NCBI GenBank assembly: GCA_026125795.1
Contig: JAHCKM010000002.1
Span: 1,612,001 to 1,676,000 of the forward strand
DNA length: 64,000 nucleotides
Direction: 5' to 3'
From: Burkholderiaceae bacterium
GTDB taxonomy: Bacteria; Pseudomonadota; Gammaproteobacteria; Burkholderiales; Burkholderiaceae_C
Shown: positions 1-64,000 of the stretch, one piece after another
Numbering within the stretch: position 1 is the first letter of the stretch
Layout: every line of letters starts with the position of its first letter
The notes under the pieces: model-generated
The model's input: only the letters and a program-made list of their open reading frames with translations
Told to the model about the DNA's origin: nothing
Databases searched by the model: none
Translations under genes and position numbers: made by a program

Positions 1-1
1 G

Positions 2-706
2 GCCGCGCAGACGCCGCAGATGTTTCGCCTGGGCGCGCTGCGCCAGGCGCTGGCGCGCGCGGGCGACGCGGTCACCGACGAGTCCAGCGCGATCGAGTTC
101 ACCGGACAGCGGCCGAAGCTCGTGATGGGCGACGCTTCGAACATCAAGATCACATGGCCCGAGGACTTTGCGCGCGCACAGGCCTTGTTGGCGCTGGACT
201 CTGGAGATGCATCGATGCAAGCCACCGCGCTGCGCATGGGCGAGGGTTGGGACGTTCATGCGCTGGTCGCCGGCCGGCCGCTGATCCTGGGCGGCGTGAC
301 GATCCCGCACACACACGGGCTGCTCGCGCACTCCGACGGCGACGCGCTGCTGCACGCGATCATCGACGCGCTGTTCGGCGCCGCCGCGCTCGGCGACATC
401 GGGCGTCACTTTCCCGACACCGATGCGCAATTCAAGGGTGCCGATTCGGTGGCCCTGCTCATCGAAGCCGCGAAGCGCGTGCGCGCCGCGGGCTACCAGA
501 TCGTCAACGTCGACTCGACCGTCATCGCCCAGGCGCCGAAGCTCAGCCCACACATCGAGGCGATGCGTGCACGCATCGCCGAAGCGCTCGCGCTCGACCT
601 CACGCGTGTCAACGTCAAGGCCAAGACCGCCGAGAAGATGGGCCCGGTGGGCGAGGGCAGTGCGATCGAGGCGCGCGCGATCTGCCTGCTGCAGGGCGCT
701 TCCTAG
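2..706 (+). CDS. ispDF: Bifunctional IspD-IspF fusion (3' part), MEP isoprenoid pathway
   Basis: The gene enters from the left edge. The first ~60 codons read as the C-terminus of 2-C-methyl-D-erythritol 4-phosphate cytidylyltransferase ([14 protein letters not shown], then the TDESSAIE and [10 protein letters not shown] motifs). The frame then runs without a stop into a complete 2-C-methyl-D-erythritol 2,4-cyclodiphosphate synthase: GEGWDVHAL with metal ligands Asp and His, [17 protein letters not shown], and [14 protein letters not shown] near the end. Both enzymes act in cytosolic isoprenoid precursor synthesis. An internal ATG at 215 has a GGAG sequence 7-10 nt upstream, so separate IspF could also be made. 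Many relatives have two separate genes, so the fusion is notable. A lost stop codon through sequence error cannot be excluded. Confidence 0.9.
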
Positions 707-737
707 CGAGCACCGCACGGGGCTTGACCCCGCATGC

Positions 738-2069
738 TCACGGCGCGCGTTTCAGGCGGATATGCGCCACCAATCCGCCATCGGCCGCGTTGTCGAGCTC
801 GAGCGCGCCGCCCATGCGCGCCAGCGCCTTCTCGACGATAGCGAGCCCCAGCCCGGCACCCGTGGCCGCGGTGCGCGCCGCATCGCCGCGAAAGAATGGC
901 GTCGTCAGCTGGTGCATCTTCTCCGGCGCCACGCCGGAGCCGTGATCGCGCACGCTGACGATCACCCACGGGCCGGTGCGCGCGTACGTCACGTGCACGA
1001 GCGCGATGCCGGTGTCGATCGACCGGCCGTAGCGACGCGCGTTTTCAAACAGGTTGGAGAACACGCGGCCGAGTTCGATCTCGTCGGCCATCACCGAGAC
1101 ATCGATCGCCACGCGGTGCTGGATGCGGATCGTGCTCGGGTCGCGAAAGCCCTGCATCTCGCGCTCAATCACCTGCGCCAGGTTCACCGGCTTGAGCTTG
1201 GTGTCGCCCGGCCGCGCGTAGTCCATGAACTTGTCGATGATGGCGTCGAGCTGGTCGATGTCCTGCGCCATGTTGCGCTGCGCCTCGTCGTCGTGCACGC
1301 TCATCTCGGCCTCGAGCCGCAGGCGCGCCAGCGGCGTGCGCAGGTCATGGCTGATGCCGGCCAGCATCACGGCGCGGTCTTCTTCCACCTTGGCGAGCTC
1401 GCGCGCCATGCGGTTGAACCCCATGTTGACCTCGCGGATCTCGCTGGTCATCGTGTTCTCGTCGAGGCGGGAGTCGAACTCGCCCTCGCGGATGCGGCTG
1501 GCGGCGAAGCTGAGTTCGCGCAGCGGCTGGTTGATCAGCCGCGCGATCGCCACCGATCCGAAGATGGTGGCCAAGAGCGCAATCCCGACCCACACGAACC
1601 ACGTGGGGCCGGTGAGGGCGCGCACGCGGCCGAGCTCGGTCTGCAGCCACCAGTTGTCCTTTTCGATGTTGAAGCCGACCCACAAGCCGGGCTGGCCGTT
1701 GACGCTGCGCGCCACGATGGTGTCGGGGCCCAGGCGATGGTGCAGCTCGGACGACACGGCACGCGTGAAGCGGTCCTCCTCGAACGGTTCGAACTTGTCG
1801 CTCGGCTCGTGCGGGGCGATGCGGATCGCCTCCTGGGCGGACAAGGTCTTGACCATCGCGACGCGGTTGATCGCATCCGACGTGCGCAGTGCCGCGCGAG
1901 CGAGGTTCACCAGGCTCGCGATCTGCTGCGCCGCCGACAGCGCGCGCGGCTCGAACTCCAGCGAGCGCAGCGTCCACACCCAGGCCATGATGCCGCTGCC
2001 CAGCAGGATCGCGAGCAGCACGAAGGTGCGCCAGAACAGGCTGAGGGCGACACCTTGCGACCGGGGCAT
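738..2069 (-). CDS. envZ: EnvZ/RisS-type sensor histidine kinase
   Basis: An inner-membrane osmosensor-like kinase of 443 residues. It has an N-terminal membrane segment (about 12-32), a periplasmic loop of ~120 residues, a second membrane segment (about 155-178), and a HAMP linker starting INQPLREL. The DHp motif SHDLRTPLARLR carries the phospho-accepting His. The HATPase shows the N-box (NLFENARRYG) and the G-box (GAGLGLAIVEKAL). It is encoded 111 bp downstream of the OmpR-type regulator and should phosphorylate it. The gap between them contains a 7-bp hairpin at 2114-2132. In Bordetella and relatives this pair is called RisA/RisS. The signal sensed here cannot be read from sequence. Confidence 0.9.
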   Translation of the reverse strand: MPRSQGVALSLFWRTFVLLAILLGSGIMAWVWTLRSLEFEPRALSAAQQIASLVNLARAALRTSDAINRVAMVKTLSAQEAIRIAPHEPSDKFEPFEEDRFTRAVSSELHHRLGPDTIVARSVNGQPGLWVGFNIEKDNWWLQTELGRVRALTGPTWFVWVGIALLATIFGSVAIARLINQPLRELSFAASRIREGEFDSRLDENTMTSEIREVNMGFNRMARELAKVEEDRAVMLAGISHDLRTPLARLRLEAEMSVHDDEAQRNMAQDIDQLDAIIDKFMDYARPGDTKLKPVNLAQVIEREMQGFRDPSTIRIQHRVAIDVSVMADEIELGRVFSNLFENARRYGRSIDTGIALVHVTYARTGPWVIVSVRDHGSGVAPEKMHQLTTPFFRGDAARTAATGAGLGLAIVEKALARMGGALELDNAADGGLVAHIRLKRAP

Positions 2070-2180
2070 GTCAGCGCAACAAGAGGCTCAAAAGGGTGCC
2101 GCGGAAGATACACGACCGGCGCGAGGCCGGTCGGTGTGCTGTGTCGGCGAGACAACGCGGCGCACAGGCCGCGCAACAAG

Positions 2181-2915
2181 TCAGTTCGCGCCGTCGGGCA
2201 CGAACACGTAGCCCACGCCCCAGACGGTCTGGATGTAGCGCGGCTGCGAAGGGTCGCTCTCGATCATCTTGCGCAGACGGCTGATCTGCACGTCGAGGCT
2301 GCGGTCGAACGGCTCGAACTCGCGGCCGCGCGCCAGCTGCGCGAGCTTGTCGCGCGACAGCGGCTGGCGCGGGTGGCGCACCAGCGCCTTGAGCATCGAG
2401 AACTCGCCGGTGGTCAGCGCGATCTGCTCGCCGTTCTTCATCAGGCGTCGCAGCGAAAGATCGAACTCGAACGGGCCGAAGGCCACGGTCTGCGGCTCCT
2501 TCGACGGCGCGCCCGGCGCTTCCATCGCCGGACGGCGGCGCAGCACCGCGTGCACGCGCGCCAGCAGCTCGCGCGGATTGAACGGCTTGGGCAGGTAATC
2601 GTCGGCACCGACCTCGAGGCCGACGATGCGGTCGACGTCCTCGACCTTGGCGGTCAGCATGATGATTGGTGTCACGTCGTTGGCGGCGCGCAGGCGGCGG
2701 CAGATCGACAGCCCGTCTTCGCCCGGCAGCATCAGGTCGAGCACGATCAGGTCGATCGTCTCGCGCGTGAGGATCCGGTTCAGCGCCTTGGCATCCTCGG
2801 CCAGCAGAACCTCAAAGCCCTCCTGCGTCAGATAGCGGCGCAGCAGGTCCCGGATGCGCGCGTCGTCATCGACCACGACGATGCGGTCTGGCCGAGTGTT
2901 GGCGGGCGTATTCAT
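2181..2915 (-). CDS. ompR: OmpR/RisA-type response regulator
   Basis: A 244-residue DNA-binding response regulator. The receiver domain has the acidic pair in VVVDDDARIR, the phospho-acceptor Asp in VLDLMLPGEDG, and the conserved Lys in LPKPFNPREL. A winged-helix OmpR/PhoB domain follows (VAFGPFEFDLSLRRL, then RSLDVQISRLRKMIE and VWGVGYVF). The start was placed at 2915 because GTGGAG lies about 8 nt upstream there. An earlier in-frame ATG at 2978 lacks a ribosome site. It is transcribed ahead of envZ and divergently from the SIMPL gene. An inverted TGTAACA-type repeat in the divergent region may be its own binding site. Confidence 0.92.
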   Translation of the reverse strand: MNTPANTRPDRIVVVDDDARIRDLLRRYLTQEGFEVLLAEDAKALNRILTRETIDLIVLDLMLPGEDGLSICRRLRAANDVTPIIMLTAKVEDVDRIVGLEVGADDYLPKPFNPRELLARVHAVLRRRPAMEAPGAPSKEPQTVAFGPFEFDLSLRRLMKNGEQIALTTGEFSMLKALVRHPRQPLSRDKLAQLARGREFEPFDRSLDVQISRLRKMIESDPSQPRYIQTVWGVGYVFVPDGAN

Positions 2916-2930
2916 CTGCAACTCCACATT

Positions 2931-2995
2931 TGTAACAGCGGCGATTTTGCCGGGGGAGAACCCATGCCAAGGGCCCAAACCGACCCACTGTTACA
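2931..2995. promoter_or_regulatory. Inverted repeat TGTAACAG / CTGTTACA in the ompR promoter region
   Basis: TGTAACAG (2931-2938) and CTGTTACA (2988-2995) form a perfect 8-bp inverted repeat just upstream of ompR, in the divergent gap with the SIMPL gene. GTTACA/TGTAACA elements resemble half-sites reported for OmpR-family regulators. Autoregulation is therefore plausible, but it is inference from one repeat. Confidence 0.35.
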
Positions 2996-3113
2996 TCTAT
3001 TTCGGACCTGCCTTGCCGATCCGTGACGTGGAGCACGGCCGTGCCGGCGAGCCAGACGAAGGCGAAGACCGCGGCACACTGCAAGGCAAACCCGAAACAT
3101 GGAGTTGCTGTTG

Positions 3114-3824
3114 ATGAATCGTTTGTTGTCGAAGACCTTGACGGCTGCATGCGTGGCCACTGTATCGGTGGCGGCACCAGCACAGATGCTGCCGCCACCG
3201 CAAGACGCACTCACGCTGGCGGCCTCGGCTGCCGTCGACGTGCAGTACGACCTGCTCTCGATGACCTTGTCGGCCACGCGAGAAGGCAGCGACGCATCGA
3301 CGGTGCAGTCTCAGCTGCGCCAGGCGATCGACGCGGCGCTCGCCGAGGCGCGCAAGGCCCAGCGTCCAGGGCAGATCGACGTGCGCACCGGTGCGTTCAG
3401 CCTCACACCGCGCTACGGCAACCGCGGCGCAACGATCACCGGCTGGGTCGGCAACGGCGAGGTGGTGCTCGAAGGGCGCGACATGGCGGGCATCGCCGCG
3501 CTCGCCGGCCGCCTGGGCACCGTGACGGTGGCCCGCGTGGGTTACACGCTGGCCCGCGAAACGCGCGAACGCATCGAAGCCGAGGCGGTGGCGCAGGCGA
3601 TCACGCGTTTCCGGGCGCGCGCCGGCGACTATGCCAAGCAGTTCGGCTTCAACGGCTACACGGTGCGCGAGGTCCACATCGGCACCGCCGATCCGGTGAT
3701 CGTGCAGCCGATGTTGCGCCAGCGCATGGTGGCCGCCGAAGCGGCCGACGCGTCGATTCCTGTCGAAGCCGGCAAGGCGACCGTGACGGTGACGGTCAAC
3801 GGCAGCGTGCAGATGACGCGCTAG
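3114..3824 (+). CDS. Periplasmic SIMPL-domain (DUF541) protein
   Basis: A 236-residue exported protein. The N-terminus (MNRLLSKTLTAACVATVSVAAPAQ) is a typical Sec signal peptide cut after an Ala-rich site. The rest reads as a SIMPL/DUF541 domain: a repeated beta-alpha pattern ending in ATVTVTVNGSVQM. The domain is widespread in periplasmic and signalling-associated proteins, and its biochemical role is not settled. The start at 3114 was chosen because GGAG sits 9 nt upstream. An in-frame start at 3099 lacks a ribosome site. It is transcribed divergently from ompR/envZ and converges on bdhA. Confidence 0.82.
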   Translation: MNRLLSKTLTAACVATVSVAAPAQMLPPPQDALTLAASAAVDVQYDLLSMTLSATREGSDASTVQSQLRQAIDAALAEARKAQRPGQIDVRTGAFSLTPRYGNRGATITGWVGNGEVVLEGRDMAGIAALAGRLGTVTVARVGYTLARETRERIEAEAVAQAITRFRARAGDYAKQFGFNGYTVREVHIGTADPVIVQPMLRQRMVAAEAADASIPVEAGKATVTVTVNGSVQMTR

Positions 3825-3854
3825 CGCTTGCCGCCCGCCGACGCGTCGGCACTT

Positions 3855-4625
3855 TCACTGTGCGGCCCAGCCGCCGTCGACGTTCCACGCCACGCCGCGC
3901 ACATTGTCTCCCGCCGGCGAGCACAGGAACACCGCGAGCGCACCGAGCTGCTCGGGCGTGGTGAACTGCAGCGACGGCTGCTTTTCCTGCAGCAGCTGGC
4001 GCTTGGCTTCGGATTCGCTCACGCCGGCTTGCTGGGCGCGTGCGTCGACCTGCTTCTGCACCAGCGGCGTCAACACCCAACCCGGGCAGATCGCATTGCA
4101 TGTGACACCGGTGATCGCGGTCTCGAGCGCCACGCTCTTGGTGAAGCCGACGATGCCGTGTTTGCTGGCGACGTAGGCGGACTTCTCCGCGGACGCGACG
4201 AGGCCGTGCGTCGATGCCACGTTGACGATGCGACCCCAGTTGCGCTTCTTCATGCCCGGCAGCGCGAGGCGCGTGGTGTGGAACGCCGAGCTCAGGTTGA
4301 TCGCGATGATCGCGTCCCAACGTTCGGGGGGAAAGTCCTCGACCTTGGCCACGTGCTGGATGCCGGCGTTGTTCACTAGGATGTCGAGCGCGCCGAATTC
4401 CTGCTCGCAGGCACGCACCATGGCCTCGATCTCGGCCGGCTTGCTCATGTCGGCGCCGTGGTACGACACCCTGACGCCGCGCTCTGCGACGGCGCGTTTG
4501 GCGCTGTCGACATCGCCGAAACCGTTGAGCATCACGTTGGCGCCGTCGCGCGCCAGCGCGAGCGCGATGCCCAGCCCGATGCCGCTGGTCGAGCCGGTGA
4601 CGAGGGCGGTCTTCCCCTTCAACAT
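3855..4625 (-). CDS. bdhA: D-3-hydroxybutyrate dehydrogenase
   Basis: A 256-residue classical short-chain dehydrogenase that interconverts 3-hydroxybutyrate and acetoacetate with NAD, usually in breakdown of polyhydroxybutyrate. The cofactor motif TGSTSGIGLGIA is at the N-terminus. NNAGIQHV, the catalytic Ser in NVASTHG, and YVASKHG supplying the Tyr/Lys pair follow. The segment LVQKQVDARAQQ and the ending WNVDGGWAAQ are characteristic of BdhA. The start at 4625 gives the usual family length and has AGGAC upstream. It is divergent from the hydrolase gene across a 57-bp gap that must contain both promoters. Confidence 0.93.
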   Translation of the reverse strand: MLKGKTALVTGSTSGIGLGIALALARDGANVMLNGFGDVDSAKRAVAERGVRVSYHGADMSKPAEIEAMVRACEQEFGALDILVNNAGIQHVAKVEDFPPERWDAIIAINLSSAFHTTRLALPGMKKRNWGRIVNVASTHGLVASAEKSAYVASKHGIVGFTKSVALETAITGVTCNAICPGWVLTPLVQKQVDARAQQAGVSESEAKRQLLQEKQPSLQFTTPEQLGALAVFLCSPAGDNVRGVAWNVDGGWAAQ

Positions 4626-4682
4626 GGTGGGTCCTTTGTCCTGAGTTGCTACGATCATTATCGATCTGCCTGGAGCACACCC

Positions 4683-5552
4683 GTGACCGAACCCCGCCTG
4701 CATGACGTGCAATGCCTCGACAGCCGCGGGCTGCATCGCATGGCGTATTGGGAGTGGGGCGATGCGTCGAACCCCGCAGTGCTCGTGTGCCTGCACGGGC
4801 TCACGCGCCAGGGGCGCGACTTCGATGCGCTGGCGCGCACCATGCTCGACCGTTACCGCGTCGTGTGCCCCGATGTGGTGGGCCGCGGCCGCTCCGATTG
4901 GCTCAAGGACCCGATGGCCTACGGCTTCCCGCAGTACGTGGGCGACATGGTCACGCTGCTGGCGCGCCTGAACGCGCAGGCGGTGCACATGGTCGGCACG
5001 TCGATGGGCGGATTGATCGCGTTGGGCGTCGCGGCGCTCGACGGCTCACCGGTGAGCAAGCTCGTGCTCAATGACGTCGGTCCGCGGCTCGATCCGGCAG
5101 GCATCGCACGCATCGCCGGCTATGTCGGCCAGGTGCGCCGCTGGAAGACGCTCGATGAAGCGGCCGACGCGCTGTGGGCTATCTCCACCGGCTTCGGGCC
5201 GCACACGCGTGAACAGTGGCTGGTGCTGACCGAGCCGCAGCTCAAACGCGACGGTGACGATCTCGTGCCGCGCAGCGACCCCGACATCGCGCTTCCGTTC
5301 AAGGCGGTGACGCCGGAGATGGCCATGGCCGGCGAAGCGGCCATGTGGCAGGCCTACGATCGCATCCGTTGCCCGACGCTGCTGACGCGCGGCGCGTTGT
5401 CCGATCTGCTGGCGCACGCCACGGCGCGGGAGATGACCACGCGCGGGCCGCGTGCGCGGCTGGTGGAGTTTGCCGGCGTCGGCCACGCGCCCACGCTGGT
5501 GCAGCCGGATCAGGTGCAGGCGATCCGGGAGTTCTTGTTGTCGACGCCATGA
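4683..5552 (+). CDS. Alpha/beta hydrolase
   Basis: A 289-residue alpha/beta-hydrolase-fold enzyme. The oxyanion segment is CLHGLTRQGRDF. The nucleophile elbow is VGTSMGGL, with Ser between Gly residues. An acidic residue lies in RGALSDLL, and the catalytic His is in GVGHAPTL near the C-terminus. Substrate is unknown; esterase or lactonase roles are typical of the family. The start is a GTG at 4683 with GGAG 7 nt upstream. Its stop overlaps the relA start (ATGA), so the two are likely translationally coupled. Whether the hydrolase relates to the stringent response is not evident. Confidence 0.85.
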   Translation: MTEPRLHDVQCLDSRGLHRMAYWEWGDASNPAVLVCLHGLTRQGRDFDALARTMLDRYRVVCPDVVGRGRSDWLKDPMAYGFPQYVGDMVTLLARLNAQAVHMVGTSMGGLIALGVAALDGSPVSKLVLNDVGPRLDPAGIARIAGYVGQVRRWKTLDEAADALWAISTGFGPHTREQWLVLTEPQLKRDGDDLVPRSDPDIALPFKAVTPEMAMAGEAAMWQAYDRIRCPTLLTRGALSDLLAHATAREMTTRGPRARLVEFAGVGHAPTLVQPDQVQAIREFLLSTP

Positions 5553-7834
5553 AGACTGGAGCCTTCGCAACCGCTGCAGAGGCCGCACCGATCGTCCGAT
5601 TGGCGGACGTGCGGGAGAACGATTCATCGGCCTTGCACGGTCCGGTCAGCGTGGCCACGGCGCATGAGACCGACGCGGTGCAGCGCGTGATGCAGGAGGC
5701 CGGCGCGCTGCCGCGCGCCCGTGCGTTTGCCGAGCCGCTGCTGAGCGGCCACGTGCTCGACACGGGCGAGCCGGCGTTGGCGCATGCCGATGGCGTGGCC
5801 GGCATCCTGGAGTCGATCGGTGCTGCGCCCACGCTGCGGGCCGCTGCGTACCTGGTGTACGCGGCCGAGTTCCTGCAGCGCCCCGAGGAGGTGGTGCGCA
5901 ACGCGTTCGGCGATTCGTACGCCGGCCTGGTGGAGTACACACGCAAGCTGGTGGCGGTGCAGCGCGCGGCACGCGAAGCCACGGTGGAGGCCGAGCGTCG
6001 CGAGCTGCAGACCGAACGGGTGCGCAAGATGCTGCTCGCGTTCTCGCGCGACCTGCGCGTGGTGCTGCTCAGGCTCGCTTCGCGCCTGCAGACCTTGCGC
6101 TGGCATGCCGCCGCCCGGCAGCCTTGCGCACCGGCGCTGGCGCTGGAGTCGCAGCAGGTGTTTGCGCCGCTGGCCAACCGCCTGGGCATCTGGCAGATCA
6201 AGTGGGAGTTGGAAGACCTGGCGTTCCGCTTCCTGCAGCCACGCGACTATGCGCGCATCGCGCGCCAGCTTGACGAAACGCGCACGCACCGCGAGCGGGC
6301 GGTGCGCGAGGCCAGCGAGAAACTGCGCGCCGAGTTGGCCGCCGCCGGAATCGAGGCGCAGGTGCAGGGCCGGCCCAAGCACCTGTTCAGCATCTGGAAG
6401 AAGATGCAGGGCAAGGGCGTCGACCTTGGTGCCATCTACGACCTGCGCGCGTTGCGCGTGATCGTCAACGACGTGCGCGACTGTTATGCCGCACTGTCGT
6501 GCGTGCACGCACGCTGGCGTGCCGTGCCCGACCAGTTCGACGACTACATCGCCAGGCCCAAGGCCAACGGCTACCAGTCGCTGCACACGGTGGTGCACGG
6601 CGACGACGGCCAGGTGCTCGAAGTGCAGATCCGCACGCGGGCGATGCACGAGCACGCCGAGTACGGGGTGGCCGCGCACTGGGCCTACAAGGAGGCGGGC
6701 GCGCGCGGCTATGCCGGGGTCAGCGCGGCCGGCGGCTTCGAGGAGCGGGTGGCCCTCGCGCGCAAGGCGGTGCTGCGCCAGTTGCTGGCCTGGGAGCGAG
6801 ATCACGCGGCGCAGGTGGCGCCCGACGGCGCCGGCTTCGACGACCGCATCTTCGTGTTCACGCCGCAGGCCACCGTGATCGAGCTGCCGGCCGGTGCGAC
6901 GCCGGTGGACTTCGCCTACGCGTTGCACACCGACCTCGGCCATCGCTGCCGCGGCGCACGCATCGACGGCACGATGGTGCCGCTGAACACGCCGCTGGCC
7001 AACGGCCAGACCGTCGAAGTGATCTCAGCCAAGGACGGCGGCCCGTCGCTCGACTGGCTCAACACCGAACTGCACTTTCTCAAGAGCCCGCGTGCCCGTG
7101 CCAAGGTGCGCGCATGGTTCAACGCACGTGCGCAGGCCGACACCATCGCTCGCGGGCGCGAGGCGGTTGAAAAGCTGCTGCAGCGCGAGGGCCGCACCGC
7201 GCTCAAGCACGACGAGCTCGCCGCGCGGCTCGGTTTTAAGGGCGCCGATGCGTTGTTCGAGGTGGTGGGCAAGGACGAGTTCTCGCTGCGCACGATCGAG
7301 AACCTGCTCAAGCCGCAGGAGCCGGCACCGGCGCAGGCCGATGCGATCTCGCTTCGCCGTGCGCGCGCCAGCGAAGGCGGCGTGCTGGTGGTGGGCGTGG
7401 AGTCGCTGATGACCAGCCTGGCGCGTTGCTGCCGCCCGGCGCCGCCCGATGCGATCGGCGGGTACGTCACGCGTGGCAAAGGCGTGGCGATCCATCGCAG
7501 CAACTGCACCAACTTTCGCCAGATGCTGCGAGCCAACCCGGAGCGAGCCATTCCGGTCGCATGGGGCGCCAGGCCGGCGCACCGCGAGGCGCTGTATCCG
7601 GTGAAGGTGTGGGTCGAGGCCAGTGAGCGCACCGGGCTGCTGCGCGACATCTCCGAGCTGTTCGCCAAGGAGCGCATGAACGTGACCGCGGTGCAGACGC
7701 AATCGGCCAAGGGCGGGCGCGACGCGCGGGCGCAGATGGAACTCACCGTCGAGGTCGACGATGCGACGCGGCTGCCCGCGGTGCTGGCACAAGTCACCCG
7801 CATCCCGGGTGTGCGCACAGCGCGCCGCCGGTGA
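5549..7834 (+). CDS. relA: GTP pyrophosphokinase RelA, (p)ppGpp synthetase I
   Basis: A 761-residue RelA/SpoT-family protein that makes (p)ppGpp during amino-acid starvation. The N-terminal hydrolase region is degenerate: where an active enzyme has the metal-binding HD pair this protein reads AAYLVYAAEFL, so hydrolase activity should be lost, as in E. coli RelA. The synthetase core follows (RPKHLFSIWKKMQGKG, IYDLRALRVIV, YIARPKANGYQSLHT, EVQIRTRAMHEHAEYG). A TGS domain (RIFVFTPQATVIELPAGATP), a zinc-finger-like segment (SLARCCRPAPPDAIGGYVTRGKG...HRSNC) and a C-terminal ACT domain complete it. The ATG overlaps the hydrolase stop. tRNA-Val follows. Confidence 0.95.
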   Translation: MKTGAFATAAEAAPIVRLADVRENDSSALHGPVSVATAHETDAVQRVMQEAGALPRARAFAEPLLSGHVLDTGEPALAHADGVAGILESIGAAPTLRAAAYLVYAAEFLQRPEEVVRNAFGDSYAGLVEYTRKLVAVQRAAREATVEAERRELQTERVRKMLLAFSRDLRVVLLRLASRLQTLRWHAAARQPCAPALALESQQVFAPLANRLGIWQIKWELEDLAFRFLQPRDYARIARQLDETRTHRERAVREASEKLRAELAAAGIEAQVQGRPKHLFSIWKKMQGKGVDLGAIYDLRALRVIVNDVRDCYAALSCVHARWRAVPDQFDDYIARPKANGYQSLHTVVHGDDGQVLEVQIRTRAMHEHAEYGVAAHWAYKEAGARGYAGVSAAGGFEERVALARKAVLRQLLAWERDHAAQVAPDGAGFDDRIFVFTPQATVIELPAGATPVDFAYALHTDLGHRCRGARIDGTMVPLNTPLANGQTVEVISAKDGGPSLDWLNTELHFLKSPRARAKVRAWFNARAQADTIARGREAVEKLLQREGRTALKHDELAARLGFKGADALFEVVGKDEFSLRTIENLLKPQEPAPAQADAISLRRARASEGGVLVVGVESLMTSLARCCRPAPPDAIGGYVTRGKGVAIHRSNCTNFRQMLRANPERAIPVAWGARPAHREALYPVKVWVEASERTGLLRDISELFAKERMNVTAVQTQSAKGGRDARAQMELTVEVDDATRLPAVLAQVTRIPGVRTARRR

Positions 7835-7847
7835 GCGCGGAGCGCGC

Positions 7848-7856
7848 TGCTAGAAT
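7848..7856 (+). promoter_or_regulatory. Extended -10 promoter element for tRNA-Val
   Basis: TGC-TAGAAT matches an extended -10 box (TGn-TATAAT type) and would start transcription about 5 nt before the tRNA. No convincing -35 box is visible, which is common for extended -10 promoters. Confidence 0.5.
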
Positions 7857-7867
7857 GCCGCCCTCGC

Positions 7868-7944
7868 AGGCGCGTAGCTCAGCTGGTTAGAGCACCACCT
7901 TGACATGGTGGGGGTCGGTGGTTCGAGTCCACTCGCGCCTACCA
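7868..7944 (+). tRNA. tRNA-Val (anticodon GAC)
   Basis: A full 77-nt cloverleaf with encoded CCA. The acceptor stem AGGCGCG pairs with CGCGCCT. The D arm contains AGCTGGTTA. The anticodon stem CCACC/GGTGG encloses TTGACAT, giving anticodon GAC. The T loop is TTCGAGT. It follows relA by about 33 bp and has its own extended -10 element. Confidence 0.97.
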
Positions 7945-8171
7945 GCTTGCGCAGGAACGAGATCCATTGCGGGTCGCCGTTTCTTGCAGAGTGCGGCGTC
8001 CGCGCATCTTGGTGCCGCCATCGACGCTTCACCGCCGCCCCCAGGGCATGGCTCCGGTACCGTGGTCGCAAAGCCACGCGGCGGCCGGAGGCCCTTTAGG
8101 GCCAACCGCGACGAAAACCTCGGGGAAACGGCTCCAACGCGACCGCGGTGTCGCGGCGACGGCTGATTGAC

Positions 8172-8453
8172 ATGCGTTCATGGTTCGCATCGCGCTGGCG
8201 CAGCCAGATTCCGGCCGCACGATTGGTCTGGCACGACATGTGGCTGGTGGGCACCTTGGTCAACCTGGCGGCCAGCGTGTCGGCCCTGATCCTCTACGCC
8301 AGGGGGCTCGGCGCGGTGCTCGCGATGACCTTGCACTTCGCCACGCTGCCGTACAACGCGTTCCTGGTGGCCTGCCTGTGGCGACACCCCTCTCGCACGA
8401 CGCTTCAGATTCTCCTGGCGCTGCTTTGGTTCGGTGCCATGGCTGTTGTGTGA
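8172..8453 (+). CDS. Small integral membrane protein, unknown function
   Basis: A 93-residue protein with a basic N-terminus (MRSWFASRWRSQ) and three hydrophobic stretches that look like membrane helices: about residues 22-42 (MWLVGTLVNLAASVSALIL), 47-68 and 77-93. No family was recognised. The start at 8172 was preferred over 8148 because it begins directly before the amphipathic basic segment. There is no strong ribosome site, and the gap 7945-8171 before it shows nothing else recognisable. Coding is supported by the consistent hydrophobic pattern. Confidence 0.6.
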   Translation: MRSWFASRWRSQIPAARLVWHDMWLVGTLVNLAASVSALILYARGLGAVLAMTLHFATLPYNAFLVACLWRHPSRTTLQILLALLWFGAMAVV

Positions 8454-8522
8454 TGAGGTGGCCTGTGGATGGAAGCGGCGCGCTCCAAGCTGCCGCCGGC
8501 TGAGCTCGAGACGCCTGCGGGC

Positions 8523-9353
8523 TCACGCGCCGCCCACGCGGCCCAGCCATTCGTGCAGCGCCAGATTCACCATCACGAAGCCTTGGCGACTGGGCAGCCA
8601 GTCGCGTGCGCGCATGTCGCGGGTGTCCGGCACGCCGAGCGGCGCCGCCGTGAGCCTCATCGGCATCGACGTGCGCACGGCGGCGCGCTCAAACGCCGCC
8701 AGCGCGCGTGGCATGTGGAAGCCATGCGTCACCAGCACGATGTGCTCGATGCCCTGGCCTTTCAACAGCGGCAGCGTCATGAGTGCTTGTTCGTTGGTGT
8801 CGCGCGACCGCATCTCGGTGTAGCGCACCGGGTGTCCGAACTCGAGCTGCGCCACGCGCATGGCGATCTCGGCTTCTGAAGCGCTGTGGTCGGCGCCGCG
8901 GCCCACCCCGCCGCTGAAGGCCAACGGCAGCGTGGTCCTGCGTGCCAGCCACACGCCATAACGCAGGCGCTCGATGCCCAGCGGGGTCAGCGTGGGCATG
9001 CCGTATTCGGCCGCCAGCTCGTTGGCACCGCCGCCGAGGACCACGATGGCCGTCTTCGGCGCGCTCTTCAGACCGTCGATCTCGGACGCACCGAGCGCAG
9101 GCGGGGGCATCAGCAGCAGGTGCGTCAGCGCCGACCCGGCCGCCACGGTGCACATCAGCCAGGTGCCGAGCGTCCCGGCGAGCAGCAGCGCCCAGCCCGC
9201 GCGCGGGCGCCGTGGCAGCAGGCGCCCGCCGATCAGCAGCATCAGCACGAACGGCACCGGGGGCAGCAGCAACTGGCCGATCACCGGCTTCCACGAGTCG
9301 ATGCCCAGCCTCACGAGGATGTCGTTCATGCTTCGGTTCGGCTCATCTCCCAT
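8523..9353 (-). CDS. YdcF/ElyC/SanA-family (DUF218) membrane protein
   Basis: A 276-residue protein with two N-terminal membrane helices (about 25-45 and 53-80) followed by a DUF218 domain. Family motifs are visible: AIVVLGGGANE at the start of the domain, LAFSGGVGRG, EMRSRDTNEQA, and VLVTHGFHMPRAL. E. coli ElyC and SanA, of the same family, affect peptidoglycan synthesis and envelope permeability, so an envelope role is likely here. The start is uncertain: an internal ATG at 9329 is also possible, and neither has a clear ribosome site. Confidence 0.82.
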   Translation of the reverse strand: MGDEPNRSMNDILVRLGIDSWKPVIGQLLLPPVPFVLMLLIGGRLLPRRPRAGWALLLAGTLGTWLMCTVAAGSALTHLLLMPPPALGASEIDGLKSAPKTAIVVLGGGANELAAEYGMPTLTPLGIERLRYGVWLARRTTLPLAFSGGVGRGADHSASEAEIAMRVAQLEFGHPVRYTEMRSRDTNEQALMTLPLLKGQGIEHIVLVTHGFHMPRALAAFERAAVRTSMPMRLTAAPLGVPDTRDMRARDWLPSRQGFVMVNLALHEWLGRVGGA

Positions 9354-9492
9354 CCGCGGATCCGGCGAACGCGAATGTAGCGTGGCCGCATACGCGCCAT
9401 CGTCCTACAGCCGGGCGGCTGCGCGGCCGCTCGCCAGCGCTTCAACGGGCATCTACCGTCGCGGCATCCGTTCGAAAGCGAAGGAGCACGTC

Positions 9493-9570
9493 ATGGGCAA
9501 GTACGTTTTGGCATGGGCGCTCGGCGCGCCGGCCATCGTGGTGGTGATCGCCTACCTGGTGTTCGGGTGA
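9493..9570 (+). CDS. 25-residue single-helix membrane peptide
   Basis: A tiny gene too short for most gene callers. The ATG at 9493 has a strong AAGGAG ribosome site 6 nt upstream (9481-9486). It encodes MGKYVLAWALGAPAIVVVI followed by AYLVFG and a stop. The product is one membrane helix with a short polar N-terminus. Very similar peptides starting MGKYLLAW are, from memory, common next to stress-type membrane genes in Burkholderiales, but no function is known to me. The spacing and clean helix make it credible as a real microprotein. Confidence 0.65.
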   Translation: MGKYVLAWALGAPAIVVVIAYLVFG

Positions 9571-9598
9571 GCTCGGTTGAACGCCCGGCGCGACGGGT

Positions 9599-9916
9599 TC
9601 AGCCGATGTGATAGCGCTGCAGGAACTTCGGCCACACGTTGAGCGCAAACTGCAGCTGCAAGGTGGCGCGCAAGTTGGCATCGGCGTTCGGGCCGGTGAA
9701 GGCTTCCCATTCGGCGGCCGACATGGCGTCGCCCACGGCCTCGGCCACCAGCAGCGCAAAAGGCGCCGGCGGCAGCATGTGCTCGCCGAAGTCGAGCAGG
9801 CGAAACTGCCGGCCCTGCATCACGAGGTCGAGCACATCGGCCGGCGACGCATGGCCGTGCGACGCGCGCAGCGCGAGCGACTCGTTGACGATGGCCAGCG
9901 CGATCGGATCGGGCAT
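9599..9916 (-). CDS. Conserved hypothetical protein, ~105 residues
   Basis: A 105-residue acidic, predominantly helical protein (MPDPIALAIVNESLAL...PKFLQRYHIG) with no signal peptide or membrane segment. No family was recognised. It has normal amino-acid composition and a plausible globular hydrophobic pattern (FRLLDFGEHMLPPAPFALLV), which separates it from out-of-frame shadows. It converges on the small membrane peptide gene. Nothing around it suggests a job. Confidence 0.6.
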   Translation of the reverse strand: MPDPIALAIVNESLALRASHGHASPADVLDLVMQGRQFRLLDFGEHMLPPAPFALLVAEAVGDAMSAAEWEAFTGPNADANLRATLQLQFALNVWPKFLQRYHIG

Positions 9917-10104
9917 GGGGCTACTCTAACGGCGGCTGCGCCTCCCGGGGCGTGGCCGGTCGCACCGTGCAGCGCCGCAGCCCCTGGCTGAGGGAACACA
10001 TTTCGGGGCGGAGGTGCCGCGCACAGCCCGGCGGGCTGGCCCGGCTTTCGCTTCTGCCATCGCAGTCGTTTCTTTCGACACCGGTGTGACGGTGTCGCGG
10101 CAGC

Positions 10105-11580
10105 ATGCATCCGTTCGTTCATCGTAGTGGTCCGCGCAGCAGCAGGTTTTGCAGAAACTCCTGCACGGCCTCGTGGCCGCGCTCACGCGTCGCGGCGCAG
10201 GTGTTGGCATGTGTGTTGTTGCCTGGCATCGCCGCTTGCGCGACGTTGCCCGATCGCGCGGCACTCAAGGCCGAAGTTGCGGCCCCTGCGCCGGTGGCGC
10301 AGCAGGTCAACGTGCGAGATCGCAGCGGCACGGTGGCGCCGGCGGCGAAACAACGCGTGCTGGCCGCCGTCAAGGCCGAGGGCGGCGGCGACCTCACCGA
10401 GCACCACTTGAGCGTGCTGGCCTCGTCGGGCGACGTGGATCTCTATCGCGGGAACAGCACGCGTTTGCTGATCGACGGTCCTGCGACGTTCGCGGCGATG
10501 AAGTCGGCCATCGAACAGGCGCGCGGCCGCGTGCTGCTCGAGAGCTACATCATCGAAGACAGCCATCTGGGCGACCAGCTGTCGGCGCTGCTGACGCGCA
10601 AGGTGGCGCAGGGCGTGTCGGTGGCGCTGATGTATGACGGCGTGGGCTCGCGCGGGAACGCCGAGTTCTTCGACCAGCTGGCGGAGTCAGGGGTCTCGGT
10701 GTGCAAGTTCAACCCGGTCAATCCGCTGGAGCGGCCGGGCTATTGGGGGATCAATCACCGCAACCATCGCAAGGTGCTGGTGGTCGACGACGAGGTCGCC
10801 TTCACCGGCGGCATCAACATCAGCCGCGCGTATTCGGTCGGTTCATCGTCGATCGGCAGATCGGGCGGTCATGACGACGAGTCGCTGCAGCGCGGCTGGC
10901 GCGATACGCACATCGAGCTGCGCGGACCGGTGGTGCCCGCATTCGCGCGCGGTTTCGCCGCCGTGTGGACCTCGCAGGGCTGCCCTGGCGTGCTCGGCAG
11001 CGCGCCGCCCGCGACCCGCACCGCGCCGGGGCAGCGCGTGGTCAAGCTGCTCGAGAGCGACCCGCGCGACCCGAGCAATCGCATCTACACCGCGTTGCTC
11101 CAGGCCATCGAGGCCGCGCAACGCAGCGTGCACCTGACGATGGCCTACTTCGCTCCTGGCGGCGACATGGTGGCGGCACTGGCCGACGCCGCGCGCCGCG
11201 GCGTCGAGGTCTCGCTGGTGCTGCCCGGCCGCAGCGACTTCGCGCTGGTGCTGCACGCCGGTCGCTCCTACTACGAAGAGTTGCTCAGCGCCGGTGTGCG
11301 CATCCACGAGATGGACCAGGCGGTGATGCACGCCAAGACCGCGGTGATCGACGGCGTGTTCTCCACCGTGGGGTCGAGCAACATGGACTGGCGCAGCTGG
11401 GTGGCCAACAACGAGATCAACGTCGTCGTGCTGGGACGGGATTTCGGCAAGGAGCTCGAGGCCGTGTTCCAGCGCGACCTGAAGCACTCGCGCGCGGTCC
11501 ACATCGATGCCTGGCGGCGGCGCGGGCTGGCGGCCCGCGTCATGGAACAGATCGGGCGCCTCGCCGAGCGCCTGCTCTAG
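10105..11580 (+). CDS. Lipoprotein-type phospholipase D / cardiolipin synthase
   Basis: A 491-residue protein with two HKD phospholipase D motifs: HRNHRKVLVVDDEVAFTGG around residues 214-232 and HAKTAVIDG around residues 409-417, both intact. This family condenses phosphatidylglycerol to cardiolipin or transfers phosphatidyl groups. Near residue 45 the sequence LPGIAAC looks like a lipobox, suggesting membrane anchoring at Cys45, but the preceding n-region is unusually long, so the true start may lie downstream. The upstream gap 9917-10104 shows no recognisable promoter. A second, catalytically broken relative is encoded at 28523-29707. Confidence 0.85.
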   Translation: MHPFVHRSGPRSSRFCRNSCTASWPRSRVAAQVLACVLLPGIAACATLPDRAALKAEVAAPAPVAQQVNVRDRSGTVAPAAKQRVLAAVKAEGGGDLTEHHLSVLASSGDVDLYRGNSTRLLIDGPATFAAMKSAIEQARGRVLLESYIIEDSHLGDQLSALLTRKVAQGVSVALMYDGVGSRGNAEFFDQLAESGVSVCKFNPVNPLERPGYWGINHRNHRKVLVVDDEVAFTGGINISRAYSVGSSSIGRSGGHDDESLQRGWRDTHIELRGPVVPAFARGFAAVWTSQGCPGVLGSAPPATRTAPGQRVVKLLESDPRDPSNRIYTALLQAIEAAQRSVHLTMAYFAPGGDMVAALADAARRGVEVSLVLPGRSDFALVLHAGRSYYEELLSAGVRIHEMDQAVMHAKTAVIDGVFSTVGSSNMDWRSWVANNEINVVVLGRDFGKELEAVFQRDLKHSRAVHIDAWRRRGLAARVMEQIGRLAERLL

Positions 11581-11651
11581 CGGGCGCGCTGCTTGCCCTT
11601 TTGTTGCACGCCTCGCGTGCCAGGTGCGCGGGCTCGTGTGTCTTCAAAGTG

Positions 11652-12392
11652 ATGGATGCTGCTGTGCGTTGCCAACCTTCCGCCCGATCGATCCCGCTGC
11701 GCGGCGCGGCGTCCGCCGCTGCTCTGGCGTGCGTGATCGCGTGCATCGCGCCGCCGGCGCAGGCCACGGACGTGGCGCCGCTGAAGGTGGCGTGGGAACG
11801 CTCTTCGCCGCTGTCGCGCGATGCCAAGTCCACGCTCAGGCACGTGCTGGCCACCGCAGACAATGCCGGCGCGCCGTTCGTCGTGATCGACAAGCGGCGC
11901 GCCCACCTGTGGGTGTTCGACGCCGACGGCCGCCCGCGGGGCGGCACCCCGGTGCTGCTGGGCTACGCACGCGGCGACGACACGGTGCCCGGCATCGGCG
12001 ACAAGCCGTTGTCCAAGGTTCGGCCCGGCGAGCGCACCACGCCGGCGGGCCGCTTCGTCGGCGAACACGGCCGCAACATCAAGGGCGACGACATCATCTG
12101 GGTCGACTACGACGCCGCGGTGTCGATGCACCGCGTGAAGGACGTGCACAAGAGCGACCGGCGCGAACAGCGGCTGCGTTCGCGCACCATCGCCGACAAC
12201 CGCATCTCGTACGGCTGCATCAACATCCCCAAGGCGTTCTACGAGCGGGTGCTGCTCGGCGTGGTGGGGCGCGCGCAGCCGGTGGTGTACCTGCTGCCCG
12301 AGACGCGTCCGGTGGCGACGATCTTCCAGTCCGGCGCCGCCCCGGCCGCGACGCCGGCCAAGAAACAAGGGGAACGACATGGCATCGGATGA
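11652..12392 (+). CDS. L,D-transpeptidase (YkuD) family protein
   Basis: A 246-residue exported protein. The signal peptide ends near APPAQATD. The YkuD domain begins FVVIDKRRAHLWVFDADG and contains MHRVKDV and the active-site block RISYGCINIP, in which Cys is the nucleophile. Such enzymes form 3-3 peptidoglycan cross-links or attach lipoproteins to the wall. The C-terminus overlaps the next gene by 14 nt. A GGCG-N7-TGCC sequence at 11583-11597 resembles the window's recurring sigma-54-like site with one mismatch. Confidence 0.83.
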   Translation: MDAAVRCQPSARSIPLRGAASAAALACVIACIAPPAQATDVAPLKVAWERSSPLSRDAKSTLRHVLATADNAGAPFVVIDKRRAHLWVFDADGRPRGGTPVLLGYARGDDTVPGIGDKPLSKVRPGERTTPAGRFVGEHGRNIKGDDIIWVDYDAAVSMHRVKDVHKSDRREQRLRSRTIADNRISYGCINIPKAFYERVLLGVVGRAQPVVYLLPETRPVATIFQSGAAPAATPAKKQGERHGIG

Positions 12393-12900
12393 ACGCAGTT
12401 TTGGTGTCTTCAAACCGGTGGATCACGTGGTGATTTCGTTTCCCAACGCCGCGCAGGCCGATGCGGCGATGCAGGCGCTCGCCAAGGCCGGCCAACAGGG
12501 CGAGCCCGCGGTGCGGAGCCTGACCGATCGGCAAATGGTGGCCCAGATCGACAACGATCTGGAGCAGGCCAGCGCGCTCGCCGCGGTGGGCCAGGAAGTC
12601 AACCTCATCAAGGCGCACCGTGAACTGGCCGAACGCGGCTACCACTGGCTGGTGGTGCATGCACCGGACAAGGACCAGGCCCGGCAGGTGGCGCGCATCG
12701 CGAAGACCCACGGTGCGGAGCGTGCCCAGCACTACGGCAACTTCATCATCGAGGAGTTGATCGATCGCGACCGCGCCGGCAGCAAGCCGCAGGTGGCCGA
12801 GTCGCCCGATCGCGGGCTGGATGCCGAGACGCCGTCGGGCGACGAGGCCGAGCGCGCGCGCTTGCGCGACACGGGCGGTCCGCAGAAGCGTCGCGCCTGA
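12379..12900 (+). CDS. Conserved hypothetical soluble protein
   Basis: A 173-residue protein, hydrophilic in the last 50 residues. The first ~120 residues have alternating helices and strands, such as VDHVVISFPNAAQADAAMQALAKAG and YHWLVVHAPDKDQARQVARIA. The pattern (strand, helix, strand, with a residue-pair repeat) resembles ferredoxin-like or general-stress-protein folds, but I cannot name a family. AAGGGG lies about 8 nt before the ATG. It overlaps the L,D-transpeptidase gene by 14 nt and precedes the DUF883 operon, so co-transcription is likely. Confidence 0.7.
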   Translation: MASDERSFGVFKPVDHVVISFPNAAQADAAMQALAKAGQQGEPAVRSLTDRQMVAQIDNDLEQASALAAVGQEVNLIKAHRELAERGYHWLVVHAPDKDQARQVARIAKTHGAERAQHYGNFIIEELIDRDRAGSKPQVAESPDRGLDAETPSGDEAERARLRDTGGPQKRRA

Positions 12901-12965
12901 TGGCCTCTGGACCCGCGGCATGCGGATTGCCTCCATCGCCCGCACCCACGCGCAGGAGAAACGCC

Positions 12966-13352
12966 ATGGCCACCGAAACCCCGTTCCCGACCGCCTCGGC
13001 CGAAACCGCACAACCCGCCGGCCCGGATGTCACCCGGTCTTCGCCGATACCTTCCGCGGGCGCCGACGGCGCGGTCGCGGACACCGCGGCGCGCACCGAT
13101 GACCTGATCGGCCGCATCGCCCAGAGCGCGCACGAGACCATCGATCGGCTGGCCGAAACCGCAGCGCCGCATGTGAGCCGGCTGCAGGGGTCACTGTCGG
13201 GCGACGCGCTGCACCAGCGCGCCGACCAGGTGCGCGAGCTGCGCGACGAGTGGACCGAAAGCCTGCGCGAGACCGTGCGCGAGAACCCGCTTGCGGCCGT
13301 GGGCATTGCGCTGGCCGTGGGTGTCCTGGTCGCTCGGCTGACGCGCGAGTAG
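12966..13352 (+). CDS. DUF883 (ElaB/YqjD-type) membrane-anchored protein
   Basis: A 128-residue protein with a disordered N-terminus, amphipathic helices in the middle (DDLIGRIAQSAHETIDRLAE) and the DUF883 ending: VRENPLAAVGIALAVGVLVARL, a C-terminal membrane helix. In E. coli, ElaB and YqjD are tail-anchored inner-membrane proteins linked to stationary phase and ribosome hibernation. The start at 12966 is preceded by AGGAG. The next two genes complete a YqjD-YqjE-like trio. A paralogue lies at 19040-19372. Confidence 0.83.
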   Translation: MATETPFPTASAETAQPAGPDVTRSSPIPSAGADGAVADTAARTDDLIGRIAQSAHETIDRLAETAAPHVSRLQGSLSGDALHQRADQVRELRDEWTESLRETVRENPLAAVGIALAVGVLVARLTRE

Positions 13353-13356
13353 CGCC

Positions 13357-13854
13357 ATGGCCGAGACCACGTCACCGCCGCAAGCCAGTGCTGGCGGGTT
13401 GCAGGGCACGCGCGCCACCGGCAGGCGCAGCGCCGAGTCTTTGATTGACCTGGTGAGCGGTGTGCTGCACGACTTGCCGGGTCTGATCGGCGATCGCGTC
13501 GAGTTGTTCTCGCTCGAGCTGCGGCGCGCCGGCATCACGCTGGTGAAAGTGCTGGCGACGACGGTCGTGGCCGCGATTCTCGGCGTCACCGCGTGGCTGG
13601 CGATGTGGGGCATCCTGGTCGGCCTGTTGATGAGCGCCGGCTGGCATTGGGCGCTGGCCAACGGCCTGGCCGTCCTGATCAATCTCGGCGCCGCCGCCTG
13701 GGCCGTGCAGCGTGTGCGAAGCCTGATCCGCCACCTGAGCCTGCCGGCCACGCGGCAGCATCTGACGTGGGGCGCCGGCTCGACGAGCCGGGCCGAAGCG
13801 CAAAGGGCCTCCGATGAGCAGCGTCCCGTCCGCGAGCATCCCGCCGCCGCCTGA
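13357..13854 (+). CDS. Phage-holin-like (YqjE) membrane protein
   Basis: A 165-residue protein with two adjacent membrane helices (about 63-90 and 95-120) preceded by an amphipathic segment (DLPGLIGDRVELFSLELRRA) that is typical of the YqjE/holin-superfamily III group. It starts 5 nt after the DUF883 gene and overlaps the next gene by 41 nt, so the three form one operon. Despite the family name, this is a chromosomal envelope protein. No phage genes are nearby. Confidence 0.8.
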   Translation: MAETTSPPQASAGGLQGTRATGRRSAESLIDLVSGVLHDLPGLIGDRVELFSLELRRAGITLVKVLATTVVAAILGVTAWLAMWGILVGLLMSAGWHWALANGLAVLINLGAAAWAVQRVRSLIRHLSLPATRQHLTWGAGSTSRAEAQRASDEQRPVREHPAAA

Positions 13855-14287
13855 GCTGTCGCTCGACGAGCGCATCCACCGCGCCGAGTTGCGGCTGATC
13901 GCGCGCGAGGACAGCTTGAAGCGGCGCGTCGACCTGCTGGGCCGGCGCCTGCACGAGGTGACGCAGCCCCGGCGCTACATCGCACCGGTGATCGGCGGCG
14001 CGGTCGGGCTGCTGGCGCTGTGGCTGCTGCTGCGCGGGCGCATGCGGCCGTTGCGCACGCGCGCGGCCAAGGCGATGACGCACGCTCCCGGCCCACGACG
14101 TCCGTCCACGCTGGATCGCGTGCCGTGGGTGAGCCTGATCGGTTTCGCGTTGCCGCTGCTGCCGGCCACCTGGCGCTCGCGCGTCAATCCGACCACCGCG
14201 GCCACCGTGTTGAGCGTGGGCGTGCCGCTGGTCCGGCGCGTCATGTCCGGGCGCCGGCGCGGGGCTGCGGTGCACGGACCGGGCTGA
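13814..14287 (+). CDS. Membrane protein of the DUF883/YqjE operon
   Basis: A 157-residue protein. An N-terminal helix rich in Arg and Glu (LSLDERIHRAELRLIARED) is followed by a membrane helix (about 56-74) and a second hydrophobic region (about 103-115). The position matches YqjK in the E. coli yqjDEK operon, but sequence similarity is not obvious enough to name it so. It overlaps the preceding gene by 41 nt in another frame, which is long but consistent with coupling. Confidence 0.68.
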   Translation: MSSVPSASIPPPPELSLDERIHRAELRLIAREDSLKRRVDLLGRRLHEVTQPRRYIAPVIGGAVGLLALWLLLRGRMRPLRTRAAKAMTHAPGPRRPSTLDRVPWVSLIGFALPLLPATWRSRVNPTTAATVLSVGVPLVRRVMSGRRRGAAVHGPG

Positions 14288-14339
14288 TCGACCTCACACG
14301 CTCGGGCACGCGGCCCACGTCCACTCGGACGCAGCGACA

Positions 14340-14354
14340 GGCATCCGCATTGCC
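14340..14354 (+). promoter_or_regulatory. Sigma-54-like site GGCA-N7-TGCC before the DUF2231 gene
   Basis: GGCATCCGCATTGCC has GG and GC separated by 10 bp, as at -24/-12 of sigma-54 promoters, and an ATTGC -12 element. The expected start would leave a leader of about 30 nt before the gene at 14396. A GGGAG/CTCCC hairpin follows the site. Confidence 0.5.
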
Positions 14355-14395
14355 CCCTCGGTGGGAGCCATCTCCCAGTCGAAAGGGGGCCAACG

Positions 14396-14920
14396 ATGGA
14401 AAGCAGAGCCCGGTTCCTGGGGCATTCGATTCACCAGTCGCTGGTGGCCTTTCCGGTGGGCCTGCTGGCCACCGCCGTCATCCTCGATCTGATCGCCATC
14501 TTCGGCCGCTACCCCACGGCGGTGGTCGCAGCGTACTGGATGATGGCGTGCGGCATCGTCGGCGCGCTGGTCGCGGCGCCGTTCGGCCTGATCGATCTGC
14601 TGGCCATCCGCAAGGACACGCGGGCTGCGCGCATCGGCCGCCTGCACGGCGGCGGCAACCTGATCGTGCTGCTGCTGTTCATCGGCAGCTGGCTGATGCG
14701 GCGTGACAACGACATGCAGGCCAGCGGGCTGGCCTTGCTGCTGTCGTTCGGCGGCGGCGCGCTGGCGCTGGTGACGGCCTGGCTCGGCGGTGAGCTGGTG
14801 GCACGCCTGGGCGTGGGTGTGGCCGAAGGCGCCAACCTCGATGCGCCGAGTTCGCTCGACGGCGTGCCGGCGGACTCGACGTTGCGCGACGAACCACCGA
14901 CCGTGCAGGTGCGTCGATGA
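14396..14920 (+). CDS. DUF2231 inner-membrane protein
   Basis: A 174-residue protein with four predicted membrane helices, starting SIHQSLVAFPVGLLATAVILD, then a helix around residues 48-70, a third around 84-100 and a fourth around 107-130. The HxxLVxFP start and overall four-helix pattern fit DUF2231, a family of unknown function that is sometimes heme-associated. The last 40 residues are polar. An AAAGGGGG ribosome site lies upstream, and a sigma-54-like site sits about 42 nt before the start. Confidence 0.82.
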   Translation: MESRARFLGHSIHQSLVAFPVGLLATAVILDLIAIFGRYPTAVVAAYWMMACGIVGALVAAPFGLIDLLAIRKDTRAARIGRLHGGGNLIVLLLFIGSWLMRRDNDMQASGLALLLSFGGGALALVTAWLGGELVARLGVGVAEGANLDAPSSLDGVPADSTLRDEPPTVQVRR

Positions 14921-14953
14921 CGAACGGCGCCGCGTGCGCATGAGGTGACCGCC

Positions 14954-17077
14954 ATGCGTCGCACCGCGGTGCGAGCCTGGTCCGGAGCCGCCCGGTGGGA
15001 GCTCCTGGCTGCGGCCGCGGTGCTCGGTGTGGTCGTGCTGGCGGTCGCCGCAGGCGAGTGGAGCGGCTGGCGCGTGCTGCGCGGGCCGCTGCAAGATGCG
15101 CTGGCACGCGCCGCCGCCGTTCCGGTGCAGTCCAGCGGACGCTTCCACGCCAGGCTGTTGTGGCGGCCGCGTCTGGAGCTCGAGCAGATCACCGTCGGCG
15201 CTGCCGGCGGCATCGAGGCGCCGCACCTGCTGCAGGGACGCAACGTTCTGCTCGAGTGGCGCTGGCGCGATCTGTGGCGCTGGAGCCGCGGCGAGGCCCT
15301 GCGCGTGCGCACGCTGCAGGCGGGCGCGCTCGACTTGCGGCTGCTGCGCGATGCGCAAGGGCGCGCCACGTGGCAGCTCGGCGGCGCTGATCGGCCTCCG
15401 AAGGAGGCGGACCCGGAGCGCGGCGACCTGCCGCGCATCGGCCTGCTGACGGTCAACGACGGCCGCATCGTCGTCGATGACCGCATCACCGACACGCAGT
15501 TGCAGATTCGGCTGCAAGGCCGGGAGGCCGAAGGCGCCGCCGGCGGCAGCGGCTACCGCGCATCGGTCACCGGACGCTACCGGACGCTGCCGCTGGATTT
15601 GCAGCTGGAAAGCGGAAGCGCGTTGCCGTTGCTGCAGGACGAGCAGGACGACACGCAACTGCCTCCCACGCCGCTGCTGGTCAAGGGCACGGCGGGTGCG
15701 GCGCGTGTGCGGTTCGACGGCCGCGCGGCGTCGCTGGTCGGCGCGCGACAGTTCGACGGCGCGCTGCAGTTCGGCGGTCCATCGCTGGCACAGGTGGCGC
15801 AGCCGCTCGGCGTCACGCTGCCGCAAACGCCGGCCTTCCAGCTCAACGGCCGCATCGCACACGACGCGGGCGTGTGGAGTCTGCGTGCCGAACGCGCCAC
15901 CATCGGCGCCAGCCAGCTGGCCGGCGAGTTCCGCTACGACACGCGCGCCAGCCCGCCGCGCCTGAGCGGCCGGCTCGAGGGTCCGCGCCTGCTGCTGGCC
16001 GACCTCGGGCCGTCGATCGGCGCCGAAACCGGCGGCACGCGCGCCCAGCCGGCGCCCGATGCGCCGCAACCGGCCGGCCGCGTGCTGCCGCAGCGCAAGT
16101 TCGACCTGCCGTCGTTGCGCGCGATGGATGCCGACGTGCAGGTCGCGATCGACGAGCTTCAGTTCGGCACCGACGCCATGGCGCCGATGCGCGGCTTGCG
16201 CACGCGCGTGCTGCTCGAGCGCGGTGTGTTGCAGGTGCAGCAGCTCAAGGCCGCGGTTGCCGGCGGCCAGGCCAGCGGCTCGACGCGGCTCGACAGCAAC
16301 GCCGATCCGCCGCGCTGGGCCGCGCAATTGCGCTTCGGCGGCATCGACATCGCGGGTTGGCTGCGCGGCGTGCGCACGCCGGAGGGCCAGCGCAAGGAGC
16401 CGGCGCCCGGTGATGCGCGACGGTTGCAGCAACAGCGTCGCCAGGCGCGCCAGCAGACCGACCAAGCGCCGCCGGCGTACGTGACCGGTGTGCTCGAGGC
16501 CGATGTCGACTTGACCGGCGCGGGGCGCTCGACCGCCGAGATCCTCGGCTCGATGGACGGGCGCACCGACCTCACGCTGCGCGACGGCACCATGTCGCAC
16601 CTGATCACCGAGGCCCTCGGAATCGACCTGGCACAGGCGCTCGGCGTGCTGGTGCGCGGCGACCAGCCGCTGCCGCTGCGCTGCGCGCGGCTGACCTTCG
16701 GCGTCGACGACGGTGTGCTCAAGGTCCAGCGAGCCGTCATCGACAATGCGGACACCACGGTGCGCATCGGCGGCACGATCAACCTGCGCACCGAGGCGCT
16801 CGGCCTGGTGGCCCGCGCGCGCCCGAAAGATGCGTCGCCGGTGTCGCTGCGTTCGCCCGTCACCGTGACCGGCACGTTGGGCGCGCCGCAGATCGGCGTC
16901 GAGGGTGCGAAGCTCACCGGCCGTGTACTCGGCGCCATCGCGCTCGGCAGCGTGTTTCCGCCGCTGGCATTGATCCCGCTGTTCGATCCGGGCGAGAAGG
17001 AGCAGTCGGATCCGTGCGTGCGGGGCGGCGCCGCGGTCCCGCCCGCCGCAGCCTCGCCACCGCGTCAGTCGCGTTGA
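14954..17077 (+). CDS. AsmA-family protein
   Basis: A 707-residue protein with one N-terminal membrane helix (about 14-35) and a long periplasmic portion built of beta-rich AsmA repeats. C-terminal AsmA features include LDLTGAGRSTAEILGSMDG-like text near residues 515-540, GIDLAQALGVL, and VRIGGTINLRTEALGL. AsmA-type proteins resemble lipid-transfer bridges and affect outer-membrane assembly. The ATG at 14954 follows GAGGTG. A GTG at 14945 is in frame but would lie inside that ribosome site. Length matches the family. Confidence 0.87.
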   Translation: MRRTAVRAWSGAARWELLAAAAVLGVVVLAVAAGEWSGWRVLRGPLQDALARAAAVPVQSSGRFHARLLWRPRLELEQITVGAAGGIEAPHLLQGRNVLLEWRWRDLWRWSRGEALRVRTLQAGALDLRLLRDAQGRATWQLGGADRPPKEADPERGDLPRIGLLTVNDGRIVVDDRITDTQLQIRLQGREAEGAAGGSGYRASVTGRYRTLPLDLQLESGSALPLLQDEQDDTQLPPTPLLVKGTAGAARVRFDGRAASLVGARQFDGALQFGGPSLAQVAQPLGVTLPQTPAFQLNGRIAHDAGVWSLRAERATIGASQLAGEFRYDTRASPPRLSGRLEGPRLLLADLGPSIGAETGGTRAQPAPDAPQPAGRVLPQRKFDLPSLRAMDADVQVAIDELQFGTDAMAPMRGLRTRVLLERGVLQVQQLKAAVAGGQASGSTRLDSNADPPRWAAQLRFGGIDIAGWLRGVRTPEGQRKEPAPGDARRLQQQRRQARQQTDQAPPAYVTGVLEADVDLTGAGRSTAEILGSMDGRTDLTLRDGTMSHLITEALGIDLAQALGVLVRGDQPLPLRCARLTFGVDDGVLKVQRAVIDNADTTVRIGGTINLRTEALGLVARARPKDASPVSLRSPVTVTGTLGAPQIGVEGAKLTGRVLGAIALGSVFPPLALIPLFDPGEKEQSDPCVRGGAAVPPAAASPPRQSR

Positions 17078-17159
17078 CCGCCGTGGCGCGGCGCGCTCAT
17101 CGGGCAAGTTGCGCGCAGCACGCTGCGGTGCGCGAGCGCTTGGGAGCGGCCAAACGCGC

Positions 17160-17921
17160 TCACTCGCGGCGCAGCCGGATGCCGTCGGCCGAGTCCACGA
17201 TGCGGTAGCGGGCGCCGTGCGCGATCGTGATCGGCTTGGCCGACAGATCGTCGAGCCCTTCGGCCCTGAGCGACAGCAGCGCGGGCCGGCAGCGCTCGTG
17301 CGTGCGCACGACTCGGGGCTCGAGCTCGAAGACCTCGTCGGCGAGCTCGTAGCGCACGGTGTCGCGGCTACGGTTGGCGAGCGTGATGTGCAGCGCCTTC
17401 GCACGCGGCCGGCCGAACAGCTGCACCGCGTAGTGCCGGCCGCTGCGTGCGCCTTGTGCAACCGCGATGCCCACGTCGGTCATGTCGCCATCGAGCAGGT
17501 TGCGCCGGTGCGGCGGCGACTGCACCCAGCCGTCGAACAGGCGTTGTGCCAGCTCCTGGGGCCGGAAGCCGCGCGTGCTCGATGCAAAGCCGATGTTCTC
17601 GGCCGTGAGGCAATGGTCGTAACCCTGCGCCTGCACACGCTCCTGCGGCTGCCGGCCGTCGGCGGCGTGGCCGTAGCGATCAGTCTCGGCCATGTAGCGG
17701 GCGTAGCGCGCCGCGGCGGCGGCCAGACGCGGCTCGCTCCTGAGCGGCTTCCAACCCGACGCGGCGCGCAGCTCGTTGGTGCGCTGCAGGAGCTGGCGGC
17801 TGACGTCGGCGTTGGGCTCCGCCGCTGCGCCGAGCGGCCCCGCCAGCGCGAGCCAGACCGCCGCGCGAGCGGCCCCACGCAGCACGGGGTGGCGCCGTGC
17901 CGCATGCTCCCCGGCCGCCAT
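17160..17921 (-). CDS. CAP/SCP-domain secreted protein
   Basis: A 253-residue protein. The signal peptide (about residues 1-35, hydrophobic AAVWLALAGPLGAAA) is followed by a CAP domain: LLQRTNELRAASGWKPL, YARYMAETDRYGH, LTAENIGFASS, and SPPHRRNLLDGDMTDVGIAV, which contains the conserved His and the NLL segment. The last ~85 residues form an extra beta-rich part (ALHITLANRSRDTVRYELADE). CAP proteins are extracellular or periplasmic; bacterial roles are poorly known. It starts 32 nt after the OmpA-like lipoprotein gene, so the two probably share a transcript. Confidence 0.83.
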   Translation of the reverse strand: MAAGEHAARRHPVLRGAARAAVWLALAGPLGAAAEPNADVSRQLLQRTNELRAASGWKPLRSEPRLAAAAARYARYMAETDRYGHAADGRQPQERVQAQGYDHCLTAENIGFASSTRGFRPQELAQRLFDGWVQSPPHRRNLLDGDMTDVGIAVAQGARSGRHYAVQLFGRPRAKALHITLANRSRDTVRYELADEVFELEPRVVRTHERCRPALLSLRAEGLDDLSAKPITIAHGARYRIVDSADGIRLRRE

Positions 17922-17953
17922 AGGCTGGGCCGGGTCGGGCCTGCGCGAGAGCC

Positions 17954-18610
17954 TCAAGCCGACTGCTCGGCCAGAAAGATCTCGACGCGCCGGTTCTGCG
18001 CGCGGCCGCTGTCGTTGGCGTTGCTCGCCACCGGTTCGCGCGAGCCGCGGCCCTGCACGTTGATGCGCTGCGCGTCGACGCCGCGCACGCTCAGGTAGTT
18101 GCGCACCGCTTGCGCGCGTTCGACCGACAACGCGTCGTTGATCGCGTCGCTGCCGGTGGAGTCGGTGTGGCCGACCACCGTCACCTGCACCTTGGGGTCC
18201 AGCCCCTTGGTGAGCTGATCGAGCACCGGCCGCATCTCCGGCTTGATGTCGGCGCGGCCGGTGTCGAACGAGATGTCGTTCGGCACGCTGACCTTGAGCT
18301 GATTGTCCTGCGTGCGCTCGACGTCGACGCCCGAGCCGGCGGTGGCCGCCTGCATCTCCTTGCGTTTGTCTTCCATGCGCTTGGACCACAGGTTGCCTGC
18401 CACCGCGCCAATCGCACCGCCGATCACCGCGCCCTTGCCGGCGCTGTGTCCGGTGGCCGAGCCGATGGCGGCGCCGGCCACTGTGCCGCCGCCCGCGCCG
18501 ATGGCCGTGCCCCTCTGGCGCTCGCTCATCGACTCGCAGGCGGTGAGCAGGGCGAGGGCGGCTGCGAGGCCGCAAGCCGTGCGGGCGCTTCGTGAGACCA
18601 ACGGGTTCAT
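17954..18610 (-). CDS. OmpA-family peptidoglycan-binding lipoprotein
   Basis: A 218-residue protein. The signal ends in the lipobox LLTAC, so Cys should be acylated. A glycine-zipper segment follows (GAGGGTVAGAAIGSATGHSAGKGAVIGGAIGAVAG, split here only by helix-sized repeats). The C-terminal OmpA domain has NDISFDTGRADIKPE, GHTDSTGSDAIND, LSVERAQAVRNYL and the ending NRRVEIFL, and it binds peptidoglycan diaminopimelate. GAGGAG is an excellent ribosome site. A sigma-54-like palindromic site at 18687 could drive it as well as the divergent small gene. Confidence 0.9.
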   Translation of the reverse strand: MNPLVSRSARTACGLAAALALLTACESMSERQRGTAIGAGGGTVAGAAIGSATGHSAGKGAVIGGAIGAVAGNLWSKRMEDKRKEMQAATAGSGVDVERTQDNQLKVSVPNDISFDTGRADIKPEMRPVLDQLTKGLDPKVQVTVVGHTDSTGSDAINDALSVERAQAVRNYLSVRGVDAQRINVQGRGSREPVASNANDSGRAQNRRVEIFLAEQSA

Positions 18611-18686
18611 GGTGTGCTCCTCATGGGTTGCACAGCAGCACAGCAATCCCCGTGCGCAACCGCGTCGATGCCTGCGGCCGCCGATG

Positions 18687-18701
18687 GGCACAACGATTGC
18701 C
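18687..18701. promoter_or_regulatory. Sigma-54-like site GGCA-N7-TGCC between OmpA and a small gene
   Basis: On the plus strand GGCACAACGATTGCC fits the sigma-54 core very well (GGCACA, N4, TTGC), giving a leader of about 22 nt before the gene at 18735. Because GGCA/TGCC is palindromic, the minus strand also has GG-N10-GC and could serve the OmpA gene 76 nt away. Confidence 0.55.
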
Positions 18702-18734
18702 GTGCAAACACCGGCCTGTCGAAAGCACGAGCAC

Positions 18735-18965
18735 ATGCACACGTACCGTTTCGCACCTCGTACCGCTGCACGCGGCGAACACCGCGTGCTGAGCCACCTG
18801 GCGTCGTGGGCGGCGCTGGCCGCATTGATCGGCGCGAGCTGGCAGACCTGCCGCGCCACGCACCAGCGGCGCATGGCCGACCGGCCGAACGCCAAGCCCG
18901 AGCCCGAGCAGGTCTGGGAAGGCGAAGGCGGGCAGAACCAGATGCCCGAGTCGCCGCCGCCTTGA
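18735..18965 (+). CDS. Small membrane-anchored protein, unknown
   Basis: A 76-residue product: a basic N-terminus (MHTYRFAPRTAARGEHRVL), one hydrophobic segment of about 17 residues (LASWAALAALIGASWQ) and an acidic, Gln/Pro-rich tail (PEPEQVWEGEGG). No family was recognised and the ribosome site is weak. The evidence for it is the sigma-54-like site at the right distance, the gene order and the unbroken membrane segment. It may be a stress microprotein like its neighbours. Confidence 0.5.
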   Translation: MHTYRFAPRTAARGEHRVLSHLASWAALAALIGASWQTCRATHQRRMADRPNAKPEPEQVWEGEGGQNQMPESPPP

Positions 18966-19039
18966 CGCCATGCGTGCAACACCGCCTGAGCGCCGCAGGT
19001 CATTCGTCGCCGCCTGACCCCACCACGAAGGAAACGCCC

Positions 19040-19372
19040 ATGTCACCACCCATCAGCCCCGCAACTTCGTCCACCACCGAGATGCCTTCGGGCGCATCGG
19101 GCTCGGTGCCGGATCCGGCCATCGAGCGCGTGGCGCGCACCGCGCACGGCGCGGTCGACCGTGTGGCCGGCACCGCCAGCTCGGCGGTCGAGCGCGTGCG
19201 CACCGGTGTGCAGGGCGCCTACGGCACCGTCAGCGGGAAAGTGCACGACCTGTCGGCCAGCCGCGAGGTGTGGGTCGACAGCGCGCGCGAGCGCGTGCGC
19301 GAACATCCGCTGGCCACGGTGGGCGCCGCGCTGGCGATCGGCTACCTGCTGGCGCGCATCCTGCGTTCGTGA
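19040..19372 (+). CDS. DUF883-type membrane-anchored protein (second copy)
   Basis: A 110-residue protein that resembles the product at 12966-13352: a disordered Ser/Pro-rich start, a helical middle (ERVARTAHGAVDRVAGTASSAVERV), and the ending VREHPLATVGAALAIGYLLARIL, which is the DUF883 C-terminal membrane helix. AAGGA lies 8 nt before the ATG. Presence of two copies within 7 kb suggests local duplication or separate regulation. The expected site is the inner membrane with a ribosome- or stress-linked role, by analogy to ElaB/YqjD. Confidence 0.82.
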   Translation: MSPPISPATSSTTEMPSGASGSVPDPAIERVARTAHGAVDRVAGTASSAVERVRTGVQGAYGTVSGKVHDLSASREVWVDSARERVREHPLATVGAALAIGYLLARILRS

Positions 19373-19464
19373 CGCCGACCCGCGCCGGCCCGACCGCGGT
19401 GACACGCGGGGCCGGCGTTCGTTCGCTGAACGTTCCAGGCGATGCCCCGCGGCGGTGACAAGCC

Positions 19465-19992
19465 ATGGATTGGGTCGGCTTGTTCCGCTTCGAGATGAAC
19501 CCGCTGGAACTCGTGCTGCGCGGCAGCGCGATGTACTGGTTCATCTATCTGCTGTTCCGCTTCGTGCTGCGCCGCGATGTCGGCTCGATCGCCATCGCCG
19601 ACATCCTGCTGCTGGTGCTGATCGCCGATGCCTCGCAGAACGCACTGGCCGGCGGCTACACCACGCTGTCCGAAGGCGCTCTGCTGGTCGCCACCATTGC
19701 CGGCTGGAACTACGCGCTCGATTGGGCCAGCTATCGCTGGAAGCCGTTTCGCTGGCTGGCCGAGGCGCCGCCGATGCCGCTGATCCGCCGCGGCCACGTG
19801 CTGCGCGCCAACTTGCGGCACGAAATGATGACGCTCGAGGACCTGCACGCCAAGCTCCGCGAACAAGGCGTGGAGGACGTGCGTCAGGTCAAGGCGGCCT
19901 TCATGGAGTCCGACGGCATGATCAGCGTCGTGCGCTACGACGGCGCACGCACCGAGTCGGCGGCGCGCCAGGCGCGCCGCCCGACGGCCTGA
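19465..19992 (+). CDS. DUF421 (YetF-like) membrane protein
   Basis: A 175-residue protein with three N-terminal helices (about 15-35, 42-60 and 67-85) and a cytosolic domain. The DUF421 motifs FRFVLRR, IADILLLVLIADASQNAL and LIRRGHVLRANLRHEMMTLEDLHAKLREQG are clear, followed by VRQVKAAFMESDGMISVV. YetF-type proteins are widespread with unclear function, some linked to spore or stress resistance. The first 3 nt after the gap 19373-19464 contain no obvious promoter; a CCGGCCC/GGGCCGG inverted repeat lies in that gap. Confidence 0.88.
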   Translation: MDWVGLFRFEMNPLELVLRGSAMYWFIYLLFRFVLRRDVGSIAIADILLLVLIADASQNALAGGYTTLSEGALLVATIAGWNYALDWASYRWKPFRWLAEAPPMPLIRRGHVLRANLRHEMMTLEDLHAKLREQGVEDVRQVKAAFMESDGMISVVRYDGARTESAARQARRPTA

Positions 19993-20005
19993 GGCACACG
20001 CGGCA

Positions 20006-20323
20006 TTACTGCGCGGCGGGCCGCACGATGACGTCGTTGCGCACGTCGCGCACGTCGGGTACCGAGCGCGCGATCTGCGCCGCCCGCGCGCGCTCGGACT
20101 CGGTGGTGGCAAAGCCCGAGAGCTGCACCGTGCCGTTCATCGTCTCGACGCTGATGCGCGTGGCGGCGACCGTGGGATCCTCGGCAAAGCGCTTCTTCAC
20201 GCGTGCCGTGATGGTGGAGTCGTCGACGTACTGACCCATCGAGCTCTGGCCCGATGTGACGGCGCAGCCGGTCTGCGCCAGCAACCCGCAAGCGATCAGT
20301 GCGGAGATGATCAACTTGGCCAT
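20006..20323 (-). CDS. BON-domain lipoprotein
   Basis: A 105-residue protein. The signal peptide ends ACGLLAQTGC, a lipobox-like site, so it is probably lipidated. One BON domain follows: DDSTITARVKKRFAEDP, VETMNGTVQLSGFATTESER and VPDVRDVRNDVIV. BON proteins such as OsmY and DolP bind phospholipid or act as periplasmic chaperones at the envelope. It is transcribed toward the DUF421 gene and away from the small gene at 20405, across an 81-bp gap that contains a sigma-54-like palindrome. Confidence 0.88.
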   Translation of the reverse strand: MAKLIISALIACGLLAQTGCAVTSGQSSMGQYVDDSTITARVKKRFAEDPTVAATRISVETMNGTVQLSGFATTESERARAAQIARSVPDVRDVRNDVIVRPAAQ

Positions 20324-20379
20324 GGTTCAACCTCGTGGTTCTGTTGAAGGTGACCGCATGACGGCAAATCCGAGGCCCG

Positions 20380-20394
20380 GGCACAACAACTGCC
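20380..20394. promoter_or_regulatory. Sigma-54-like site GGCA-N7-TGCC before the BON gene
   Basis: GGCACAACAACTGCC on plus; on minus GGCAGTTGTTGTGCC also has GG-N10-GC. A minus-strand start would give a leader of about 45 nt for the BON gene. A plus-strand start would fall on the ATG at 20405, so minus is more likely. Confidence 0.45.
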
Positions 20395-20404
20395 GGCATC
20401 GGGC

Positions 20405-20695
20405 ATGGCGCTGTCACCCAAGCCTGCGCGCAAGCGCGCGCGTGATGCCGATGCGGTGCGCGTGGTGCGCGAACGCACGCGCGAGCCACGCCTGCCGCAC
20501 GATCGTGACGAGTCCGCTGACAGTCAGGTCAAGGGTGCACCCGGCACGCAGTCGATCGGCCGCCGGGCCTACGACGATGTCAAGGCCGGCCGCGTCGACA
20601 CCGACCGCGGCCCGGTGCTCGAAGAGCTCGGGCGCCGCTTGCCGTCGAACGAAACGCCGGTGCCTGCGCCCGCGCGAGGGCGTCGCAGGCGCTGA
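20405..20695 (+). CDS. Small basic protein, conserved hypothetical
   Basis: A 96-residue, highly basic, probably disordered product starting MALSPKPARKRARDADAVRV. The segment RRAYDDVKAGRVDTDRGPVLEE near residues 52-73 looks like a conserved motif found, from memory, in small Burkholderiales proteins next to stress genes. No function can be assigned. The DNA composition and reading frame suggest a real gene, although no good ribosome site is seen. Confidence 0.55.
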   Translation: MALSPKPARKRARDADAVRVVRERTREPRLPHDRDESADSQVKGAPGTQSIGRRAYDDVKAGRVDTDRGPVLEELGRRLPSNETPVPAPARGRRRR

Positions 20696-20715
20696 AGCGC
20701 TCGGGCGGCGCGCGT

Positions 20716-21879
20716 TCAGGTGGGCGTTGTCTTGCGTCGCGGGCGCAGCAACGAACGCAGGTTGGGCAGCGGCCGGTACTCGCCCTCGAGATAGGCACAC
20801 AGCAGCTTCAGGCGCCGCTGCCGCTTGCAGACGCTGCGCAGGCCCACCAGTGCCGGCACGGCCATCATCGCACCGGGGATGCCCCAGGCCCAACCCCAGA
20901 ACATCACCGAGAGGAAAACCGCCACCGGGCTCAGCGACAGGCGGCGGCCGATGAACCACGGGCTGACCAGGTTGCTCTCGATGGCGTGGATCAGCATGTA
21001 CAGCGCCGCCGGCGCCACCATCGCCGCCGCGCCGTCGAAGCTCAGCATGCCGGCCAGCAGCAGAGCCACCATGGTGAGGACCGGACCGATGTAGGGGATG
21101 AAGTTCAGCACCCCCGCCACCACGCCCCACAGCAGCGGGTTGGGCAGCCCGAGCCACGCCATGGCGCCAAAGGTGGCGATCGTCACCCCCACGTTGATCA
21201 GCGCCAGCGTCCCGACGAAGCGACCGATCTCGCGCTGCGCGCAGCGCACGCCACCGAGCAGCAGCGCACGGCTGCGCCGGCGCGGAATGGCCTCGATGCT
21301 GCGCGCGAGCACCCAATGCTCGGAGGCGAGCAGGAAGTACAGCAGGATCACGGTCGCGGTGGCCAACACGCTGAAGGTGAACATCTTGCCGATCACCGCG
21401 CGCGTCAGCGCCACGCCTTCGGTGGCGAGCTGCTCCTTCACCGGGTCCGGTGGCGGCTGCTCGGCATTGGCCTGCGTGCGCGCGCGCGGCGTGGCCCGCG
21501 GCGGCGCGGGTGGCGGCGTGCCGATCACCGGCAGCGCGGCGCGCAGGCGGTCGAAATGCGCCACCAGCTGTGCCACGGTGCTGGGCGCGCGGTCCCACCA
21601 TTGCGCTGCAGGTCCGGACAGCGCCACGCCCATCAGCACCGTGCACGCCAGCAGCGTGCCCACCACGATGGCGGCGCCGATCGCCTCCGGGATGCCGTAG
21701 CGGCGCAGCGTGCGCACCGGCGGCGCCAGCACGAAGGTGAGCAGCAACGCCAGCGCGACCGGTATCAGCAGATCCTGCGCCGCCTTCAGCAGCGCGATGA
21801 TCGCGATCACCAGCAGGCCGCGCAGCGCGTTGTTCTTCAGCCAGGGGCCGATCTCCACCGATGTCGGATTGCGCGTCAT
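20716..21879 (-). CDS. AI-2E-family transporter (PerM-like)
   Basis: A 387-residue polytopic membrane protein of the AI-2E/UPF0118 family. Typical text: an N-terminal helix pair (GLLVIAIIALLKAAQDLLIPVALALLLTFVLAPPV, in two helices), the family core NPLLWGVVAGVLNFIPYIGP, and the C-terminal block IESNLVSPWFIGRRLSLSPVAVF. The length is as expected. Members export small solutes or ions; the quorum-signal role does not apply to all. The start at 21879 removes a 73-residue upstream segment lacking family similarity. A second member is at 37031-38188. Confidence 0.88.
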   Translation of the reverse strand: MTRNPTSVEIGPWLKNNALRGLLVIAIIALLKAAQDLLIPVALALLLTFVLAPPVRTLRRYGIPEAIGAAIVVGTLLACTVLMGVALSGPAAQWWDRAPSTVAQLVAHFDRLRAALPVIGTPPPAPPRATPRARTQANAEQPPPDPVKEQLATEGVALTRAVIGKMFTFSVLATATVILLYFLLASEHWVLARSIEAIPRRRSRALLLGGVRCAQREIGRFVGTLALINVGVTIATFGAMAWLGLPNPLLWGVVAGVLNFIPYIGPVLTMVALLLAGMLSFDGAAAMVAPAALYMLIHAIESNLVSPWFIGRRLSLSPVAVFLSVMFWGWAWGIPGAMMAVPALVGLRSVCKRQRRLKLLCAYLEGEYRPLPNLRSLLRPRRKTTPT

Positions 21880-22013
21880 TGCTGCGCTCAAGCAAGCGCG
21901 ATACCAGAGTCGATGCTGCAGCGCGGCGTGATCGGCACACCGCGGTGTTACGCGGGCTTGCGGCAAGAACCACTGATCGGCTGGATGCGCTTTCGGTCCA
22001 CCGCTGCCGCAAA

Positions 22014-22028
22014 GGCACGCGGTTTGCC
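22014..22028 (+). promoter_or_regulatory. Sigma-54-like site GGCA-N7-TGCC before GlsB/YeaQ gene
   Basis: GGCACGCGGTTTGCC gives a GGCACG -24 element and TTTGC -12 element with 10-bp spacing, nearly the textbook sigma-54 core. The start would leave a 60-nt leader before the gene at 22102. Confidence 0.55.
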
Positions 22029-22101
22029 GAACCGCCTCGTCGGTTTTTGCGGCGTTCCTGCCGCAACCGAACTTTGTGTTCCCTCCAGAGGAGTTCAATC
22101 A

Positions 22102-22371
22102 ATGGACATCATCATTTGGCTGATTGTGGGCGGCATCGTCGGATGGTTGGCCAGCTTGCTCATGAAGACCGATGCACGTCAGGGCATCTTCCTGAATGTG
22201 GTCGTCGGCATCATCGGTGCTGCGCTGGCGGGCTTCTTCATCTCGCCGATGGTGGGCCTGCCGACGATCAACCAGGGCTCGTTCAGTTTCGGTTCGCTGC
22301 TCGTCTCTCTGGTCGGCGCGGTGATCCTGCTGGCGATCGTCAACCTGTTCCGTCGCGGCTCCGTGCGTTGA
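22102..22371 (+). CDS. GlsB/YeaQ/YmgE-family membrane protein
   Basis: An 89-residue protein with three helices: IIIWLIVGGIVGWLASLLM, NVVVGIIGAALAGFFI and LLVSLVGAVILLAIVNLF. This is the transglycosylase-associated-protein family (GlsB, YeaQ), small stress-linked inner-membrane proteins. The motif GGIVGWLASLLM and GIFLNVVVGIIGA are typical. GAGGAG is a clear ribosome site about 9 nt upstream. It is divergent from the AI-2E gene and has a near-consensus sigma-54-like promoter. Confidence 0.9.
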   Translation: MDIIIWLIVGGIVGWLASLLMKTDARQGIFLNVVVGIIGAALAGFFISPMVGLPTINQGSFSFGSLLVSLVGAVILLAIVNLFRRGSVR

Positions 22372-22400
22372 TCCCGTACGTTGCGTGTGACAACGGTGGC

Positions 22401-22426
22401 GGCGGCGACCTTCCCGGGTTGCCGCC
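22401..22426. terminator. Hairpin between two converging genes
   Basis: GGCGGCGACC pairs with GGTTGCCGCC (one G-U) around a 6-nt loop. It sits between the ends of the GlsB-type gene and the convergent Cys-rich gene. It lacks a U-tract, so a bidirectional terminator is only likely from position. Confidence 0.5.
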
Positions 22427-22432
22427 GCCCGG

Positions 22433-22678
22433 TCATCTGCTGGTGGTGTTGTCCACCGCCTCGTCGACACCCGAACCCCGGGCGCAGTGGGCGCAGCAAT
22501 ACATCGACGATCCATCCTCGATACCGTGGCCGAGGATCAGACAACCGCAGTGTGCACAGCTGGGCGCGAGCTTGTAGGCGGCGCACTCGATGCTGTCGAA
22601 GGTGAAGCGCTGACCGGCAGCAGTGGTCACCTCGAACGCTTTGGCGTAATCGTTGCCGCAGGTGTGGCAGCGGGGCAT
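22433..22678 (-). CDS. Small zinc-ribbon-like Cys-rich protein
   Basis: An 81-residue protein with cysteines at CHTCGNDY, then CAHCGC and CCAHC, two likely zinc knuckles (Cys-x2-Cys pairs). It is otherwise polar with no signal peptide. A strong AAGGAG precedes the ATG at 22678, and a sigma-54-like site lies upstream at 22727. Similar small proteins occur in Burkholderiales, as I recall, but their role is unknown. It could bind metal or nucleic acid. Confidence 0.75.
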   Translation of the reverse strand: MPRCHTCGNDYAKAFEVTTAAGQRFTFDSIECAAYKLAPSCAHCGCLILGHGIEDGSSMYCCAHCARGSGVDEAVDNTTSR

Positions 22679-22726
22679 TTCACAACTCCTTGGTGGTAGG
22701 CGGCACACGCCGCGGTGCGTTCGAGC

Positions 22727-22741
22727 GGCACATGCGATGCC
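22727..22741 (-). promoter_or_regulatory. Sigma-54-like site before the Cys-rich protein gene
   Basis: On the minus strand GGCATCGCATGTGCC has GG-N10-GC spacing and would start transcription about 40 nt before the gene at 22678. Confidence 0.45.
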
Positions 22742-22808
22742 TGCGCGCAGGTGGATGCCGATGCACCACCGGGTGCAGTCGCATCTCCAGAGTGCGATCG
22801 GCGCGGCC

Positions 22809-25535
22809 TCACGCGCCACCGGCCAGTGCAGCCAACGCACGCACCAGCACCGGCGGCTCCACTGGCTTGGCCAGGTGCAGCTGAAAACCGGCCATCAACG
22901 CCAGCAGGCGGTCCTCGGCCTGGGCGTGGCCGGTTAGTGCGATCGCCGGCAAACGCTTGTCGAGCGCGACTGCGCGCTGCGCCTCGAGCTGGCGGATGCG
23001 ACGCATCAGCTGATGGCCGTCTTCGCCGTCGGCCAGCGTGATGTCGCACACCAGCAGGCGAGGCCACTGCTCGGGTGGGTGCTGCTCGAGCCACTGCAGC
23101 GCCTGTGCGCCGCGCTGGAACGGCATCACCCGGGCGCCCTCGGCCTGCAGCATCAGGCCGAGCGATTCCAGCGCATCGGCATGGTCGTCGATGCACATCA
23201 CCGTGAGCCCCGTCAGCATCGGAGTCTGCGGATGCTGGGGCGTGACAACATCGGCCGGCGGCGGCTCGCTGGGCACGGCCAGCGCGCGCAGCGGCAGCTC
23301 GATGATCGAGCGCATGCCGTGCGTGCCGGCCGGCAGCTCGACCTCAAAGCGCCCGCCCTGGCGCTCGATGATCGATCGCACCTCCAGCGGATCGACCGGC
23401 TCGGGATCGTCGGGCTCCGTGGTGCGCGGCTCCAGCAGGCGGCGCCTGGGCCTGGGCGGCATCGGCGCCACCGGGGCGTTGCGGCCGTCGGTGACGCTCA
23501 GGCGCGCCTGCGCGTCGTGGCGCTGCAAGCGGATCTCGATGCGGCCGCCTTCCGGTGTGAGGCGCACCGCTTGCGCGCCGATCGCGTACAACACCTGCGA
23601 CAACACGCCCGGGTCGCCTGAGACGCTGGCGTTGCCGGCGTCGATGTCGGTGTACAGCGCGATGCGGCGTGCTTCGATCGGTCCGCGCAGCGCGTCGATG
23701 GTGCCGGCCAGCAGCGCCCCCAGGTTGACCGGCTGCCGTGCCAGGCGCCGCTCCAGCCGCTCGAACTCGCGCTGCTGGCGCTGCAGGTTCCACAGCTGCG
23801 CGTACAGGCCTTGCTGCGCCAGCAGCGCGTCGTGGCGCCCGCTCTCGACGATGCGTCCCTTGTCCATGACGACGATGTGATCGGCATCGACGATGGTCGA
23901 CAGGCGGTGCGCGACGATCAATGTGGTGCGGCCCTGGGCCGCGCGCTCGAGCTCCGACTGGATCGCGCGCTCGGCGCGTGTGTCGAGCGCCGACGTCGCC
24001 TCGTCGAAGATCAGCAGCGGCGGGTTCTTCAGCAGCACGCGGGCGATCGCGATGCGCTGCTTCTCGCCGCCCGAGAGTTTGGTGCCGCGCTCGCCGACAA
24101 CGGTGTCGTACTGCCGCGGCAACGAGACGATGAACTCGTGCACCTGCGCCGCCTGGGCCGCCTGGATCACCTCGGGCAGTCCGGCGCCGGGGCGGCCGTA
24201 GGCGATGTTGTAGGCGATCGACTCGTTGAACAGCGCCGTGTCCTGCGACACCACGCCGATCGCGTCGCGCAGCGAGCGCAGCGTGACGGCGCGGATGTCC
24301 TGCCCGTCGAGCGTGATCCGTCCGCCATCGGGGTCATACAGGCGCAGCAGCAGGCGCGCCAGCGTCGACTTGCCCGAGCCGCTGCCGCCCACCACCGCCA
24401 CCGTCTGGCCGGGCGCCAGCGCGAGGCTGAAGTCGTGCAGGATCGGCCGGCCGTGTTCGTAGGCGAAGTCGACTTGCTCGAAGCGCACCTCGCCGCCGCG
24501 CAGCTGCAGCGGCCGGGCGTTCGGCGCGTCGGCGATCTCCGGCGGCTGGCGCAGCAGCTGCAGCAGCCGCTCGGTGTCCACCAGCGCATCGAGCGTCTGG
24601 CGGAACACGAAACCGAGCGCATTCAACGGCAGGCACAGCTGGATCAGGTAGGCGTTGACCAGCACCAGGTCGCCGATGCTCATGCGCTGCTCTAGCGTGT
24701 ACTGGCCCGCCAGCAGCATCACCGTGGCCACACCGCCGGCGATGATCGCGCTCTGTCCGATGTGCAGCGCCGACAGCGCATGCTGGTTCAGCACCGAGGC
24801 GCCCACCCAGTCGTGCTGCAAGGCGGCGAAACGCCGGTGCTCGAAGTCCTGGCGCGAGTGGGTCTTGATGGTCTCGACGTTGAGCAGGCTGTCCACGCGC
24901 ATGCCCTGCGCGCGCGAGTCGATCTCGTTCACGGCGCGCTGGCGCCGCTCGCGCCGCCGCGTCATCAGCGTGGTGTAGCCGGCATAGAAGAAGAACGTGA
25001 CGACGATCGCCACCGTGAACCAGCCGCTGTAGCCGGCGGCGATCATCACCACCAGGACGGCGATGAACTCCACGAGCGTCGGCAGCACGGTGAACAGCCC
25101 CGCGCCGAGCAGGAACGCGATGCCGGCGGTGCCGCGCTCGACATCGCGGATCAGCATCCCGGTGCTGCGCAGTGCATGAAAGCGCGGGCTCAGATGCATC
25201 AGGTGCAGGTACACCGTCTGCGCAAACTCGCTCACCGTGCGCAGCGTGACACGCGCGAACACCAGGTCGCGCAGCTCGGTGAACAGCGTGGCGGCAAAAC
25301 GCAGCACCGCATAGGCCAGCAGCAGGAACACCGGCAGCGTCAGCACCACGCGCGCGTCGCTGGCCGGGCCAGCACCCGGTGCGGCGGCGGCGCTGAACGT
25401 GTCGACGATCCCCTTGAGCGACAAGGGCACCAGCACCGCGGCCATCTTGGCCAGCAAGAGCAGCCCGAGCGCGGCAGCGGTGCGCCCGCGCTGTCGCCAC
25501 ACCGATTGCCACAGCGTCAGGTAGACGGAACCCAT
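22809..25535 (-). CDS. ABC exporter fused to degenerate HATPase and receiver domain
   Basis: A 908-residue fusion. Residues ~15-310 are an exporter transmembrane domain, and ~345-580 an ATP-binding domain of the Atm1/HMT type with Walker A GGSGSGKST (383-391), signature LSGGEKQ (488-494), Walker B LLIFDE (507-512) and the H-loop His (543). Residues ~600-750 resemble a histidine-kinase ATPase fold (PVNLGALLAGTIDALR, DPGVLSQVLYAIGAQAV), but the N-box Asn residues are Ala651 and Gln655, no glycine-rich G-box remains, and no phospho-His helix is present. Residues ~776-905 are a receiver with acidic Asp783/784, phospho-acceptor Asp831, Thr868 and Lys890 all conserved. The start is uncertain; no ribosome site fits 25535 well. 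Confidence 0.88.
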   Translation of the reverse strand: MGSVYLTLWQSVWRQRGRTAAALGLLLLAKMAAVLVPLSLKGIVDTFSAAAAPGAGPASDARVVLTLPVFLLLAYAVLRFAATLFTELRDLVFARVTLRTVSEFAQTVYLHLMHLSPRFHALRSTGMLIRDVERGTAGIAFLLGAGLFTVLPTLVEFIAVLVVMIAAGYSGWFTVAIVVTFFFYAGYTTLMTRRRERRQRAVNEIDSRAQGMRVDSLLNVETIKTHSRQDFEHRRFAALQHDWVGASVLNQHALSALHIGQSAIIAGGVATVMLLAGQYTLEQRMSIGDLVLVNAYLIQLCLPLNALGFVFRQTLDALVDTERLLQLLRQPPEIADAPNARPLQLRGGEVRFEQVDFAYEHGRPILHDFSLALAPGQTVAVVGGSGSGKSTLARLLLRLYDPDGGRITLDGQDIRAVTLRSLRDAIGVVSQDTALFNESIAYNIAYGRPGAGLPEVIQAAQAAQVHEFIVSLPRQYDTVVGERGTKLSGGEKQRIAIARVLLKNPPLLIFDEATSALDTRAERAIQSELERAAQGRTTLIVAHRLSTIVDADHIVVMDKGRIVESGRHDALLAQQGLYAQLWNLQRQQREFERLERRLARQPVNLGALLAGTIDALRGPIEARRIALYTDIDAGNASVSGDPGVLSQVLYAIGAQAVRLTPEGGRIEIRLQRHDAQARLSVTDGRNAPVAPMPPRPRRRLLEPRTTEPDDPEPVDPLEVRSIIERQGGRFEVELPAGTHGMRSIIELPLRALAVPSEPPPADVVTPQHPQTPMLTGLTVMCIDDHADALESLGLMLQAEGARVMPFQRGAQALQWLEQHPPEQWPRLLVCDITLADGEDGHQLMRRIRQLEAQRAVALDKRLPAIALTGHAQAEDRLLALMAGFQLHLAKPVEPPVLVRALAALAGGA

Positions 25536-25618
25536 GTCGCTGCGACGGGCACGCCAAGCCTGAGGTGCCGGCGGCCGAAGTTGCGGCAAGTTGTGCCGGC
25601 GGTCGGCCGGCCGCCGCG

Positions 25619-26218
25619 TCAGGCCTCGGCGGTTTCGTCGATCACGTCGTCATCGGTGGCCACCGGCGCGTCGATCGGCAGTCCCGAGGCCAGCGCCTCG
25701 TGGTCCTCGACCCGTGCGAGCGGCGCGATGCCCAGGTCTTCGGCCATCTCGGCGCGGCGCGATTGCATGTCGGTGCGCAGGCGCTCCCAGTCGGCGTCAG
25801 CCTCGCGCAGCGCGGGAAACAGCTCCAGCTCCTCGTCCCGGGCGTGCAGTCGCACGTGCTCGCCGAGGATGCGGAAGTCCCTGGGATAGTCCACCGCGTC
25901 GGGTTGCGCGCTTTCCAGCTCGTCGACCAGGCGGCGGATGCAGGCGTGTTCGATTTCGCTTTGCTCGATCAGGTCGGTGCCGGCCAGCGCCTGGTGCACC
26001 GCGGGGTACAGCACCTGCTCCTCGACAGCGGCGATCATTTTCAGCTCGGCGAAGGTGCGCTGCACGAGACGCTGGCCGGTCTGGCCGGCCTCTTCGCCGG
26101 CCAGGCGCTCGAACTCGCGAAAGTCCTCGAGCACGCGGTGAAAGTCGTGGCGCAACAGGCCAAGGACCTGATCGCGTGTGTCGGCAGGCGCGCGGGCGCC
26201 CGCAGCGGCGTTGCACAT
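25619..26218 (-). CDS. Hemerythrin-like HHE-domain protein
   Basis: A 199-residue helical protein with the hemerythrin HHE pattern: LLRHDFHRVLEDF, IAAVEEQVLYPAVHQAL, IEHACIRRLVDEL, and EHVRLHARDEELELFPAL, which supply the His/Glu/Asp ligands for a di-iron centre. Possible roles are oxygen, NO or iron handling. AGGAG lies 8 nt before the ATG at 26218; an upstream extension to 26293 has no ribosome site. A long acidic tail ends DDDVIDETAEA. A second hemerythrin lies on the other side of fumC at 27850-28395. Confidence 0.87.
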   Translation of the reverse strand: MCNAAAGARAPADTRDQVLGLLRHDFHRVLEDFREFERLAGEEAGQTGQRLVQRTFAELKMIAAVEEQVLYPAVHQALAGTDLIEQSEIEHACIRRLVDELESAQPDAVDYPRDFRILGEHVRLHARDEELELFPALREADADWERLRTDMQSRRAEMAEDLGIAPLARVEDHEALASGLPIDAPVATDDDVIDETAEA

Positions 26219-26341
26219 GGGGAGGCTCCTGGAGGATCGTTTGTTGAGCGGCAGGCCCAACAGGATGAGCAAATGCCGTTCCAAGCGGTGCACTGCCCGT
26301 AACCGGCGCGCCCGCGCGCACGGGCGGCTGTCCGGCCGCAG

Positions 26342-27739
26342 CTAGCGGCCGGGCGAGAGCATCCTGGACGGGTCGACCCAGCGCTCGAAGTCTTCGGCGC
26401 TCACGCCGCCCACGGCCAGCGCGGCCTCGCGCAGCGACAGGCCGTGCGCGTGCGCGTGCTTGGCCACGCGCGCCGCGCGGTCGTAGCCGATGTGCGGCGT
26501 GAGCGCAGTCACCAGCATCAGCGATTGCTCCAGCAGCGCCTGCGTGCGCGCGGCGTTGACGGCAATGCCGGCGACACAATGTGTGGCAAAGCTCGCCATC
26601 GCGTCAGCGAGCAGGCGCATGCTGTCGAGCACGTCGTGCGCGATCAGCGGCTTGTAGACGTTGAGCTCGAACTGGCCCTGGCTGGCGGCAATCGACAGCG
26701 CGACGTCATGGCCCATCACCTGCGTGCACACCATCGTCAGCGCCTCGACCTGCGTGGGGTTCACCTTGCCCGGCATGATCGAGCTGCCCGGCTCGTTCTC
26801 GGGCAGGCTGATCTCGCCCAGGCCGGCGCGCGGGCCGCTGCCCATCAGGCGGATGTCGTTGCCGATCTTGATCAGCGCCACCGCCAGCGTCTTGAGCGCG
26901 CCGTGCAGCGCCACCAGCGGCTCGTGCCCGGCCAGCGCCGCAAACGGATCGGGCGCGACCTCAAACGGCTCGTGGAGCCGCTCGGCCAGGCGCGCCGCCA
27001 CGCGGCGCGCGAACTCGGGATGCGTGTTGAGGCCGGTGCCCACCGCGGTGCCGCCGATGGCCAGCGCGCGCACGGCCGGAAGCGCCTGCACGATGGCGTG
27101 CTCGGCCAGCGCGAGTTGGGCCGCGTAGCCGCCGAACTCCTGGCCCAGCGTGACCGGCGTCGCATCCTGCAGATGGGTGCGGCCGATCTTGATCACGTCG
27201 GCGAACGCATGGGCCTTGTCGCGCAGCGCTGCGCGCAACGCCTGCAGCGCCGCCAGCACGGCGCGCACCTGCAGCGCCGCGGCCACGTGCATGGCGGTGG
27301 GGAACACATCGTTCGACGACTGGCCGAGGTTGACCTCGTCGTTGGCATGCACGCGGCGCCCGGCGCCGATCTCGCCGCCGAGCGCGCGCGACGCCAGGTT
27401 GGCGACCACCTCGTTGACGTTCATGTGGCTCTGCGTGCCCGAGCCGGTCTGCCACACCGAGAGCGGGAACTCGGCATCGAACTCGCCGGCCGCCACGCGC
27501 GCCGCGGCCGTGGCGATCGCCTCGGCCTTGGCGGCATCGAGCAGGCCGAGGTCGCGGTTGACCTCGGCGGCCGCGCGCTTGATCTCGGCCATTGCGTGGA
27601 TCAGCTGCAGCGGCATGCGCTGCTCGCCGATCGCGAAGAAGCGCCGGCTGCGTTCGGTCTGCGCGCCCCACAGCGCATCGGCCGGCACGTCAATGGCGCC
27701 GAAGCCGTCGGTCTCGCGTCGGGTGGTGAACGTGCTCAT
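26342..27739 (-). CDS. fumC: Fumarate hydratase class II
   Basis: A 465-residue homotetrameric TCA-cycle enzyme converting fumarate to malate without an iron-sulfur cluster. Diagnostic motifs: [55 protein letters not shown] with the catalytic His, and the signature [11 protein letters not shown]. Length is typical. It lies between two hemerythrin genes. FumC is often the oxidative-stress isoform when an iron-sulfur fumarase is also present, which fits that setting, but the link is inference. Confidence 0.96.
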
Positions 27740-27849
27740 CGCGTCGCGGCATCGTAGCGCCGCCGCTTCTCATCTGGCGCGGAATGGCGTTTGCCGCCGG
27801 TATCGCGCGGTGCATGTTGCACCTGCACACGCCCATGAGGAAGACCACC

Positions 27850-28395
27850 ATGCCCACTCCACGCGAAACCGCCCGCAGCGCGAGCTCCGCGCGAACCGAG
27901 CTGCTGAAGATGCTGAAAGGGGATCACAAGAAGGTAAAGAAGGCGTTCCAGGACTTCGAGCGGCTCGACAAGCAGAAACAAGGCGACGAATGCCAGGCGC
28001 TGGTGCTGCAGACCTGCGCCGATCTGAGCGTGCACACCATGCTGGAGGAAGAGATCTTCTACCCGGCGATCCGCGACGCGATGCGTGACCAGAGCCTGAT
28101 CGACGAAGCCGAGGTCGAGCACGCCACCGCCAAGACGCTGATTGCCGACTTGCAGCAATTGCCGCCGGAAGACCGCACCTATGCCGCCACCTTCAAGGTG
28201 CTGGCGGAGTACGTGCAGCACCACATCAAGGAAGAAGAGAGCGAGATTTTTCCGCAACTCACGCGCGCCAAACTCGATTGGGATGATTTGCAGCAACAGA
28301 TGACCGTGCGGCGCCAGTCGCTCGAGGACGAGCTGCTGCCGCAGGGCACGCGCGCCGGCTTGCCGGAGGGGACCGAAGTCGACGCCGAACGTTGA
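27850..28395 (+). CDS. Hemerythrin-like HHE-domain protein (second copy)
   Basis: A 181-residue helical protein: MLKGDHKKVKKAFQDF, HTMLEEEIFYPAIRDAM, EVEHATAKTLIADLQ and YVQHHIKEEESEIFPQL carry the His/Glu ligands expected for a di-iron site. No membrane segment. The start at 27850 was favoured by GAGGAA upstream; 27835 is an alternative. GGAA-N7-TGCC at 27781-27795 is a one-mismatch version of the recurring sigma-54-like site with a TTTGC -12 element. It is divergent from fumC. Confidence 0.86.
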   Translation: MPTPRETARSASSARTELLKMLKGDHKKVKKAFQDFERLDKQKQGDECQALVLQTCADLSVHTMLEEEIFYPAIRDAMRDQSLIDEAEVEHATAKTLIADLQQLPPEDRTYAATFKVLAEYVQHHIKEEESEIFPQLTRAKLDWDDLQQQMTVRRQSLEDELLPQGTRAGLPEGTEVDAER

Positions 28396-28420
28396 CGCGG
28401 CGCCGCAAGGCAGATCGGGC

Positions 28421-28438
28421 GCGTCGGCGAGCCGACGC
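28421..28438 (+). terminator. Hairpin after the second hemerythrin gene
   Basis: GCGTCGG-CGAG-CCGACGC forms a 7-bp GC-rich stem 26 nt after the stop. A second inverted repeat (CCCGCC/GGCGGG, 28444-28459) follows. No U-tract is present. Confidence 0.45.
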
Positions 28439-28457
28439 AGGTTCCCGCCTGCGGGCG

Positions 28458-28472
28458 GGCACGCCAACTGCC
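28458..28472 (+). promoter_or_regulatory. Sigma-54-like site GGCA-N7-TGCC before the PLD-like gene
   Basis: GGCACGCCAACTGCC fits GG-N10-GC spacing with a full GGCACG half. It would give a leader of about 40 nt before the GTG at 28523. Confidence 0.5.
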
Positions 28473-28522
28473 TTGTTGAGCCGACTGCGCCGCCGCGCGC
28501 GCTGAGACTGGAGTTGTGTCTC

Positions 28523-29707
28523 GTGTCGATCAGATCGTTCTCTCCGCCGGCCTCGGGCGCGCTAGGCACGGCACGGGCCGCGCCCACGGTGCAATCGCGC
28601 GCGCTGTCGCGTTGCCTGCAACTGCCCGTGCTGGGCGGCAACCGGGTCGAGATCCTCGAACACGGCCGGCCCGCCGCGGGCGCGGTGTTCGACGCGCTGG
28701 AGACCGCACGCGACCACATCAATATCGATAGCCGGCTGTTCGACCTGCAGACGCAAGGCGACGCGCTGGTGCGGCGCCTGCTCGAGCGCTGCCGCGCCGG
28801 CGCACGCGTGAACCTGCTGGTCGACGGCATGGCGTCACGCGATGCCAAGTCGCTGCTGCGGCTCGATCAGCTGCGTCGCGGTGGCGTCAAGCTGTGCGCC
28901 ACGCAGCCGGTGCGCGGCGGCCTGTGGTGGGGGCATGGCCCCGAGACCGACGAGGCGCCGCGCCTGATCATCATCGACGGGCGCCTCGCGTTCGTCGGCG
29001 GCCTGGGTCTGCAGCGGGTGCGCGGCGGCACCGAAGGCCTGGCGCGCGTCGAGGGACCGGTGGTGGCCGAGCTGCAGTGGTTGTTCATCGACCATTGGGA
29101 GCGCATCGCGACGCGGCCGCTGGCCACCGCGCGATACTTCCCGCCGCTGGCGTGGATCGGCGACCAGCGCGTCGGTATCGCGGCCGCCGGTGCCGGCACC
29201 GGACGCTCGCCGTTCTTGCGTGCCTCGGTGGCCGCGGTGGCCGCGGCGCAGGCCCGCGTGCTGTTGAGCAGCCCGCAAGGGTTGCCGCCCGCGCCGCTGC
29301 TGCGTGCGCTGCTGTCGGCGCACGCGCGCGGCGTCGACGCGCAACTGCTGTGGTCGTCGTTCGCCATGGACTGGCCCACGCGGCTGCACGCACGCCTGCG
29401 GGCCAGCCGGCTGGCTCGTGCCGGTGTGCCCGTGCACGAGATGCAGCACCGCGCGCTGCGTGCACGCTCCAGCGTGATCGACGGCGTGTGGTCGAGCATC
29501 GGCCCGAGCTGGTGCGAGCACGTCGACCGCGGCGGCAGCGGCATGAACATGATCGTGCTCGATGCCGAAGTCGGCGCGCGCGTGGAAGCCGCCTTCCGCG
29601 ACGACGCGCAATGCTGCCGCGGCGAGCAACACGACGAGGGGCCGCCGAGCCGGCCCTGGCATCGCATCCACCTCAAGCTGTCCCGTCATCTGGAGCAGGG
29701 CCTATGA
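28523..29707 (+). CDS. Phospholipase D-like protein lacking catalytic HKD residues
   Basis: A 394-residue cytosolic protein with the two-lobed fold of cardiolipin synthases (HINIDSRLFDLQTQGDALVRRL, LLVDGMASRDAKSL). Both catalytic motifs are altered. The first reads EAPRLIIIDGRLAFVGG, with Ala and Arg where His and Lys should be. The second reads LRARSSVIDG, with Arg at both positions. Hydrolysis or transfer is therefore not expected, and a scaffold or regulatory role is plausible. The GTG at 28523 follows GGAG by 9 nt. The intact paralogue at 10105-11580 gives the comparison. Confidence 0.75.
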   Translation: MSIRSFSPPASGALGTARAAPTVQSRALSRCLQLPVLGGNRVEILEHGRPAAGAVFDALETARDHINIDSRLFDLQTQGDALVRRLLERCRAGARVNLLVDGMASRDAKSLLRLDQLRRGGVKLCATQPVRGGLWWGHGPETDEAPRLIIIDGRLAFVGGLGLQRVRGGTEGLARVEGPVVAELQWLFIDHWERIATRPLATARYFPPLAWIGDQRVGIAAAGAGTGRSPFLRASVAAVAAAQARVLLSSPQGLPPAPLLRALLSAHARGVDAQLLWSSFAMDWPTRLHARLRASRLARAGVPVHEMQHRALRARSSVIDGVWSSIGPSWCEHVDRGGSGMNMIVLDAEVGARVEAAFRDDAQCCRGEQHDEGPPSRPWHRIHLKLSRHLEQGL

Positions 29708-29736
29708 GCCCCGCCCGGCCGCCCGAAGGGGCTCAG

Positions 29737-29772
29737 CCCCCGCTCGGCGAGGAGGCGCGAAGCGCCAGGGGG
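29737..29772 (+). repeat. C-rich palindromic element
   Basis: CCCCC (29737-29741) and GGGGG (29768-29772) enclose a GGCGC-GAA-GCGCC hairpin (29754-29766). Such C-tract/G-tract nested palindromes are dispersed intergenic elements in this bacterial group. Another, different in detail, is at 60811-60863. Confidence 0.5.
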
Positions 29773-29831
29773 CACGCGCGCCGTCGCTGCGGTGCGCCCA
29801 TGGCCGGGCGCGACCCCGCGCAGGGAACCCC

Positions 29832-31337
29832 ATGAACTCGAACTCGAAGCCCTACCGCCCTCAAATGAACACCCTGGCGGCCAACGAGCCGTTGCTCCCG
29901 CTTTCGGTCTATGGCGCCGGTTATGTCGGCCTGGTCACGGCGGCTTGTTTTGCCGAGCTTGGCCATGTGGTGTTGTGCATGGATGCAGACGCCGCGCGCG
30001 TGGCGCAGCTGGCACGCGGCCAGCTGCCGTTCGTCGAGCCGGGGCTCGAGGACCTGGTGGTGCGCAACGGTCGGCGCGGCCGCTTGCGCTTCACCCACGA
30101 CGCCGACGCCGCGGTGACGCACGGCGCGGTGCAGTTCATCGCCGTGGGCACGCCGTGCCACCGCGACGGCACGGCCGATATCCGCCAGGTGCTGGAGGTG
30201 GCCAGGCGCATCGGCGCCGGTGTGCAGCGCGAAACGCTGGTGGTGTGCAAGAGCACCGTGCCGGTGGGCACGACCGAGCGGGTGCGGCAGATGGTGCAGC
30301 ACGAGCTGGAACGCCGCGGTCTGCACGGGCTGCGCTTTGCGGCCGCGTCGAACCCCGAGTTCCTGAAGGAAGGCTCGGCCGTCGATGATTTCATGCGGCC
30401 CGACCGCGTGGTGGCCGGCTCCGACGATCCGCGTGCAATCGAGCTGCTGCGCACGCTCTATGCGCCGCTGATCGAGCGGCCCGAGCAGTGGCTGGCCATG
30501 GAAACCCGCGGTGCCGAGCTCACCAAGTACGCCTGCAACGCAATGCTGGCGTCGCGCGTCAGCGTGATGAACGAGTTTGCGCAGCTCGCCGAAGCCCTGG
30601 AGGTGGACATCGAGGACGTGCGCAAAGGCATGGCGGGCGATCCGCGCATCGGGCCCATGTTCCTGTCGCCGGGCTGCGGCTTCGGCGGCTCGTGCCTGCC
30701 CAAGGACATCCGCGCCTTGCAGCGCACCGCGCTGGACCACGGCGTCGCGCTGCCCACGCTGGCCGCGGTGGAACAGACCAACCAGCACCACAAGGGCCTG
30801 CTGGCGCTGCGCGCGATCGAGCTGTTCGGCGGTTCGCTGGCCGGCCGGCGCATCGCGCTGTGGGGACTGGCCTTCAAGCCGGGCACCGACGATCTGCGCG
30901 AGGCGCCGAGCGAGGTGCTGATCGGGATGCTGGCGGCGGCCGGCGCGACGGTCGTGGCGCACGATCCGGTGGCCATGCCGGCGGCGCGCCGCCAACACGG
31001 CCATGTGCGCGCGCTGCATTTCGCGCGCGACATGCTCGATGCGGTCGACGGGGCCGACGCACTGTTGATCGCCACCGAATGGCCGGAGTACCGCCGGGCC
31101 GACTGGGTGGCCGTGCATGCGCGCATGGCGCGCCCGCAGGTGCTCGACGGCCGCAACATCTGCGATCCGGCGCGCATGGCGGCCCTGGGCTTTGCCTACC
31201 GTGGAATCGGGCGCGGACAATCTGAAAAATTTGCCGCAATTCCATCCAACGTGCAACCGCGCTTGCGCGACATGGCATTGCGCCCGCCGTTGCCCACTTC
31301 CGGAGCCACGCGGGTCAACGCGGCGTCGCGCGCATAG
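29832..31337 (+). CDS. ugd: UDP-glucose 6-dehydrogenase
   Basis: A 501-residue NAD-dependent enzyme oxidising UDP-glucose to UDP-glucuronate for glycan synthesis. Motifs: SVYGAGYVGLVTAACFAELG for NAD binding, STVPVGTTERVR, SNPEFLKEGSAVDDF, the Lys/Asn pair in ELTKYACNAMLASRVS, the catalytic Cys in GCGFGGSCLPKD, and GLAFKPGTDDLREAPS. The N-terminal ~24 and C-terminal ~45 residues extend beyond the usual protein and look disordered. It is the first sugar-nucleotide gene of the region, and its product feeds the UDP-xylose synthase at 45038-45991. Confidence 0.94.
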   Translation: MNSNSKPYRPQMNTLAANEPLLPLSVYGAGYVGLVTAACFAELGHVVLCMDADAARVAQLARGQLPFVEPGLEDLVVRNGRRGRLRFTHDADAAVTHGAVQFIAVGTPCHRDGTADIRQVLEVARRIGAGVQRETLVVCKSTVPVGTTERVRQMVQHELERRGLHGLRFAAASNPEFLKEGSAVDDFMRPDRVVAGSDDPRAIELLRTLYAPLIERPEQWLAMETRGAELTKYACNAMLASRVSVMNEFAQLAEALEVDIEDVRKGMAGDPRIGPMFLSPGCGFGGSCLPKDIRALQRTALDHGVALPTLAAVEQTNQHHKGLLALRAIELFGGSLAGRRIALWGLAFKPGTDDLREAPSEVLIGMLAAAGATVVAHDPVAMPAARRQHGHVRALHFARDMLDAVDGADALLIATEWPEYRRADWVAVHARMARPQVLDGRNICDPARMAALGFAYRGIGRGQSEKFAAIPSNVQPRLRDMALRPPLPTSGATRVNAASRA

Positions 31338-31390
31338 AACGCGCGGCGCATTGAGCCGCGCGACCGAGCGGAACGGGACCGTTTGAATCG

Positions 31391-31405
31391 GGCACGGGCC
31401 GTGCT
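31391..31405 (+). promoter_or_regulatory. Sigma-54-like site before the hybrid kinase gene
   Basis: GGCACGGGCCGTGCT has GG-N10-GC spacing with GGCACG and TGCT. It lies in a 337-bp gene-poor stretch (31338-31674) between ugd and the kinase; no convincing gene was seen there. A very long leader of about 260 nt would result if 31675 is the start, so a start at 31576 is also possible. Confidence 0.4.
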
Positions 31406-31674
31406 TGATTGCGCCCATGCGACAGCAGCAAGCGGGTTCCCCGCTGCGCGCCCGCGGGCCGCGGCGAATCATTCCGTCGGTAGCGTCATGGCCGACGATC
31501 CGATGCGATCGCCGAAGAAGGCGCGAGCGCTGCTAGCGCTGCGACCCCCATGCTCGGCTTCACAGGGCGCATCACGTGCCTCGGTTGAGCGCCGCCCCGC
31601 CGCCCGGCGCCTCGGTGCCTTGCGCAGCCGTGGGCTGGCCGCGGGCGATCGGGGTCGCGCACAAGGAGCCAGCG

Positions 31675-34600
31675 GTGGCCGGCGCTGAGACCGGCGCGTC
31701 GGCCGCCCAGGCGCCGCTGCGCCGGCGCTGGTCGGCGCCGTGGCCCAGGGCCTCGCTGCGCGCCTATCTGGCCGCCATCATGCTGGTGGCCACCGTGCCC
31801 TTCATCGCGTTGATGGGCTACCGCATCTATGGCGACTTCATGGCCCAGCGTGCGCGCATGTGGGCCGAGTTGCAGCGCACCGCGGTCGCGACGGCGCAGA
31901 ACGTCGAGCGCGAGCTGGCGGCATCGATCGAGACGTTGACGATCATCGGCCGCACCACGCTGGTCGACCGGGCCGACAGTGCCGAGTTCGAGGCGTTCCT
32001 GCGCGACCACCCGCAGCCGCGCAACAGCTGGTACGGCACGTTCCTGCTCTTGCCCGACGGCCAGGTGCTGGTCGACGCGGCGTACCCGCCCGGCGCTCGC
32101 CGCGCGATCGGCGCCGAAGCGTTGCGCAGCCTGCCGGAGTTCCGCAGCATGCTGACGCAGCCGCGCGCGCTGGTGTCCAACCTGATCCCGCCGCGCGGCG
32201 CCGACGGCAGCTTCACCACCGCGGTCGCGGTGCCGGTGGTGTCGCAAGGCCGCGTGGCCTACGTGCTGGGCGCGTGGATCGACTCCGGCGCCTGGCAGAT
32301 GCTGCTGCAGAGCTCGGCGCCGCCGGCCGACGGCTTCCTGGTCCTGTACGACCGCGACCACGTGGTGATGGCGCGCACGCAGTCGCCCCAGCGTTTCGTC
32401 GGCGTGCAACTGCCGCCCGACGCGATTGGCGCCATGCGGGCGCGCAGCGCCGGCACCCACCGCATCGCCGCGCTGGAAGGCGACACGGTGTACGGCGCCT
32501 GGCATGCGGTGCCGTGGGCCGGTTGGGGCGTCGCGGTGGGCATCGCCGCAGCGCCTCTCGATGCGGCCGTGCTGCAAAGCGTGATCACCGCGGCCGCCGG
32601 CGCCGCCTTGTGCGTGCTGCTCGGCCTGTACCTGGCCTCGCGCGTGGCGCGCCACCTGGTGCGACCGCTTGATCAGCTGTCCAGGGGTGAGGTCCAGCAC
32701 ATCGGCGCGCCGATCGTGGTGCTCGAGGTGGCCGATCTGCGCCAGGCGCTGGCCAGTGCGGCCGAGCGCGACATCGCGGCGCGCCAGCGCATCCAGGACA
32801 CGGCCAACGAATTCCAGACCCTGTTCAACTCGAGCCCGATCGCGCTGGCGTTCGCGCAGGACCCGGGCTGCCGGGTCGTCACCGACAACGCGGCGATGGA
32901 GGCGTTGTTCGGCAAGGTCGATGCGCGCGCCGACCTGGTCATCCGCGGGCCGCACAGCGGGCCGCCGCTGCAACCGCATCAGCTGCCGTTGCAGCGCGCC
33001 TGCGCATCGGGCCAGCCGGTGCCGCCGATGGAGCTGGAGATCGTGCGTCCCGGCCAGCCGGCGCGGCACGTGCTGGCGCAGGCCGTGCCGTTGCTCGATG
33101 AGACCGGCCAGCCGCGCGGGGCGATCGGCGCCATCGTGGACATCAGCGACCGCGTGCGCTCCAGCGCGCAGCTCGAGCGCGCCGACCGCCGCTTGCGCGA
33201 GAGCCAGCACCTGATCGACCTGGCGCAGGAGGCGGGCCACGTCGGCTTCTTCCACTACCGCTTCGGGGAAGACACGCTGCACTGGTCGCCCGGGCAGGCC
33301 AAGCTGTTCGGCCTCGGGACCATGCCCGACGACACGCACTGGAGCGGCTTGTTGCGCCACGTCCACGCCGACGACCGCGTGCGGGTCGAGCAGACGCTGC
33401 GCGAGCTGTTGGCCAGCGGGCGCGAACGCGAGACGCTGGAGTACCGCATCGCGCCGGCCGGCGGGCCGCTGCGCTGGCTGTCGAGCCGCGTGCTGGTGGT
33501 GTACGGCCCCGATGCCAAGCCGCAGCAGATGATCGGCGTCAGCGTCGACGCAACCGAAGAAAAGCAACTGCAGCGCGAGCGCGCCGCGTTGACCGAACTG
33601 GAACGCGCGGCGCGCCTGCAGGCCGAGGCCGCCAACCAGGCGAAGGACGAGTTCCTCGCGATGCTCGGCCATGAGCTGCGCAACCCGTTGAGTGCGATCG
33701 CTTCGGCGGTGGAGGTGCTGAATCGCGTCGACTCCGGCAGCGAGGTGGCGGCCAGCGCACGGGCGATCGCGGCCCGCCAGACGCGCCACCTGGCGCACAT
33801 GATGGACGACCTGCTCGACGTCGGCCGCGTGATCTCGGGCAAGGTGCTGCTGACGCGGCGCGCGCTCGATCTGTCCAAGCTCGTGCGGCGCGTGATGTCG
33901 ACGCTGGAGGTCACTGGCGACGGACAACGCCACGTGCTGGAGTCCAATCTCACCCCGGTGTGGGTCGATGCCGACGCCACGCGCGTCGAACAGGTGTTCG
34001 GCAACCTGCTGACCAACGCGTTGAAGTACACGCCGGCCGGCGGCCACATCAAAGTGGCGGTGCACCACGACGGCGACAGCGCGGTGCTGCAGGTCAGTGA
34101 CAACGGCCCCGGCATTCCGCCCACCCTGCTGCCGCGCGTGTTCGACCTGTTCGTGCAGGGCGAACGTTCGCTCGACCGGCGCGCCGGCGGGCTGGGCATC
34201 GGCCTGACGTTGGCGCGCCGGCTGGTGGAGTTGCACGGCGGCACGATCGAGGCCGACAGCTCGCCGCGCGGCAGCACGTTCACCGTGCGCCTGCCGTCGA
34301 TCGAACCGCCCGCGGTGATCGACACGCAGCAGCGCCGTCAGGAGCTGAGCCGGCGCAGCGTGGTGCTGGTGGAAGACAACGAAGACGCGCGCGAGAGCCT
34401 GCGCGTGATGCTCGAGCTCGACGGCCACACCGTGGTCACCGCGCAGGACGGCGTGAGCGGCCTGCGCACGGTGCTCGACCTGCGGCCCGACGTCGCGGTG
34501 GTCGACGTGGGCCTGCCCGGCATGAACGGGCTGGAACTGGCCAAACGCAGCCGGGGCGCCGGCTTTGCCGGCTTGATGATCGCGGTGTCGGGTTACGGGC

Positions 34601-34704
34601 GCGACACTGACGTGCGGCAGGCCCGCGAGTCGGGCTTCGACGCGCACCTGGTCAAGCCGGTGAATGTCACCGAACTGCAACGTCTGATGGGCTCTGTGGC
34701 ATGA
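31675..34704 (+). CDS. Hybrid sensor histidine kinase with receiver
   Basis: A 1009-residue membrane kinase. A membrane helix near 23-45 is followed by a periplasmic Cache-type sensor to ~300, a second helix (~305-325), two PAS domains (~380-500 and ~515-630), the DHp motif GHELRNPLSAI with His666, an HATPase (N-box NLLTNALKYTP, G-box GGLGIGLTLARR), and a C-terminal receiver with Asp944 and Lys994. The GTG at 31675 has AAGGAG 6 nt upstream. A possible longer form begins at 31576. The NtrC-type regulator follows 121 nt later and is the likely partner. Confidence 0.88.
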   Translation: MAGAETGASAAQAPLRRRWSAPWPRASLRAYLAAIMLVATVPFIALMGYRIYGDFMAQRARMWAELQRTAVATAQNVERELAASIETLTIIGRTTLVDRADSAEFEAFLRDHPQPRNSWYGTFLLLPDGQVLVDAAYPPGARRAIGAEALRSLPEFRSMLTQPRALVSNLIPPRGADGSFTTAVAVPVVSQGRVAYVLGAWIDSGAWQMLLQSSAPPADGFLVLYDRDHVVMARTQSPQRFVGVQLPPDAIGAMRARSAGTHRIAALEGDTVYGAWHAVPWAGWGVAVGIAAAPLDAAVLQSVITAAAGAALCVLLGLYLASRVARHLVRPLDQLSRGEVQHIGAPIVVLEVADLRQALASAAERDIAARQRIQDTANEFQTLFNSSPIALAFAQDPGCRVVTDNAAMEALFGKVDARADLVIRGPHSGPPLQPHQLPLQRACASGQPVPPMELEIVRPGQPARHVLAQAVPLLDETGQPRGAIGAIVDISDRVRSSAQLERADRRLRESQHLIDLAQEAGHVGFFHYRFGEDTLHWSPGQAKLFGLGTMPDDTHWSGLLRHVHADDRVRVEQTLRELLASGRERETLEYRIAPAGGPLRWLSSRVLVVYGPDAKPQQMIGVSVDATEEKQLQRERAALTELERAARLQAEAANQAKDEFLAMLGHELRNPLSAIASAVEVLNRVDSGSEVAASARAIAARQTRHLAHMMDDLLDVGRVISGKVLLTRRALDLSKLVRRVMSTLEVTGDGQRHVLESNLTPVWVDADATRVEQVFGNLLTNALKYTPAGGHIKVAVHHDGDSAVLQVSDNGPGIPPTLLPRVFDLFVQGERSLDRRAGGLGIGLTLARRLVELHGGTIEADSSPRGSTFTVRLPSIEPPAVIDTQQRRQELSRRSVVLVEDNEDARESLRVMLELDGHTVVTAQDGVSGLRTVLDLRPDVAVVDVGLPGMNGLELAKRSRGAGFAGLMIAVSGYGRDTDVRQARESGFDAHLVKPVNVTELQRLMGSVA

Positions 34705-34825
34705 GTTCCATCCGGACACGCACGATGGGGAACGACGCGCACGCGCGTTATTCTCACAAGCTCACGCCGGCGCGACAGTCCGTGCCACAGCGCCGGCGAT
34801 CCACAAGGCATGGAGTGCAGACATC

Positions 34826-36271
34826 ATGACCCACGCTCTCATTGTCGAAGACGACGTCGATTCGGCGCAGATGATGGCCGCGCTGGTGGCCAGCGACAAC
34901 TTCACCGTGGCCACCGCGCACAGCCTGGGCGACGCGCGGCGGCAGCTCGCGCTGCAGCCGCCCGACATCGTGCTGCTCGATCTGCAGTTGCCGGACGGCA
35001 GCGGCATGAGCCTGTTCGATGACCCCGAGCTGCTGTCGCAGTCCGAGGTGGTGTTGATCACCGGCCATGCAAGCCTCGACACGTCGATTCAGGCGCTGCG
35101 CCTCGGCGCGGCGGACTACCTGGTCAAGCCGGTCAGCCCGAAGCAGCTGCACGGCATCCTGTCGCGCGTGATGCGTCCATCGGCCCTGAAGGCCGAGCTG
35201 GCATCGATGACCGCGAAATGGAAGGACACCGGCACCTTCGGCCACCTGTGGGGTCGTTCGCCGCCGATGCAGAAGGTGTACGAGCAGATCTCGCGCGTGG
35301 CCGGTACCGCGGTCACGGTGTTCTGCACCGGCGAAAGCGGCACCGGCAAGGAGCTGGTGGCCAAGACCGTGCACGATCTGAGCCGTCGTCGCAAGCGGCC
35401 GTTCCTCGCCATCAACTGCGGCGCGATCTCGCCCAACCTGATCGAGAGCGAGCTGTTCGGCCACGAGAAGGGCAGCTTCACGGGTGCCGACCGGCAGCAC
35501 CAGGGCTTCTTCGAGCGTGCTCACGGCGGCACGCTGTTCCTCGACGAGGTCACCGAGATGCCGCCGGAGCTGCAGGTGAAGCTGCTGCGCGTGCTCGAGA
35601 CCGGCACTTTCTCGCGCGTGGGCTCCACGCAGAGCCTGGAAGCCGATGTGCGCGTGATCGCGGCCAGCAACCGTCCGCCCGAGACCGCGGTGGCCGCGGG
35701 CAAGCTGCGCGAGGACCTGCTGTACCGGCTCAACGTGTTCCCGATCGTGCTGCCGCCGCTGCGCGAGCGCGTCGACGACATCGGCCTGCTGGCCGAGCAC
35801 TTTCTCGCCGAGGTGTCGCAGACCGAAGGGGTGACCAAACGGTTCACGCGCGATGCAGTGGCCAAGCTCGAACGCTACCGCTGGCCCGGCAACGTGCGTG
35901 AGCTGCGCAACGCGGTGCAGCGCGCGTACGTGATGACGACGGGCGACACGATCACCGACGAGTGGCTGCCGACCAACGGCCCTGCGGCCGCCGCCCCGGC
36001 GGCGAGCCCGAGCGTCAGCGCACCCAGCGCCGAGGCACAGCCGCAACCTGCGCCGGCGCCGGCACACAACCCCAACACGATCACCGTGCAGGTGGGTACA
36101 TCGATCGCCGAGGCCGAGCGTCAGTTGATCCTGGCCACCTTCGCGCATTGCGGGCACAACAAGGAACGCACCGCCGCCGCGCTGGGCATCAGCTTGAAGA
36201 CGCTGTACAACCGCCTCAAGGAGTTTGCCAACGACGCGCGCGAAGGCGAGCCGAACACGCGCACACGTTGA
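34826..36271 (+). CDS. NtrC-family sigma-54-dependent response regulator
   Basis: A 481-residue activator. Receiver ~1-120 with Asp52 ([12 protein letters not shown]) and Lys in YLVKPVSP. The AAA+ domain has Walker A GESGTGKE (169-176), GSFTGA loop (216-221), Walker [12 protein letters not shown] and [10 protein letters not shown] flexible Pro/Ala linker (~390-420) leads to a Fis-type HTH ([20 protein letters not shown]). The loop that contacts sigma-54 is usually GAFTGA; GSFTGA is a permissible variant. The gene lies behind the hybrid kinase and in a window that also carries rpoN and many sigma-54-like sites, so it may be their activator. Confidence 0.93.
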
Positions 36272-36307
36272 AACATCGGCGCGCTTCTCTGTAGGAGTGC
36301 GCCGATG

Positions 36308-36322
36308 GGCATGGCGCTTGCC
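36308..36322 (+). promoter_or_regulatory. Sigma-54-like site before the Ser/Thr-rich protein gene
   Basis: GGCATGGCGCTTGCC has a perfect CTTGC -12 element and GG at the right distance. The leader to 36391 would be about 55 nt. It is 36 nt downstream of the NtrC-type gene. Confidence 0.55.
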
Positions 36323-36390
36323 GCGACTTGGATGCCTGAAGCCGGGGCACATCGGCACGGTTTCATCCACGTCGAAGACAGGAGTCATCA

Positions 36391-36828
36391 ATGAAGCAAC
36401 TGAAATCCATTGCCGCCGGTGCCAGCGTTGCACTTGCCGTGGCAGCGGGCCTCGCGTACGCACAGACAAGTGGTACAGGGTCCACAAGCGGTACAGGATC
36501 GGAGAGCACCTCGGGACAATCGCCGGGCACGCAGTCTCCCAGCACACAAGCGCCGAGCACCACCACGTCGCCCAGCACGACGACATCGCCCAGCACCACT
36601 GACAGCTCGACGCCGAGCACCACCACGTCGCCCAGCACCACGACATCGCCCAGCACCTCCGATACGACCGCGCCGAGCACCGGCAGCATGGGATCGAGCG
36701 CTGGGACGCCGCCGACCACCACACCCAACAGCGGTGGCCCCACTGGCAGCGGCGCCATGGGCAGCGGCACCGACAGCGGCAGCATGGGCACCGGCACCGA
36801 GCGCGCTGCGCGCGCCGACCGCGGCTGA
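36391..36828 (+). CDS. Exported Ser/Thr/Pro low-complexity repeat protein
   Basis: A 145-residue product: signal peptide (MKQLKSIAAGASVALAVAAG, cleaved near AYAQ), then a long run of Ser, Thr, Pro and Gly with repeated SPSTTT and APSTTT units and SGTGS-type repeats. No folded domain. Such chains are typical of O-glycosylated or wall/matrix-associated linkers; function is otherwise unknown. AGGAGT lies 7 nt upstream. It has its own sigma-54-like promoter and a strong terminator, so it is a single-gene unit within the glycan region. Confidence 0.83.
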   Translation: MKQLKSIAAGASVALAVAAGLAYAQTSGTGSTSGTGSESTSGQSPGTQSPSTQAPSTTTSPSTTTSPSTTDSSTPSTTTSPSTTTSPSTSDTTAPSTGSMGSSAGTPPTTTPNSGGPTGSGAMGSGTDSGSMGTGTERAARADRG

Positions 36829-36852
36829 CCCTCAAGTCGGCTGACCTCGATC

Positions 36853-36885
36853 CGGCCCGGTGCTTCTGGCAGCGGGCCGCTTTTT
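36853..36885 (+). terminator. Rho-independent terminator
   Basis: CGGCCCG (36853-36859) pairs with CGGGCCG (36873-36879), followed by CTTTTT. It lies 24 nt after the Ser/Thr-rich gene. Confidence 0.8.
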
Positions 36886-37001
36886 CGCCTGCCTAACCCA
36901 TTCGTGAAGCGCAGCGTGGGTGGTGCGCGCCTGGTGCGTCTGCGCTTCGGCTGTCCCGGCATGCCTTGCCGCAAGCGTTGCCGCGGCGCGCGGGCCCGGC
37001 A

Positions 37002-37016
37002 GGCACGGGTGATGCC
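37002..37016 (+). promoter_or_regulatory. Sigma-54-like site before the second AI-2E gene
   Basis: GGCACGGGTGATGCC fits the site, but the -12 lies only 15 nt before the ATG at 37031. The transcript would be almost leaderless, or the real start is downstream. Confidence 0.35.
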
Positions 37017-37030
37017 CTGGCCTCAAGCAC

Positions 37031-38188
37031 ATGTTGTCCGATGAGTCGCCACGGCCTTTTGCCGGCATCGCGCCGTCGCGCGCAGCGGCCCCCGGCTTCG
37101 TCGGGCGCGTGCTCATCGTCGCCGGCATCGCGCTGCTGGCGTTGCTGCTGGTGCAGCTGCGCCAGGTCGTGGTGCTGGCGTTCGGCTGCGTGCTGGTGGC
37201 CGTTGCGCTGCACTGCGGCGCGTCACTATTGCGCCGCTGGACCGGCGCTGGCCATCGGCTCGCGCTGACCGGCGTGGTGCTGGGCCTGGCGCTGCTGATC
37301 GGCGCCGGCAGCTGGCTGCTCGGCGAGCCGATGTCCAAGGAGTTCGGCGCGTTGCGCGTGGCGTTGCCCGAGGGGCTGGAGGCGATCACGCGCTGGCTCG
37401 GCTCGCATTCGATCGGCCGGTGGCTGCTGCAGTGGTGGCGCGAGGCCGATTCCGAGCTGGAGTGGACGCGCATCGCCGGCCTGTTCGGCGGCGCTGTGGG
37501 TGCGATCGGCGGCATGGTGATGATGCTGGTGGTCGGCATCTATCTCGCGGCCGACCCGGATCTGTACCGGCGCGGCGTGCTGCACCTGGTGCCGTGCGGG
37601 CAACGCGCGCGCGTGCGCCGCGCGTTGGGCGATGCGGCCACCGGGCTGTCGCGCTGGCTGCTCGGGCAAGGGGTGGCGATGCTGGTGGTGGGCGTGTTGA
37701 CGGCCACCGGCCTGGCGTTGATCGGCATGCCGCTCGCGTTGCCTCTGGGCGTCATCGCCGGCGTGCTGGAGTTCGTGCCGTTCTTCGGCAGCCTTGCCGC
37801 CGGTGCCCTGATCGTCCTGCTGGCGTTCACGCAGGGTGAAGCGCAGGCGTTGTACGCCGCGCTGGTGTGCTTCGGGGTGCAGCAGTTCGAGAGCTACGTG
37901 ATCCAGCCGTTCGTGCAGCGCTGGGCCATTGCATTGCCGCCGGCGCTCGGCCTGATTGCCGTCATCGTGTTCGGCGTGGCCTTTGGGCCGTTGGGCGTGG
38001 TGTTTGCGGTGCCGCTGATGGTGGTGGTGATGCTGCTGGTGCAGCGGTTGTACATCGCCGAGGCGCTCGGCGATGGCAGCGGGGCGCCGGAGGTCACGGA
38101 CCGCCGGCGGGTGATGCAGGAACCCGAATTGCCCAGTCGAGCCGCGCCGCACCCGCGCGACGCCAAGCGTGCCACCACGGTTCGTTGA
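37031..38188 (+). CDS. AI-2E-family transporter (second copy)
   Basis: A 385-residue polytopic protein of the AI-2E/UPF0118 family: helices near 25-45, 50-65 and 76-95, the family block LGVIAGVLEFVPFFGSLAAG, and FESYVIQPFVQRWAIALPPALGL near the C-terminus. It opens an operon with a glycosyltransferase (21-nt gap) and a PAP2 phosphatase, so it may move a glycan precursor or ion linked to that pathway. No ribosome site precedes 37031, so the start is tentative. Confidence 0.85.
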   Translation: MLSDESPRPFAGIAPSRAAAPGFVGRVLIVAGIALLALLLVQLRQVVVLAFGCVLVAVALHCGASLLRRWTGAGHRLALTGVVLGLALLIGAGSWLLGEPMSKEFGALRVALPEGLEAITRWLGSHSIGRWLLQWWREADSELEWTRIAGLFGGAVGAIGGMVMMLVVGIYLAADPDLYRRGVLHLVPCGQRARVRRALGDAATGLSRWLLGQGVAMLVVGVLTATGLALIGMPLALPLGVIAGVLEFVPFFGSLAAGALIVLLAFTQGEAQALYAALVCFGVQQFESYVIQPFVQRWAIALPPALGLIAVIVFGVAFGPLGVVFAVPLMVVVMLLVQRLYIAEALGDGSGAPEVTDRRRVMQEPELPSRAAPHPRDAKRATTVR

Positions 38189-38209
38189 TGCGAGGCGCTG
38201 CCCCCACCC

Positions 38210-39355
38210 ATGCGCATCGCCTACGTCACCGAAACCTACCCGCCCGAGATCAACGGCGTCTCGCTGACCGTGCAGCGCTGCGTGCGTCACATGCGGCGCA
38301 ACGGCCACCAGGTGCTGCTGGTGCGTCCGGCGCAGGCCGGCGAAGCCAGCGGCCCGGGTGCGCACGAATGGCGCACGCACGGCATGCGCATCCCGATGTA
38401 CCCCGATCTGCGCATGGGCCTGGCAAGCGCGGCGCACCTTCGCCGCCGTCTGCGCGCCTGCGATGCCGAGTTGGTCCATGTGGCGACGCAGGGCCCGCTC
38501 GGGCGCGCAGCGGTGGCTGCGGCGCGCACGCTCGGTGTGCCGGTGACGAGCGACTTCCGCACCAACTTCCACGTGTATTGCAGGCACTACGGCGTGGGCT
38601 TCGCCGGCGGATTGGTGATGCAATACCTGCGGCGCTTTCACAACCGCACCGCGGCCACCTTCGTGCCGTGCTGCGCGTTGCGAGCCGAGCTGATGGAGCG
38701 GGGCTTTCAGCGCGTCGAGGTGCTGAGCCGCGGCGTCGATGCGCACCTGTTTTCGCCCGCGCGGCGCAGCGCCGAGCTGCGACGGCACTGGAACGCGCCC
38801 GACGACGCGCCGGTGCTGATCTATGTCGGGCGCCTGGCATCGGAGAAGAACGTGCCGCTGGCGCTGCGCGCTTTCGAGGCCGTGCACGCGCAACGCCCCG
38901 ATACGCGCATGGTGGTGGTGGGTGACGGTCCGCTGCGGCCCAGCCTGCAGGCGAGCCACCCTCACGTGCACTTTGTCGGCCTTCAGCGCGGCAGCGAGCT
39001 GGCCGCGCACTATGCGAGCGCCGACGTGTTCCTGTTCCCGAGCCTGAGCGAGACCTTCGGCAACGTGACGCTGGAGGCTCTGGCCAGCGGGCTGACTGTG
39101 GTGGCCTTCGATGCGGCCGCGGCCGGCGCGTTGATCCGCAACGGCCGCAACGGCCTGCTGGTGCCCGCGGGCGATGGCGATGCTTTCGTGCGCGCCGCCT
39201 GTGCCGCAGCCTCCGGCGACATGGCGGCGCTGCGCGAGCGTGGGCGCCAGACCGCGCTGGCCAGCGACTGGGAGCCGGTGCTGCACCGCTTCGAGCAGCG
39301 GCTGGTGGCGCTGGCCCACCCGGTCGAGAGCTTCGGCCATGCAAGTGTGGCTTGA
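38210..39355 (+). CDS. GT4-family glycosyltransferase
   Basis: A 381-residue cytosolic GT-B enzyme: RIAYVTETYPPEINGVSLTV at the acceptor domain, YVGRLASEKNVPLALRAFEA and VVVGDGPLRPSLQ, and the nucleotide-sugar motif FPSLSETFGNVTLEALASG with Glu residues. It resembles lipid glycosyltransferases such as mannosyltransferase MgtA. The next gene overlaps its end by 17 nt and encodes a PAP2 lipid phosphatase. Together with the AI-2E gene they form an operon that may act on a glycolipid. Confidence 0.9.
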   Translation: MRIAYVTETYPPEINGVSLTVQRCVRHMRRNGHQVLLVRPAQAGEASGPGAHEWRTHGMRIPMYPDLRMGLASAAHLRRRLRACDAELVHVATQGPLGRAAVAAARTLGVPVTSDFRTNFHVYCRHYGVGFAGGLVMQYLRRFHNRTAATFVPCCALRAELMERGFQRVEVLSRGVDAHLFSPARRSAELRRHWNAPDDAPVLIYVGRLASEKNVPLALRAFEAVHAQRPDTRMVVVGDGPLRPSLQASHPHVHFVGLQRGSELAAHYASADVFLFPSLSETFGNVTLEALASGLTVVAFDAAAAGALIRNGRNGLLVPAGDGDAFVRAACAAASGDMAALRERGRQTALASDWEPVLHRFEQRLVALAHPVESFGHASVA

Positions 39356-39875
39356 GCGCACGCGCGCACGCTGGGTGGACCGCGATCGGCGCTGGGTCAC
39401 CGCGTGTCACCGCATTGCCCAATGGCCGCTGGTCGTGTTGACGCTGGTGCTGGCGAGCCGGCTCGCCGACGGCCCGCTGTGGTATGCCTTGATCGCGCTG
39501 CTGCCGCTGACGGCCGGACGCACCGGCACCGCCTGTGCGCTGCAGATGCTCGGCGTGGGATTGTTGAACCTGGCGATCTACCGCTACATCAAGCAGCGCA
39601 CTTGCCGGCCGCGCCCGTTCGTGGCTTGTCCGGGCATCCGCGCCTGCACCGCGGCGCTCGACGACTTCAGCTTCCCGAGCGGCCATACGTTGCACGCGGT
39701 GGCATTCTCGATCGTGCTGGCGTACCACTATCCCTGGGCAGCCTGGATCGTCGGCCCGTTCGCGCTGCTGGTGGCCGCCTCGCGCATGGTGCTGGGGCTG
39801 CACTACCCGAGCGACGTGGCGGTGGGGGCGGCGATCGGCGTGGCGAGTGCGGTGTTGGTGTTGATGGTGAATTGA
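39339..39875 (+). CDS. PAP2-family phosphatase
   Basis: A 178-residue membrane protein with the acid-phosphatase triad: KQRTCRPRP, FPSGHTLHA, and SRMVLGLHYPSD. Four to five membrane helices are visible. Such enzymes remove phosphate from phosphatidyl or undecaprenyl pyrophosphates. It overlaps the glycosyltransferase gene by 17 nt and is the last gene of that operon. A role in recycling the lipid carrier or trimming a glycolipid is plausible. Confidence 0.87.
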   Translation: MQVWLERTRARWVDRDRRWVTACHRIAQWPLVVLTLVLASRLADGPLWYALIALLPLTAGRTGTACALQMLGVGLLNLAIYRYIKQRTCRPRPFVACPGIRACTAALDDFSFPSGHTLHAVAFSIVLAYHYPWAAWIVGPFALLVAASRMVLGLHYPSDVAVGAAIGVASAVLVLMVN

Positions 39876-40181
39876 ACTGAAGCTGCCAGTTCGCCGGGCT
39901 CTGGTGCGGCGCGGCAGGCGGCACCCGGGGTGGGCTCCTACTGGTCGGTCGGCCCTGTGGGCCGACTTCGCTGTGGTGCTCGCATCACGAGGGCGGCTGC
40001 GATGCCGCTCGCAGCGGCCCTGAACGGGCCGCCGCTTCATGGCTTCTCGCCGGTCCGTCGCCTGCGCGCCGGACTTCCCCTCGTACCACTGCGCTCCTCG
40101 CCGCGCCACAAGTCGCCGCCACCGGGTGCCGCCCACCGCGCAGCACCGCTCGTGGTGTGCCTCGCTCGGTCTCAACAAGGA
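39876..40181. other. 306-bp gene-free stretch with overlapping hairpins
   Basis: Between two converging transcription units. It contains GTCGGCCC-TGT-GGGCCGAC (39948-39966), and two overlapping stems: GCTGCGA-TGCCGC-TCGCAGC (about 39996-40015) and GCGGCCC-TGAAC-GGGCCGC (40014-40032), which cannot both form fully. No credible coding frame, tRNA or known riboswitch was recognised. A dispersed repeat, a terminator pair or a structured RNA remain possible. Confidence 0.55.
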
Positions 40182-40991
40182 TCAACTCACGATAGAAGCA
40201 CTCTCGTGCAATCGCTCGGCGATCGAGCCCAGTGTGAGCGGTTCACGTCCCTCGTCGACTGCGTCGGCCACCAGCCGCAAGGCCTGCTCGCGCACGGCGC
40301 GGTATTCAAAGTCGCTCGGGTGCAGTTCAAAGCGCATCCAGCCGCGGCGGCGCTCTTCGTAGGCCACCAGGGCGTTCCACGGTCGCGACACGGCGCGCCG
40401 CCAGGCGGCGCGGGTGCTGTAGACGATGCTGCGTGCGTGCAGCACGCGCACCGGTCGGTCGGCCATTCCATGCGGCAGCGCAAACAGCGACGTGCGCGTG
40501 CAGGTGTAGTCGAACGGCTGGCGCAGCAAAGCGTGCCAGGTGCCTTCGCTCAGCAGCCAGGCCGGCGCGACGAAGCCGCTCAGTGGCCAGTCGCGGCGCG
40601 CGAACCAGCGCCGCCCGGCCTTGAGGCGTCGCGTGGCCTCTGTGCTGTCGAGCGAGGCGAACTCGCCTTCGTCGTCGGTGTACCACTGGCGGCGCACGCG
40701 CTCGAGCCAGCGGCGCGGGGCAGGGCCCTCGTCGCGGTGCGTCAAGCCGTGCAGCACCAGCTCGTCGCCGCGCTGCAGGCGCGATTGCAGCCACTGCTGG
40801 AAGGCGGCGTCGGCAGTGCGGCCGTGGTAGTACGGCACCACCAGCAAGGTGAAGTCCAGCGGCGCGATGCGCTCCAGCGCGGCGATCAGCGCCGCGCAGC
40901 GCGCCTGCGTGGCGGGCGCCACGTCGTGCAGCGTGACGCTCATCGCGTAGCCGTTGTCCTGCACCGCCGGCACGCTGTCGAGCGGGTTCAT
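40182..40991 (-). CDS. DUF2334 polysaccharide-deacetylase-like protein
   Basis: A ~269-residue protein of the divergent polysaccharide deacetylase fold: SVTLHDVAPATQ with the metal-binding Asp, DELVLHGLTHRD with the His pair, GFVAPAWLLSEGTWHALL and RFELHPSDFEY near the end. DUF2334 proteins are predicted to deacetylate sugars. It follows the glycosyltransferase gene by 31 nt on the same strand. The start is uncertain; ATGs at 41060, 40991 and 40943 are all in frame and none has a good ribosome site. Confidence 0.85.
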   Translation of the reverse strand: MNPLDSVPAVQDNGYAMSVTLHDVAPATQARCAALIAALERIAPLDFTLLVVPYYHGRTADAAFQQWLQSRLQRGDELVLHGLTHRDEGPAPRRWLERVRRQWYTDDEGEFASLDSTEATRRLKAGRRWFARRDWPLSGFVAPAWLLSEGTWHALLRQPFDYTCTRTSLFALPHGMADRPVRVLHARSIVYSTRAAWRRAVSRPWNALVAYEERRRGWMRFELHPSDFEYRAVREQALRLVADAVDEGREPLTLGSIAERLHESASIVS

Positions 40992-41022
40992 CGTGCACCC
41001 GGGGTGCGCCGCGCGGCGGAGC

Positions 41023-42180
41023 TCATCGGAACTGCCCGCGCCGCTCGATGGCGTGCGCATAGCGCCGCTGCAACGCGGCCATCACCAGCGACCAGTCATG
41101 GCCGCGCGCGCGCGCCAGCGCGGCGCGCACGCTGGCGCGGTTGGACATGAACAGCTCGGCGATCGCCTCGGCCCAGTCGTGCGGCCGGTCGGAGTCGACG
41201 GCGAAGCCGCAGCCACCGGCCACGGCCTCGCTCAGCCCGCCGGCGTCGCGCACCAGCACCGGCGTGCCGCAGGCCATGGCCTCGAGCACGGCGAGCCCGC
41301 CGGTTTCCTGGTCGCCCGCGTGCACGAATGCATCGACACTGGCCATGGCACGCGCCACCTGTGCGGCCTGCGGCTGAAAACCCAGCACGTGCACTTGCTT
41401 GCCCGCCGGCGGCCGCGGACCGGCGCCGAGCGCCAGCAGGTGGTAGCGCGGGCCGAGTCGCTGCACCGCCTCCACCAGTTGCTGCAGGTTCTTTTCCGGC
41501 GCGAAGCGGCCGGCGTACAGCAGCAGCCGCGCGTCGGCCGGCAGGCCCAGAGAGGCACGCCAGCGTTCGTCGCGTGCGGCCGGATGGAACACCCGCGTGT
41601 CCACGCCGAGCGGCTGCACCTGCGCGTGCAGCACGCCGAGCGCCTGCAGGCGTTGCTGCATGGCGCGGCTCGGCGCCAGCACGAGATCGAAGCGGTCGCA
41701 CAGCCGGCTCAGGTAGCGGTCGACCCGGGCCTCGGCACGGCGTGCCCAGGCCTGCGATCGCTGCGCGCCGAGCAGCCGGCCGCGCGCGATCGTGTGCCCG
41801 GCGAGGGTGGAGATGTCGCTGTGGCAGAACAGCACCGCCGGCACGCCGCACCAGCGCGCGGCGTCGATGGCCGCCCAGGCCAGGCGGTACGGATCGCCCG
41901 CTTCGATCACGTCGGGTCGTTGCGCCGCGATCAGTCGCGCCGCGGCGGCACGCCGCAGCGGCAGGCGGTAGCCGCCGCTGAACGGCAGCGGCACGCCGCC
42001 GCAATCGACCATGCCGTCGCCCTGCGCGCCGGGCGCCACCAGCGTGTGGCGCCAGTGCCCGTCGTGCGCGAGCTGCGCGCGCTTGGCGAGCAGGTAGCGG
42101 CGCACCCCACCGCCGCGTGGGCTCCAGAACATCGTGGTGTCCACCAAATGCAGCGGCGTCTCGGTTGCGTGGTTCGGCAC
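41023..42180 (-). CDS. GT4-family glycosyltransferase
   Basis: A 385-residue GT-B glycosyltransferase: WSPRGGGVRRYLLAKRAQL at the acceptor site, VLAPSRAMQQRL, LLYAGRFAPEKNLQQLVEAV, and HAGDQETGGLAVLEAMACG with the donor-binding Glu residues. The GTG at 42180 follows GAGGTG by 6 nt. It is upstream of the deacetylase gene, an arrangement seen for glycolipid modules. A TGGCAC-N4-TTGCA sequence upstream on its strand has sigma-54-like halves but spacing one base short. Confidence 0.9.
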   Translation of the reverse strand: MPNHATETPLHLVDTTMFWSPRGGGVRRYLLAKRAQLAHDGHWRHTLVAPGAQGDGMVDCGGVPLPFSGGYRLPLRRAAAARLIAAQRPDVIEAGDPYRLAWAAIDAARWCGVPAVLFCHSDISTLAGHTIARGRLLGAQRSQAWARRAEARVDRYLSRLCDRFDLVLAPSRAMQQRLQALGVLHAQVQPLGVDTRVFHPAARDERWRASLGLPADARLLLYAGRFAPEKNLQQLVEAVQRLGPRYHLLALGAGPRPPAGKQVHVLGFQPQAAQVARAMASVDAFVHAGDQETGGLAVLEAMACGTPVLVRDAGGLSEAVAGGCGFAVDSDRPHDWAEAIAELFMSNRASVRAALARARGHDWSLVMAALQRRYAHAIERRGQFR

Positions 42181-42236
42181 GGGATCACCTCGAGCAAGGC
42201 CCGTGCCGCGCGTGTGCACTGCAACGTGGTGCCACG

Positions 42237-42251
42237 GGCACGCCATCTGCC
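42237..42251 (+). promoter_or_regulatory. Sigma-54-like site before the DUF2383 gene
   Basis: GGCACGCCATCTGCC fits -24/-12 spacing, and the start would leave a leader of about 26 nt with AAGGAT ribosome site at 42275. It nearly matches the site at 55474. Confidence 0.6.
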
Positions 42252-42287
42252 GTTAACGACGGTGCAACTGTTTGAAGGATGTAGACC

Positions 42288-42764
42288 ATGTTGAATGTGA
42301 CCAAGTCATCCGCCGACGTCATCGACACGCTGAATGACCTGATCGAGACCTGCAAGGACGGCGAGTACGGCTTTCGGGTGAGCGCCGAGCAGGCCAAGTC
42401 GAGTTCGTTGCGCTCCAACCTGCTGGCGCGCTCGTCGGAGTGCGCCACCGCGGCCGATCAGCTGCGCGCCCATGTGGTGCAACTCGGCGGCAAGCCCGAG
42501 GACAGCGGCTCCGCGATCGGTGCCATGCACCGCGGGTGGGTGGCCGTGAAGGCCAAGCTGTCGACCTACGACGACCTCGCCGTGCTGGAAGAGTGCGAGC
42601 GCGGCGAGGACGCGGCCCTGGCCAGCTACCGCGACGCGCTGGAGCAATCGCTGCCGCCGCCGATCCGCAACCTGGTGCAGCACCAGTACGAAGGCGCCAA
42701 GCGCAACCACGACCAGGTGCGCCGCATGCGCGATGCACTGCGAGCGACGCAAGGCGGCGGCTGA
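42288..42764 (+). CDS. DUF2383/PA2169-family four-helix protein
   Basis: A 158-residue all-helical protein with alternating acidic and basic heptads (SADVIDTLNDLIETCKDGEYG, EQAKSSSLRSNLLARSSECA, LVQHQYEGAKRNHDQVRRMRD). DUF2383/PA2169 proteins have a ferritin-like bundle and are stress-linked; iron binding has been proposed but key ligands are not evident here. A strong sigma-54-like promoter precedes it, making it a stand-alone gene between two operons. Confidence 0.85.
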   Translation: MLNVTKSSADVIDTLNDLIETCKDGEYGFRVSAEQAKSSSLRSNLLARSSECATAADQLRAHVVQLGGKPEDSGSAIGAMHRGWVAVKAKLSTYDDLAVLEECERGEDAALASYRDALEQSLPPPIRNLVQHQYEGAKRNHDQVRRMRDALRATQGGG

Positions 42765-42837
42765 GATGGCGCGCCGGCGCGGCGGCGCCTGAGCCGGCGC
42801 CGATGCAGCCCAAAGGCTGATCGGCACTCGCACCCGC

Positions 42838-43518
42838 TCAAGCCGCCGGCCAGGCGTCCAGGCGCGGCCGCGGGCTGGATTTGGCGGCCAGGCGCCGGTC
42901 GTGGGCGGGTTGAACCGCCTCTTCGGCCGGCGGCGCGACGTCGGGCACGATGCAGGCCCAGCGCCAATCGGGATCGGCTGCATCCTGCGCCGACAGATGC
43001 ACGTTGCAGCGCCAGGCGCGCCCGTCGGCGCGCCGCAGGTGCACCGTGAGGGTGGCGGCATCGCCGTCGAACAGCGCTTGTTGCAGGCGCGGCAGGTCGG
43101 CGGCGCTGAACAGGCGTGTCAGCGGCAGCTCGCGTCCGCCCCCATGCGGGCGGTGGCCCATGGCGCGGCACAGCGACGCGGGCATGTCGCGCAGCGTGTA
43201 CGGCGGCGCGGCGCTGAACGGCACCGCGATCAACGGCCCGTTGTCGAGCAGGCCACGCAGCGCGGCGGCTTCGCGCGCCTGCTGCTCCAGGGTCTGCAGG
43301 TGCGAGCGCGGCACCGGCACGGGCCAATCGTCGGACGGCGTGCGTCGGCGCGCGGCCAGCGCCATGCGGCGCATCTCGACTTGGCGCTGGTGGTCGTTGA
43401 CGGCCTGCACCGCTTCGCTGAGCGTGCATGGGCCATGCGCGGCGGGCTGGGACTGGGCAGGGCCAGCGCGCGGCGCCTCGCGGGTCGAAGTGTTGCCGGA
43501 TGTAGCGATGGTCGTCAT
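42838..43518 (-). CDS. PAS-fold-like cytosolic protein
   Basis: A 226-residue protein: a helical, Arg-rich N-terminal ~90 residues (LSEAVQAVNDHQRQVEMRRMAL) and a C-terminal part with PAS features (LCRAMGH, LTVHLRRADGRAWRCNVHLS, RWACIVPDV). No kinase or output domain follows, so it may sense a ligand for another protein. A TGCT-type sigma-54-like site stands 35-50 nt before its ATG on the same strand. It converges on the DUF2383 gene. Confidence 0.62.
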   Translation of the reverse strand: MTTIATSGNTSTREAPRAGPAQSQPAAHGPCTLSEAVQAVNDHQRQVEMRRMALAARRRTPSDDWPVPVPRSHLQTLEQQAREAAALRGLLDNGPLIAVPFSAAPPYTLRDMPASLCRAMGHRPHGGGRELPLTRLFSAADLPRLQQALFDGDAATLTVHLRRADGRAWRCNVHLSAQDAADPDWRWACIVPDVAPPAEEAVQPAHDRRLAAKSSPRPRLDAWPAA

Positions 43519-43552
43519 GGTTGCGGGTGTTCGGTTTGGGCCGGTGGTCTTG

Positions 43553-43567
43553 AGCACATTCCGTGCC
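43553..43567 (-). promoter_or_regulatory. Sigma-54-like site before the PAS-like gene
   Basis: On the minus strand GGCACGGAATGTGCT has GG-N10-GC spacing with full GGCACG, and would start transcription about 25 nt before the gene at 43518. Confidence 0.5.
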
Positions 43568-43806
43568 GGCGCCAAACCCTTTGAATGCCAAGGCGGTGGC
43601 CGCGTGGCGGGTGTGCTTGCGGCAAGAACTGCGCACAGCACAGCACGAATGACCGTCGCCCGCCAGGCGATCGGCGAGAACCCGAAGTTCGCCGTGTTGA
43701 CACCGGATCGTTCGGCGTGTGGCCGCGTGCAGCGAACGGCATGTGGTTTGCCGACAGAGCTGTCGCACGAAGCCCAGCGAATGACGACCAACAAAGTGAA
43801 CCGGCC

Positions 43807-45003
43807 ATGACGGCCCTGATCGTGTTCTCGCACCTGCGTTGGGGCTTCGCGTACCAGCGACCGCAGCACCTGATGGCGGCGTTGGCTCAACACCTGCCGG
43901 TGTTGTTCGTCGAAGAGCCGGTGCGCACGTCGGGGCCTGCGCGCCTGGAATGCCGCACGCTCGGTCCGCGCCTGCAAGTGCTGGTGCCGCACACACCGCT
44001 GCCGCAGGTGGGCTTCCATGGCGAGCAGCTGCCGCTGCTGCGCCGTCTGCTCGACGCGCACCTGAACGGGCTCGGCCTCGCCGACATCGGCGTCTGGTTC
44101 TACACGCCGCTGGCCTTGCCGCTGGCCGCGTCGTGGCGGCCGCGCGTGGTGGTGTACGACTGCATGGATGAACTGTCGGGTCTGCAGAACGCACCGCCGC
44201 TGCTGCGGCAACGCGAGGCGGCGCTGCTGCAGCGCGCCGACATCGTCCTGACCAGCGGTCCGTCGCTCTACGAAGCCAAGCGCGCTTTGCATCCGAACGT
44301 GCACTACCTGCCGAGCACGGTGGATGCCGAGCACTTCGCCCCGCATGAGCTGGCCGTGAACGATGCCGAGGCGATCGCCGCGGCGCGGCTGATGCAGCCG
44401 GTGGCGCGGCCGCGGCTGGGCTACTTTGGCCTGATCGACGAGCGCATCGACTTCGAGCTGATCGATGCGCTGGCCGCGATGCGGCGCGACTGGCAGTTGG
44501 TGATGGTCGGACCGGTGGTGCGCGCCGATCGGCGCAGCGTGCCGCACCGGCCCAACATCCATTGGCTCGGCCCGCAGCCGTACCAGCGCCTGCCGCACCT
44601 GCTGGCGGCCTGGGACGTGGCGCTGATGCCGTTTGCGATCAACGACATCACGCGTTTCGTGCATCCGTCGAAGGCCCTCGAGTACATGGCCGGTGAGAAG
44701 CCGGTGGTGTCGACGCCGCTGCCCGACGTGGTGTCGTTGTACGGCGACCTGGTGCGCACCGCGCGCCGCCCGCGCGAGTTTGCCGAGGCTTGCGCCGCTG
44801 CCCTCGCGGAGACGCCCTGGCAGCGCAGCGAGCGCCTGGTGCGCGCGGCGGCCACGGTGTACCGCACGTCGTGGAAGGAACACGCACGCCAGGTCAGGGC
44901 GCTGCTGGGCGAGCATCTGGCCCGCATGGACGAGACCGAGCCGTCGACCGTGCAGGAAGGCGCCATGCTCGTGGCGCCGGCGTTGCGGCGCTGGGGTGTC
45001 TGA
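43807..45003 (+). CDS. Glycosyltransferase (GT1/GT4-like)
   Basis: A 398-residue GT-B enzyme. It starts IVFSHLRWGFAYQRPQHLM and contains VVYDCMDELSG, PSTVDAEHFAPHE, LGYFGLIDERIDFELID, and INDITRFVHPSKALEYMAGEKPVV, where the Lys/Glu pair is typical of a donor-binding site. It resembles TuaH-type glycosyltransferases. Sugar and acceptor are unknown. It is followed after 34 nt by UDP-xylose synthase, suggesting that xylose or glucuronate is used in the same glycan. No strong ribosome site was seen. Confidence 0.87.
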   Translation: MTALIVFSHLRWGFAYQRPQHLMAALAQHLPVLFVEEPVRTSGPARLECRTLGPRLQVLVPHTPLPQVGFHGEQLPLLRRLLDAHLNGLGLADIGVWFYTPLALPLAASWRPRVVVYDCMDELSGLQNAPPLLRQREAALLQRADIVLTSGPSLYEAKRALHPNVHYLPSTVDAEHFAPHELAVNDAEAIAAARLMQPVARPRLGYFGLIDERIDFELIDALAAMRRDWQLVMVGPVVRADRRSVPHRPNIHWLGPQPYQRLPHLLAAWDVALMPFAINDITRFVHPSKALEYMAGEKPVVSTPLPDVVSLYGDLVRTARRPREFAEACAAALAETPWQRSERLVRAAATVYRTSWKEHARQVRALLGEHLARMDETEPSTVQEGAMLVAPALRRWGV

Positions 45004-45037
45004 GGCACGCCGTGCACCACAAGAGACGGAGCCGTGC

Positions 45038-45991
45038 ATGCCGATGCCGCCGCTGGCGCTGGTGACCGGCGGCGCCGGCTTCCTCGGCAGTCACCTGTGC
45101 GAACGCCTGCTCGAGGCCGGCTGGCGCGTGCTGGCGCTGGACGATTTCTCCACCGGCGACGCCCGCAACGTGCAGCATCTGTCGTCGCATGCGCGCTTTC
45201 AGCTGATGCGCGCCGACGTCACGCAGCCGCTGCCGCCGCAGGCGGAGCAGGCCGAGCGGCTGTACAACCTGGCCTGCCCGGCCAGCCCGGCGCACTACCA
45301 GCGATCGCCGGTGCAGACCACGCTGACCAGCGTGCTGGGCACCTGGCAGCTGCTGTCGCTGGCCGAACGCAGCGGGGCACGCGTGTTCCAGGCCTCGACC
45401 AGCGAGGTGTACGGCGACCCGCAGGAGCATCCGCAAAGCGAGAGCTACCGCGGCCACGTCAATCCGATCGGTCCGCGTGCCTGTTACGACGAGGGCAAGC
45501 GCTGCGCCGAAACCCTGTGCTTCGCCTACCACCTCGAGCGCAAGGTGCCGGTGCGCATTGCGCGCCTGTTCAACACCTACGGGCCGCGCCTGCGGCCGGG
45601 CGACGGCCGCGTGGTGAGCAACTTCATCGTGCAGGCGCTGCGCGGCGAGCCGCTCACGGTGTATGGCAGCGGCCGACAGACGCGAAGCTTCTGTTACGTG
45701 GACGACACCATCGAGGCCATGTGGCGGCTGATGGACGCCGACGTGGAGGGTCCGCTGAACATCGGCAATCCGATCGAGCACACGGTGCTGGAGCTGGCGC
45801 GGCTGGTGCTGGAGCTGACCAAGAGCCGTTCGCGCATCGAGCACCGCGCCTTGCCGGCCGACGACCCGCACCGGCGTTGTCCCGACCTCTCGCGCGTGCA
45901 GCGCCATCTGCAATGGACGCCGCGCGTGAGCCTGGCCGACGGCCTGCGCGAGACGATCGCGTACTTCGAAAACGAGCTCGTCACGTCGTGA
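45038..45991 (+). CDS. uxs: UDP-glucuronate decarboxylase (UDP-xylose synthase)
   Basis: A 317-residue extended SDR enzyme: VTGGAGFLGSHLCERL for NAD, ACPASPAHYQRSPVQT typical of UXS, ASTSEVYGDP, the catalytic Tyr-x3-Lys in ACYDEGKRCAE, and ARLFNTYGPRLRPGDGRVVSNF. UXS makes UDP-xylose from UDP-glucuronate, so ugd at 29832 supplies its substrate. It ends convergently with the glycosyltransferase at 46007. Confidence 0.92.
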   Translation: MPMPPLALVTGGAGFLGSHLCERLLEAGWRVLALDDFSTGDARNVQHLSSHARFQLMRADVTQPLPPQAEQAERLYNLACPASPAHYQRSPVQTTLTSVLGTWQLLSLAERSGARVFQASTSEVYGDPQEHPQSESYRGHVNPIGPRACYDEGKRCAETLCFAYHLERKVPVRIARLFNTYGPRLRPGDGRVVSNFIVQALRGEPLTVYGSGRQTRSFCYVDDTIEAMWRLMDADVEGPLNIGNPIEHTVLELARLVLELTKSRSRIEHRALPADDPHRRCPDLSRVQRHLQWTPRVSLADGLRETIAYFENELVTS

Positions 45992-46006
45992 AGCGCGCGC
46001 GCCGGC

Positions 46007-46960
46007 TCACGATGTGACCTGGCGCAGCGCACTGTCCCAGTCGCTGACAAAACGGTCGATCGAGAAGCGCTCGGCGGCCATGCGCCGGCCGGCTTCGCCG
46101 ACGCGCCGGGCCTCGGCCGGATCGTGCAGAAGCCGTTGCATCACGTCGATCAGGCGATCGAGTCGCGTGTCGGCAAAGCCGGTGTCGCCGTCGCGGACCA
46201 CGCTGGACAGTTCGGTGGTCGACAGCGCCACCACGGGTGCGCCGACCAGCATCGCCTCGATCACCGACAGGCCCAGGCTGGTGTGGCGGATCGGATTGAA
46301 GAAGAAGCGGTGCGCGGCCATGCGCTCGGGCAGCTGGTCATTGGCCACCGGACCCTCGCCACCGCACAGCTCGCTGCCCAGGCCCACCAGCGTCAGCGGC
46401 ACGCGCTGCGCCGCGGCGCGGTACACGTCGGCGCCCAGGCGGCGACCGCGCCGGTCGATGTGGTTCACCGCCACCAGGCCGCGCGCCAGATCGCCGTGAT
46501 GGCGCACCTCGCGCAGCAGGCGCACGCCGTGCTCGATCACGCGCACCGGCACATGGCCGTTGTCCCACATCAGCGCGTTGAACGGCGTCACGTGGACCAG
46601 CAGCACCTCGGGGTCGTCCATCCAGTGGCGCGTGTCGGTGGGATGTTGCTGCGGCGGGTCGTGCTCCAGATAGATGCGCGGGCCGCGCTGCTGCGCCGTG
46701 CTCAAGTATCGGTACTGCTCGTCCTCCCAGGCCGCGCGTGACTGAAACAGCACCACGTCGAAGTCGGCGTGGCGCACCTGGTCGATCGGCACCTCGTGCA
46801 CGTTGGCATGCCACGGCAGCGTTCCGCTGCGTCCGGTGTGGTGCGGCGTGCGATGCGCATCGGTCACCAGCCACAGCTCGTGCGGGATATGGCTCAGGTA
46901 GTGCAGGTAGTTGCCGTGCACATGCCAGGTGAGCACGCGCAGGCTGCGCGACGGCTTCAT
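46007..46960 (-). CDS. Glycosyltransferase (GT4-like)
   Basis: A 317-residue GT-B-like enzyme, shorter than usual. It contains LTWHVHGNYLHYLSHIPHELWLV near the N-terminus, LTLVGLGSELCGG, and FFFNPIRHTSLGLSVIEAMLVGAPVVAL, the donor-binding region in which a Ser-Leu-Gly replaces the usual Glu. It follows the GT2 gene by 4 nt within the carbamoyltransferase operon and is its last gene. Sugar specificity cannot be predicted. Confidence 0.85.
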   Translation of the reverse strand: MKPSRSLRVLTWHVHGNYLHYLSHIPHELWLVTDAHRTPHHTGRSGTLPWHANVHEVPIDQVRHADFDVVLFQSRAAWEDEQYRYLSTAQQRGPRIYLEHDPPQQHPTDTRHWMDDPEVLLVHVTPFNALMWDNGHVPVRVIEHGVRLLREVRHHGDLARGLVAVNHIDRRGRRLGADVYRAAAQRVPLTLVGLGSELCGGEGPVANDQLPERMAAHRFFFNPIRHTSLGLSVIEAMLVGAPVVALSTTELSSVVRDGDTGFADTRLDRLIDVMQRLLHDPAEARRVGEAGRRMAAERFSIDRFVSDWDSALRQVTS

Positions 46961-46964
46961 GGCG

Positions 46965-47966
46965 TCACAGGAACAACACGCGGAAGTGCAAGGCGCCGCG
47001 CGTGCGCCAGTACACCGACAAGAACGGGATCAGCGCCGAGGTGGCCAGCATCTCCGTCACGTGCGCCGGCGTGCGCCGGGTCGGGCGCAGGCGCAGCCAG
47101 GCCAGGCGCAGCACCAGCGTCGCGGCGGCAACCGCGGCGAGCATCGCTGCCGTGCCTTGTCCCCCGATGGCCAGCACGATCGCCGCCAGCGTCGCCGCGA
47201 CGATCAGGTAGTAGTCCCAGGGCGGCACGCGGCGGATGCGCTCGCGGTACAGGCGCGGGTGCTTCTTGTACAGCAGCGCGTCGAAGAAGGTGTTGCGCTG
47301 CTGGCGCAGGCACACGCCCCAGCGTTCGTGCCGCACCGGATGCAGCACGCGGGCCTCGTCGCAGCGGCCCACCGGACCGGCGTGTTGCATCAGCCGGAAC
47401 TGCAGGTCGGCGTCCTCGCGCCAGGCGCGCAGAAAACGTTCATCGAAGCCGCCGATGTGCGCCAGCGCCGCGCGCCGCACGAAGGCATTGGCGGTCACGA
47501 ATTCGGCGTGCTGCAGGCCTTGGGTCATGCGCTCGTGGTCGCTCGGCCGCTGTCCCGGGCCGCCTTCCAGCGGCACGATCACGCCGCCGGCGAGCGCCGA
47601 CCACTCGGGATGCCTGCGCAGCGCGGCCTCGCCGTGCGCCAGCCATTGCGGATGGGCGATGGTGTCGTCGTCGGTGAACGCGACCAGCGGCGCACGCGCG
47701 GCGCGCCAGCCGAGGTTGCGCGCGCCCGCCGGGCCGCGTCCATGCGGCCGCAGATAGCGCAGCACCGGCGCGTCGGGCGATGCCAGCTCGCGCACCAGCT
47801 CGCGCACCGCGTCCTGCCGGCCGTCGTCGACGACGATGATCTCGTAGGCGCGCGGCCCGATGCTCTGCCGCAGCAGCGCGCGCAGGCAGCGGCGCAACAG
47901 CTCGGGCCGCTGGTAGGTCGGCACCACCACACTCACGCTGGGAAGGGTCGCGTCGCCGGGTGTCAT
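46965..47966 (-). CDS. GT2-family glycosyltransferase
   Basis: A 333-residue GT-A enzyme: PSVSVVVPTYQRPELLRRCL, EIIVVDDGRQD, AFTDDDTIAHPQW with the DxD-type acidic group, GGFDERFLRAWREDADLQFRL with the catalytic acid, then two C-terminal hydrophobic helices (about 255-295) that anchor it to the inner membrane. Its start overlaps the carbamoyltransferase stop by 4 nt (ATGA). It belongs to the SDR, carbamoyltransferase, GT2, GT operon. Confidence 0.9.
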   Translation of the reverse strand: MTPGDATLPSVSVVVPTYQRPELLRRCLRALLRQSIGPRAYEIIVVDDGRQDAVRELVRELASPDAPVLRYLRPHGRGPAGARNLGWRAARAPLVAFTDDDTIAHPQWLAHGEAALRRHPEWSALAGGVIVPLEGGPGQRPSDHERMTQGLQHAEFVTANAFVRRAALAHIGGFDERFLRAWREDADLQFRLMQHAGPVGRCDEARVLHPVRHERWGVCLRQQRNTFFDALLYKKHPRLYRERIRRVPPWDYYLIVAATLAAIVLAIGGQGTAAMLAAVAAATLVLRLAWLRLRPTRRTPAHVTEMLATSALIPFLSVYWRTRGALHFRVLFL

Positions 47967-49708
47967 TTTTCGAGGATGAAGGAGCCGATCGCCAGCGCGT
48001 CGAGCGGCGTGCCGTAGAAGGCCTCGATCGCCTGGCGCGGCGTGCAGACGATCGGCTCGCCGCGCACGTTGAACGAGGTGTTGACCAGCACCGGCACGCC
48101 GGTGCGGCGGCCGAACTCGCGCAGCAGCGCGTGAAAGCGTGGGTGGGTGTCGTGCTCGACGGTCTGCACGCGCGCCGTGCGGTCGATGTGGCAGGCCGCC
48201 GGGATGCGGTCGCGCTGGATCGGCAGCACGTCGTAGACGAACAGCATGAACGGCGACGCGCCGCCGTTGGCATCGGGCGGCGCGAACCAGCGCCCCAGGT
48301 CTTCCTGCGGCACGGCCGGCGCCACCGGACGAAAGTCTTCGCGGTCCTTCAGCTCGTTCAGGCGCGTCTGCATCGAGGCTTCGAGCGGCGAGGCGAGGAT
48401 CGAACGCGCGCCCAGCGCGCGTGGCCCGAACTCCATGCGACCCTGGAACCAGCCAACGATGCGGTTGGCCTCGAGCAGCTGCGCCACGTCGGCCGCCAGG
48501 TTATCGCTGCGGCGGTACCGCAACTGCGCCCAGCGCAGGTGCTGCTCGATGGTGTCGTCGTCGAAGTGCGGGCCCCAGCAGGCGTGTTGCATCGACCAGC
48601 TCCGCGGCGCCAGCGCCGGTGCACTGCCGCGTTCGGTGGCGTCGATCCACAGCGCGGCGCCGAGCGCGGTGCCGGCGTCGCCGGCGGCCGGCTGCACCCA
48701 CACCGCGTCGAAGACGCCGGCGTCGCGCAGTCGTGCGTTCATCACGCAGTTGAGCGCCACGCCGCCGGCCATCGCCAGCCGGGACTCGCCGCTGGCCTGG
48801 CGCAGCCAGCGTGCCAGCTGCAGCACCGTGTCCTCCAGCACGTCCTGCAGCGACGCGGCAAGGTCGAGGTGGTGCTGCTCCATCGGCGCGCCGGGCTCGC
48901 GCGCAGGACCGCACATGCTCGTGAGATCCAGCGGCAGCACGCGGTACTGCCCGTGCGCACCGAGCTCCACGTGCTCGGACAGCAGGCGGCGGAACTGCGG
49001 CGTGCCGAGCGCCGCCAGCGCCATCACCTTGTACTCGTCGCTCGAATGCAGGAAGCCCAGGTGCTGCGTGATGCGCTCGTACAGCATGCCCAGCGAGTGC
49101 GGCATCTGCACCGCACCGAGCGACTCGTAGCGATCGCCGCGGAAGGCGCCGTAGGTGGTGGTGGCGTGTTCGCCGCGGCCGTCGAGCGTCATCACGGCGC
49201 AGCGTTCGAACGGTGCGGCCAGGAACGCGCTGGCCTGGTGGCACTGGTGGTGATCGACAAAATGCCAGCGATAGGGCGGCTGCGTCACCTTGACGCCCGC
49301 AAAGCGCTTGCGCAGTCGGTGCGGCACGCCGTCAACCAACTGGCGCGGCGCGTTGATGGTGTAGGCCAGGAACAGCGGGTCCCACGGGCTCTCCCACGGC
49401 GCTGCCGCTTCGGCCGACGGCTCGAGCGGCAGCGCGATCGTGGTCTGGTTGCCCAAGCGCTCGCCGGCAAACACGTCGGGCCTGAAGCTGTAGGCCACGT
49501 GGTCGACGTCGCGCAGGTCGATGCCGGCCTCGGCCAGGCAATAGTCGATCGCCGCATGCGGCAGCTCCCAGGCCGTGAAAGGCACCGGGCGCTTCGCGTG
49601 CTTGATGCGCGAGAAACGTTCCTCTTCGGCGGCGGCGACGAGGCGGCCGTCCACCACCAGGGCAGCGGCGGAGTCGTGAAAGGCGGCGTTGATGCCCAGC
49701 GTGATCAT
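47963..49708 (-). CDS. Carbamoyltransferase (NodU/CmcH family)
   Basis: A 581-residue enzyme that O-carbamoylates a sugar or natural product via carbamoyl-adenylate. N-terminal Kae1-like motifs are GINAAFHDSAAALVVDG and AAEEERFSRIKHAKRPVP, with HHQCHQASAFLAAPF supplying metal ligands and MAGGVALNCVMNARL. The C-terminal domain starts FQGRMEFGPRALGARSILASP and ends in VNTSFNVRGEPIV. It is co-transcribed with a glycosyltransferase, so a glycan is the likely target. Confidence 0.94.
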   Translation of the reverse strand: MITLGINAAFHDSAAALVVDGRLVAAAEEERFSRIKHAKRPVPFTAWELPHAAIDYCLAEAGIDLRDVDHVAYSFRPDVFAGERLGNQTTIALPLEPSAEAAAPWESPWDPLFLAYTINAPRQLVDGVPHRLRKRFAGVKVTQPPYRWHFVDHHQCHQASAFLAAPFERCAVMTLDGRGEHATTTYGAFRGDRYESLGAVQMPHSLGMLYERITQHLGFLHSSDEYKVMALAALGTPQFRRLLSEHVELGAHGQYRVLPLDLTSMCGPAREPGAPMEQHHLDLAASLQDVLEDTVLQLARWLRQASGESRLAMAGGVALNCVMNARLRDAGVFDAVWVQPAAGDAGTALGAALWIDATERGSAPALAPRSWSMQHACWGPHFDDDTIEQHLRWAQLRYRRSDNLAADVAQLLEANRIVGWFQGRMEFGPRALGARSILASPLEASMQTRLNELKDREDFRPVAPAVPQEDLGRWFAPPDANGGASPFMLFVYDVLPIQRDRIPAACHIDRTARVQTVEHDTHPRFHALLREFGRRTGVPVLVNTSFNVRGEPIVCTPRQAIEAFYGTPLDALAIGSFILEK

Positions 49709-49740
49709 CGGTGCGGCTTCTCGATTCGCGGGTTGGGAAC

Positions 49741-50508
49741 TCACGGCCAGGACGACTCGCGCATCGGCAGCACCATGACCTCGGGGATCACCGTGGCCTC
49801 GGGTTGGCTCAGCACGAAGCGCACCGTGCGGGCGACGTCGATCGGGTCCTGCAGCACCTGCGGATCGATGTCGGGAAAACGCTCCAGCAGGAACGGCGTG
49901 CGCATGCCCCCGGCCACCACCGCGGTCACCTTGATGCCCGAGGCCCGCAGTTCGGCATGCAGCGCATGCGACAACCCGAGCAGCCCCCACTTGGTGGCGT
50001 GGTAGGCCGACGCGTTGGGCCAGGCCCGCTTGGAGGCGGTGGAGGCGATGTTGACGATATGCCCGCCGCGCGGCAGCAAGGTCAGCGCGTGCTTGACCAT
50101 CAGGAACGGGCCAGTGAGGTTGGTGCGCACGATGCGCTCCCAGTCGGCCGCGTCGAGCTCGGTCACCGGCGCGGTCCGATCGATGCCGGCGTTGTTCACC
50201 AGCGCGTCGAGCCGGCCGAAGCGCTCGCGCACCGCCGCCATCAGTTGCCGCACCTGCTGCTCATCGCCCACGTCCAGCGGCAGCGCGATCGCGTCGATGT
50301 CGAGCTGGGCGAGCGCGGCCGCGTGGTCGCGCGCACGATCGAGCTCGACGTCGGCCAACACGATCTGCGCGCCGGCCATGCCGAGCACGCGGCCGGTGGC
50401 GGCGCCGAGGCCGCGTGAGCCGCCGGTGACAACGATGACCTTGCCGCTGAGGCCGGTGCCGGTGCCTGCATCCGTGCGTGCATCGGTCGTGGCGTTGGAT
50501 TCGCGCAT
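49741..50508 (-). CDS. Short-chain dehydrogenase/reductase
   Basis: A 255-residue classical SDR: VVTGGSRGLGAATGRVLG, LVNNAGIDRTAP, NIASTASKRAW with Ser, and AYHATKWGLL with Tyr-x3-Lys. The sequence after it departs from bdhA. A short hydrophilic leader (MRESNATTDARTDAGTGTG) precedes the fold. GGAGG is a clear ribosome site before 50508. It opens an operon with carbamoyltransferase, GT2 and GT genes, so it may modify the sugar. Substrate is unknown. Confidence 0.9.
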   Translation of the reverse strand: MRESNATTDARTDAGTGTGLSGKVIVVTGGSRGLGAATGRVLGMAGAQIVLADVELDRARDHAAALAQLDIDAIALPLDVGDEQQVRQLMAAVRERFGRLDALVNNAGIDRTAPVTELDAADWERIVRTNLTGPFLMVKHALTLLPRGGHIVNIASTASKRAWPNASAYHATKWGLLGLSHALHAELRASGIKVTAVVAGGMRTPFLLERFPDIDPQVLQDPIDVARTVRFVLSQPEATVIPEVMVLPMRESSWP

Positions 50509-50628
50509 GCTGCCTCCACAAGACTTGCCTGCGCTTGTTGGCATGCGGCGTACCCGAGGATCGCGCGGCCGCAAGGCCCGGCGACAGGTGCGCGCCTTGC
50601 CCCGCAGCAGGCGCTGCCGCGGCACACG

Positions 50629-51798
50629 ATGACCCACCAAAGCGCACCCCCGCCAGATCCGATGCATTGGCGCCAGCTGAGCCCGATGGTGCATCGCGCG
50701 TTTCGTTGTCGCTGCGGGCGTCCGGTGTTCTTCGGCAACACGCGCTGCGTGGCCTGCGAGGCCGAGCTGGGCTACGACTCGGCCAGCGCCACCGTGTGGC
50801 CGCTGGAGCCGGGCGGCGACGAGGGCGTGTGGCGCCGCCACGGCGACCACGACGGCGCGCTGCGCTACCGGCGCTGCGCCAACTTTGGCAGCGCGGTGGC
50901 CTGCAGCTGGCTGATCCCGCTCGAGGAGTCGGCGCGCTTCGCGCAGTGCCGTTCTTGCCGCCTGAACCGCACGCTGCCCGACCTGGGCCAGCCCGACAAC
51001 CAAAGGCTGTGGGCGCGCGTCGAAAGCGACAAGCAGCGGCTGGTGGCCTCGTTGATCGCGCTCGGCCTGCCGGTGGCATCGCGCACTGTGGAAGACACCG
51101 AACGCGGACTTGCGTTCGACCTGCTGCGCGGCACCGGCGCGGCGCAGCCGGTGATGACGGGCCATCTCGACGGCGTGATCACGCTCGACGTCGACGAGGC
51201 CGACGATGCGCGCCGCGAGGCCATCCGCGAGAAGATGGACGAGCCGTACCGCACCGTGCTCGGCCACCTGCGCCATGAATCGGGCCACTACTACTGGGCG
51301 CGGCTGGTCGAGCGCGGCGCCTGGCTGGCGCCGTTTCGCACGCTGTTCGGCGATGAACGCGCCGACTATGGCGAGGCGCTGCGGCGCCACCATGCCGACG
51401 GGCCGCCGGCCGGATGGCAAGGGTCGTTCGTCAGCGCGTACGCCAGCTCACATCCGTGGGAAGACTGGGCCGAGACCTGGGCCCACTACCTGCACATCCT
51501 CGACACGCTCGACACCGCGCTGAGCAACGGCCTCGATGCCGCGCGCTCGGGGCTGTTGCGCGACCCCTTCGGCACCGCCGTGCTGTTTCGCGGCGGGCCG
51601 GCGCCGCGTGCCGGCGACGAGCCGCCGTTCCTGGCGCTGATCAACGCCTGGATCGAGCTGACCGGCGTGCTCAACGAGCTGTCGCGCAGCATGGGCGAGC
51701 GCGATTTTTATCCGTTCGTGCTGTCGGATGCCGCGGTGACCAAGCTGCACTTCGTGCACCGGGTGATGCACGAAGCGGCGGGCAAGGTCGACGCTTGA
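50629..51798 (+). CDS. Putative zinc-binding metallopeptidase with N-terminal zinc ribbon
   Basis: A 389-residue protein. Residues ~25-120 form a zinc-ribbon (FRCRCGRPVFFGNTRCVACEAELGYD, with later CxxC pairs), and residues ~140-385 hold the metallopeptidase domain with the zinc motif HESGHYYW, followed by WEDWAETWAHYLHILDTLDT. It matches the putative zinc-binding peptidase family (Peptidase_Mx type) as I know it. Cytosolic or peripheral; substrate is unknown. It is divergent from the SDR operon. Confidence 0.85.
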   Translation: MTHQSAPPPDPMHWRQLSPMVHRAFRCRCGRPVFFGNTRCVACEAELGYDSASATVWPLEPGGDEGVWRRHGDHDGALRYRRCANFGSAVACSWLIPLEESARFAQCRSCRLNRTLPDLGQPDNQRLWARVESDKQRLVASLIALGLPVASRTVEDTERGLAFDLLRGTGAAQPVMTGHLDGVITLDVDEADDARREAIREKMDEPYRTVLGHLRHESGHYYWARLVERGAWLAPFRTLFGDERADYGEALRRHHADGPPAGWQGSFVSAYASSHPWEDWAETWAHYLHILDTLDTALSNGLDAARSGLLRDPFGTAVLFRGGPAPRAGDEPPFLALINAWIELTGVLNELSRSMGERDFYPFVLSDAAVTKLHFVHRVMHEAAGKVDA

Positions 51799-51806
51799 GC
51801 GTCGGG

Positions 51807-52034
51807 TCAGTGCAGCGGCTCCGGCGGCGCGGCCGGCGGCTCGTACACCGGCGCGGGCGGCACGTTGGCCGGCGGGTCGACGATCGGCGGGAACTCCACC
51901 GGCGTGGGCACCGGTGGCGCCTCGGGCGGGATCTTGGGCTCGGGCTCCGGCGTGTGGGCACGCCATGGCGGCGCGTTGGCCGCACGCGCTTCGTCGAGCC
52001 ATCGGGACGTTGCGAAATCGCGGGGAAAGATCAT
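51807..52034 (-). CDS. Proline-rich small protein
   Basis: A 75-residue product: MIFPRDFATSRWLDEARAAN followed by a Pro/Glu-rich tail (PEPEPKIPPEAPPVPTPVEF, then PPANVPPAPVYEPPAAPPEP). The longer frame up to 52229 would run through the sigma-54-like site at 52123, so the shorter start at 52034 is preferred. Similar short Pro-rich proteins are common in this order, as I recall, with no known role. It converges on the peptidase gene. Confidence 0.6.
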   Translation of the reverse strand: MIFPRDFATSRWLDEARAANAPPWRAHTPEPEPKIPPEAPPVPTPVEFPPIVDPPANVPPAPVYEPPAAPPEPLH

Positions 52035-52122
52035 CGAGCGGGACTCCGGCGCTCCGCGGGAGAGGGGCGCACGCTGCACGAGCAGCAAGCCACGCGCCCG
52101 AGCCCTGCGAGTGCGGTTCATC

Positions 52123-52137
52123 GGCATGAGGTTTGCC
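52123..52137. promoter_or_regulatory. Sigma-54-like site between Pro-rich and Gly-rich genes
   Basis: GGCATGAGGTTTGCC has a perfect TTTGC -12 on the plus strand and GG-N10-GC on both. It sits about 90 nt from each of two divergent genes. Confidence 0.5.
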
Positions 52138-52227
52138 GCCGTCGGATGCCTGTCGCGGGGTGCCGCGTGTCGCGGCATCGGCACCGCGGCGACAGCGTGA
52201 AGCCCGATGTTGTTGAAAGGACGGACC

Positions 52228-53013
52228 ATGAATCCACGTGACTACGAACAGCGCCGCGAAAGCGACTACGACGACGACTGGCGCCAAGGCGGCAGACGCC
52301 GTTATGGCGGCGAAAGCCAGGGGCGCGAATCGCAGATGGGTGAGCGCTACGGCAGCGGCAGCGGCGACCGCATGCGCCAGCAGGGCGGTTGGCGCGAGGG
52401 CCCCGAGGACGACTACTACGGCGAGTCGCGCCGCTCTTACGGTGGCGGCGGCCAGGGCCGGCGCGGTTACGGCGCGCAGGGCGAATACGGCAGCTACGAG
52501 GGCCAAGGCGGCTACGGTGGTGGCCAGGGCGGCTACGGCAGCGGACAAGGCGGTGGCCGCTTCGGCGGCCAGGCCGGCGGCTATGGTGGTGGCGGGTATG
52601 GCGGGCAAACGCCGTATGGCAGCGGCCACGCGTATGGCCGTGGCGAGCCGGGCCATGGCAGCTATGGTGGCGGCTACGGTCGCTTTGGCAGCGCCGGCTA
52701 CGAAGGCGGCTACGGCAGTGGCGGCCAAGAAGGCGAGTGGGCCGGCGGCCCGCGCGGATCGCACCACGAGTTCGAGCCGGACTACCAGCAATGGCGCCAC
52801 GAGCAGATGCGTGCGCTCGACGAGGACTATCGCAACTGGCGCCAGGACCGCTACAAAAAGTTCTCCGACGAGTTCGGCCAGTGGCGCTCGTCGCGCGCGG
52901 GCGCTTCCTCGGGAAGCAGCGGCACCGGCAGCGGATCCGAATCGCCTTCGGGCGCCGGATCCACCGGATCGAGCAGCGGCACCTCGAGCACCTCATCAGG
53001 AAAGAGTCGCTGA
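52228..53013 (+). CDS. Glycine/tyrosine-rich disordered protein with a conserved C-terminal motif
   Basis: A 261-residue protein. Residues ~1-175 are a low-complexity Gly/Gln/Tyr/Arg region with repeats such as GGYGGGQGGYGSGQGG. The segment HEFEPDYQQWRHEQMRALD and DEDYRNWRQDRYKKFSDEF (about 182-220) is ordered and charged, and the end is Ser/Gly-rich. No signal peptide. Prion-like, RNA-binding-style composition suggests phase separation, but no RNA-binding fold is seen. AAGGA is a good ribosome site. Confidence 0.75.
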   Translation: MNPRDYEQRRESDYDDDWRQGGRRRYGGESQGRESQMGERYGSGSGDRMRQQGGWREGPEDDYYGESRRSYGGGGQGRRGYGAQGEYGSYEGQGGYGGGQGGYGSGQGGGRFGGQAGGYGGGGYGGQTPYGSGHAYGRGEPGHGSYGGGYGRFGSAGYEGGYGSGGQEGEWAGGPRGSHHEFEPDYQQWRHEQMRALDEDYRNWRQDRYKKFSDEFGQWRSSRAGASSGSSGTGSGSESPSGAGSTGSSSGTSSTSSGKSR

Positions 53014-53067
53014 CAGAAGCGATGGCGGGCGGCGCCCGGCCGCCGGCCCGGTTCCTCTGAGCCGCCG

Positions 53068-54567
53068 CTAGCCGTGGACGCGGCGGCGGTCGACCGGGTC
53101 GATGCGCAGCGCCTGCCGGTACTTGGTGACGGTGCGGCGCGCCACCACCAGGCCTTGTTTGGCCAGCATCTGCGCGATCTGCGCATCCGACAGCGGCGCG
53201 CTCGGCTGTTCTTCCTCGATCATGTCCTTGATCAGGCCGCGCACCGCGGTGCCCGAATAGGAGTTGCCGCTCGAGGACGTCATCGCGCGCGAGAAGAAGT
53301 ACTTCAGCTCGAACACGCCGAGCGGCGTGGACATGTACTTGTTGTTGGTGACGCGCGACACGGTCGACTCGTGCATGCCGGTCTCCTCCGCGATCTCCTT
53401 CAGGCCGAGCGGCTTCATCGCCATCGGACCGAGCTCGAAGAAGCGCTTTTGCCGGGCGATGATGGCGCGCGCCACGCTCAGGATGGTGACGAAGCGCTGC
53501 TCCACGTTGCGCAAGGTCCAGCGCGCCTCCTGCAGATGCGCCGCCAGCTCGGCATGCTGGCTGGCGCGATGGCGCTGGAACAGCTCGGCATACACCTGGT
53601 TGATGCGCACGCGCGGCACCACCGCGGGGTTGAGCATCGCGGTCCACTGGCCGCGCACCTTCTTGACCACGATGTCGGGCGTCACGTACTGCACGTGCGC
53701 CGAATCGAAGCGCCAGCCCGGGCGCGGATCGAGACGGCGGATGCGATGGCACACCGCTTCGATCTGCGCCTGCGTGGTGCCCAGGCGCTGCGCCAGCCGC
53801 GGCACGTCCTTGGCGGCCAGGCTGTCGAGGTGGTCGGTGACGATCACACGCGCCAGTTCGCGCATGGTTTCGTCATCGATCGAAGGCAGTTGCAGCAGCA
53901 GGCATTCCGACACGCTGCGCGCGGCCACGCCGGCCGGCTCCAGCGACTGCACGCGCTTGAGCGCCACTTGCAGCTCCTGCTCTTCGGGCGGCGGGTCGAG
54001 GTCGGTGTCGGCGATCAGGTCGGTGAGCGGCTGGCGCAGATATCCGTCGTCGTCGAGCGACTCAACCACCGCCTTGGCCAGCGCCAGATCGCGCAGCGGC
54101 AGCTGCAGCACGTTGAGCTGGCTGTGCAGGTGCGCGCGCAAGCCGGCGCGCCACGGCACGAGGTCGAGCGCGCCGAGTTGTCCATCCTCGCCGTGGCGCG
54201 TGGGCGTGCTGCCGTCGTTGAGCCAGGTCTCGCGTTCGGTGTCGGCCACCGCCGCGGCCTCGAACGCGTCGGCCGGGTTGTGCTCCTCCAGCTCCGTTCC
54301 GGCCGCGTCGGCAACTTGTTCAGCAATCTCAACGGGTTCCTGCGCTGCAATCTGTGCCGGCGCCACGCCGGTCGCGGCAGAGACTTCTGCAATGTCGGGC
54401 TCGTCGCCTTCGGTTTCTTCCTGCTCCAGGAACGGGTTGCGGTTCACGACTTCGTGCAGCTCGTGCACGAAATCCAGCGACGACATCTGCAATAGGCGGA
54501 CGGCATGTTGCAGACGCGGCGACAAGGTCTGCTGCTGGCGTTGGTCGAGGCGGACAACAGGTTGCAT
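53068..54567 (-). CDS. rpoN: RNA polymerase sigma-54 factor
   Basis: A 499-residue sigma-54. Region I is Gln/Leu-rich (LDQRQQQTLSPRLQHAVRLLQMSSLDF). Region II is acidic. The core-binding region follows (GYLRQPLTDLI, KRVQSLEPAGVAARSVSECL), then the HTH, and the RpoN box ARRTVTKYRQ near residue 479, which contacts the -24 element. Start 54567 removes an upstream extension without ribosome support. It is not beside lptB, hpf, ptsN or hprK, the usual neighbours in this group, and sits next to envelope genes. This suggests either a second rpoN or a moved one. Confidence 0.95.
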   Translation of the reverse strand: MQPVVRLDQRQQQTLSPRLQHAVRLLQMSSLDFVHELHEVVNRNPFLEQEETEGDEPDIAEVSAATGVAPAQIAAQEPVEIAEQVADAAGTELEEHNPADAFEAAAVADTERETWLNDGSTPTRHGEDGQLGALDLVPWRAGLRAHLHSQLNVLQLPLRDLALAKAVVESLDDDGYLRQPLTDLIADTDLDPPPEEQELQVALKRVQSLEPAGVAARSVSECLLLQLPSIDDETMRELARVIVTDHLDSLAAKDVPRLAQRLGTTQAQIEAVCHRIRRLDPRPGWRFDSAHVQYVTPDIVVKKVRGQWTAMLNPAVVPRVRINQVYAELFQRHRASQHAELAAHLQEARWTLRNVEQRFVTILSVARAIIARQKRFFELGPMAMKPLGLKEIAEETGMHESTVSRVTNNKYMSTPLGVFELKYFFSRAMTSSSGNSYSGTAVRGLIKDMIEEEQPSAPLSDAQIAQMLAKQGLVVARRTVTKYRQALRIDPVDRRRVHG

Positions 54568-54810
54568 GGGACAGGCTCCGGGGGAATCGCGGTCTTGGAA
54601 TGACCGGTTAATGCAACGTCCATGCCTCGATCTCGATCCGTCGCGAACGTTTACAAAGTCGCGACGGGGCAGCAATTGCCGTCAATTGTTCGCCCGCGCG
54701 GGGCGTGCGTGTTCTGTTGCTGGGCTGCAGCGCTGTCGCGTGGCACGAGCCGTTGCAGACCTGCAATGCGAGCAGCGCCGGCCGGCTGACCGGCGCGGCG
54801 CGGCGTCAGA

Positions 54811-55389
54811 TCAGAAATTGAACTTCACGCCCACGCTGAGGGCATCGACGTTCTCGCGATCGCGTCCGGCGAACTTCATGTGGTGCCGGTCCCACTGCCC
54901 GACGATGGCCCACTGCGGCGTGAAATCGTATTGCACGCCGGCACCGTACGACAGCCCGAAGCCGTCCTCGTCGCCCACCGGTTCGTTGGCCGCCGAGCTG
55001 GCGCTGACGGTGGTCCGGCCATAGGTGGTGCCGACCTTGCCGAACAGCGTGACCGGCCCCGCCGGGAACGTGCCCACCAGGCTCAGGTTGATGCCGTGGC
55101 CGCGCGTGGTGCCGCCCTGACGATCGGCCTTGCCCATGTAGAGATAGCCGATCTCGGCGCCGAACCATTCGTTGACGCGGCCGCCGGTGTAGATGTGGAA
55201 CGACGTGGGGTCGTCGCAGCTGAAGCCGGCCGAGCACGGCAGCCTGTAGTCCGCTTGGCCGGCGTTGAATCCGACATAGCCGTTGGTCGTATAGGGCACG
55301 AACGACGAGCGCGTCTGCGCCAGCGCCGGCGCGGCGGCGAGCAGGGCGGCGCAGACGGGCAGCGCGCTCCATTTGATGCATCCATTCAT
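54811..55389 (-). CDS. Outer-membrane beta-barrel protein
   Basis: A 192-residue protein with a signal peptide (cleaved near APALAQ) and about eight alternating amphipathic strands, ending LSVGVKFNF with the C-terminal Phe used for outer-membrane insertion. It resembles small OmpA/OmpW-like barrels; the ligand is unknown. AAGGA lies 7 nt before the ATG. It is upstream of rpoN on the same strand (243-bp gap). A palindromic sigma-54-like site lies 85 nt upstream and could drive this gene too. Confidence 0.8.
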   Translation of the reverse strand: MNGCIKWSALPVCAALLAAAPALAQTRSSFVPYTTNGYVGFNAGQADYRLPCSAGFSCDDPTSFHIYTGGRVNEWFGAEIGYLYMGKADRQGGTTRGHGINLSLVGTFPAGPVTLFGKVGTTYGRTTVSASSAANEPVGDEDGFGLSYGAGVQYDFTPQWAIVGQWDRHHMKFAGRDRENVDALSVGVKFNF

Positions 55390-55473
55390 CACTTGTCCTT
55401 TCAGGTTCCGAGCGCGACAACGGCGCGCAACGCCGGAGGCGCGGCAATGGGCATGCCGCGAAGCGCTGCGCTC

Positions 55474-55488
55474 GGCACGCCATGTGCC
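55474..55488. promoter_or_regulatory. Palindromic sigma-54-like site between the barrel and lipoprotein genes
   Basis: GGCACGCCATGTGCC, with TGGCACATGGCGTGCC on the minus strand. The plus start would give a leader of about 25 nt to 55524, and the minus start about 73 nt to 55389, so it could be bidirectional. Confidence 0.6.
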
Positions 55489-55523
55489 ACTGCGCAGACG
55501 CCTTCATTGACTGGGAGCCTTCC

Positions 55524-55760
55524 ATGCGAATCACATCCGCCGTCTGTGCGTCTGCGCTGGTGCTGTCTTCGTTGCTCGGCGCCTGCGGCCAGCGCGACTC
55601 CGCCACCGGCACGTCGCCGTCCGGCGCCACCGGCACGTCGCCGTCCGGCGGCACGGGTACCGCACCATCCGGCGGCACCGGCACATCGCCGTCCGGCGGC
55701 ACCGGCGCCGGCACCGCCACCACCCCCCCGACACCGTCGGCATCGGCCGCCAGCCGCTGA
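55524..55760 (+). CDS. Small lipoprotein with 8-residue tandem repeats
   Basis: A 78-residue product. The signal (MRITSAVCASALVLSSLLGAC) ends in a lipobox, so Cys21 should be lipidated. Four copies of an eight-residue unit (GTSPSGAT, GTSPSGGT, GTAPSGGT, GTSPSGGT) follow at residues 29-60, and the tail is Thr/Pro/Ser. No folded domain. GGGAG lies 7 nt upstream. It is divergent from the barrel gene and has a palindromic sigma-54-like site. It probably projects from a membrane as a spacer or adhesin-like stub. Confidence 0.8.
   Translation: MRITSAVCASALVLSSLLGACGQRDSATGTSPSGATGTSPSGGTGTAPSGGTGTSPSGGTGAGTATTPPTPSASAASR
55608..55703 (+). repeat. Four 24-bp tandem repeats inside the lipoprotein gene
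   Basis: Units at 55608-55631, 55632-55655, 55656-55679 and 55680-55703 differ by a few bases and keep the frame. Copy number could vary between strains by slippage. Confidence 0.85.
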
Positions 55761-55916
55761 AGCGGCGTACCGCCTGAAACGAAGCCTGAAGCGGCGTGCC
55801 GCGTGAGGCGGCCGATTCGCCCTGAGCAGTGCCGAGCCGTCATTGGGCGCCTGACATGGCGCTCAATGACGGCCGTGGGCTCGAGGCGCGCCGCTCGCGG
55901 CCGCGCCCGGCCTTGA

Positions 55917-56996
55917 TCAAGCGGCGGCACCCTCCAGCGCGCCTACATTCGCGGCTTCAGCCAACGCCGGAATCAAGCGCACCACCTGCGACGGCTGGAT
56001 CGCTCGTGCGCATTCGTGGTCGGTGGGGCAGGTCACGTGCTGGCAGGGCCGGCACGGCACCGGATGCGCCAGCACGCGATGCCGCTGCGCATCGAGCGGC
56101 GACCAGCGCTGCGGGTCGGACCCGCAGCTGATCACCACGCTCGGCCGGCCCAGCGCGGCGGCCACGTGCGACACGCCGGTGTCGTTGCACACGACGCACT
56201 CGGCGCCTTCGATCAACGCGCCCAGCGTCCACAAACTGGTCTGCCCGCTCAGGTTGAGCGGCGTGTGCTCCATGCAGGCCGCGATGTCGCCGACCAGTCC
56301 GGCCTCGAGTGCGGAGCCGGTGAGCACCACGGTGCGCCCGCGCGCGGCGATCTCATCGGCCACTTCGGCGAAGCGGCGCGGGTCCCAGCGCCGCGACGGC
56401 AGCTGCGCGCCGGCGTGCACGCAGACGTACGGCTGCCTGTTTGCGTCGGGCCAGATCTTGCGCAGCGCCACGCGGTCGCCCTCGTCGATCGGGAACTCCA
56501 GCTGCGTGCCGCGGCGCGGCACGCCGATGTGGTCGATCAGCGTCAGCAGGCGCTCGATCTCGTGGCCCTGTTCCGGCCAGCGGCAGAACAGGCCCGCGTC
56601 GTCGCTGGGCAGCCAGGCGCCCGGCGCATAGAAGCCTGCCATCTGGCGCGCCCCGAACGTGCCCACCAGCGGATTCACGATCGAGCCGCTGCCGTGCATC
56701 TGCAGTGCAAGGTCGAAGCGGCGCGCCTGCACGCGGCCGAGAAAGTCCGGCAGCGCGCGCACGTCACAGGCGGACTCCGGCAATCCGGGGTGGCCCGGGA
56801 ACTCGATGAACTCGTCGACGTAGGGCAGCCGCTGGCTCAGCGCTCGCGCCCAGGGCAACCCGATCAGCGTGATCTCGGCATCGGGGAATGCACCCTTCAA
56901 TGCGCGCAGCGCAGGCACGGCACACAACAGGTCGCCCACCATCAGTGCACGGAACACCGCGATGCGTTGCGGCGGGCCTTCGATCAGTTCGGTCAT
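55917..56996 (-). CDS. GT9-family heptosyltransferase-like protein
   Basis: A 359-residue GT-B enzyme: RIAVFRALMVGDLLCAVPALRAL, AEITLIGLPWARAL, YVCVHAGAQLPSRRWDP and NDTGVSHVAAALGRPSVVI, the donor-site text of ADP-heptose:LPS heptosyltransferases. It lacks an obvious membrane segment. Its start overlaps the preceding GT9 stop by 4 nt, so the genes form one operon. It is the last gene of the operon and could add heptose or a related sugar to lipid A core or another glycolipid. Confidence 0.87.
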   Translation of the reverse strand: MTELIEGPPQRIAVFRALMVGDLLCAVPALRALKGAFPDAEITLIGLPWARALSQRLPYVDEFIEFPGHPGLPESACDVRALPDFLGRVQARRFDLALQMHGSGSIVNPLVGTFGARQMAGFYAPGAWLPSDDAGLFCRWPEQGHEIERLLTLIDHIGVPRRGTQLEFPIDEGDRVALRKIWPDANRQPYVCVHAGAQLPSRRWDPRRFAEVADEIAARGRTVVLTGSALEAGLVGDIAACMEHTPLNLSGQTSLWTLGALIEGAECVVCNDTGVSHVAAALGRPSVVISCGSDPQRWSPLDAQRHRVLAHPVPCRPCQHVTCPTDHECARAIQPSQVVRLIPALAEAANVGALEGAAA

Positions 56997-58195
56997 GCGA
57001 TCCCTTGTGGTTCGAACTGCGGTTGTCGTGCGCCGGCGCGCGTCGCGGGCACATCGTGTGGGGCGGTGCGCAGCAGCGCCATCGCGGCGCGCACCACGGT
57101 CTCGGGTTCGATCTTCATCAGGCAGTCGTGGTGGCCCTGCGGGCACACGCTCTTCAGGCAATGGCGGCACGGCACGTCGTGGCTCAGCACGCGCGCCGGC
57201 ACGCGCCACGGCGTGTGCTGCGGATTGGTCAAGGCGTAGAGCACCGTGACCGGCGTGCCGAGCGCTGCGGCGATGTGCACCGGGCCGGTGTTGTTCGCGA
57301 GCAGCAGGCGCGCGCCGCCGATCAGCGCCGCCAGCTCGGGCACGCCGAGTCGCCCGGCCAGCGCGACCGACGGCTGGCTCATGCAACGGCGCGCTTCGTC
57401 GATCAGCGCCTGCTCCGACGTGTCGCCGGTGAAGATCGGCAGGCAGCCGCTGCGTGCCGCGATCGCATCGGCCGCCGAGCCGAACCGTGCCGCCGGATAA
57501 CGCCGTGACGCGGCGCTCGCGCCGGCGTGCACGATGAAGTAGGCGCGCGTCGCCGGCACGCCGGCTTCGCGCAGCAGCGCCTGCGCGCGCTGGCGCTGCT
57601 GCGGCGTGACGTGCAGGCGCAGGCGATCGTCGTCGACCGTGCAACCCACGGTGGCCACCAGCGCGAGCTGGCGCTGCACCTCATGGCGGATCGACAGGCC
57701 TGCGTGCGCCTCGGGAGTGGCCCATGGGCTCATGCCCGGACGCAGCTCATCGGTTTCGGGTACCCAGTGGCTCAGCAGGCCGTAGGGGTTCTCGCGGCAG
57801 TGCGCCAGGCGCAGCGGGATGCCGGCGAGGCGGCACAGCAGAGCGGCCGGCAGCGCACTCTGCGTGCAGACGGTGAAGATCACGGCGGCGTCGAAACGCC
57901 GTTGGCGCAGCGTGTCGATGAGCTCCCGCTCGGCCTGGCCGATGTCGCCGGGCGCGCCGGCGGCGTGCTTGACCCACGGCGCGTCGAAGATGAGCACGTC
58001 GTCGATCTCGGGCACGCAGGCCGCCGCGGCCGCGCCCGCGGTGGACGTGAGCAGCGTCAGCTTCGCGCCCGGCACGCTCTGGCGGATCGCGGCCAGGGCC
58101 GGTGTGGTCATCAACACGTCGCCGAGGTTGTCGAGCCGCACCGCCAGCACGCGCTCGACGCGTTGCCAGGGCTCGATGTCCGGCGCAAGGCTCAT
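56993..58195 (-). CDS. GT9-family heptosyltransferase-like protein (second copy)
   Basis: A 400-residue GT9 enzyme: RVLAVRLDNLGDVLMTTPALAAI, AKLTLLTSTAGAA, YFIVHAGASAASRRYP and NNTGPVHIAAALGTPVTVLYAL. Motif order matches the adjacent product but sequence identity is low. A cysteine-rich tail (CRHCLKSVCPQGHHDC) also occurs in the first copy and may bind metal. It overlaps the HAD phosphatase gene by 4 nt at one end and the first GT9 at the other. Confidence 0.87.
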   Translation of the reverse strand: MSLAPDIEPWQRVERVLAVRLDNLGDVLMTTPALAAIRQSVPGAKLTLLTSTAGAAAAACVPEIDDVLIFDAPWVKHAAGAPGDIGQAERELIDTLRQRRFDAAVIFTVCTQSALPAALLCRLAGIPLRLAHCRENPYGLLSHWVPETDELRPGMSPWATPEAHAGLSIRHEVQRQLALVATVGCTVDDDRLRLHVTPQQRQRAQALLREAGVPATRAYFIVHAGASAASRRYPAARFGSAADAIAARSGCLPIFTGDTSEQALIDEARRCMSQPSVALAGRLGVPELAALIGGARLLLANNTGPVHIAAALGTPVTVLYALTNPQHTPWRVPARVLSHDVPCRHCLKSVCPQGHHDCLMKIEPETVVRAAMALLRTAPHDVPATRAGARQPQFEPQGIA

Positions 58196-58845
58196 GCGCG
58201 CAGCGCCTCGTGTTGCTGCGCGACGATGGTGTCGGCCGCGGCCAGCAGGTGGCGGCAGCGATGGTGCGGCTCGCGCAGCGGGGCGAGCTGCCACAAGGTT
58301 TCATTGCCGACCTCGAGCAGCACGGTGCGACAGCCGGCGCGGCGGCCGGCCTCGATGTCGTCGAGGATGTCGCCCACCATCCATGAATGCGCCAGGTCGA
58401 TGCCGTGCTCCTCGGCGGCGCGCTGCAACAAGCCCGGTGCCGGCTTGCGGCATCCGCAGCGCGGCGTGAGCTCGGGTGTATGCGGGCAGACGAACCAGCC
58501 ATCGAGCCCGATGCCGCCTTCGTCGAACAGGCGTCGCTCGATGTGCGAGCGCAGCGCATCGAACTCGGTGTGCCGGATGCGGCCGGTGGCCAGCCCCGGC
58601 TGGTTGGTGACGATGAACAGCGCGAATCCGTGCGCGGCCAAGCGCTGCAGCGCAACCATCGCGTGCGGCGTGAAGCGCACGCGCGCCGGGTCGGCGTTGT
58701 ACGGCACGTCGTCGATCAGCGTGCCGTCCTTGTCGATGAACACCGCGGCCCGGCGCGATGCGGGCCCGCGCGCGGCCACCTGCATGGGCCTGCCGCCATG
58801 CCCGGCGCCGCGCTGCGCCTGAGCCGCGGCCGCAGCGCCGCTCAT
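58192..58845 (-). CDS. HAD phosphatase (GmhB-like heptose-bisphosphatase)
   Basis: A 217-residue HAD-superfamily III phosphatase. DKDGTLIDDVPYN holds the nucleophile Asp. TNQPGLATG follows. The zinc loop CPHTPELTPRCGCRKPAPG has a Cys-His-Cys-Cys pattern, and MVGDILDDIEAG carries the second acidic pair. GmhB removes the 7-phosphate in ADP-heptose synthesis, but the closest group also includes other sugar phosphatases, and an N-terminal ~30 residues are extra. It overlaps both flanking genes by 4 nt. Confidence 0.85.
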   Translation of the reverse strand: MSGAAAAAQAQRGAGHGGRPMQVAARGPASRRAAVFIDKDGTLIDDVPYNADPARVRFTPHAMVALQRLAAHGFALFIVTNQPGLATGRIRHTEFDALRSHIERRLFDEGGIGLDGWFVCPHTPELTPRCGCRKPAPGLLQRAAEEHGIDLAHSWMVGDILDDIEAGRRAGCRTVLLEVGNETLWQLAPLREPHHRCRHLLAAADTIVAQQHEALRA

Positions 58846-60149
58846 GCGCGCGCCCCAAGCTGCGCGGCGAGCGGCACGCCACTGAGGTGGAACGAGCGTG
58901 CGGCAAGGCTCGGGGCACAGCGCAGCGCCGCGCCGCGATACACGCCGAGCAGGTCGGTCGCAACGCGATCCCAGGTGAAGCGCGTGCGCACGCGGTGCAC
59001 CCCTGCGCGGCCCATGGCCGCCGCGAGTGCGGGGTTGTCGCGCAGCTGCTCGAGGCGTTGCGCCAGCAGGGCCGGTGCGCGCGGCGGCACGAGGTAGCCG
59101 GTGACGCCGTCGGCCACCGTGTAGCGGATGCCGCCGACATCGCTGCCGACCACCGGCGTGCCGCACGCCATGGCTTCCAGCGGCGTGATGCCGAACGGCT
59201 CGTACCACGGGGTGCTGACGAACACGTCGGCGGCGAGGTAGAAGTTGCGCAGTGCACCGCGCTGGCGCTGGCCGACGAAGGTCACGCGCGATGCGACGCC
59301 GCACCGTTGCGCCAGCCGCCGCAGCCGATCGATCTCCGGCGTCTGCCCATCATCGGGGTCGGCGCTGTTGCCGCCCACCACCAGCAGGCGCGCCGGCCGT
59401 CCGTTCCCGAGATGCGCCATCGCCTCGATGGCGTTGTCGACACCCTTGCGCGGCACCATGCGCCCGAGCTGCAGCACGATGAACTCGTGGTCGGGCAGCC
59501 CGAGCGCGCGGCGCGCCTGCGCGCGCGCGCCCGGCTTGAACTCGTGCAGATCGACGCCGCACGGCACCGTCGACAGCCGTGTGGCCTCGGCGCCGTAGGC
59601 GCGCACCAGATCGTCACGGTCCTGCGGGCACTCGGCCACGATGCGATCGGCCTCGTGCACCACGCGCCGCTCGATGGCGATGCGTTCGGGCGGAAAACCA
59701 TCGGCATCGCCTTGGTGCTCGCGCCGGACCAGGCCCAGCGCGTGGAAGGTCACCACCAGCGGCACGGACAACACCGCGCGCAGGCGCAGGCCGACGAGTG
59801 CAGACATGAAGAAGTTGGCATGCACCACGTCGTAAGGCACGCTGTGCCGAAAAAGTTGCAGGGCGCGCGAGCCGAACTCGGCCATGTGCGGCAGCAGCCG
59901 CTCCTTGGCCAGAACAACGGGCGGTCCGGCGTCGACGTGCAGCACGCGCACGCCGGGGCACACGTCGACCGCCGCCGGCAGTTGTGCGGCATCGCGCCGC
60001 GTGAGCACGTCGACTTCATGACCCCTGGCCGCGAGCGCACGCGCCACCTGCGCAACGTACACGTTCTGGCCACCGGAATCGATGCCTCCGAGAGCGGCCA
60101 GCGGCGAAGCGTGCTCGCTGATGAGGGCGATGCGAAGGGGCGATGACAT
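58842..60149 (-). CDS. GT4-family glycosyltransferase
   Basis: A 435-residue GT-B enzyme: LISEHASPLAALGGIDSGGQNVYV, VVVTFHALGLVRREHQ, ECPQDRDDLVRAYG, LQLGRMVPRKGVDNAIEAM and VSTPWYEPFGITPLEAMACG with donor-binding Glu. It resembles sucrose-phosphate-synthase/MshA-type glycosyltransferases of heptose or sugar-lipid clusters. It is the first gene of the operon that continues into the HAD phosphatase and two GT9 genes. A TGGAACG-N4-TTGC sequence on its strand at 60185 is a likely promoter. Confidence 0.9.
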   Translation of the reverse strand: MSSPLRIALISEHASPLAALGGIDSGGQNVYVAQVARALAARGHEVDVLTRRDAAQLPAAVDVCPGVRVLHVDAGPPVVLAKERLLPHMAEFGSRALQLFRHSVPYDVVHANFFMSALVGLRLRAVLSVPLVVTFHALGLVRREHQGDADGFPPERIAIERRVVHEADRIVAECPQDRDDLVRAYGAEATRLSTVPCGVDLHEFKPGARAQARRALGLPDHEFIVLQLGRMVPRKGVDNAIEAMAHLGNGRPARLLVVGGNSADPDDGQTPEIDRLRRLAQRCGVASRVTFVGQRQRGALRNFYLAADVFVSTPWYEPFGITPLEAMACGTPVVGSDVGGIRYTVADGVTGYLVPPRAPALLAQRLEQLRDNPALAAAMGRAGVHRVRTRFTWDRVATDLLGVYRGAALRCAPSLAARSFHLSGVPLAAQLGARA

Positions 60150-60184
60150 CCGGAAGGGCCGCATGAGAAAGGTCGAAGCGGGTT

Positions 60185-60199
60185 GGCAAACAGCGTTCC
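60185..60199 (-). promoter_or_regulatory. Sigma-54-like promoter before the GT4-GT9 operon
   Basis: On the minus strand TGGAACGCTGTTTGCC differs from the consensus by one base at the -24 side and has TTTGC at -12. Start to 60149 would give a leader of about 25 nt. Confidence 0.5.
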
Positions 60200-60244
60200 A
60201 ACCGCGCGTGGCAACGCGCGGCGCAGCGTCAAAACGCGTGGAGA

Positions 60245-60790
60245 TCAGCCGCCTGCGTCGCTGTGCGGGGCAGGGGCCTGCGCAATCGTCCCGCTGGTCC
60301 ACGGACGCAGCGCGGCCGGCACGCGCATGTCGGCAGGGGCAACGAAGTCGCTGCGTGCGATCCCGCGCATCTGCTCGCTCGTCATCGGAAAGCCGCTGCG
60401 GCGCCTGTAGTCGACCGGCGCCGTGGGTGCAGGCCGGCTCAGGCGGCGCGCCAGTGCGAAATCGGCAAGCGCCAGCACGGCCACGGCGATCAGCGCGCCG
60501 CGGGTGGCGGCGGATGCATCGGAGCGCATCGTTCGCGCGAGCAACGCTGCATCCAGTACGTCGCCGGCCGCACGCGCCCACATCCAGGTGCTGGGGCGTT
60601 CGCTGTTGAGCAAGGCCACGCCGGTGGCGATCTCGCGCACGCCGCAGCTGCGCATCGCCAGCGTGTGGTCCGGCATGCCGGCCGCCCGTGCCACGCGGCG
60701 CGGCGCAAGCAGCTGGGCCGCGCCGATGGCGATGCCGAGCCAGCCCAGCGCACGGGCGGCGGAACGGGCCTGCGGACGTGAGGGAAACAT
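60245..60790 (-). CDS. Membrane protein next to the zinc alcohol dehydrogenase
   Basis: A 181-residue protein. Its helical pattern (LGWLGIAIGAAQLLAPRRVARAAGM, AMRSCGVREIATGVALL, WARAAGDVLDAALLA and ALIAVAVLALADFALAR) is the N-terminal module seen fused to cyclase/dehydrase (SRPBCC) domains in other bacteria, from memory; here no SRPBCC domain follows. AAGGAG is a good ribosome site. It follows the dehydrogenase gene on the same strand across an 87-bp gap that contains a palindromic element. Confidence 0.7.
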   Translation of the reverse strand: MFPSRPQARSAARALGWLGIAIGAAQLLAPRRVARAAGMPDHTLAMRSCGVREIATGVALLNSERPSTWMWARAAGDVLDAALLARTMRSDASAATRGALIAVAVLALADFALARRLSRPAPTAPVDYRRRSGFPMTSEQMRGIARSDFVAPADMRVPAALRPWTSGTIAQAPAPHSDAGG

Positions 60791-60810
60791 GGCGCGTTCT
60801 CCTTTCGAGC

Positions 60811-60863
60811 CCCCAAGCCGCCTTCGGCGGCGGCCCCCCCGAGGGGGCGTCGTCGCCTTGGGG
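60811..60863 (-). repeat. Nested palindromic element between two genes
   Basis: CCCCAAG (60811-60817) pairs with CTTGGGG (60857-60863), enclosing CCGCC-TTC-GGCGG and CCCCC-CGA-GGGGG hairpins. It lies between the dehydrogenase and the membrane gene and could attenuate transcription. Confidence 0.55.
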
Positions 60864-60877
60864 CGGCCCGGCGGCGA

Positions 60878-62047
60878 CTACGGTTTCAACACCACCTTGA
60901 TGCAGCCGTCTTGCTTGTCGCGAAACGTGCGGTACATCTGCGGCCCCTGCTCGAGCTCCACCGTGTGCGTGACGACGAACGACGGATCGATCTGGCCCTG
61001 CTCGATGCGGCCGAGCAGGTCGTGCGTCCAGCGGTTGACGTGGGTCTGTCCGGTGCGCAGCGTCAGGCCCTTGTTCATCAGCGCGCCCATCGGCAGCTTG
61101 TCGACCATGCCGGCGTAGACGCCGGCCACCGACAGCACGCCGCCGGGCCGGCACACGTAGATCATCTCGCGCAGCACGTGCGGGCGATCGGTCTCGAGCT
61201 TCACCGCTTGCTTGGCACGGTCGAGGATCGAATCGATCGAGCGCGTGACGTGCGCCTCCATGCCGACCGCATCGATGCACTTTTCCGGGCCGCGCCCGCG
61301 CGTCAGCTCGGCCAGCCGGTCGAGCACGCCTTCTTCGTCAAAGTTGATGGCGATGGCGCCGCCGGCCTCGGCCATGTCGAGACGCTCGGGCACACGATCG
61401 ATCGCGATCACCTTGCGCGCGCCGAGCAGCACGGCGCTGCGGATCGCAAACTGGCCGACCGCGCCTGCGCCCCAGACGCACACCGTGTCGGACGCCTCGA
61501 TGTCGCATTGAACGGCGGCCTGCCAGCCGGTGGGAAACACGTCGCCGAGGAACAGCACCTGTTCGTCGCTCAGCGAGTGCGGCACCTTGAGCGGCCCGCA
61601 GTCGGCGAAGGGCACGCGCACGTATTCGGCCTGGCCGCCGGCATAACCGCCGGTGAGGTGGGTGTAGCCGAACAGGCCTGCGCCGCTGTGGCCGAACACC
61701 TGATCGGCCAGCGCGCCGTTGCGGTTGGAGCGCTCGCAGGCCGAGAACATGCCGCGCCGACACTGATCGCACTGGCCGCAGGTGATGGTGAACGGCACCA
61801 CCACGCGGTCACCCACGCGCAGCGCCTTGTTGTCCCTGCCGACCTCGACCACCTCGCCCATGAACTCGTGGCCGATGACGTCGCCCGACTTCATGCCGGG
61901 CATGAAGCCGGCGAACAGGTGCAGGTCGGAACCGCAGATCGCGCAGCTCGACACCTTGACGATGGCGTCGCGCCCGTCCTCGATCACCGGGTCGGGCACG
62001 TGGTCGCAGCGGATGTCGTGTTTGCCGTGCCAGCACAGCGCGCGCAT
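60878..62047 (-). CDS. Zinc-dependent alcohol dehydrogenase (formaldehyde-dehydrogenase-like)
   Basis: A 389-residue MDR enzyme. Zinc sites: [19 protein letters not shown] and the four-Cys lobe [20 protein letters not shown] domain: [27 protein letters not shown]. It resembles glutathione-independent formaldehyde/alcohol dehydrogenases (FdhA-type). The start at 62047 has AGGAGGG upstream and is preferred over 62140. A sigma-54-like palindrome lies 28 nt upstream, shared with the divergent SDR-DoxX gene. Confidence 0.92.
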
Positions 62048-62074
62048 GAACCCTCCTGAAGCGGGCTCGCTACC

Positions 62075-62089
62075 GGCAAGGCGCATGCC
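62075..62089. promoter_or_regulatory. Palindromic sigma-54-like site between ADH and SDR-DoxX genes
   Basis: On the minus strand GGCATGCGCCTTGCC has a CTTGC -12 and would give an ~18-nt leader to the dehydrogenase. The plus strand GGCAAGGCGCATGCC could serve the SDR gene at 62143. Confidence 0.5.
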
Positions 62090-62142
62090 GTTGCCGCAAG
62101 GCACAAGGCTTGCTCCACCAGCGCGCCCGCGCGGCCCCACGC

Positions 62143-63432
62143 ATGAAGATCCTGCTCACCGGCGCAACCGGCTTCATCGGCAGTCACCTGCGCCAGGCGC
62201 TGCTCGGCGCAGGTCACACGGTGTTGTGCGTGAGCCGCCAGCTCGGCCGCGACAGCCCGGGTTGCCACTGGGTCGTGGCCGACTTCGCGCACACCAGCAC
62301 CACGCGCTGGATCGAACTGCTCGACGGCGTCGGCGCGGTGGTCAACGCGGCCGGCGTGTTCCGCGAGCGCGGCGGTGACGCCTTTGCCGCGGTGCATGGC
62401 ACCGGCCCGCGCCGGCTGTTCGCGGCCTGCGTGCATGCCGGTGTGCGGCGCGTGGTGCAGGTGTCGGCGCTCGGCGCCGACGCGCAGGCCGTGAGCGGCT
62501 TTCAGCGCAGCAAGTTCGCGGCCGATGAACACCTGCTGTCGCTGCGGCTCGATGCGACGGTGCTGCAGCCTTCGCTGGTGTTCGGCCTCGACGGCGCCAG
62601 TGCGCGCGTGCTGCTGCTGTGGGCCAGCCTGCCGATCGTGCCGCTGCCGGCCGGCGGTGGGCAGATGGTGCAGCCGGTGCATGTGCAGGACCTGGCCGAT
62701 GCCGTGCTGGCGCTGGTGCGCGCGGACGGGCGCTGGCGCGGCCGGCGCGTGGCGCTGGTGGGTCCGGTGAGCCTGAGCCTGCGCGACTACCTGGGCCAGT
62801 TGCGCGGCGCGCTCGGGCTGCCCGCGGCGCGCACGGTCAACGTGCCGGCCGCATGCGTTCGCGCCTCGTTGCGCCTGGCCGAGCGCCTGCCGCACGCGCT
62901 GCTCGACCGCGCCGCCTGGCAGATGCTGGAGCGCGGCAACGTGGGCGACGCTTCTGCGCTGGCCGCCGTGCTCGGCCGTTTGCCGCGCGCGGTGGCGCGT
63001 TTCATCGAGCCGGCGCATGCCGATGCCGTGCGCCGCCAGGCGCAGCTCGGCTGGCTGGTGCCGCTGTTGCGCGCGGCCCTGGCCGCAGTGTGGATCGTCA
63101 CCGGCATCGTGTCGTTCGGGCTGTACCCTGTATCGGACAGTTATGCTTTGTTGCAGCGTGCAGGCGTGCCGGCCGCCTGGCAGCCCGCGGCGCTGTACGG
63201 CGCGGCGGCGCTCGACCTGCTGATGGGCCTGCTGACGCTGTGGCCGCTGCGCCGGCAGCGCTGGTTGTGGTCGGCGCAGATCGCGTTGATCGTCGGCTAC
63301 ACGCTGATCATCAGCTGGCGCCTGCCGGAGTATTGGCTGCATCCCTACGGCCCGATCACCAAGAACCTGCCGATGCTGGCGCTGCTGGTGGCGCTGTGGG
63401 TCCTGGCGGCGCGCTCTTGCACGCGGCGGTGA
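62143..63432 (+). CDS. SDR (NAD(P)-binding) domain fused to a DoxX-like membrane domain
   Basis: A 429-residue fusion. Residues ~1-290 are an atypical NmrA/SDR-like domain: [42 protein letters not shown] and PSLVFGLDG; the usual YxxxK is replaced by [10 protein letters not shown]. Residues ~305-429 contain four membrane helices ([65 protein letters not shown]) of the DoxX-like type. Function is not known. The DUF2269 gene follows by 4 nt, an association I recall from other Burkholderiales. Confidence 0.82.
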
Positions 63433-63436
63433 CGCG

Positions 63437-63904
63437 ATGGAGTATCAACTCGCCAAGTGGCTGCATATCCTGTCGTCGACGGTGCTGTTCGGCACCGGCG
63501 TCGGCTCGGCGTACTACATGTTCTTTGCCAGCCTCACGCGCAACAGCGCCGCCACCGCGGTGGTGGTGCGGCAGGTGGTCTGGGCCGATTGGGTGTTCAC
63601 CACCACCACCATCGTGTTCCAGCCGTTGAGCGGGCTGTATCTCGCGCACCTGATGGGTCTCTCGGCGTGGGGCACGGCCTGGATCCGCTGGTCGTTCTAC
63701 CTCTACTTCCTGGCCGGAGCGTGCTGGCTGCCTGTGGTGTGGCTGCAGATCCGCATGCGCCGCATCGCCGAGGCGAGCGCGCGCGGGGGCGCGCCGCTGC
63801 CGGCGCGTTACTTCAAGCTGCTGTGGATCTGGACCGCGCTCGGCGTGCCGGCGTTCGGCGCACTGGTCGTCGTGTTCTGGCTGATGGTGGCCAAGCCGAC
63901 ATGA
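63437..63904 (+). CDS. DUF2269-family membrane protein
   Basis: A 155-residue protein with four membrane helices: KWLHILSSTVLFGTGVGSAYYM, a helix around residues 48-72, SFYLYFLAGACWLPVVWL, and ALGVPAFGALVVVFWLMV. The start WLHILSSTVLFGTG is the DUF2269 hallmark, where His might bind heme; function is unknown. It starts 4 nt after the SDR-DoxX gene and is probably co-expressed. Confidence 0.84.
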   Translation: MEYQLAKWLHILSSTVLFGTGVGSAYYMFFASLTRNSAATAVVVRQVVWADWVFTTTTIVFQPLSGLYLAHLMGLSAWGTAWIRWSFYLYFLAGACWLPVVWLQIRMRRIAEASARGGAPLPARYFKLLWIWTALGVPAFGALVVVFWLMVAKPT

Positions 63905-63909
63905 CGCCG

Positions 63910-64000
63910 TCAGCGGCGCAGCGACAGCAAGCCGCCGAACGCCAGCCCGACGGCGAAGCTGGCATAGACCAGCACGAGGCTCGGCCGCGACAGCCGGTGC
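63910..64000 (-). CDS. Partial gene at the right edge, membrane protein C-terminus
   Basis: The frame ends at TGA (63910-63912) and reads leftward from the edge HRLSRPSLVLVYASFAVG then LAFGGLLSLRR. This is one hydrophobic helix plus a basic tail. Only about 29 residues are visible, so no identification is possible. It converges on the DUF2269 gene. Confidence 0.5.
   Translation of the reverse strand, partial: HRLSRPSLVLVYASFAVGLAFGGLLSLRR

Follow-up and report, generated by a model that had tools for sequence, protein, structure and literature searches.

One gene on the minus strand (22809–25535) joins an Atm1-like ABC half-exporter to a degenerate kinase CA domain and a receiver. It lies in the window, the whole 64,000-nucleotide stretch of Burkholderiaceae DNA analysed here, and encodes 908 amino acids from an ATG at 25535 to a stop at 22809–22811. 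An in-frame TTG at 25589 is a possible alternative upstream start, and the plus-strand frame of the same interval is broken by stops. Pfam recognises ABC_membrane at residues 22–301 (E 1.6e-27), ABC_tran at 366–515 (E 2.2e-35) and Response_reg at 779–901 (E 2.2e-16), with HATPase_c at 640–748 falling under the Pfam cut-off (E only 0.0039). The half-exporter is complete. Its transmembrane domain (24531–25535, minus; residues 1–335, a boundary of our choosing), identified from the ABC_membrane match and from helices in the model, precedes a nucleotide-binding domain (23775–24488, minus; residues 350–587) that carries every ABC ATPase motif we searched for: Walker A starts at residue 383, the signature at 487, Walker B at 507, the D-loop at 515 and the H-loop at 542. 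Third-position GC runs from 0.86 to 0.95 across nine 100-codon blocks of the gene and stays gene-like over the junction, so there is no sign of a frameshift.

The C-terminal third preserves a kinase fold without kinase chemistry, followed by a receiver with its phosphorylation site intact. Alignment and a model of the C-terminus define a degenerate HATPase (CA) domain (23286–23738, minus; residues 600–750) that has lost the N-box Asn residues and the glycine lid. In a model of the 332 C-terminal residues (pLDDT 89.7) a kinase CA fold is followed by a receiver, and Foldseek ranks the hybrid kinase ShkA first; since the VIA structure table holds mostly receivers, the CA-fold match depends on its ThkA rows and on the Foldseek list. 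Both the hybrid-kinase alignment and the full-length model, given without inter-domain error estimates, trace a helix (23739–23807, minus; residues 577–599) that extends the C-terminus of the nucleotide-binding domain into the kinase-like domain, and by our comparison it occupies the place of DHp helix 2 in kinases. The protein has no HisKA match in Pfam, and the H-box motif appears in 0 of 38 fused frames among the best 80 GTDB loci. It therefore has the CA (Bergerat) fold of histidine kinases but neither the DHp phospho-His nor the ATP-binding boxes (N, G1, G2). The receiver (22812–23210, minus; residues 776–908), defined by Pfam, motifs and model, retains D783, D784, D831, T868 and K890.

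These results agree with a first-pass annotation of the DNA, which had described one unbroken frame with a complete Atm1-type half-transporter, an ATPase-like fold stripped of its ATP-binding Asn residues and glycine lid, a missing DHp helix and a receiver with every phosphorylation residue. The modelling it proposed as a check gives a C-terminus resembling CA and receiver folds, and these fold matches rule out an ABC accessory domain unrelated to either.

The fusion is a widespread family rather than an accident of one genome. A search of 399 family genomes with the C-terminal 315 residues found the same order, in one open frame behind an ABC signature, at 24 of the 30 best loci, one of them the window's own, and hybrid-kinase frames at the remaining 6; the 24 are a lower bound, as only the best 30 loci were taken. 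A scan of GTDB species genomes, built on a 21-row alignment, found the in-frame order at 38 of the best 80 loci, so that 38 is a lower bound for the number of fusions. Another 40 of those loci encode hybrid kinases, whose H-box precedes the matched region by about 60 residues, and in the remaining 2, one of which ends at a contig edge, no H-box was seen. Eight rows are common to the two sets, and the window is not among the 38. The GTDB fusions include 14 named genera (Rhizobacter, Methylibium, Rubrivivax, Roseateles, Pelomonas, Hydrogenophaga, Aquabacterium, Pigmentiphaga, Bordetella, Achromobacter, Cupriavidus, Ralstonia, Azoarcus and Solimonas) as well as Rhodocyclales MAGs. Their hosts are soil and water bacteria, and the family is wide enough for comparative work. 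Among plasmid records, 7 of 25 matches span at least 80% of the protein (Cupriavidus, Burkholderia, Paraburkholderia, Caballeronia); 5 of these 7 copies are annotated, solely as ABC-domain proteins.

Recurrence of the order in other genomes, which the first-pass annotation had proposed to look for with the C-terminus alone, bears directly on whether the gene is real. An assembly join or frameshift is ruled out by the gene-like GC and by the one-frame order in dozens of genomes. The wider suspicion of an artefact or a one-off functionless fusion has a negligible chance of being right: the receiver site is kept in most members, and we found nothing in its favour.

Across the family, the ATPase fold has decayed while the receiver site has mostly been kept, a pattern we count in favour of a phosphorylatable switch. 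In an alignment of 60 fused rows, 8 of them duplicates, the first N-box Asn is present in 0 and the second in 1; both are present in all 40 hybrid kinases of the same alignment. The G2 glycines survive in 2 and 1 of the 60 rows, and the G1 Asp in 38. Two Paraburkholderia plasmid members outside the 60-row count keep the second N-box Asn. The full receiver site (acid pair, Asp, Thr/Ser, Lys) is present in 20 of the 24 family-genome members, which were found without a pattern on receiver residues, and in 49 of 52 non-redundant fused members (the 60 rows minus duplicates). Receiver conservation at the GTDB loci is partly built in, because that scan used one peptide pattern inside the receiver that includes its Lys. 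The four family-genome members with an incomplete site (L035, L036, L045, L047) all belong to one genus, g53, in which the acid pair is lost, Glu replaces the phosphorylated Asp and the exporter motifs are retained. Glu at this position often mimics phosphate, so g53 perhaps represents a natural 'locked' form of the switch; it shows that the exporter is able to persist without a phosphorylatable Asp.

The same residues bear on whether phosphorylation matters at all. The kinase-like fold and receiver could instead serve for docking, tethering the exporter to a kinase or to glycosyltransferases whether or not the receiver is phosphorylated. Such a role would suit a domain kept as a fold although its ATPase motifs are dead, as well as the loss of the acid pair and Asp in g53. 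A pure dock, however, would have no need of the D, D, D, T/S, K set that most members of both samples preserve, and we consider docking alone quite unlikely.

Phylogenies of the two halves are consistent with a single origin. In a tree that sets 42 fused rows beside 17 rows of canonical Atm1 and 5 of other ABCB proteins, the ABC halves of the fusions group together inside Atm1 (support 89/100, not starred) on a long stem; the group sits among the canonical Atm1 rows and apart from the other ABCB rows. The fused C-termini likewise form one group against hybrid kinases, with support of 100/100 (42 fused and 40 kinase rows). As far as these trees go, one fusion followed by ATPase decay would be the simplest account that fits, and they also fit a hybrid histidine kinase as the probable donor of the C-terminus.

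The exporter half is an Atm1-family branch with a re-cut glutathione pocket. The excerpted text of PMC9000953 gives eight conserved pocket residues in AtAtm3: T317, R324, R328, N387, Q390, L433, G437 and R441. In the fused members six of the eight positions are unchanged, the N387 position is His in 42 of 42, and the R328 position is Gln in 41 and Glu in 1. Fused members thus depart at N387 and R328 from the conserved glutathione pocket of Atm1/ABCB7 exporters, and so lack one feature of the family's glutathione-exporting members. All 42 replace Phe at position 435 by a small residue (T, A or S), and 25 of the 42 carry Cys at position 430 in TM6, compared with no TM6 Cys in 410 plant Atm3 relatives according to the same excerpt (PMC9000953). 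Canonical Atm1 rows from the same taxonomic order keep all eight in 15 of 15; these rows were selected with a motif in which the R324 column is fixed, and one of 16 loci (L020) was left out for failing it. In the window protein the corresponding residues, numbered from motif starts, are H258 (canonical Asn), Q199 (Arg) and C301 (Tyr).

Fused exporters tend to sit with a recurrent set of glycan genes. ORF clustering of 38 loci plus the window recovered a 175-residue protein, several glycosyltransferase families, an SDR, a HAD phosphatase, family 9 glycosyltransferases, a carbamoyltransferase and a UDP-glucuronate decarboxylase-type enzyme. Names of neighbours are cluster labels, one representative of most named clusters having been checked by Pfam, and the decarboxylase label combines our own reading with plasmid annotation. 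The set is largely operon-like in Bordetella, Achromobacter, Pigmentiphaga, Ralstonia, Cupriavidus and Rhodocyclales. The protein of about 175 residues (L066:11053–11577 and relatives) accompanies the fusion at 20 of the 38 loci, and the one representative searched matched nothing in Pfam or NCBIfam. In two annotated Paraburkholderia plasmids the fusion gene sits inside the glycan set, where a PIG-L deacetylase gene and waaF accompany it; the two plasmids' gene tables, which are incomplete, list no other transporter among those glycan genes.

Unfused relatives lack this setting. Of the 38 fused loci, 31 have two or more of eight glycan markers no further than about 8.5 kb away. None of the 20 unfused Atm1-like loci does, and a lone SDR at one of them is the only marker seen there; the comparison is one-sided, as the markers were picked for their recurrence near fusions. 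Some of the 7 fused loci with fewer than two markers lie on short contigs. The unfused loci are the next-best Atm1-like matches, without a pocket check of each and with 3 stretches shortened by contig ends, and neither fused nor unfused loci are phylogenetically independent. Together, the glycan-gene context and the altered pocket, neither of which figured in the first-pass annotation, make it likely that the substrate has shifted away from typical Atm1 cargo.

Pocket and neighbourhood also weigh on a more conservative explanation, that the protein exports metal or glutathione conjugates as canonical Atm1 does and has gained a control domain, for stress resistance. Its placement within Atm1 and the six retained pocket positions would agree with such cargo, as would hemerythrin-type genes close to the fusion in the window (25622–26293, minus; 27784–28392, plus) and near both Paraburkholderia plasmid copies (L156, L157), with manganese catalase and ferritin-like genes as well beside one of the two. 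The two positions altered throughout the fused members, the TM6 Cys and the near-complete lack of glycan markers at unfused loci argue the other way. Pocket changes and gene context thus weaken canonical Atm1 metal export as a full explanation, and we judge it very unlikely. The hemerythrin, catalase and ferritin-like neighbours possibly form a stress island. Directly downstream of the fusion lies a small Cys-rich ORF (22436–22840, minus), which we take to resemble a bacterial metallothionein; it has no match in Pfam or NCBIfam, and an argument for a metal role from this ORF was dropped for that reason.

In the window the association with glycan genes is looser than at other loci, as these genes lie about 13–31 kb from the fusion. 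A carbamoyltransferase (47966–49990, minus; Pfam Carbam_trans_N and _C), 22 kb away and not in one operon with the fusion, adjoins a family 2 glycosyltransferase (46968–47966, minus; Pfam) and a glycosyltransferase like the 'LTWHVHG' cluster (46010–46960, minus; ORF clustering). A family 9, heptosyltransferase-type glycosyltransferase (56996–58294, minus) also belongs to the associated set, and two family 4/1 glycosyltransferases (38210–39352, plus; 41026–42246, minus) possibly do. A DUF2334 protein (40185–41060, minus) lies amid the glycosyltransferase genes.

The window also encodes a candidate source of phosphate. A hybrid histidine kinase (31576–34701, plus) with PAS, PAS, HisKA, HATPase and receiver domains adjoins an NtrC-type sigma-54 response regulator (34826–36268, plus), and this kinase is a plausible local donor for the fusion's receiver. 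A sigma-54 factor gene (53071–54675, minus) lies in the same region as the pair. Genes with sigma-54, hybrid-kinase or NtrC cluster labels occur near a few other fusions, and the gene map of 38 loci plus the window has no kinase gene that constantly adjoins the fusion.

Signal could also run in the reverse direction, from transport to gene control. The exporter would then be the sensor: its transport cycle, acting through the fused scaffold, would control access to the receiver, which would either absorb or pass on the phosphate of a neighbouring kinase pathway and so report glycan flux. Flux sensing by an ABC transporter is known from BceAB-BceS, the kinase and NtrC-type regulator lie 6–11 kb from the fusion in the window, genes with NtrC-type cluster labels occur near three other fusions (L051, L054, L062), and the receiver site is mostly retained. 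We nonetheless regard reverse flow as unlikely, because no one kinase accompanies the fusion throughout and because g53, with its dead receiver and intact exporter motifs, suits an output better than a relay.

Our preferred reading is a branch of Atm1-type exporters that carry the carbamoylated glycan or glycolipid of the gene cluster and are gated through receiver phosphorylation by a kinase in trans; taken as a whole, we hold it to be evenly poised between right and wrong. In a single event, an Atm1-like half-exporter ancestor would have acquired the tail of a hybrid histidine kinase, and the DHp helices would have been lost; the kinase ATPase fold would then have degenerated into a scaffold, with the receiver remaining phosphate-competent. 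The fused exporter presumably works as a homodimer, in which the terminal helix of each nucleotide-binding domain, running into the scaffold, could pass the receiver's state to the two ATP sites. Because the fusion protein has no recognisable phospho-His, we infer that phosphorylation occurs in trans: D831 would be phosphorylated by a separate kinase through a phosphorelay (Hpt or DHp in trans) or by a small phosphodonor. The first-pass annotation had likewise suggested gating by a phosphorelay or by acetyl phosphate, with a docking role for the receiver as its alternative. Phosphate would alter the arrangement of CA domain and receiver and, through the continuous helix, closure of the nucleotide-binding domains, changing ATPase activity and transport in a direction that we can only surmise. 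As cargo we consider most likely the carbamoylated product, a glycan or glycolipid, of the associated glycosyltransferase and carbamoyltransferase genes.

Read more generally, the family may define a class of ABC exporters in which transport is switched post-translationally by phosphorylation of a built-in receiver Asp and a dead kinase domain acts as mechanical coupler. Glycan export would then be under the direct control of a two-component pathway, bypassing transcription. We advance this claim tentatively, at slightly less than even confidence. If it is true, a single polypeptide brings an ABC exporter under the direct action of two-component signalling, which is a kind of transport control not otherwise known to us, and a cell may switch export of a sugar product on or off by phosphorylating the pump itself. 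The dead kinase ATPase fold between exporter and receiver would then be a natural catalytic domain turned coupler, and the recurrent gene set supplies a testable cargo.

Each half of the protein is already known, and it is their combination that stands apart. Among the open-licence PMC papers listed by our full-text searches we found no description of the fusion or of the glycan cluster, which, for that literature, bears out the first-pass annotation's remark that no family with this order had been described; the order, the dead coupler and a receiver on an exporter are all without a description there. A zinc-linked ABC transporter of Cupriavidus belongs, according to the excerpted text of PMC7912956, to a glycerol-type importer operon and is not this fusion.

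Compared with its parents, the fusion looks half familiar. A PDB search returned Atm1-type proteins as the best half-transporter matches, behind full-length ABCB1-type chains. With the Atm1/ABCB7 half-exporters (NaAtm1, AtAtm3, ABCB7) it shares the order of transmembrane and nucleotide-binding domains, the motifs and the TM6 PLNxLG stretch; unlike them, it has the Asn-to-His and Arg-to-Gln pocket changes, the CA and receiver domains, and the glycan gene context. With hybrid histidine kinases it shares a QPVNL-type entry, the CA fold, the linker and the C-terminal receiver, in the same order; it differs in lacking the DHp His and the ATP-binding motifs and in carrying an ABC exporter in front.

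Functional precedents exist for both parts of the proposal. ABCB half-exporters tied to glycans include NdvA/ChvA (cyclic glucan), PglK (lipid-linked oligosaccharide) and MsbA (lipid A), whose roles resemble the one we infer here; to our knowledge none of them has a receiver. NCBIfam scores of the fusion against these families fall far under the cut-offs (ChvA 273 of 585, PglK 169 of 1000, MsbA 407 of 602). For the gating, the closest mechanistic precedent we have seen is EpsW of Myxococcus xanthus, a single-domain receiver that, when phosphorylated, activates the polysaccharide enzyme EpsZ by direct contact, as reported in the excerpted text of PMC12802240. As in our proposal for the fusion, that receiver acts directly on a membrane protein of a polysaccharide pathway and not on transcription; by the same excerpt (PMC12802240), EpsW differs from the fusion in standing alone as a protein and in acting on a phosphoglycosyl transferase instead of a fused exporter.
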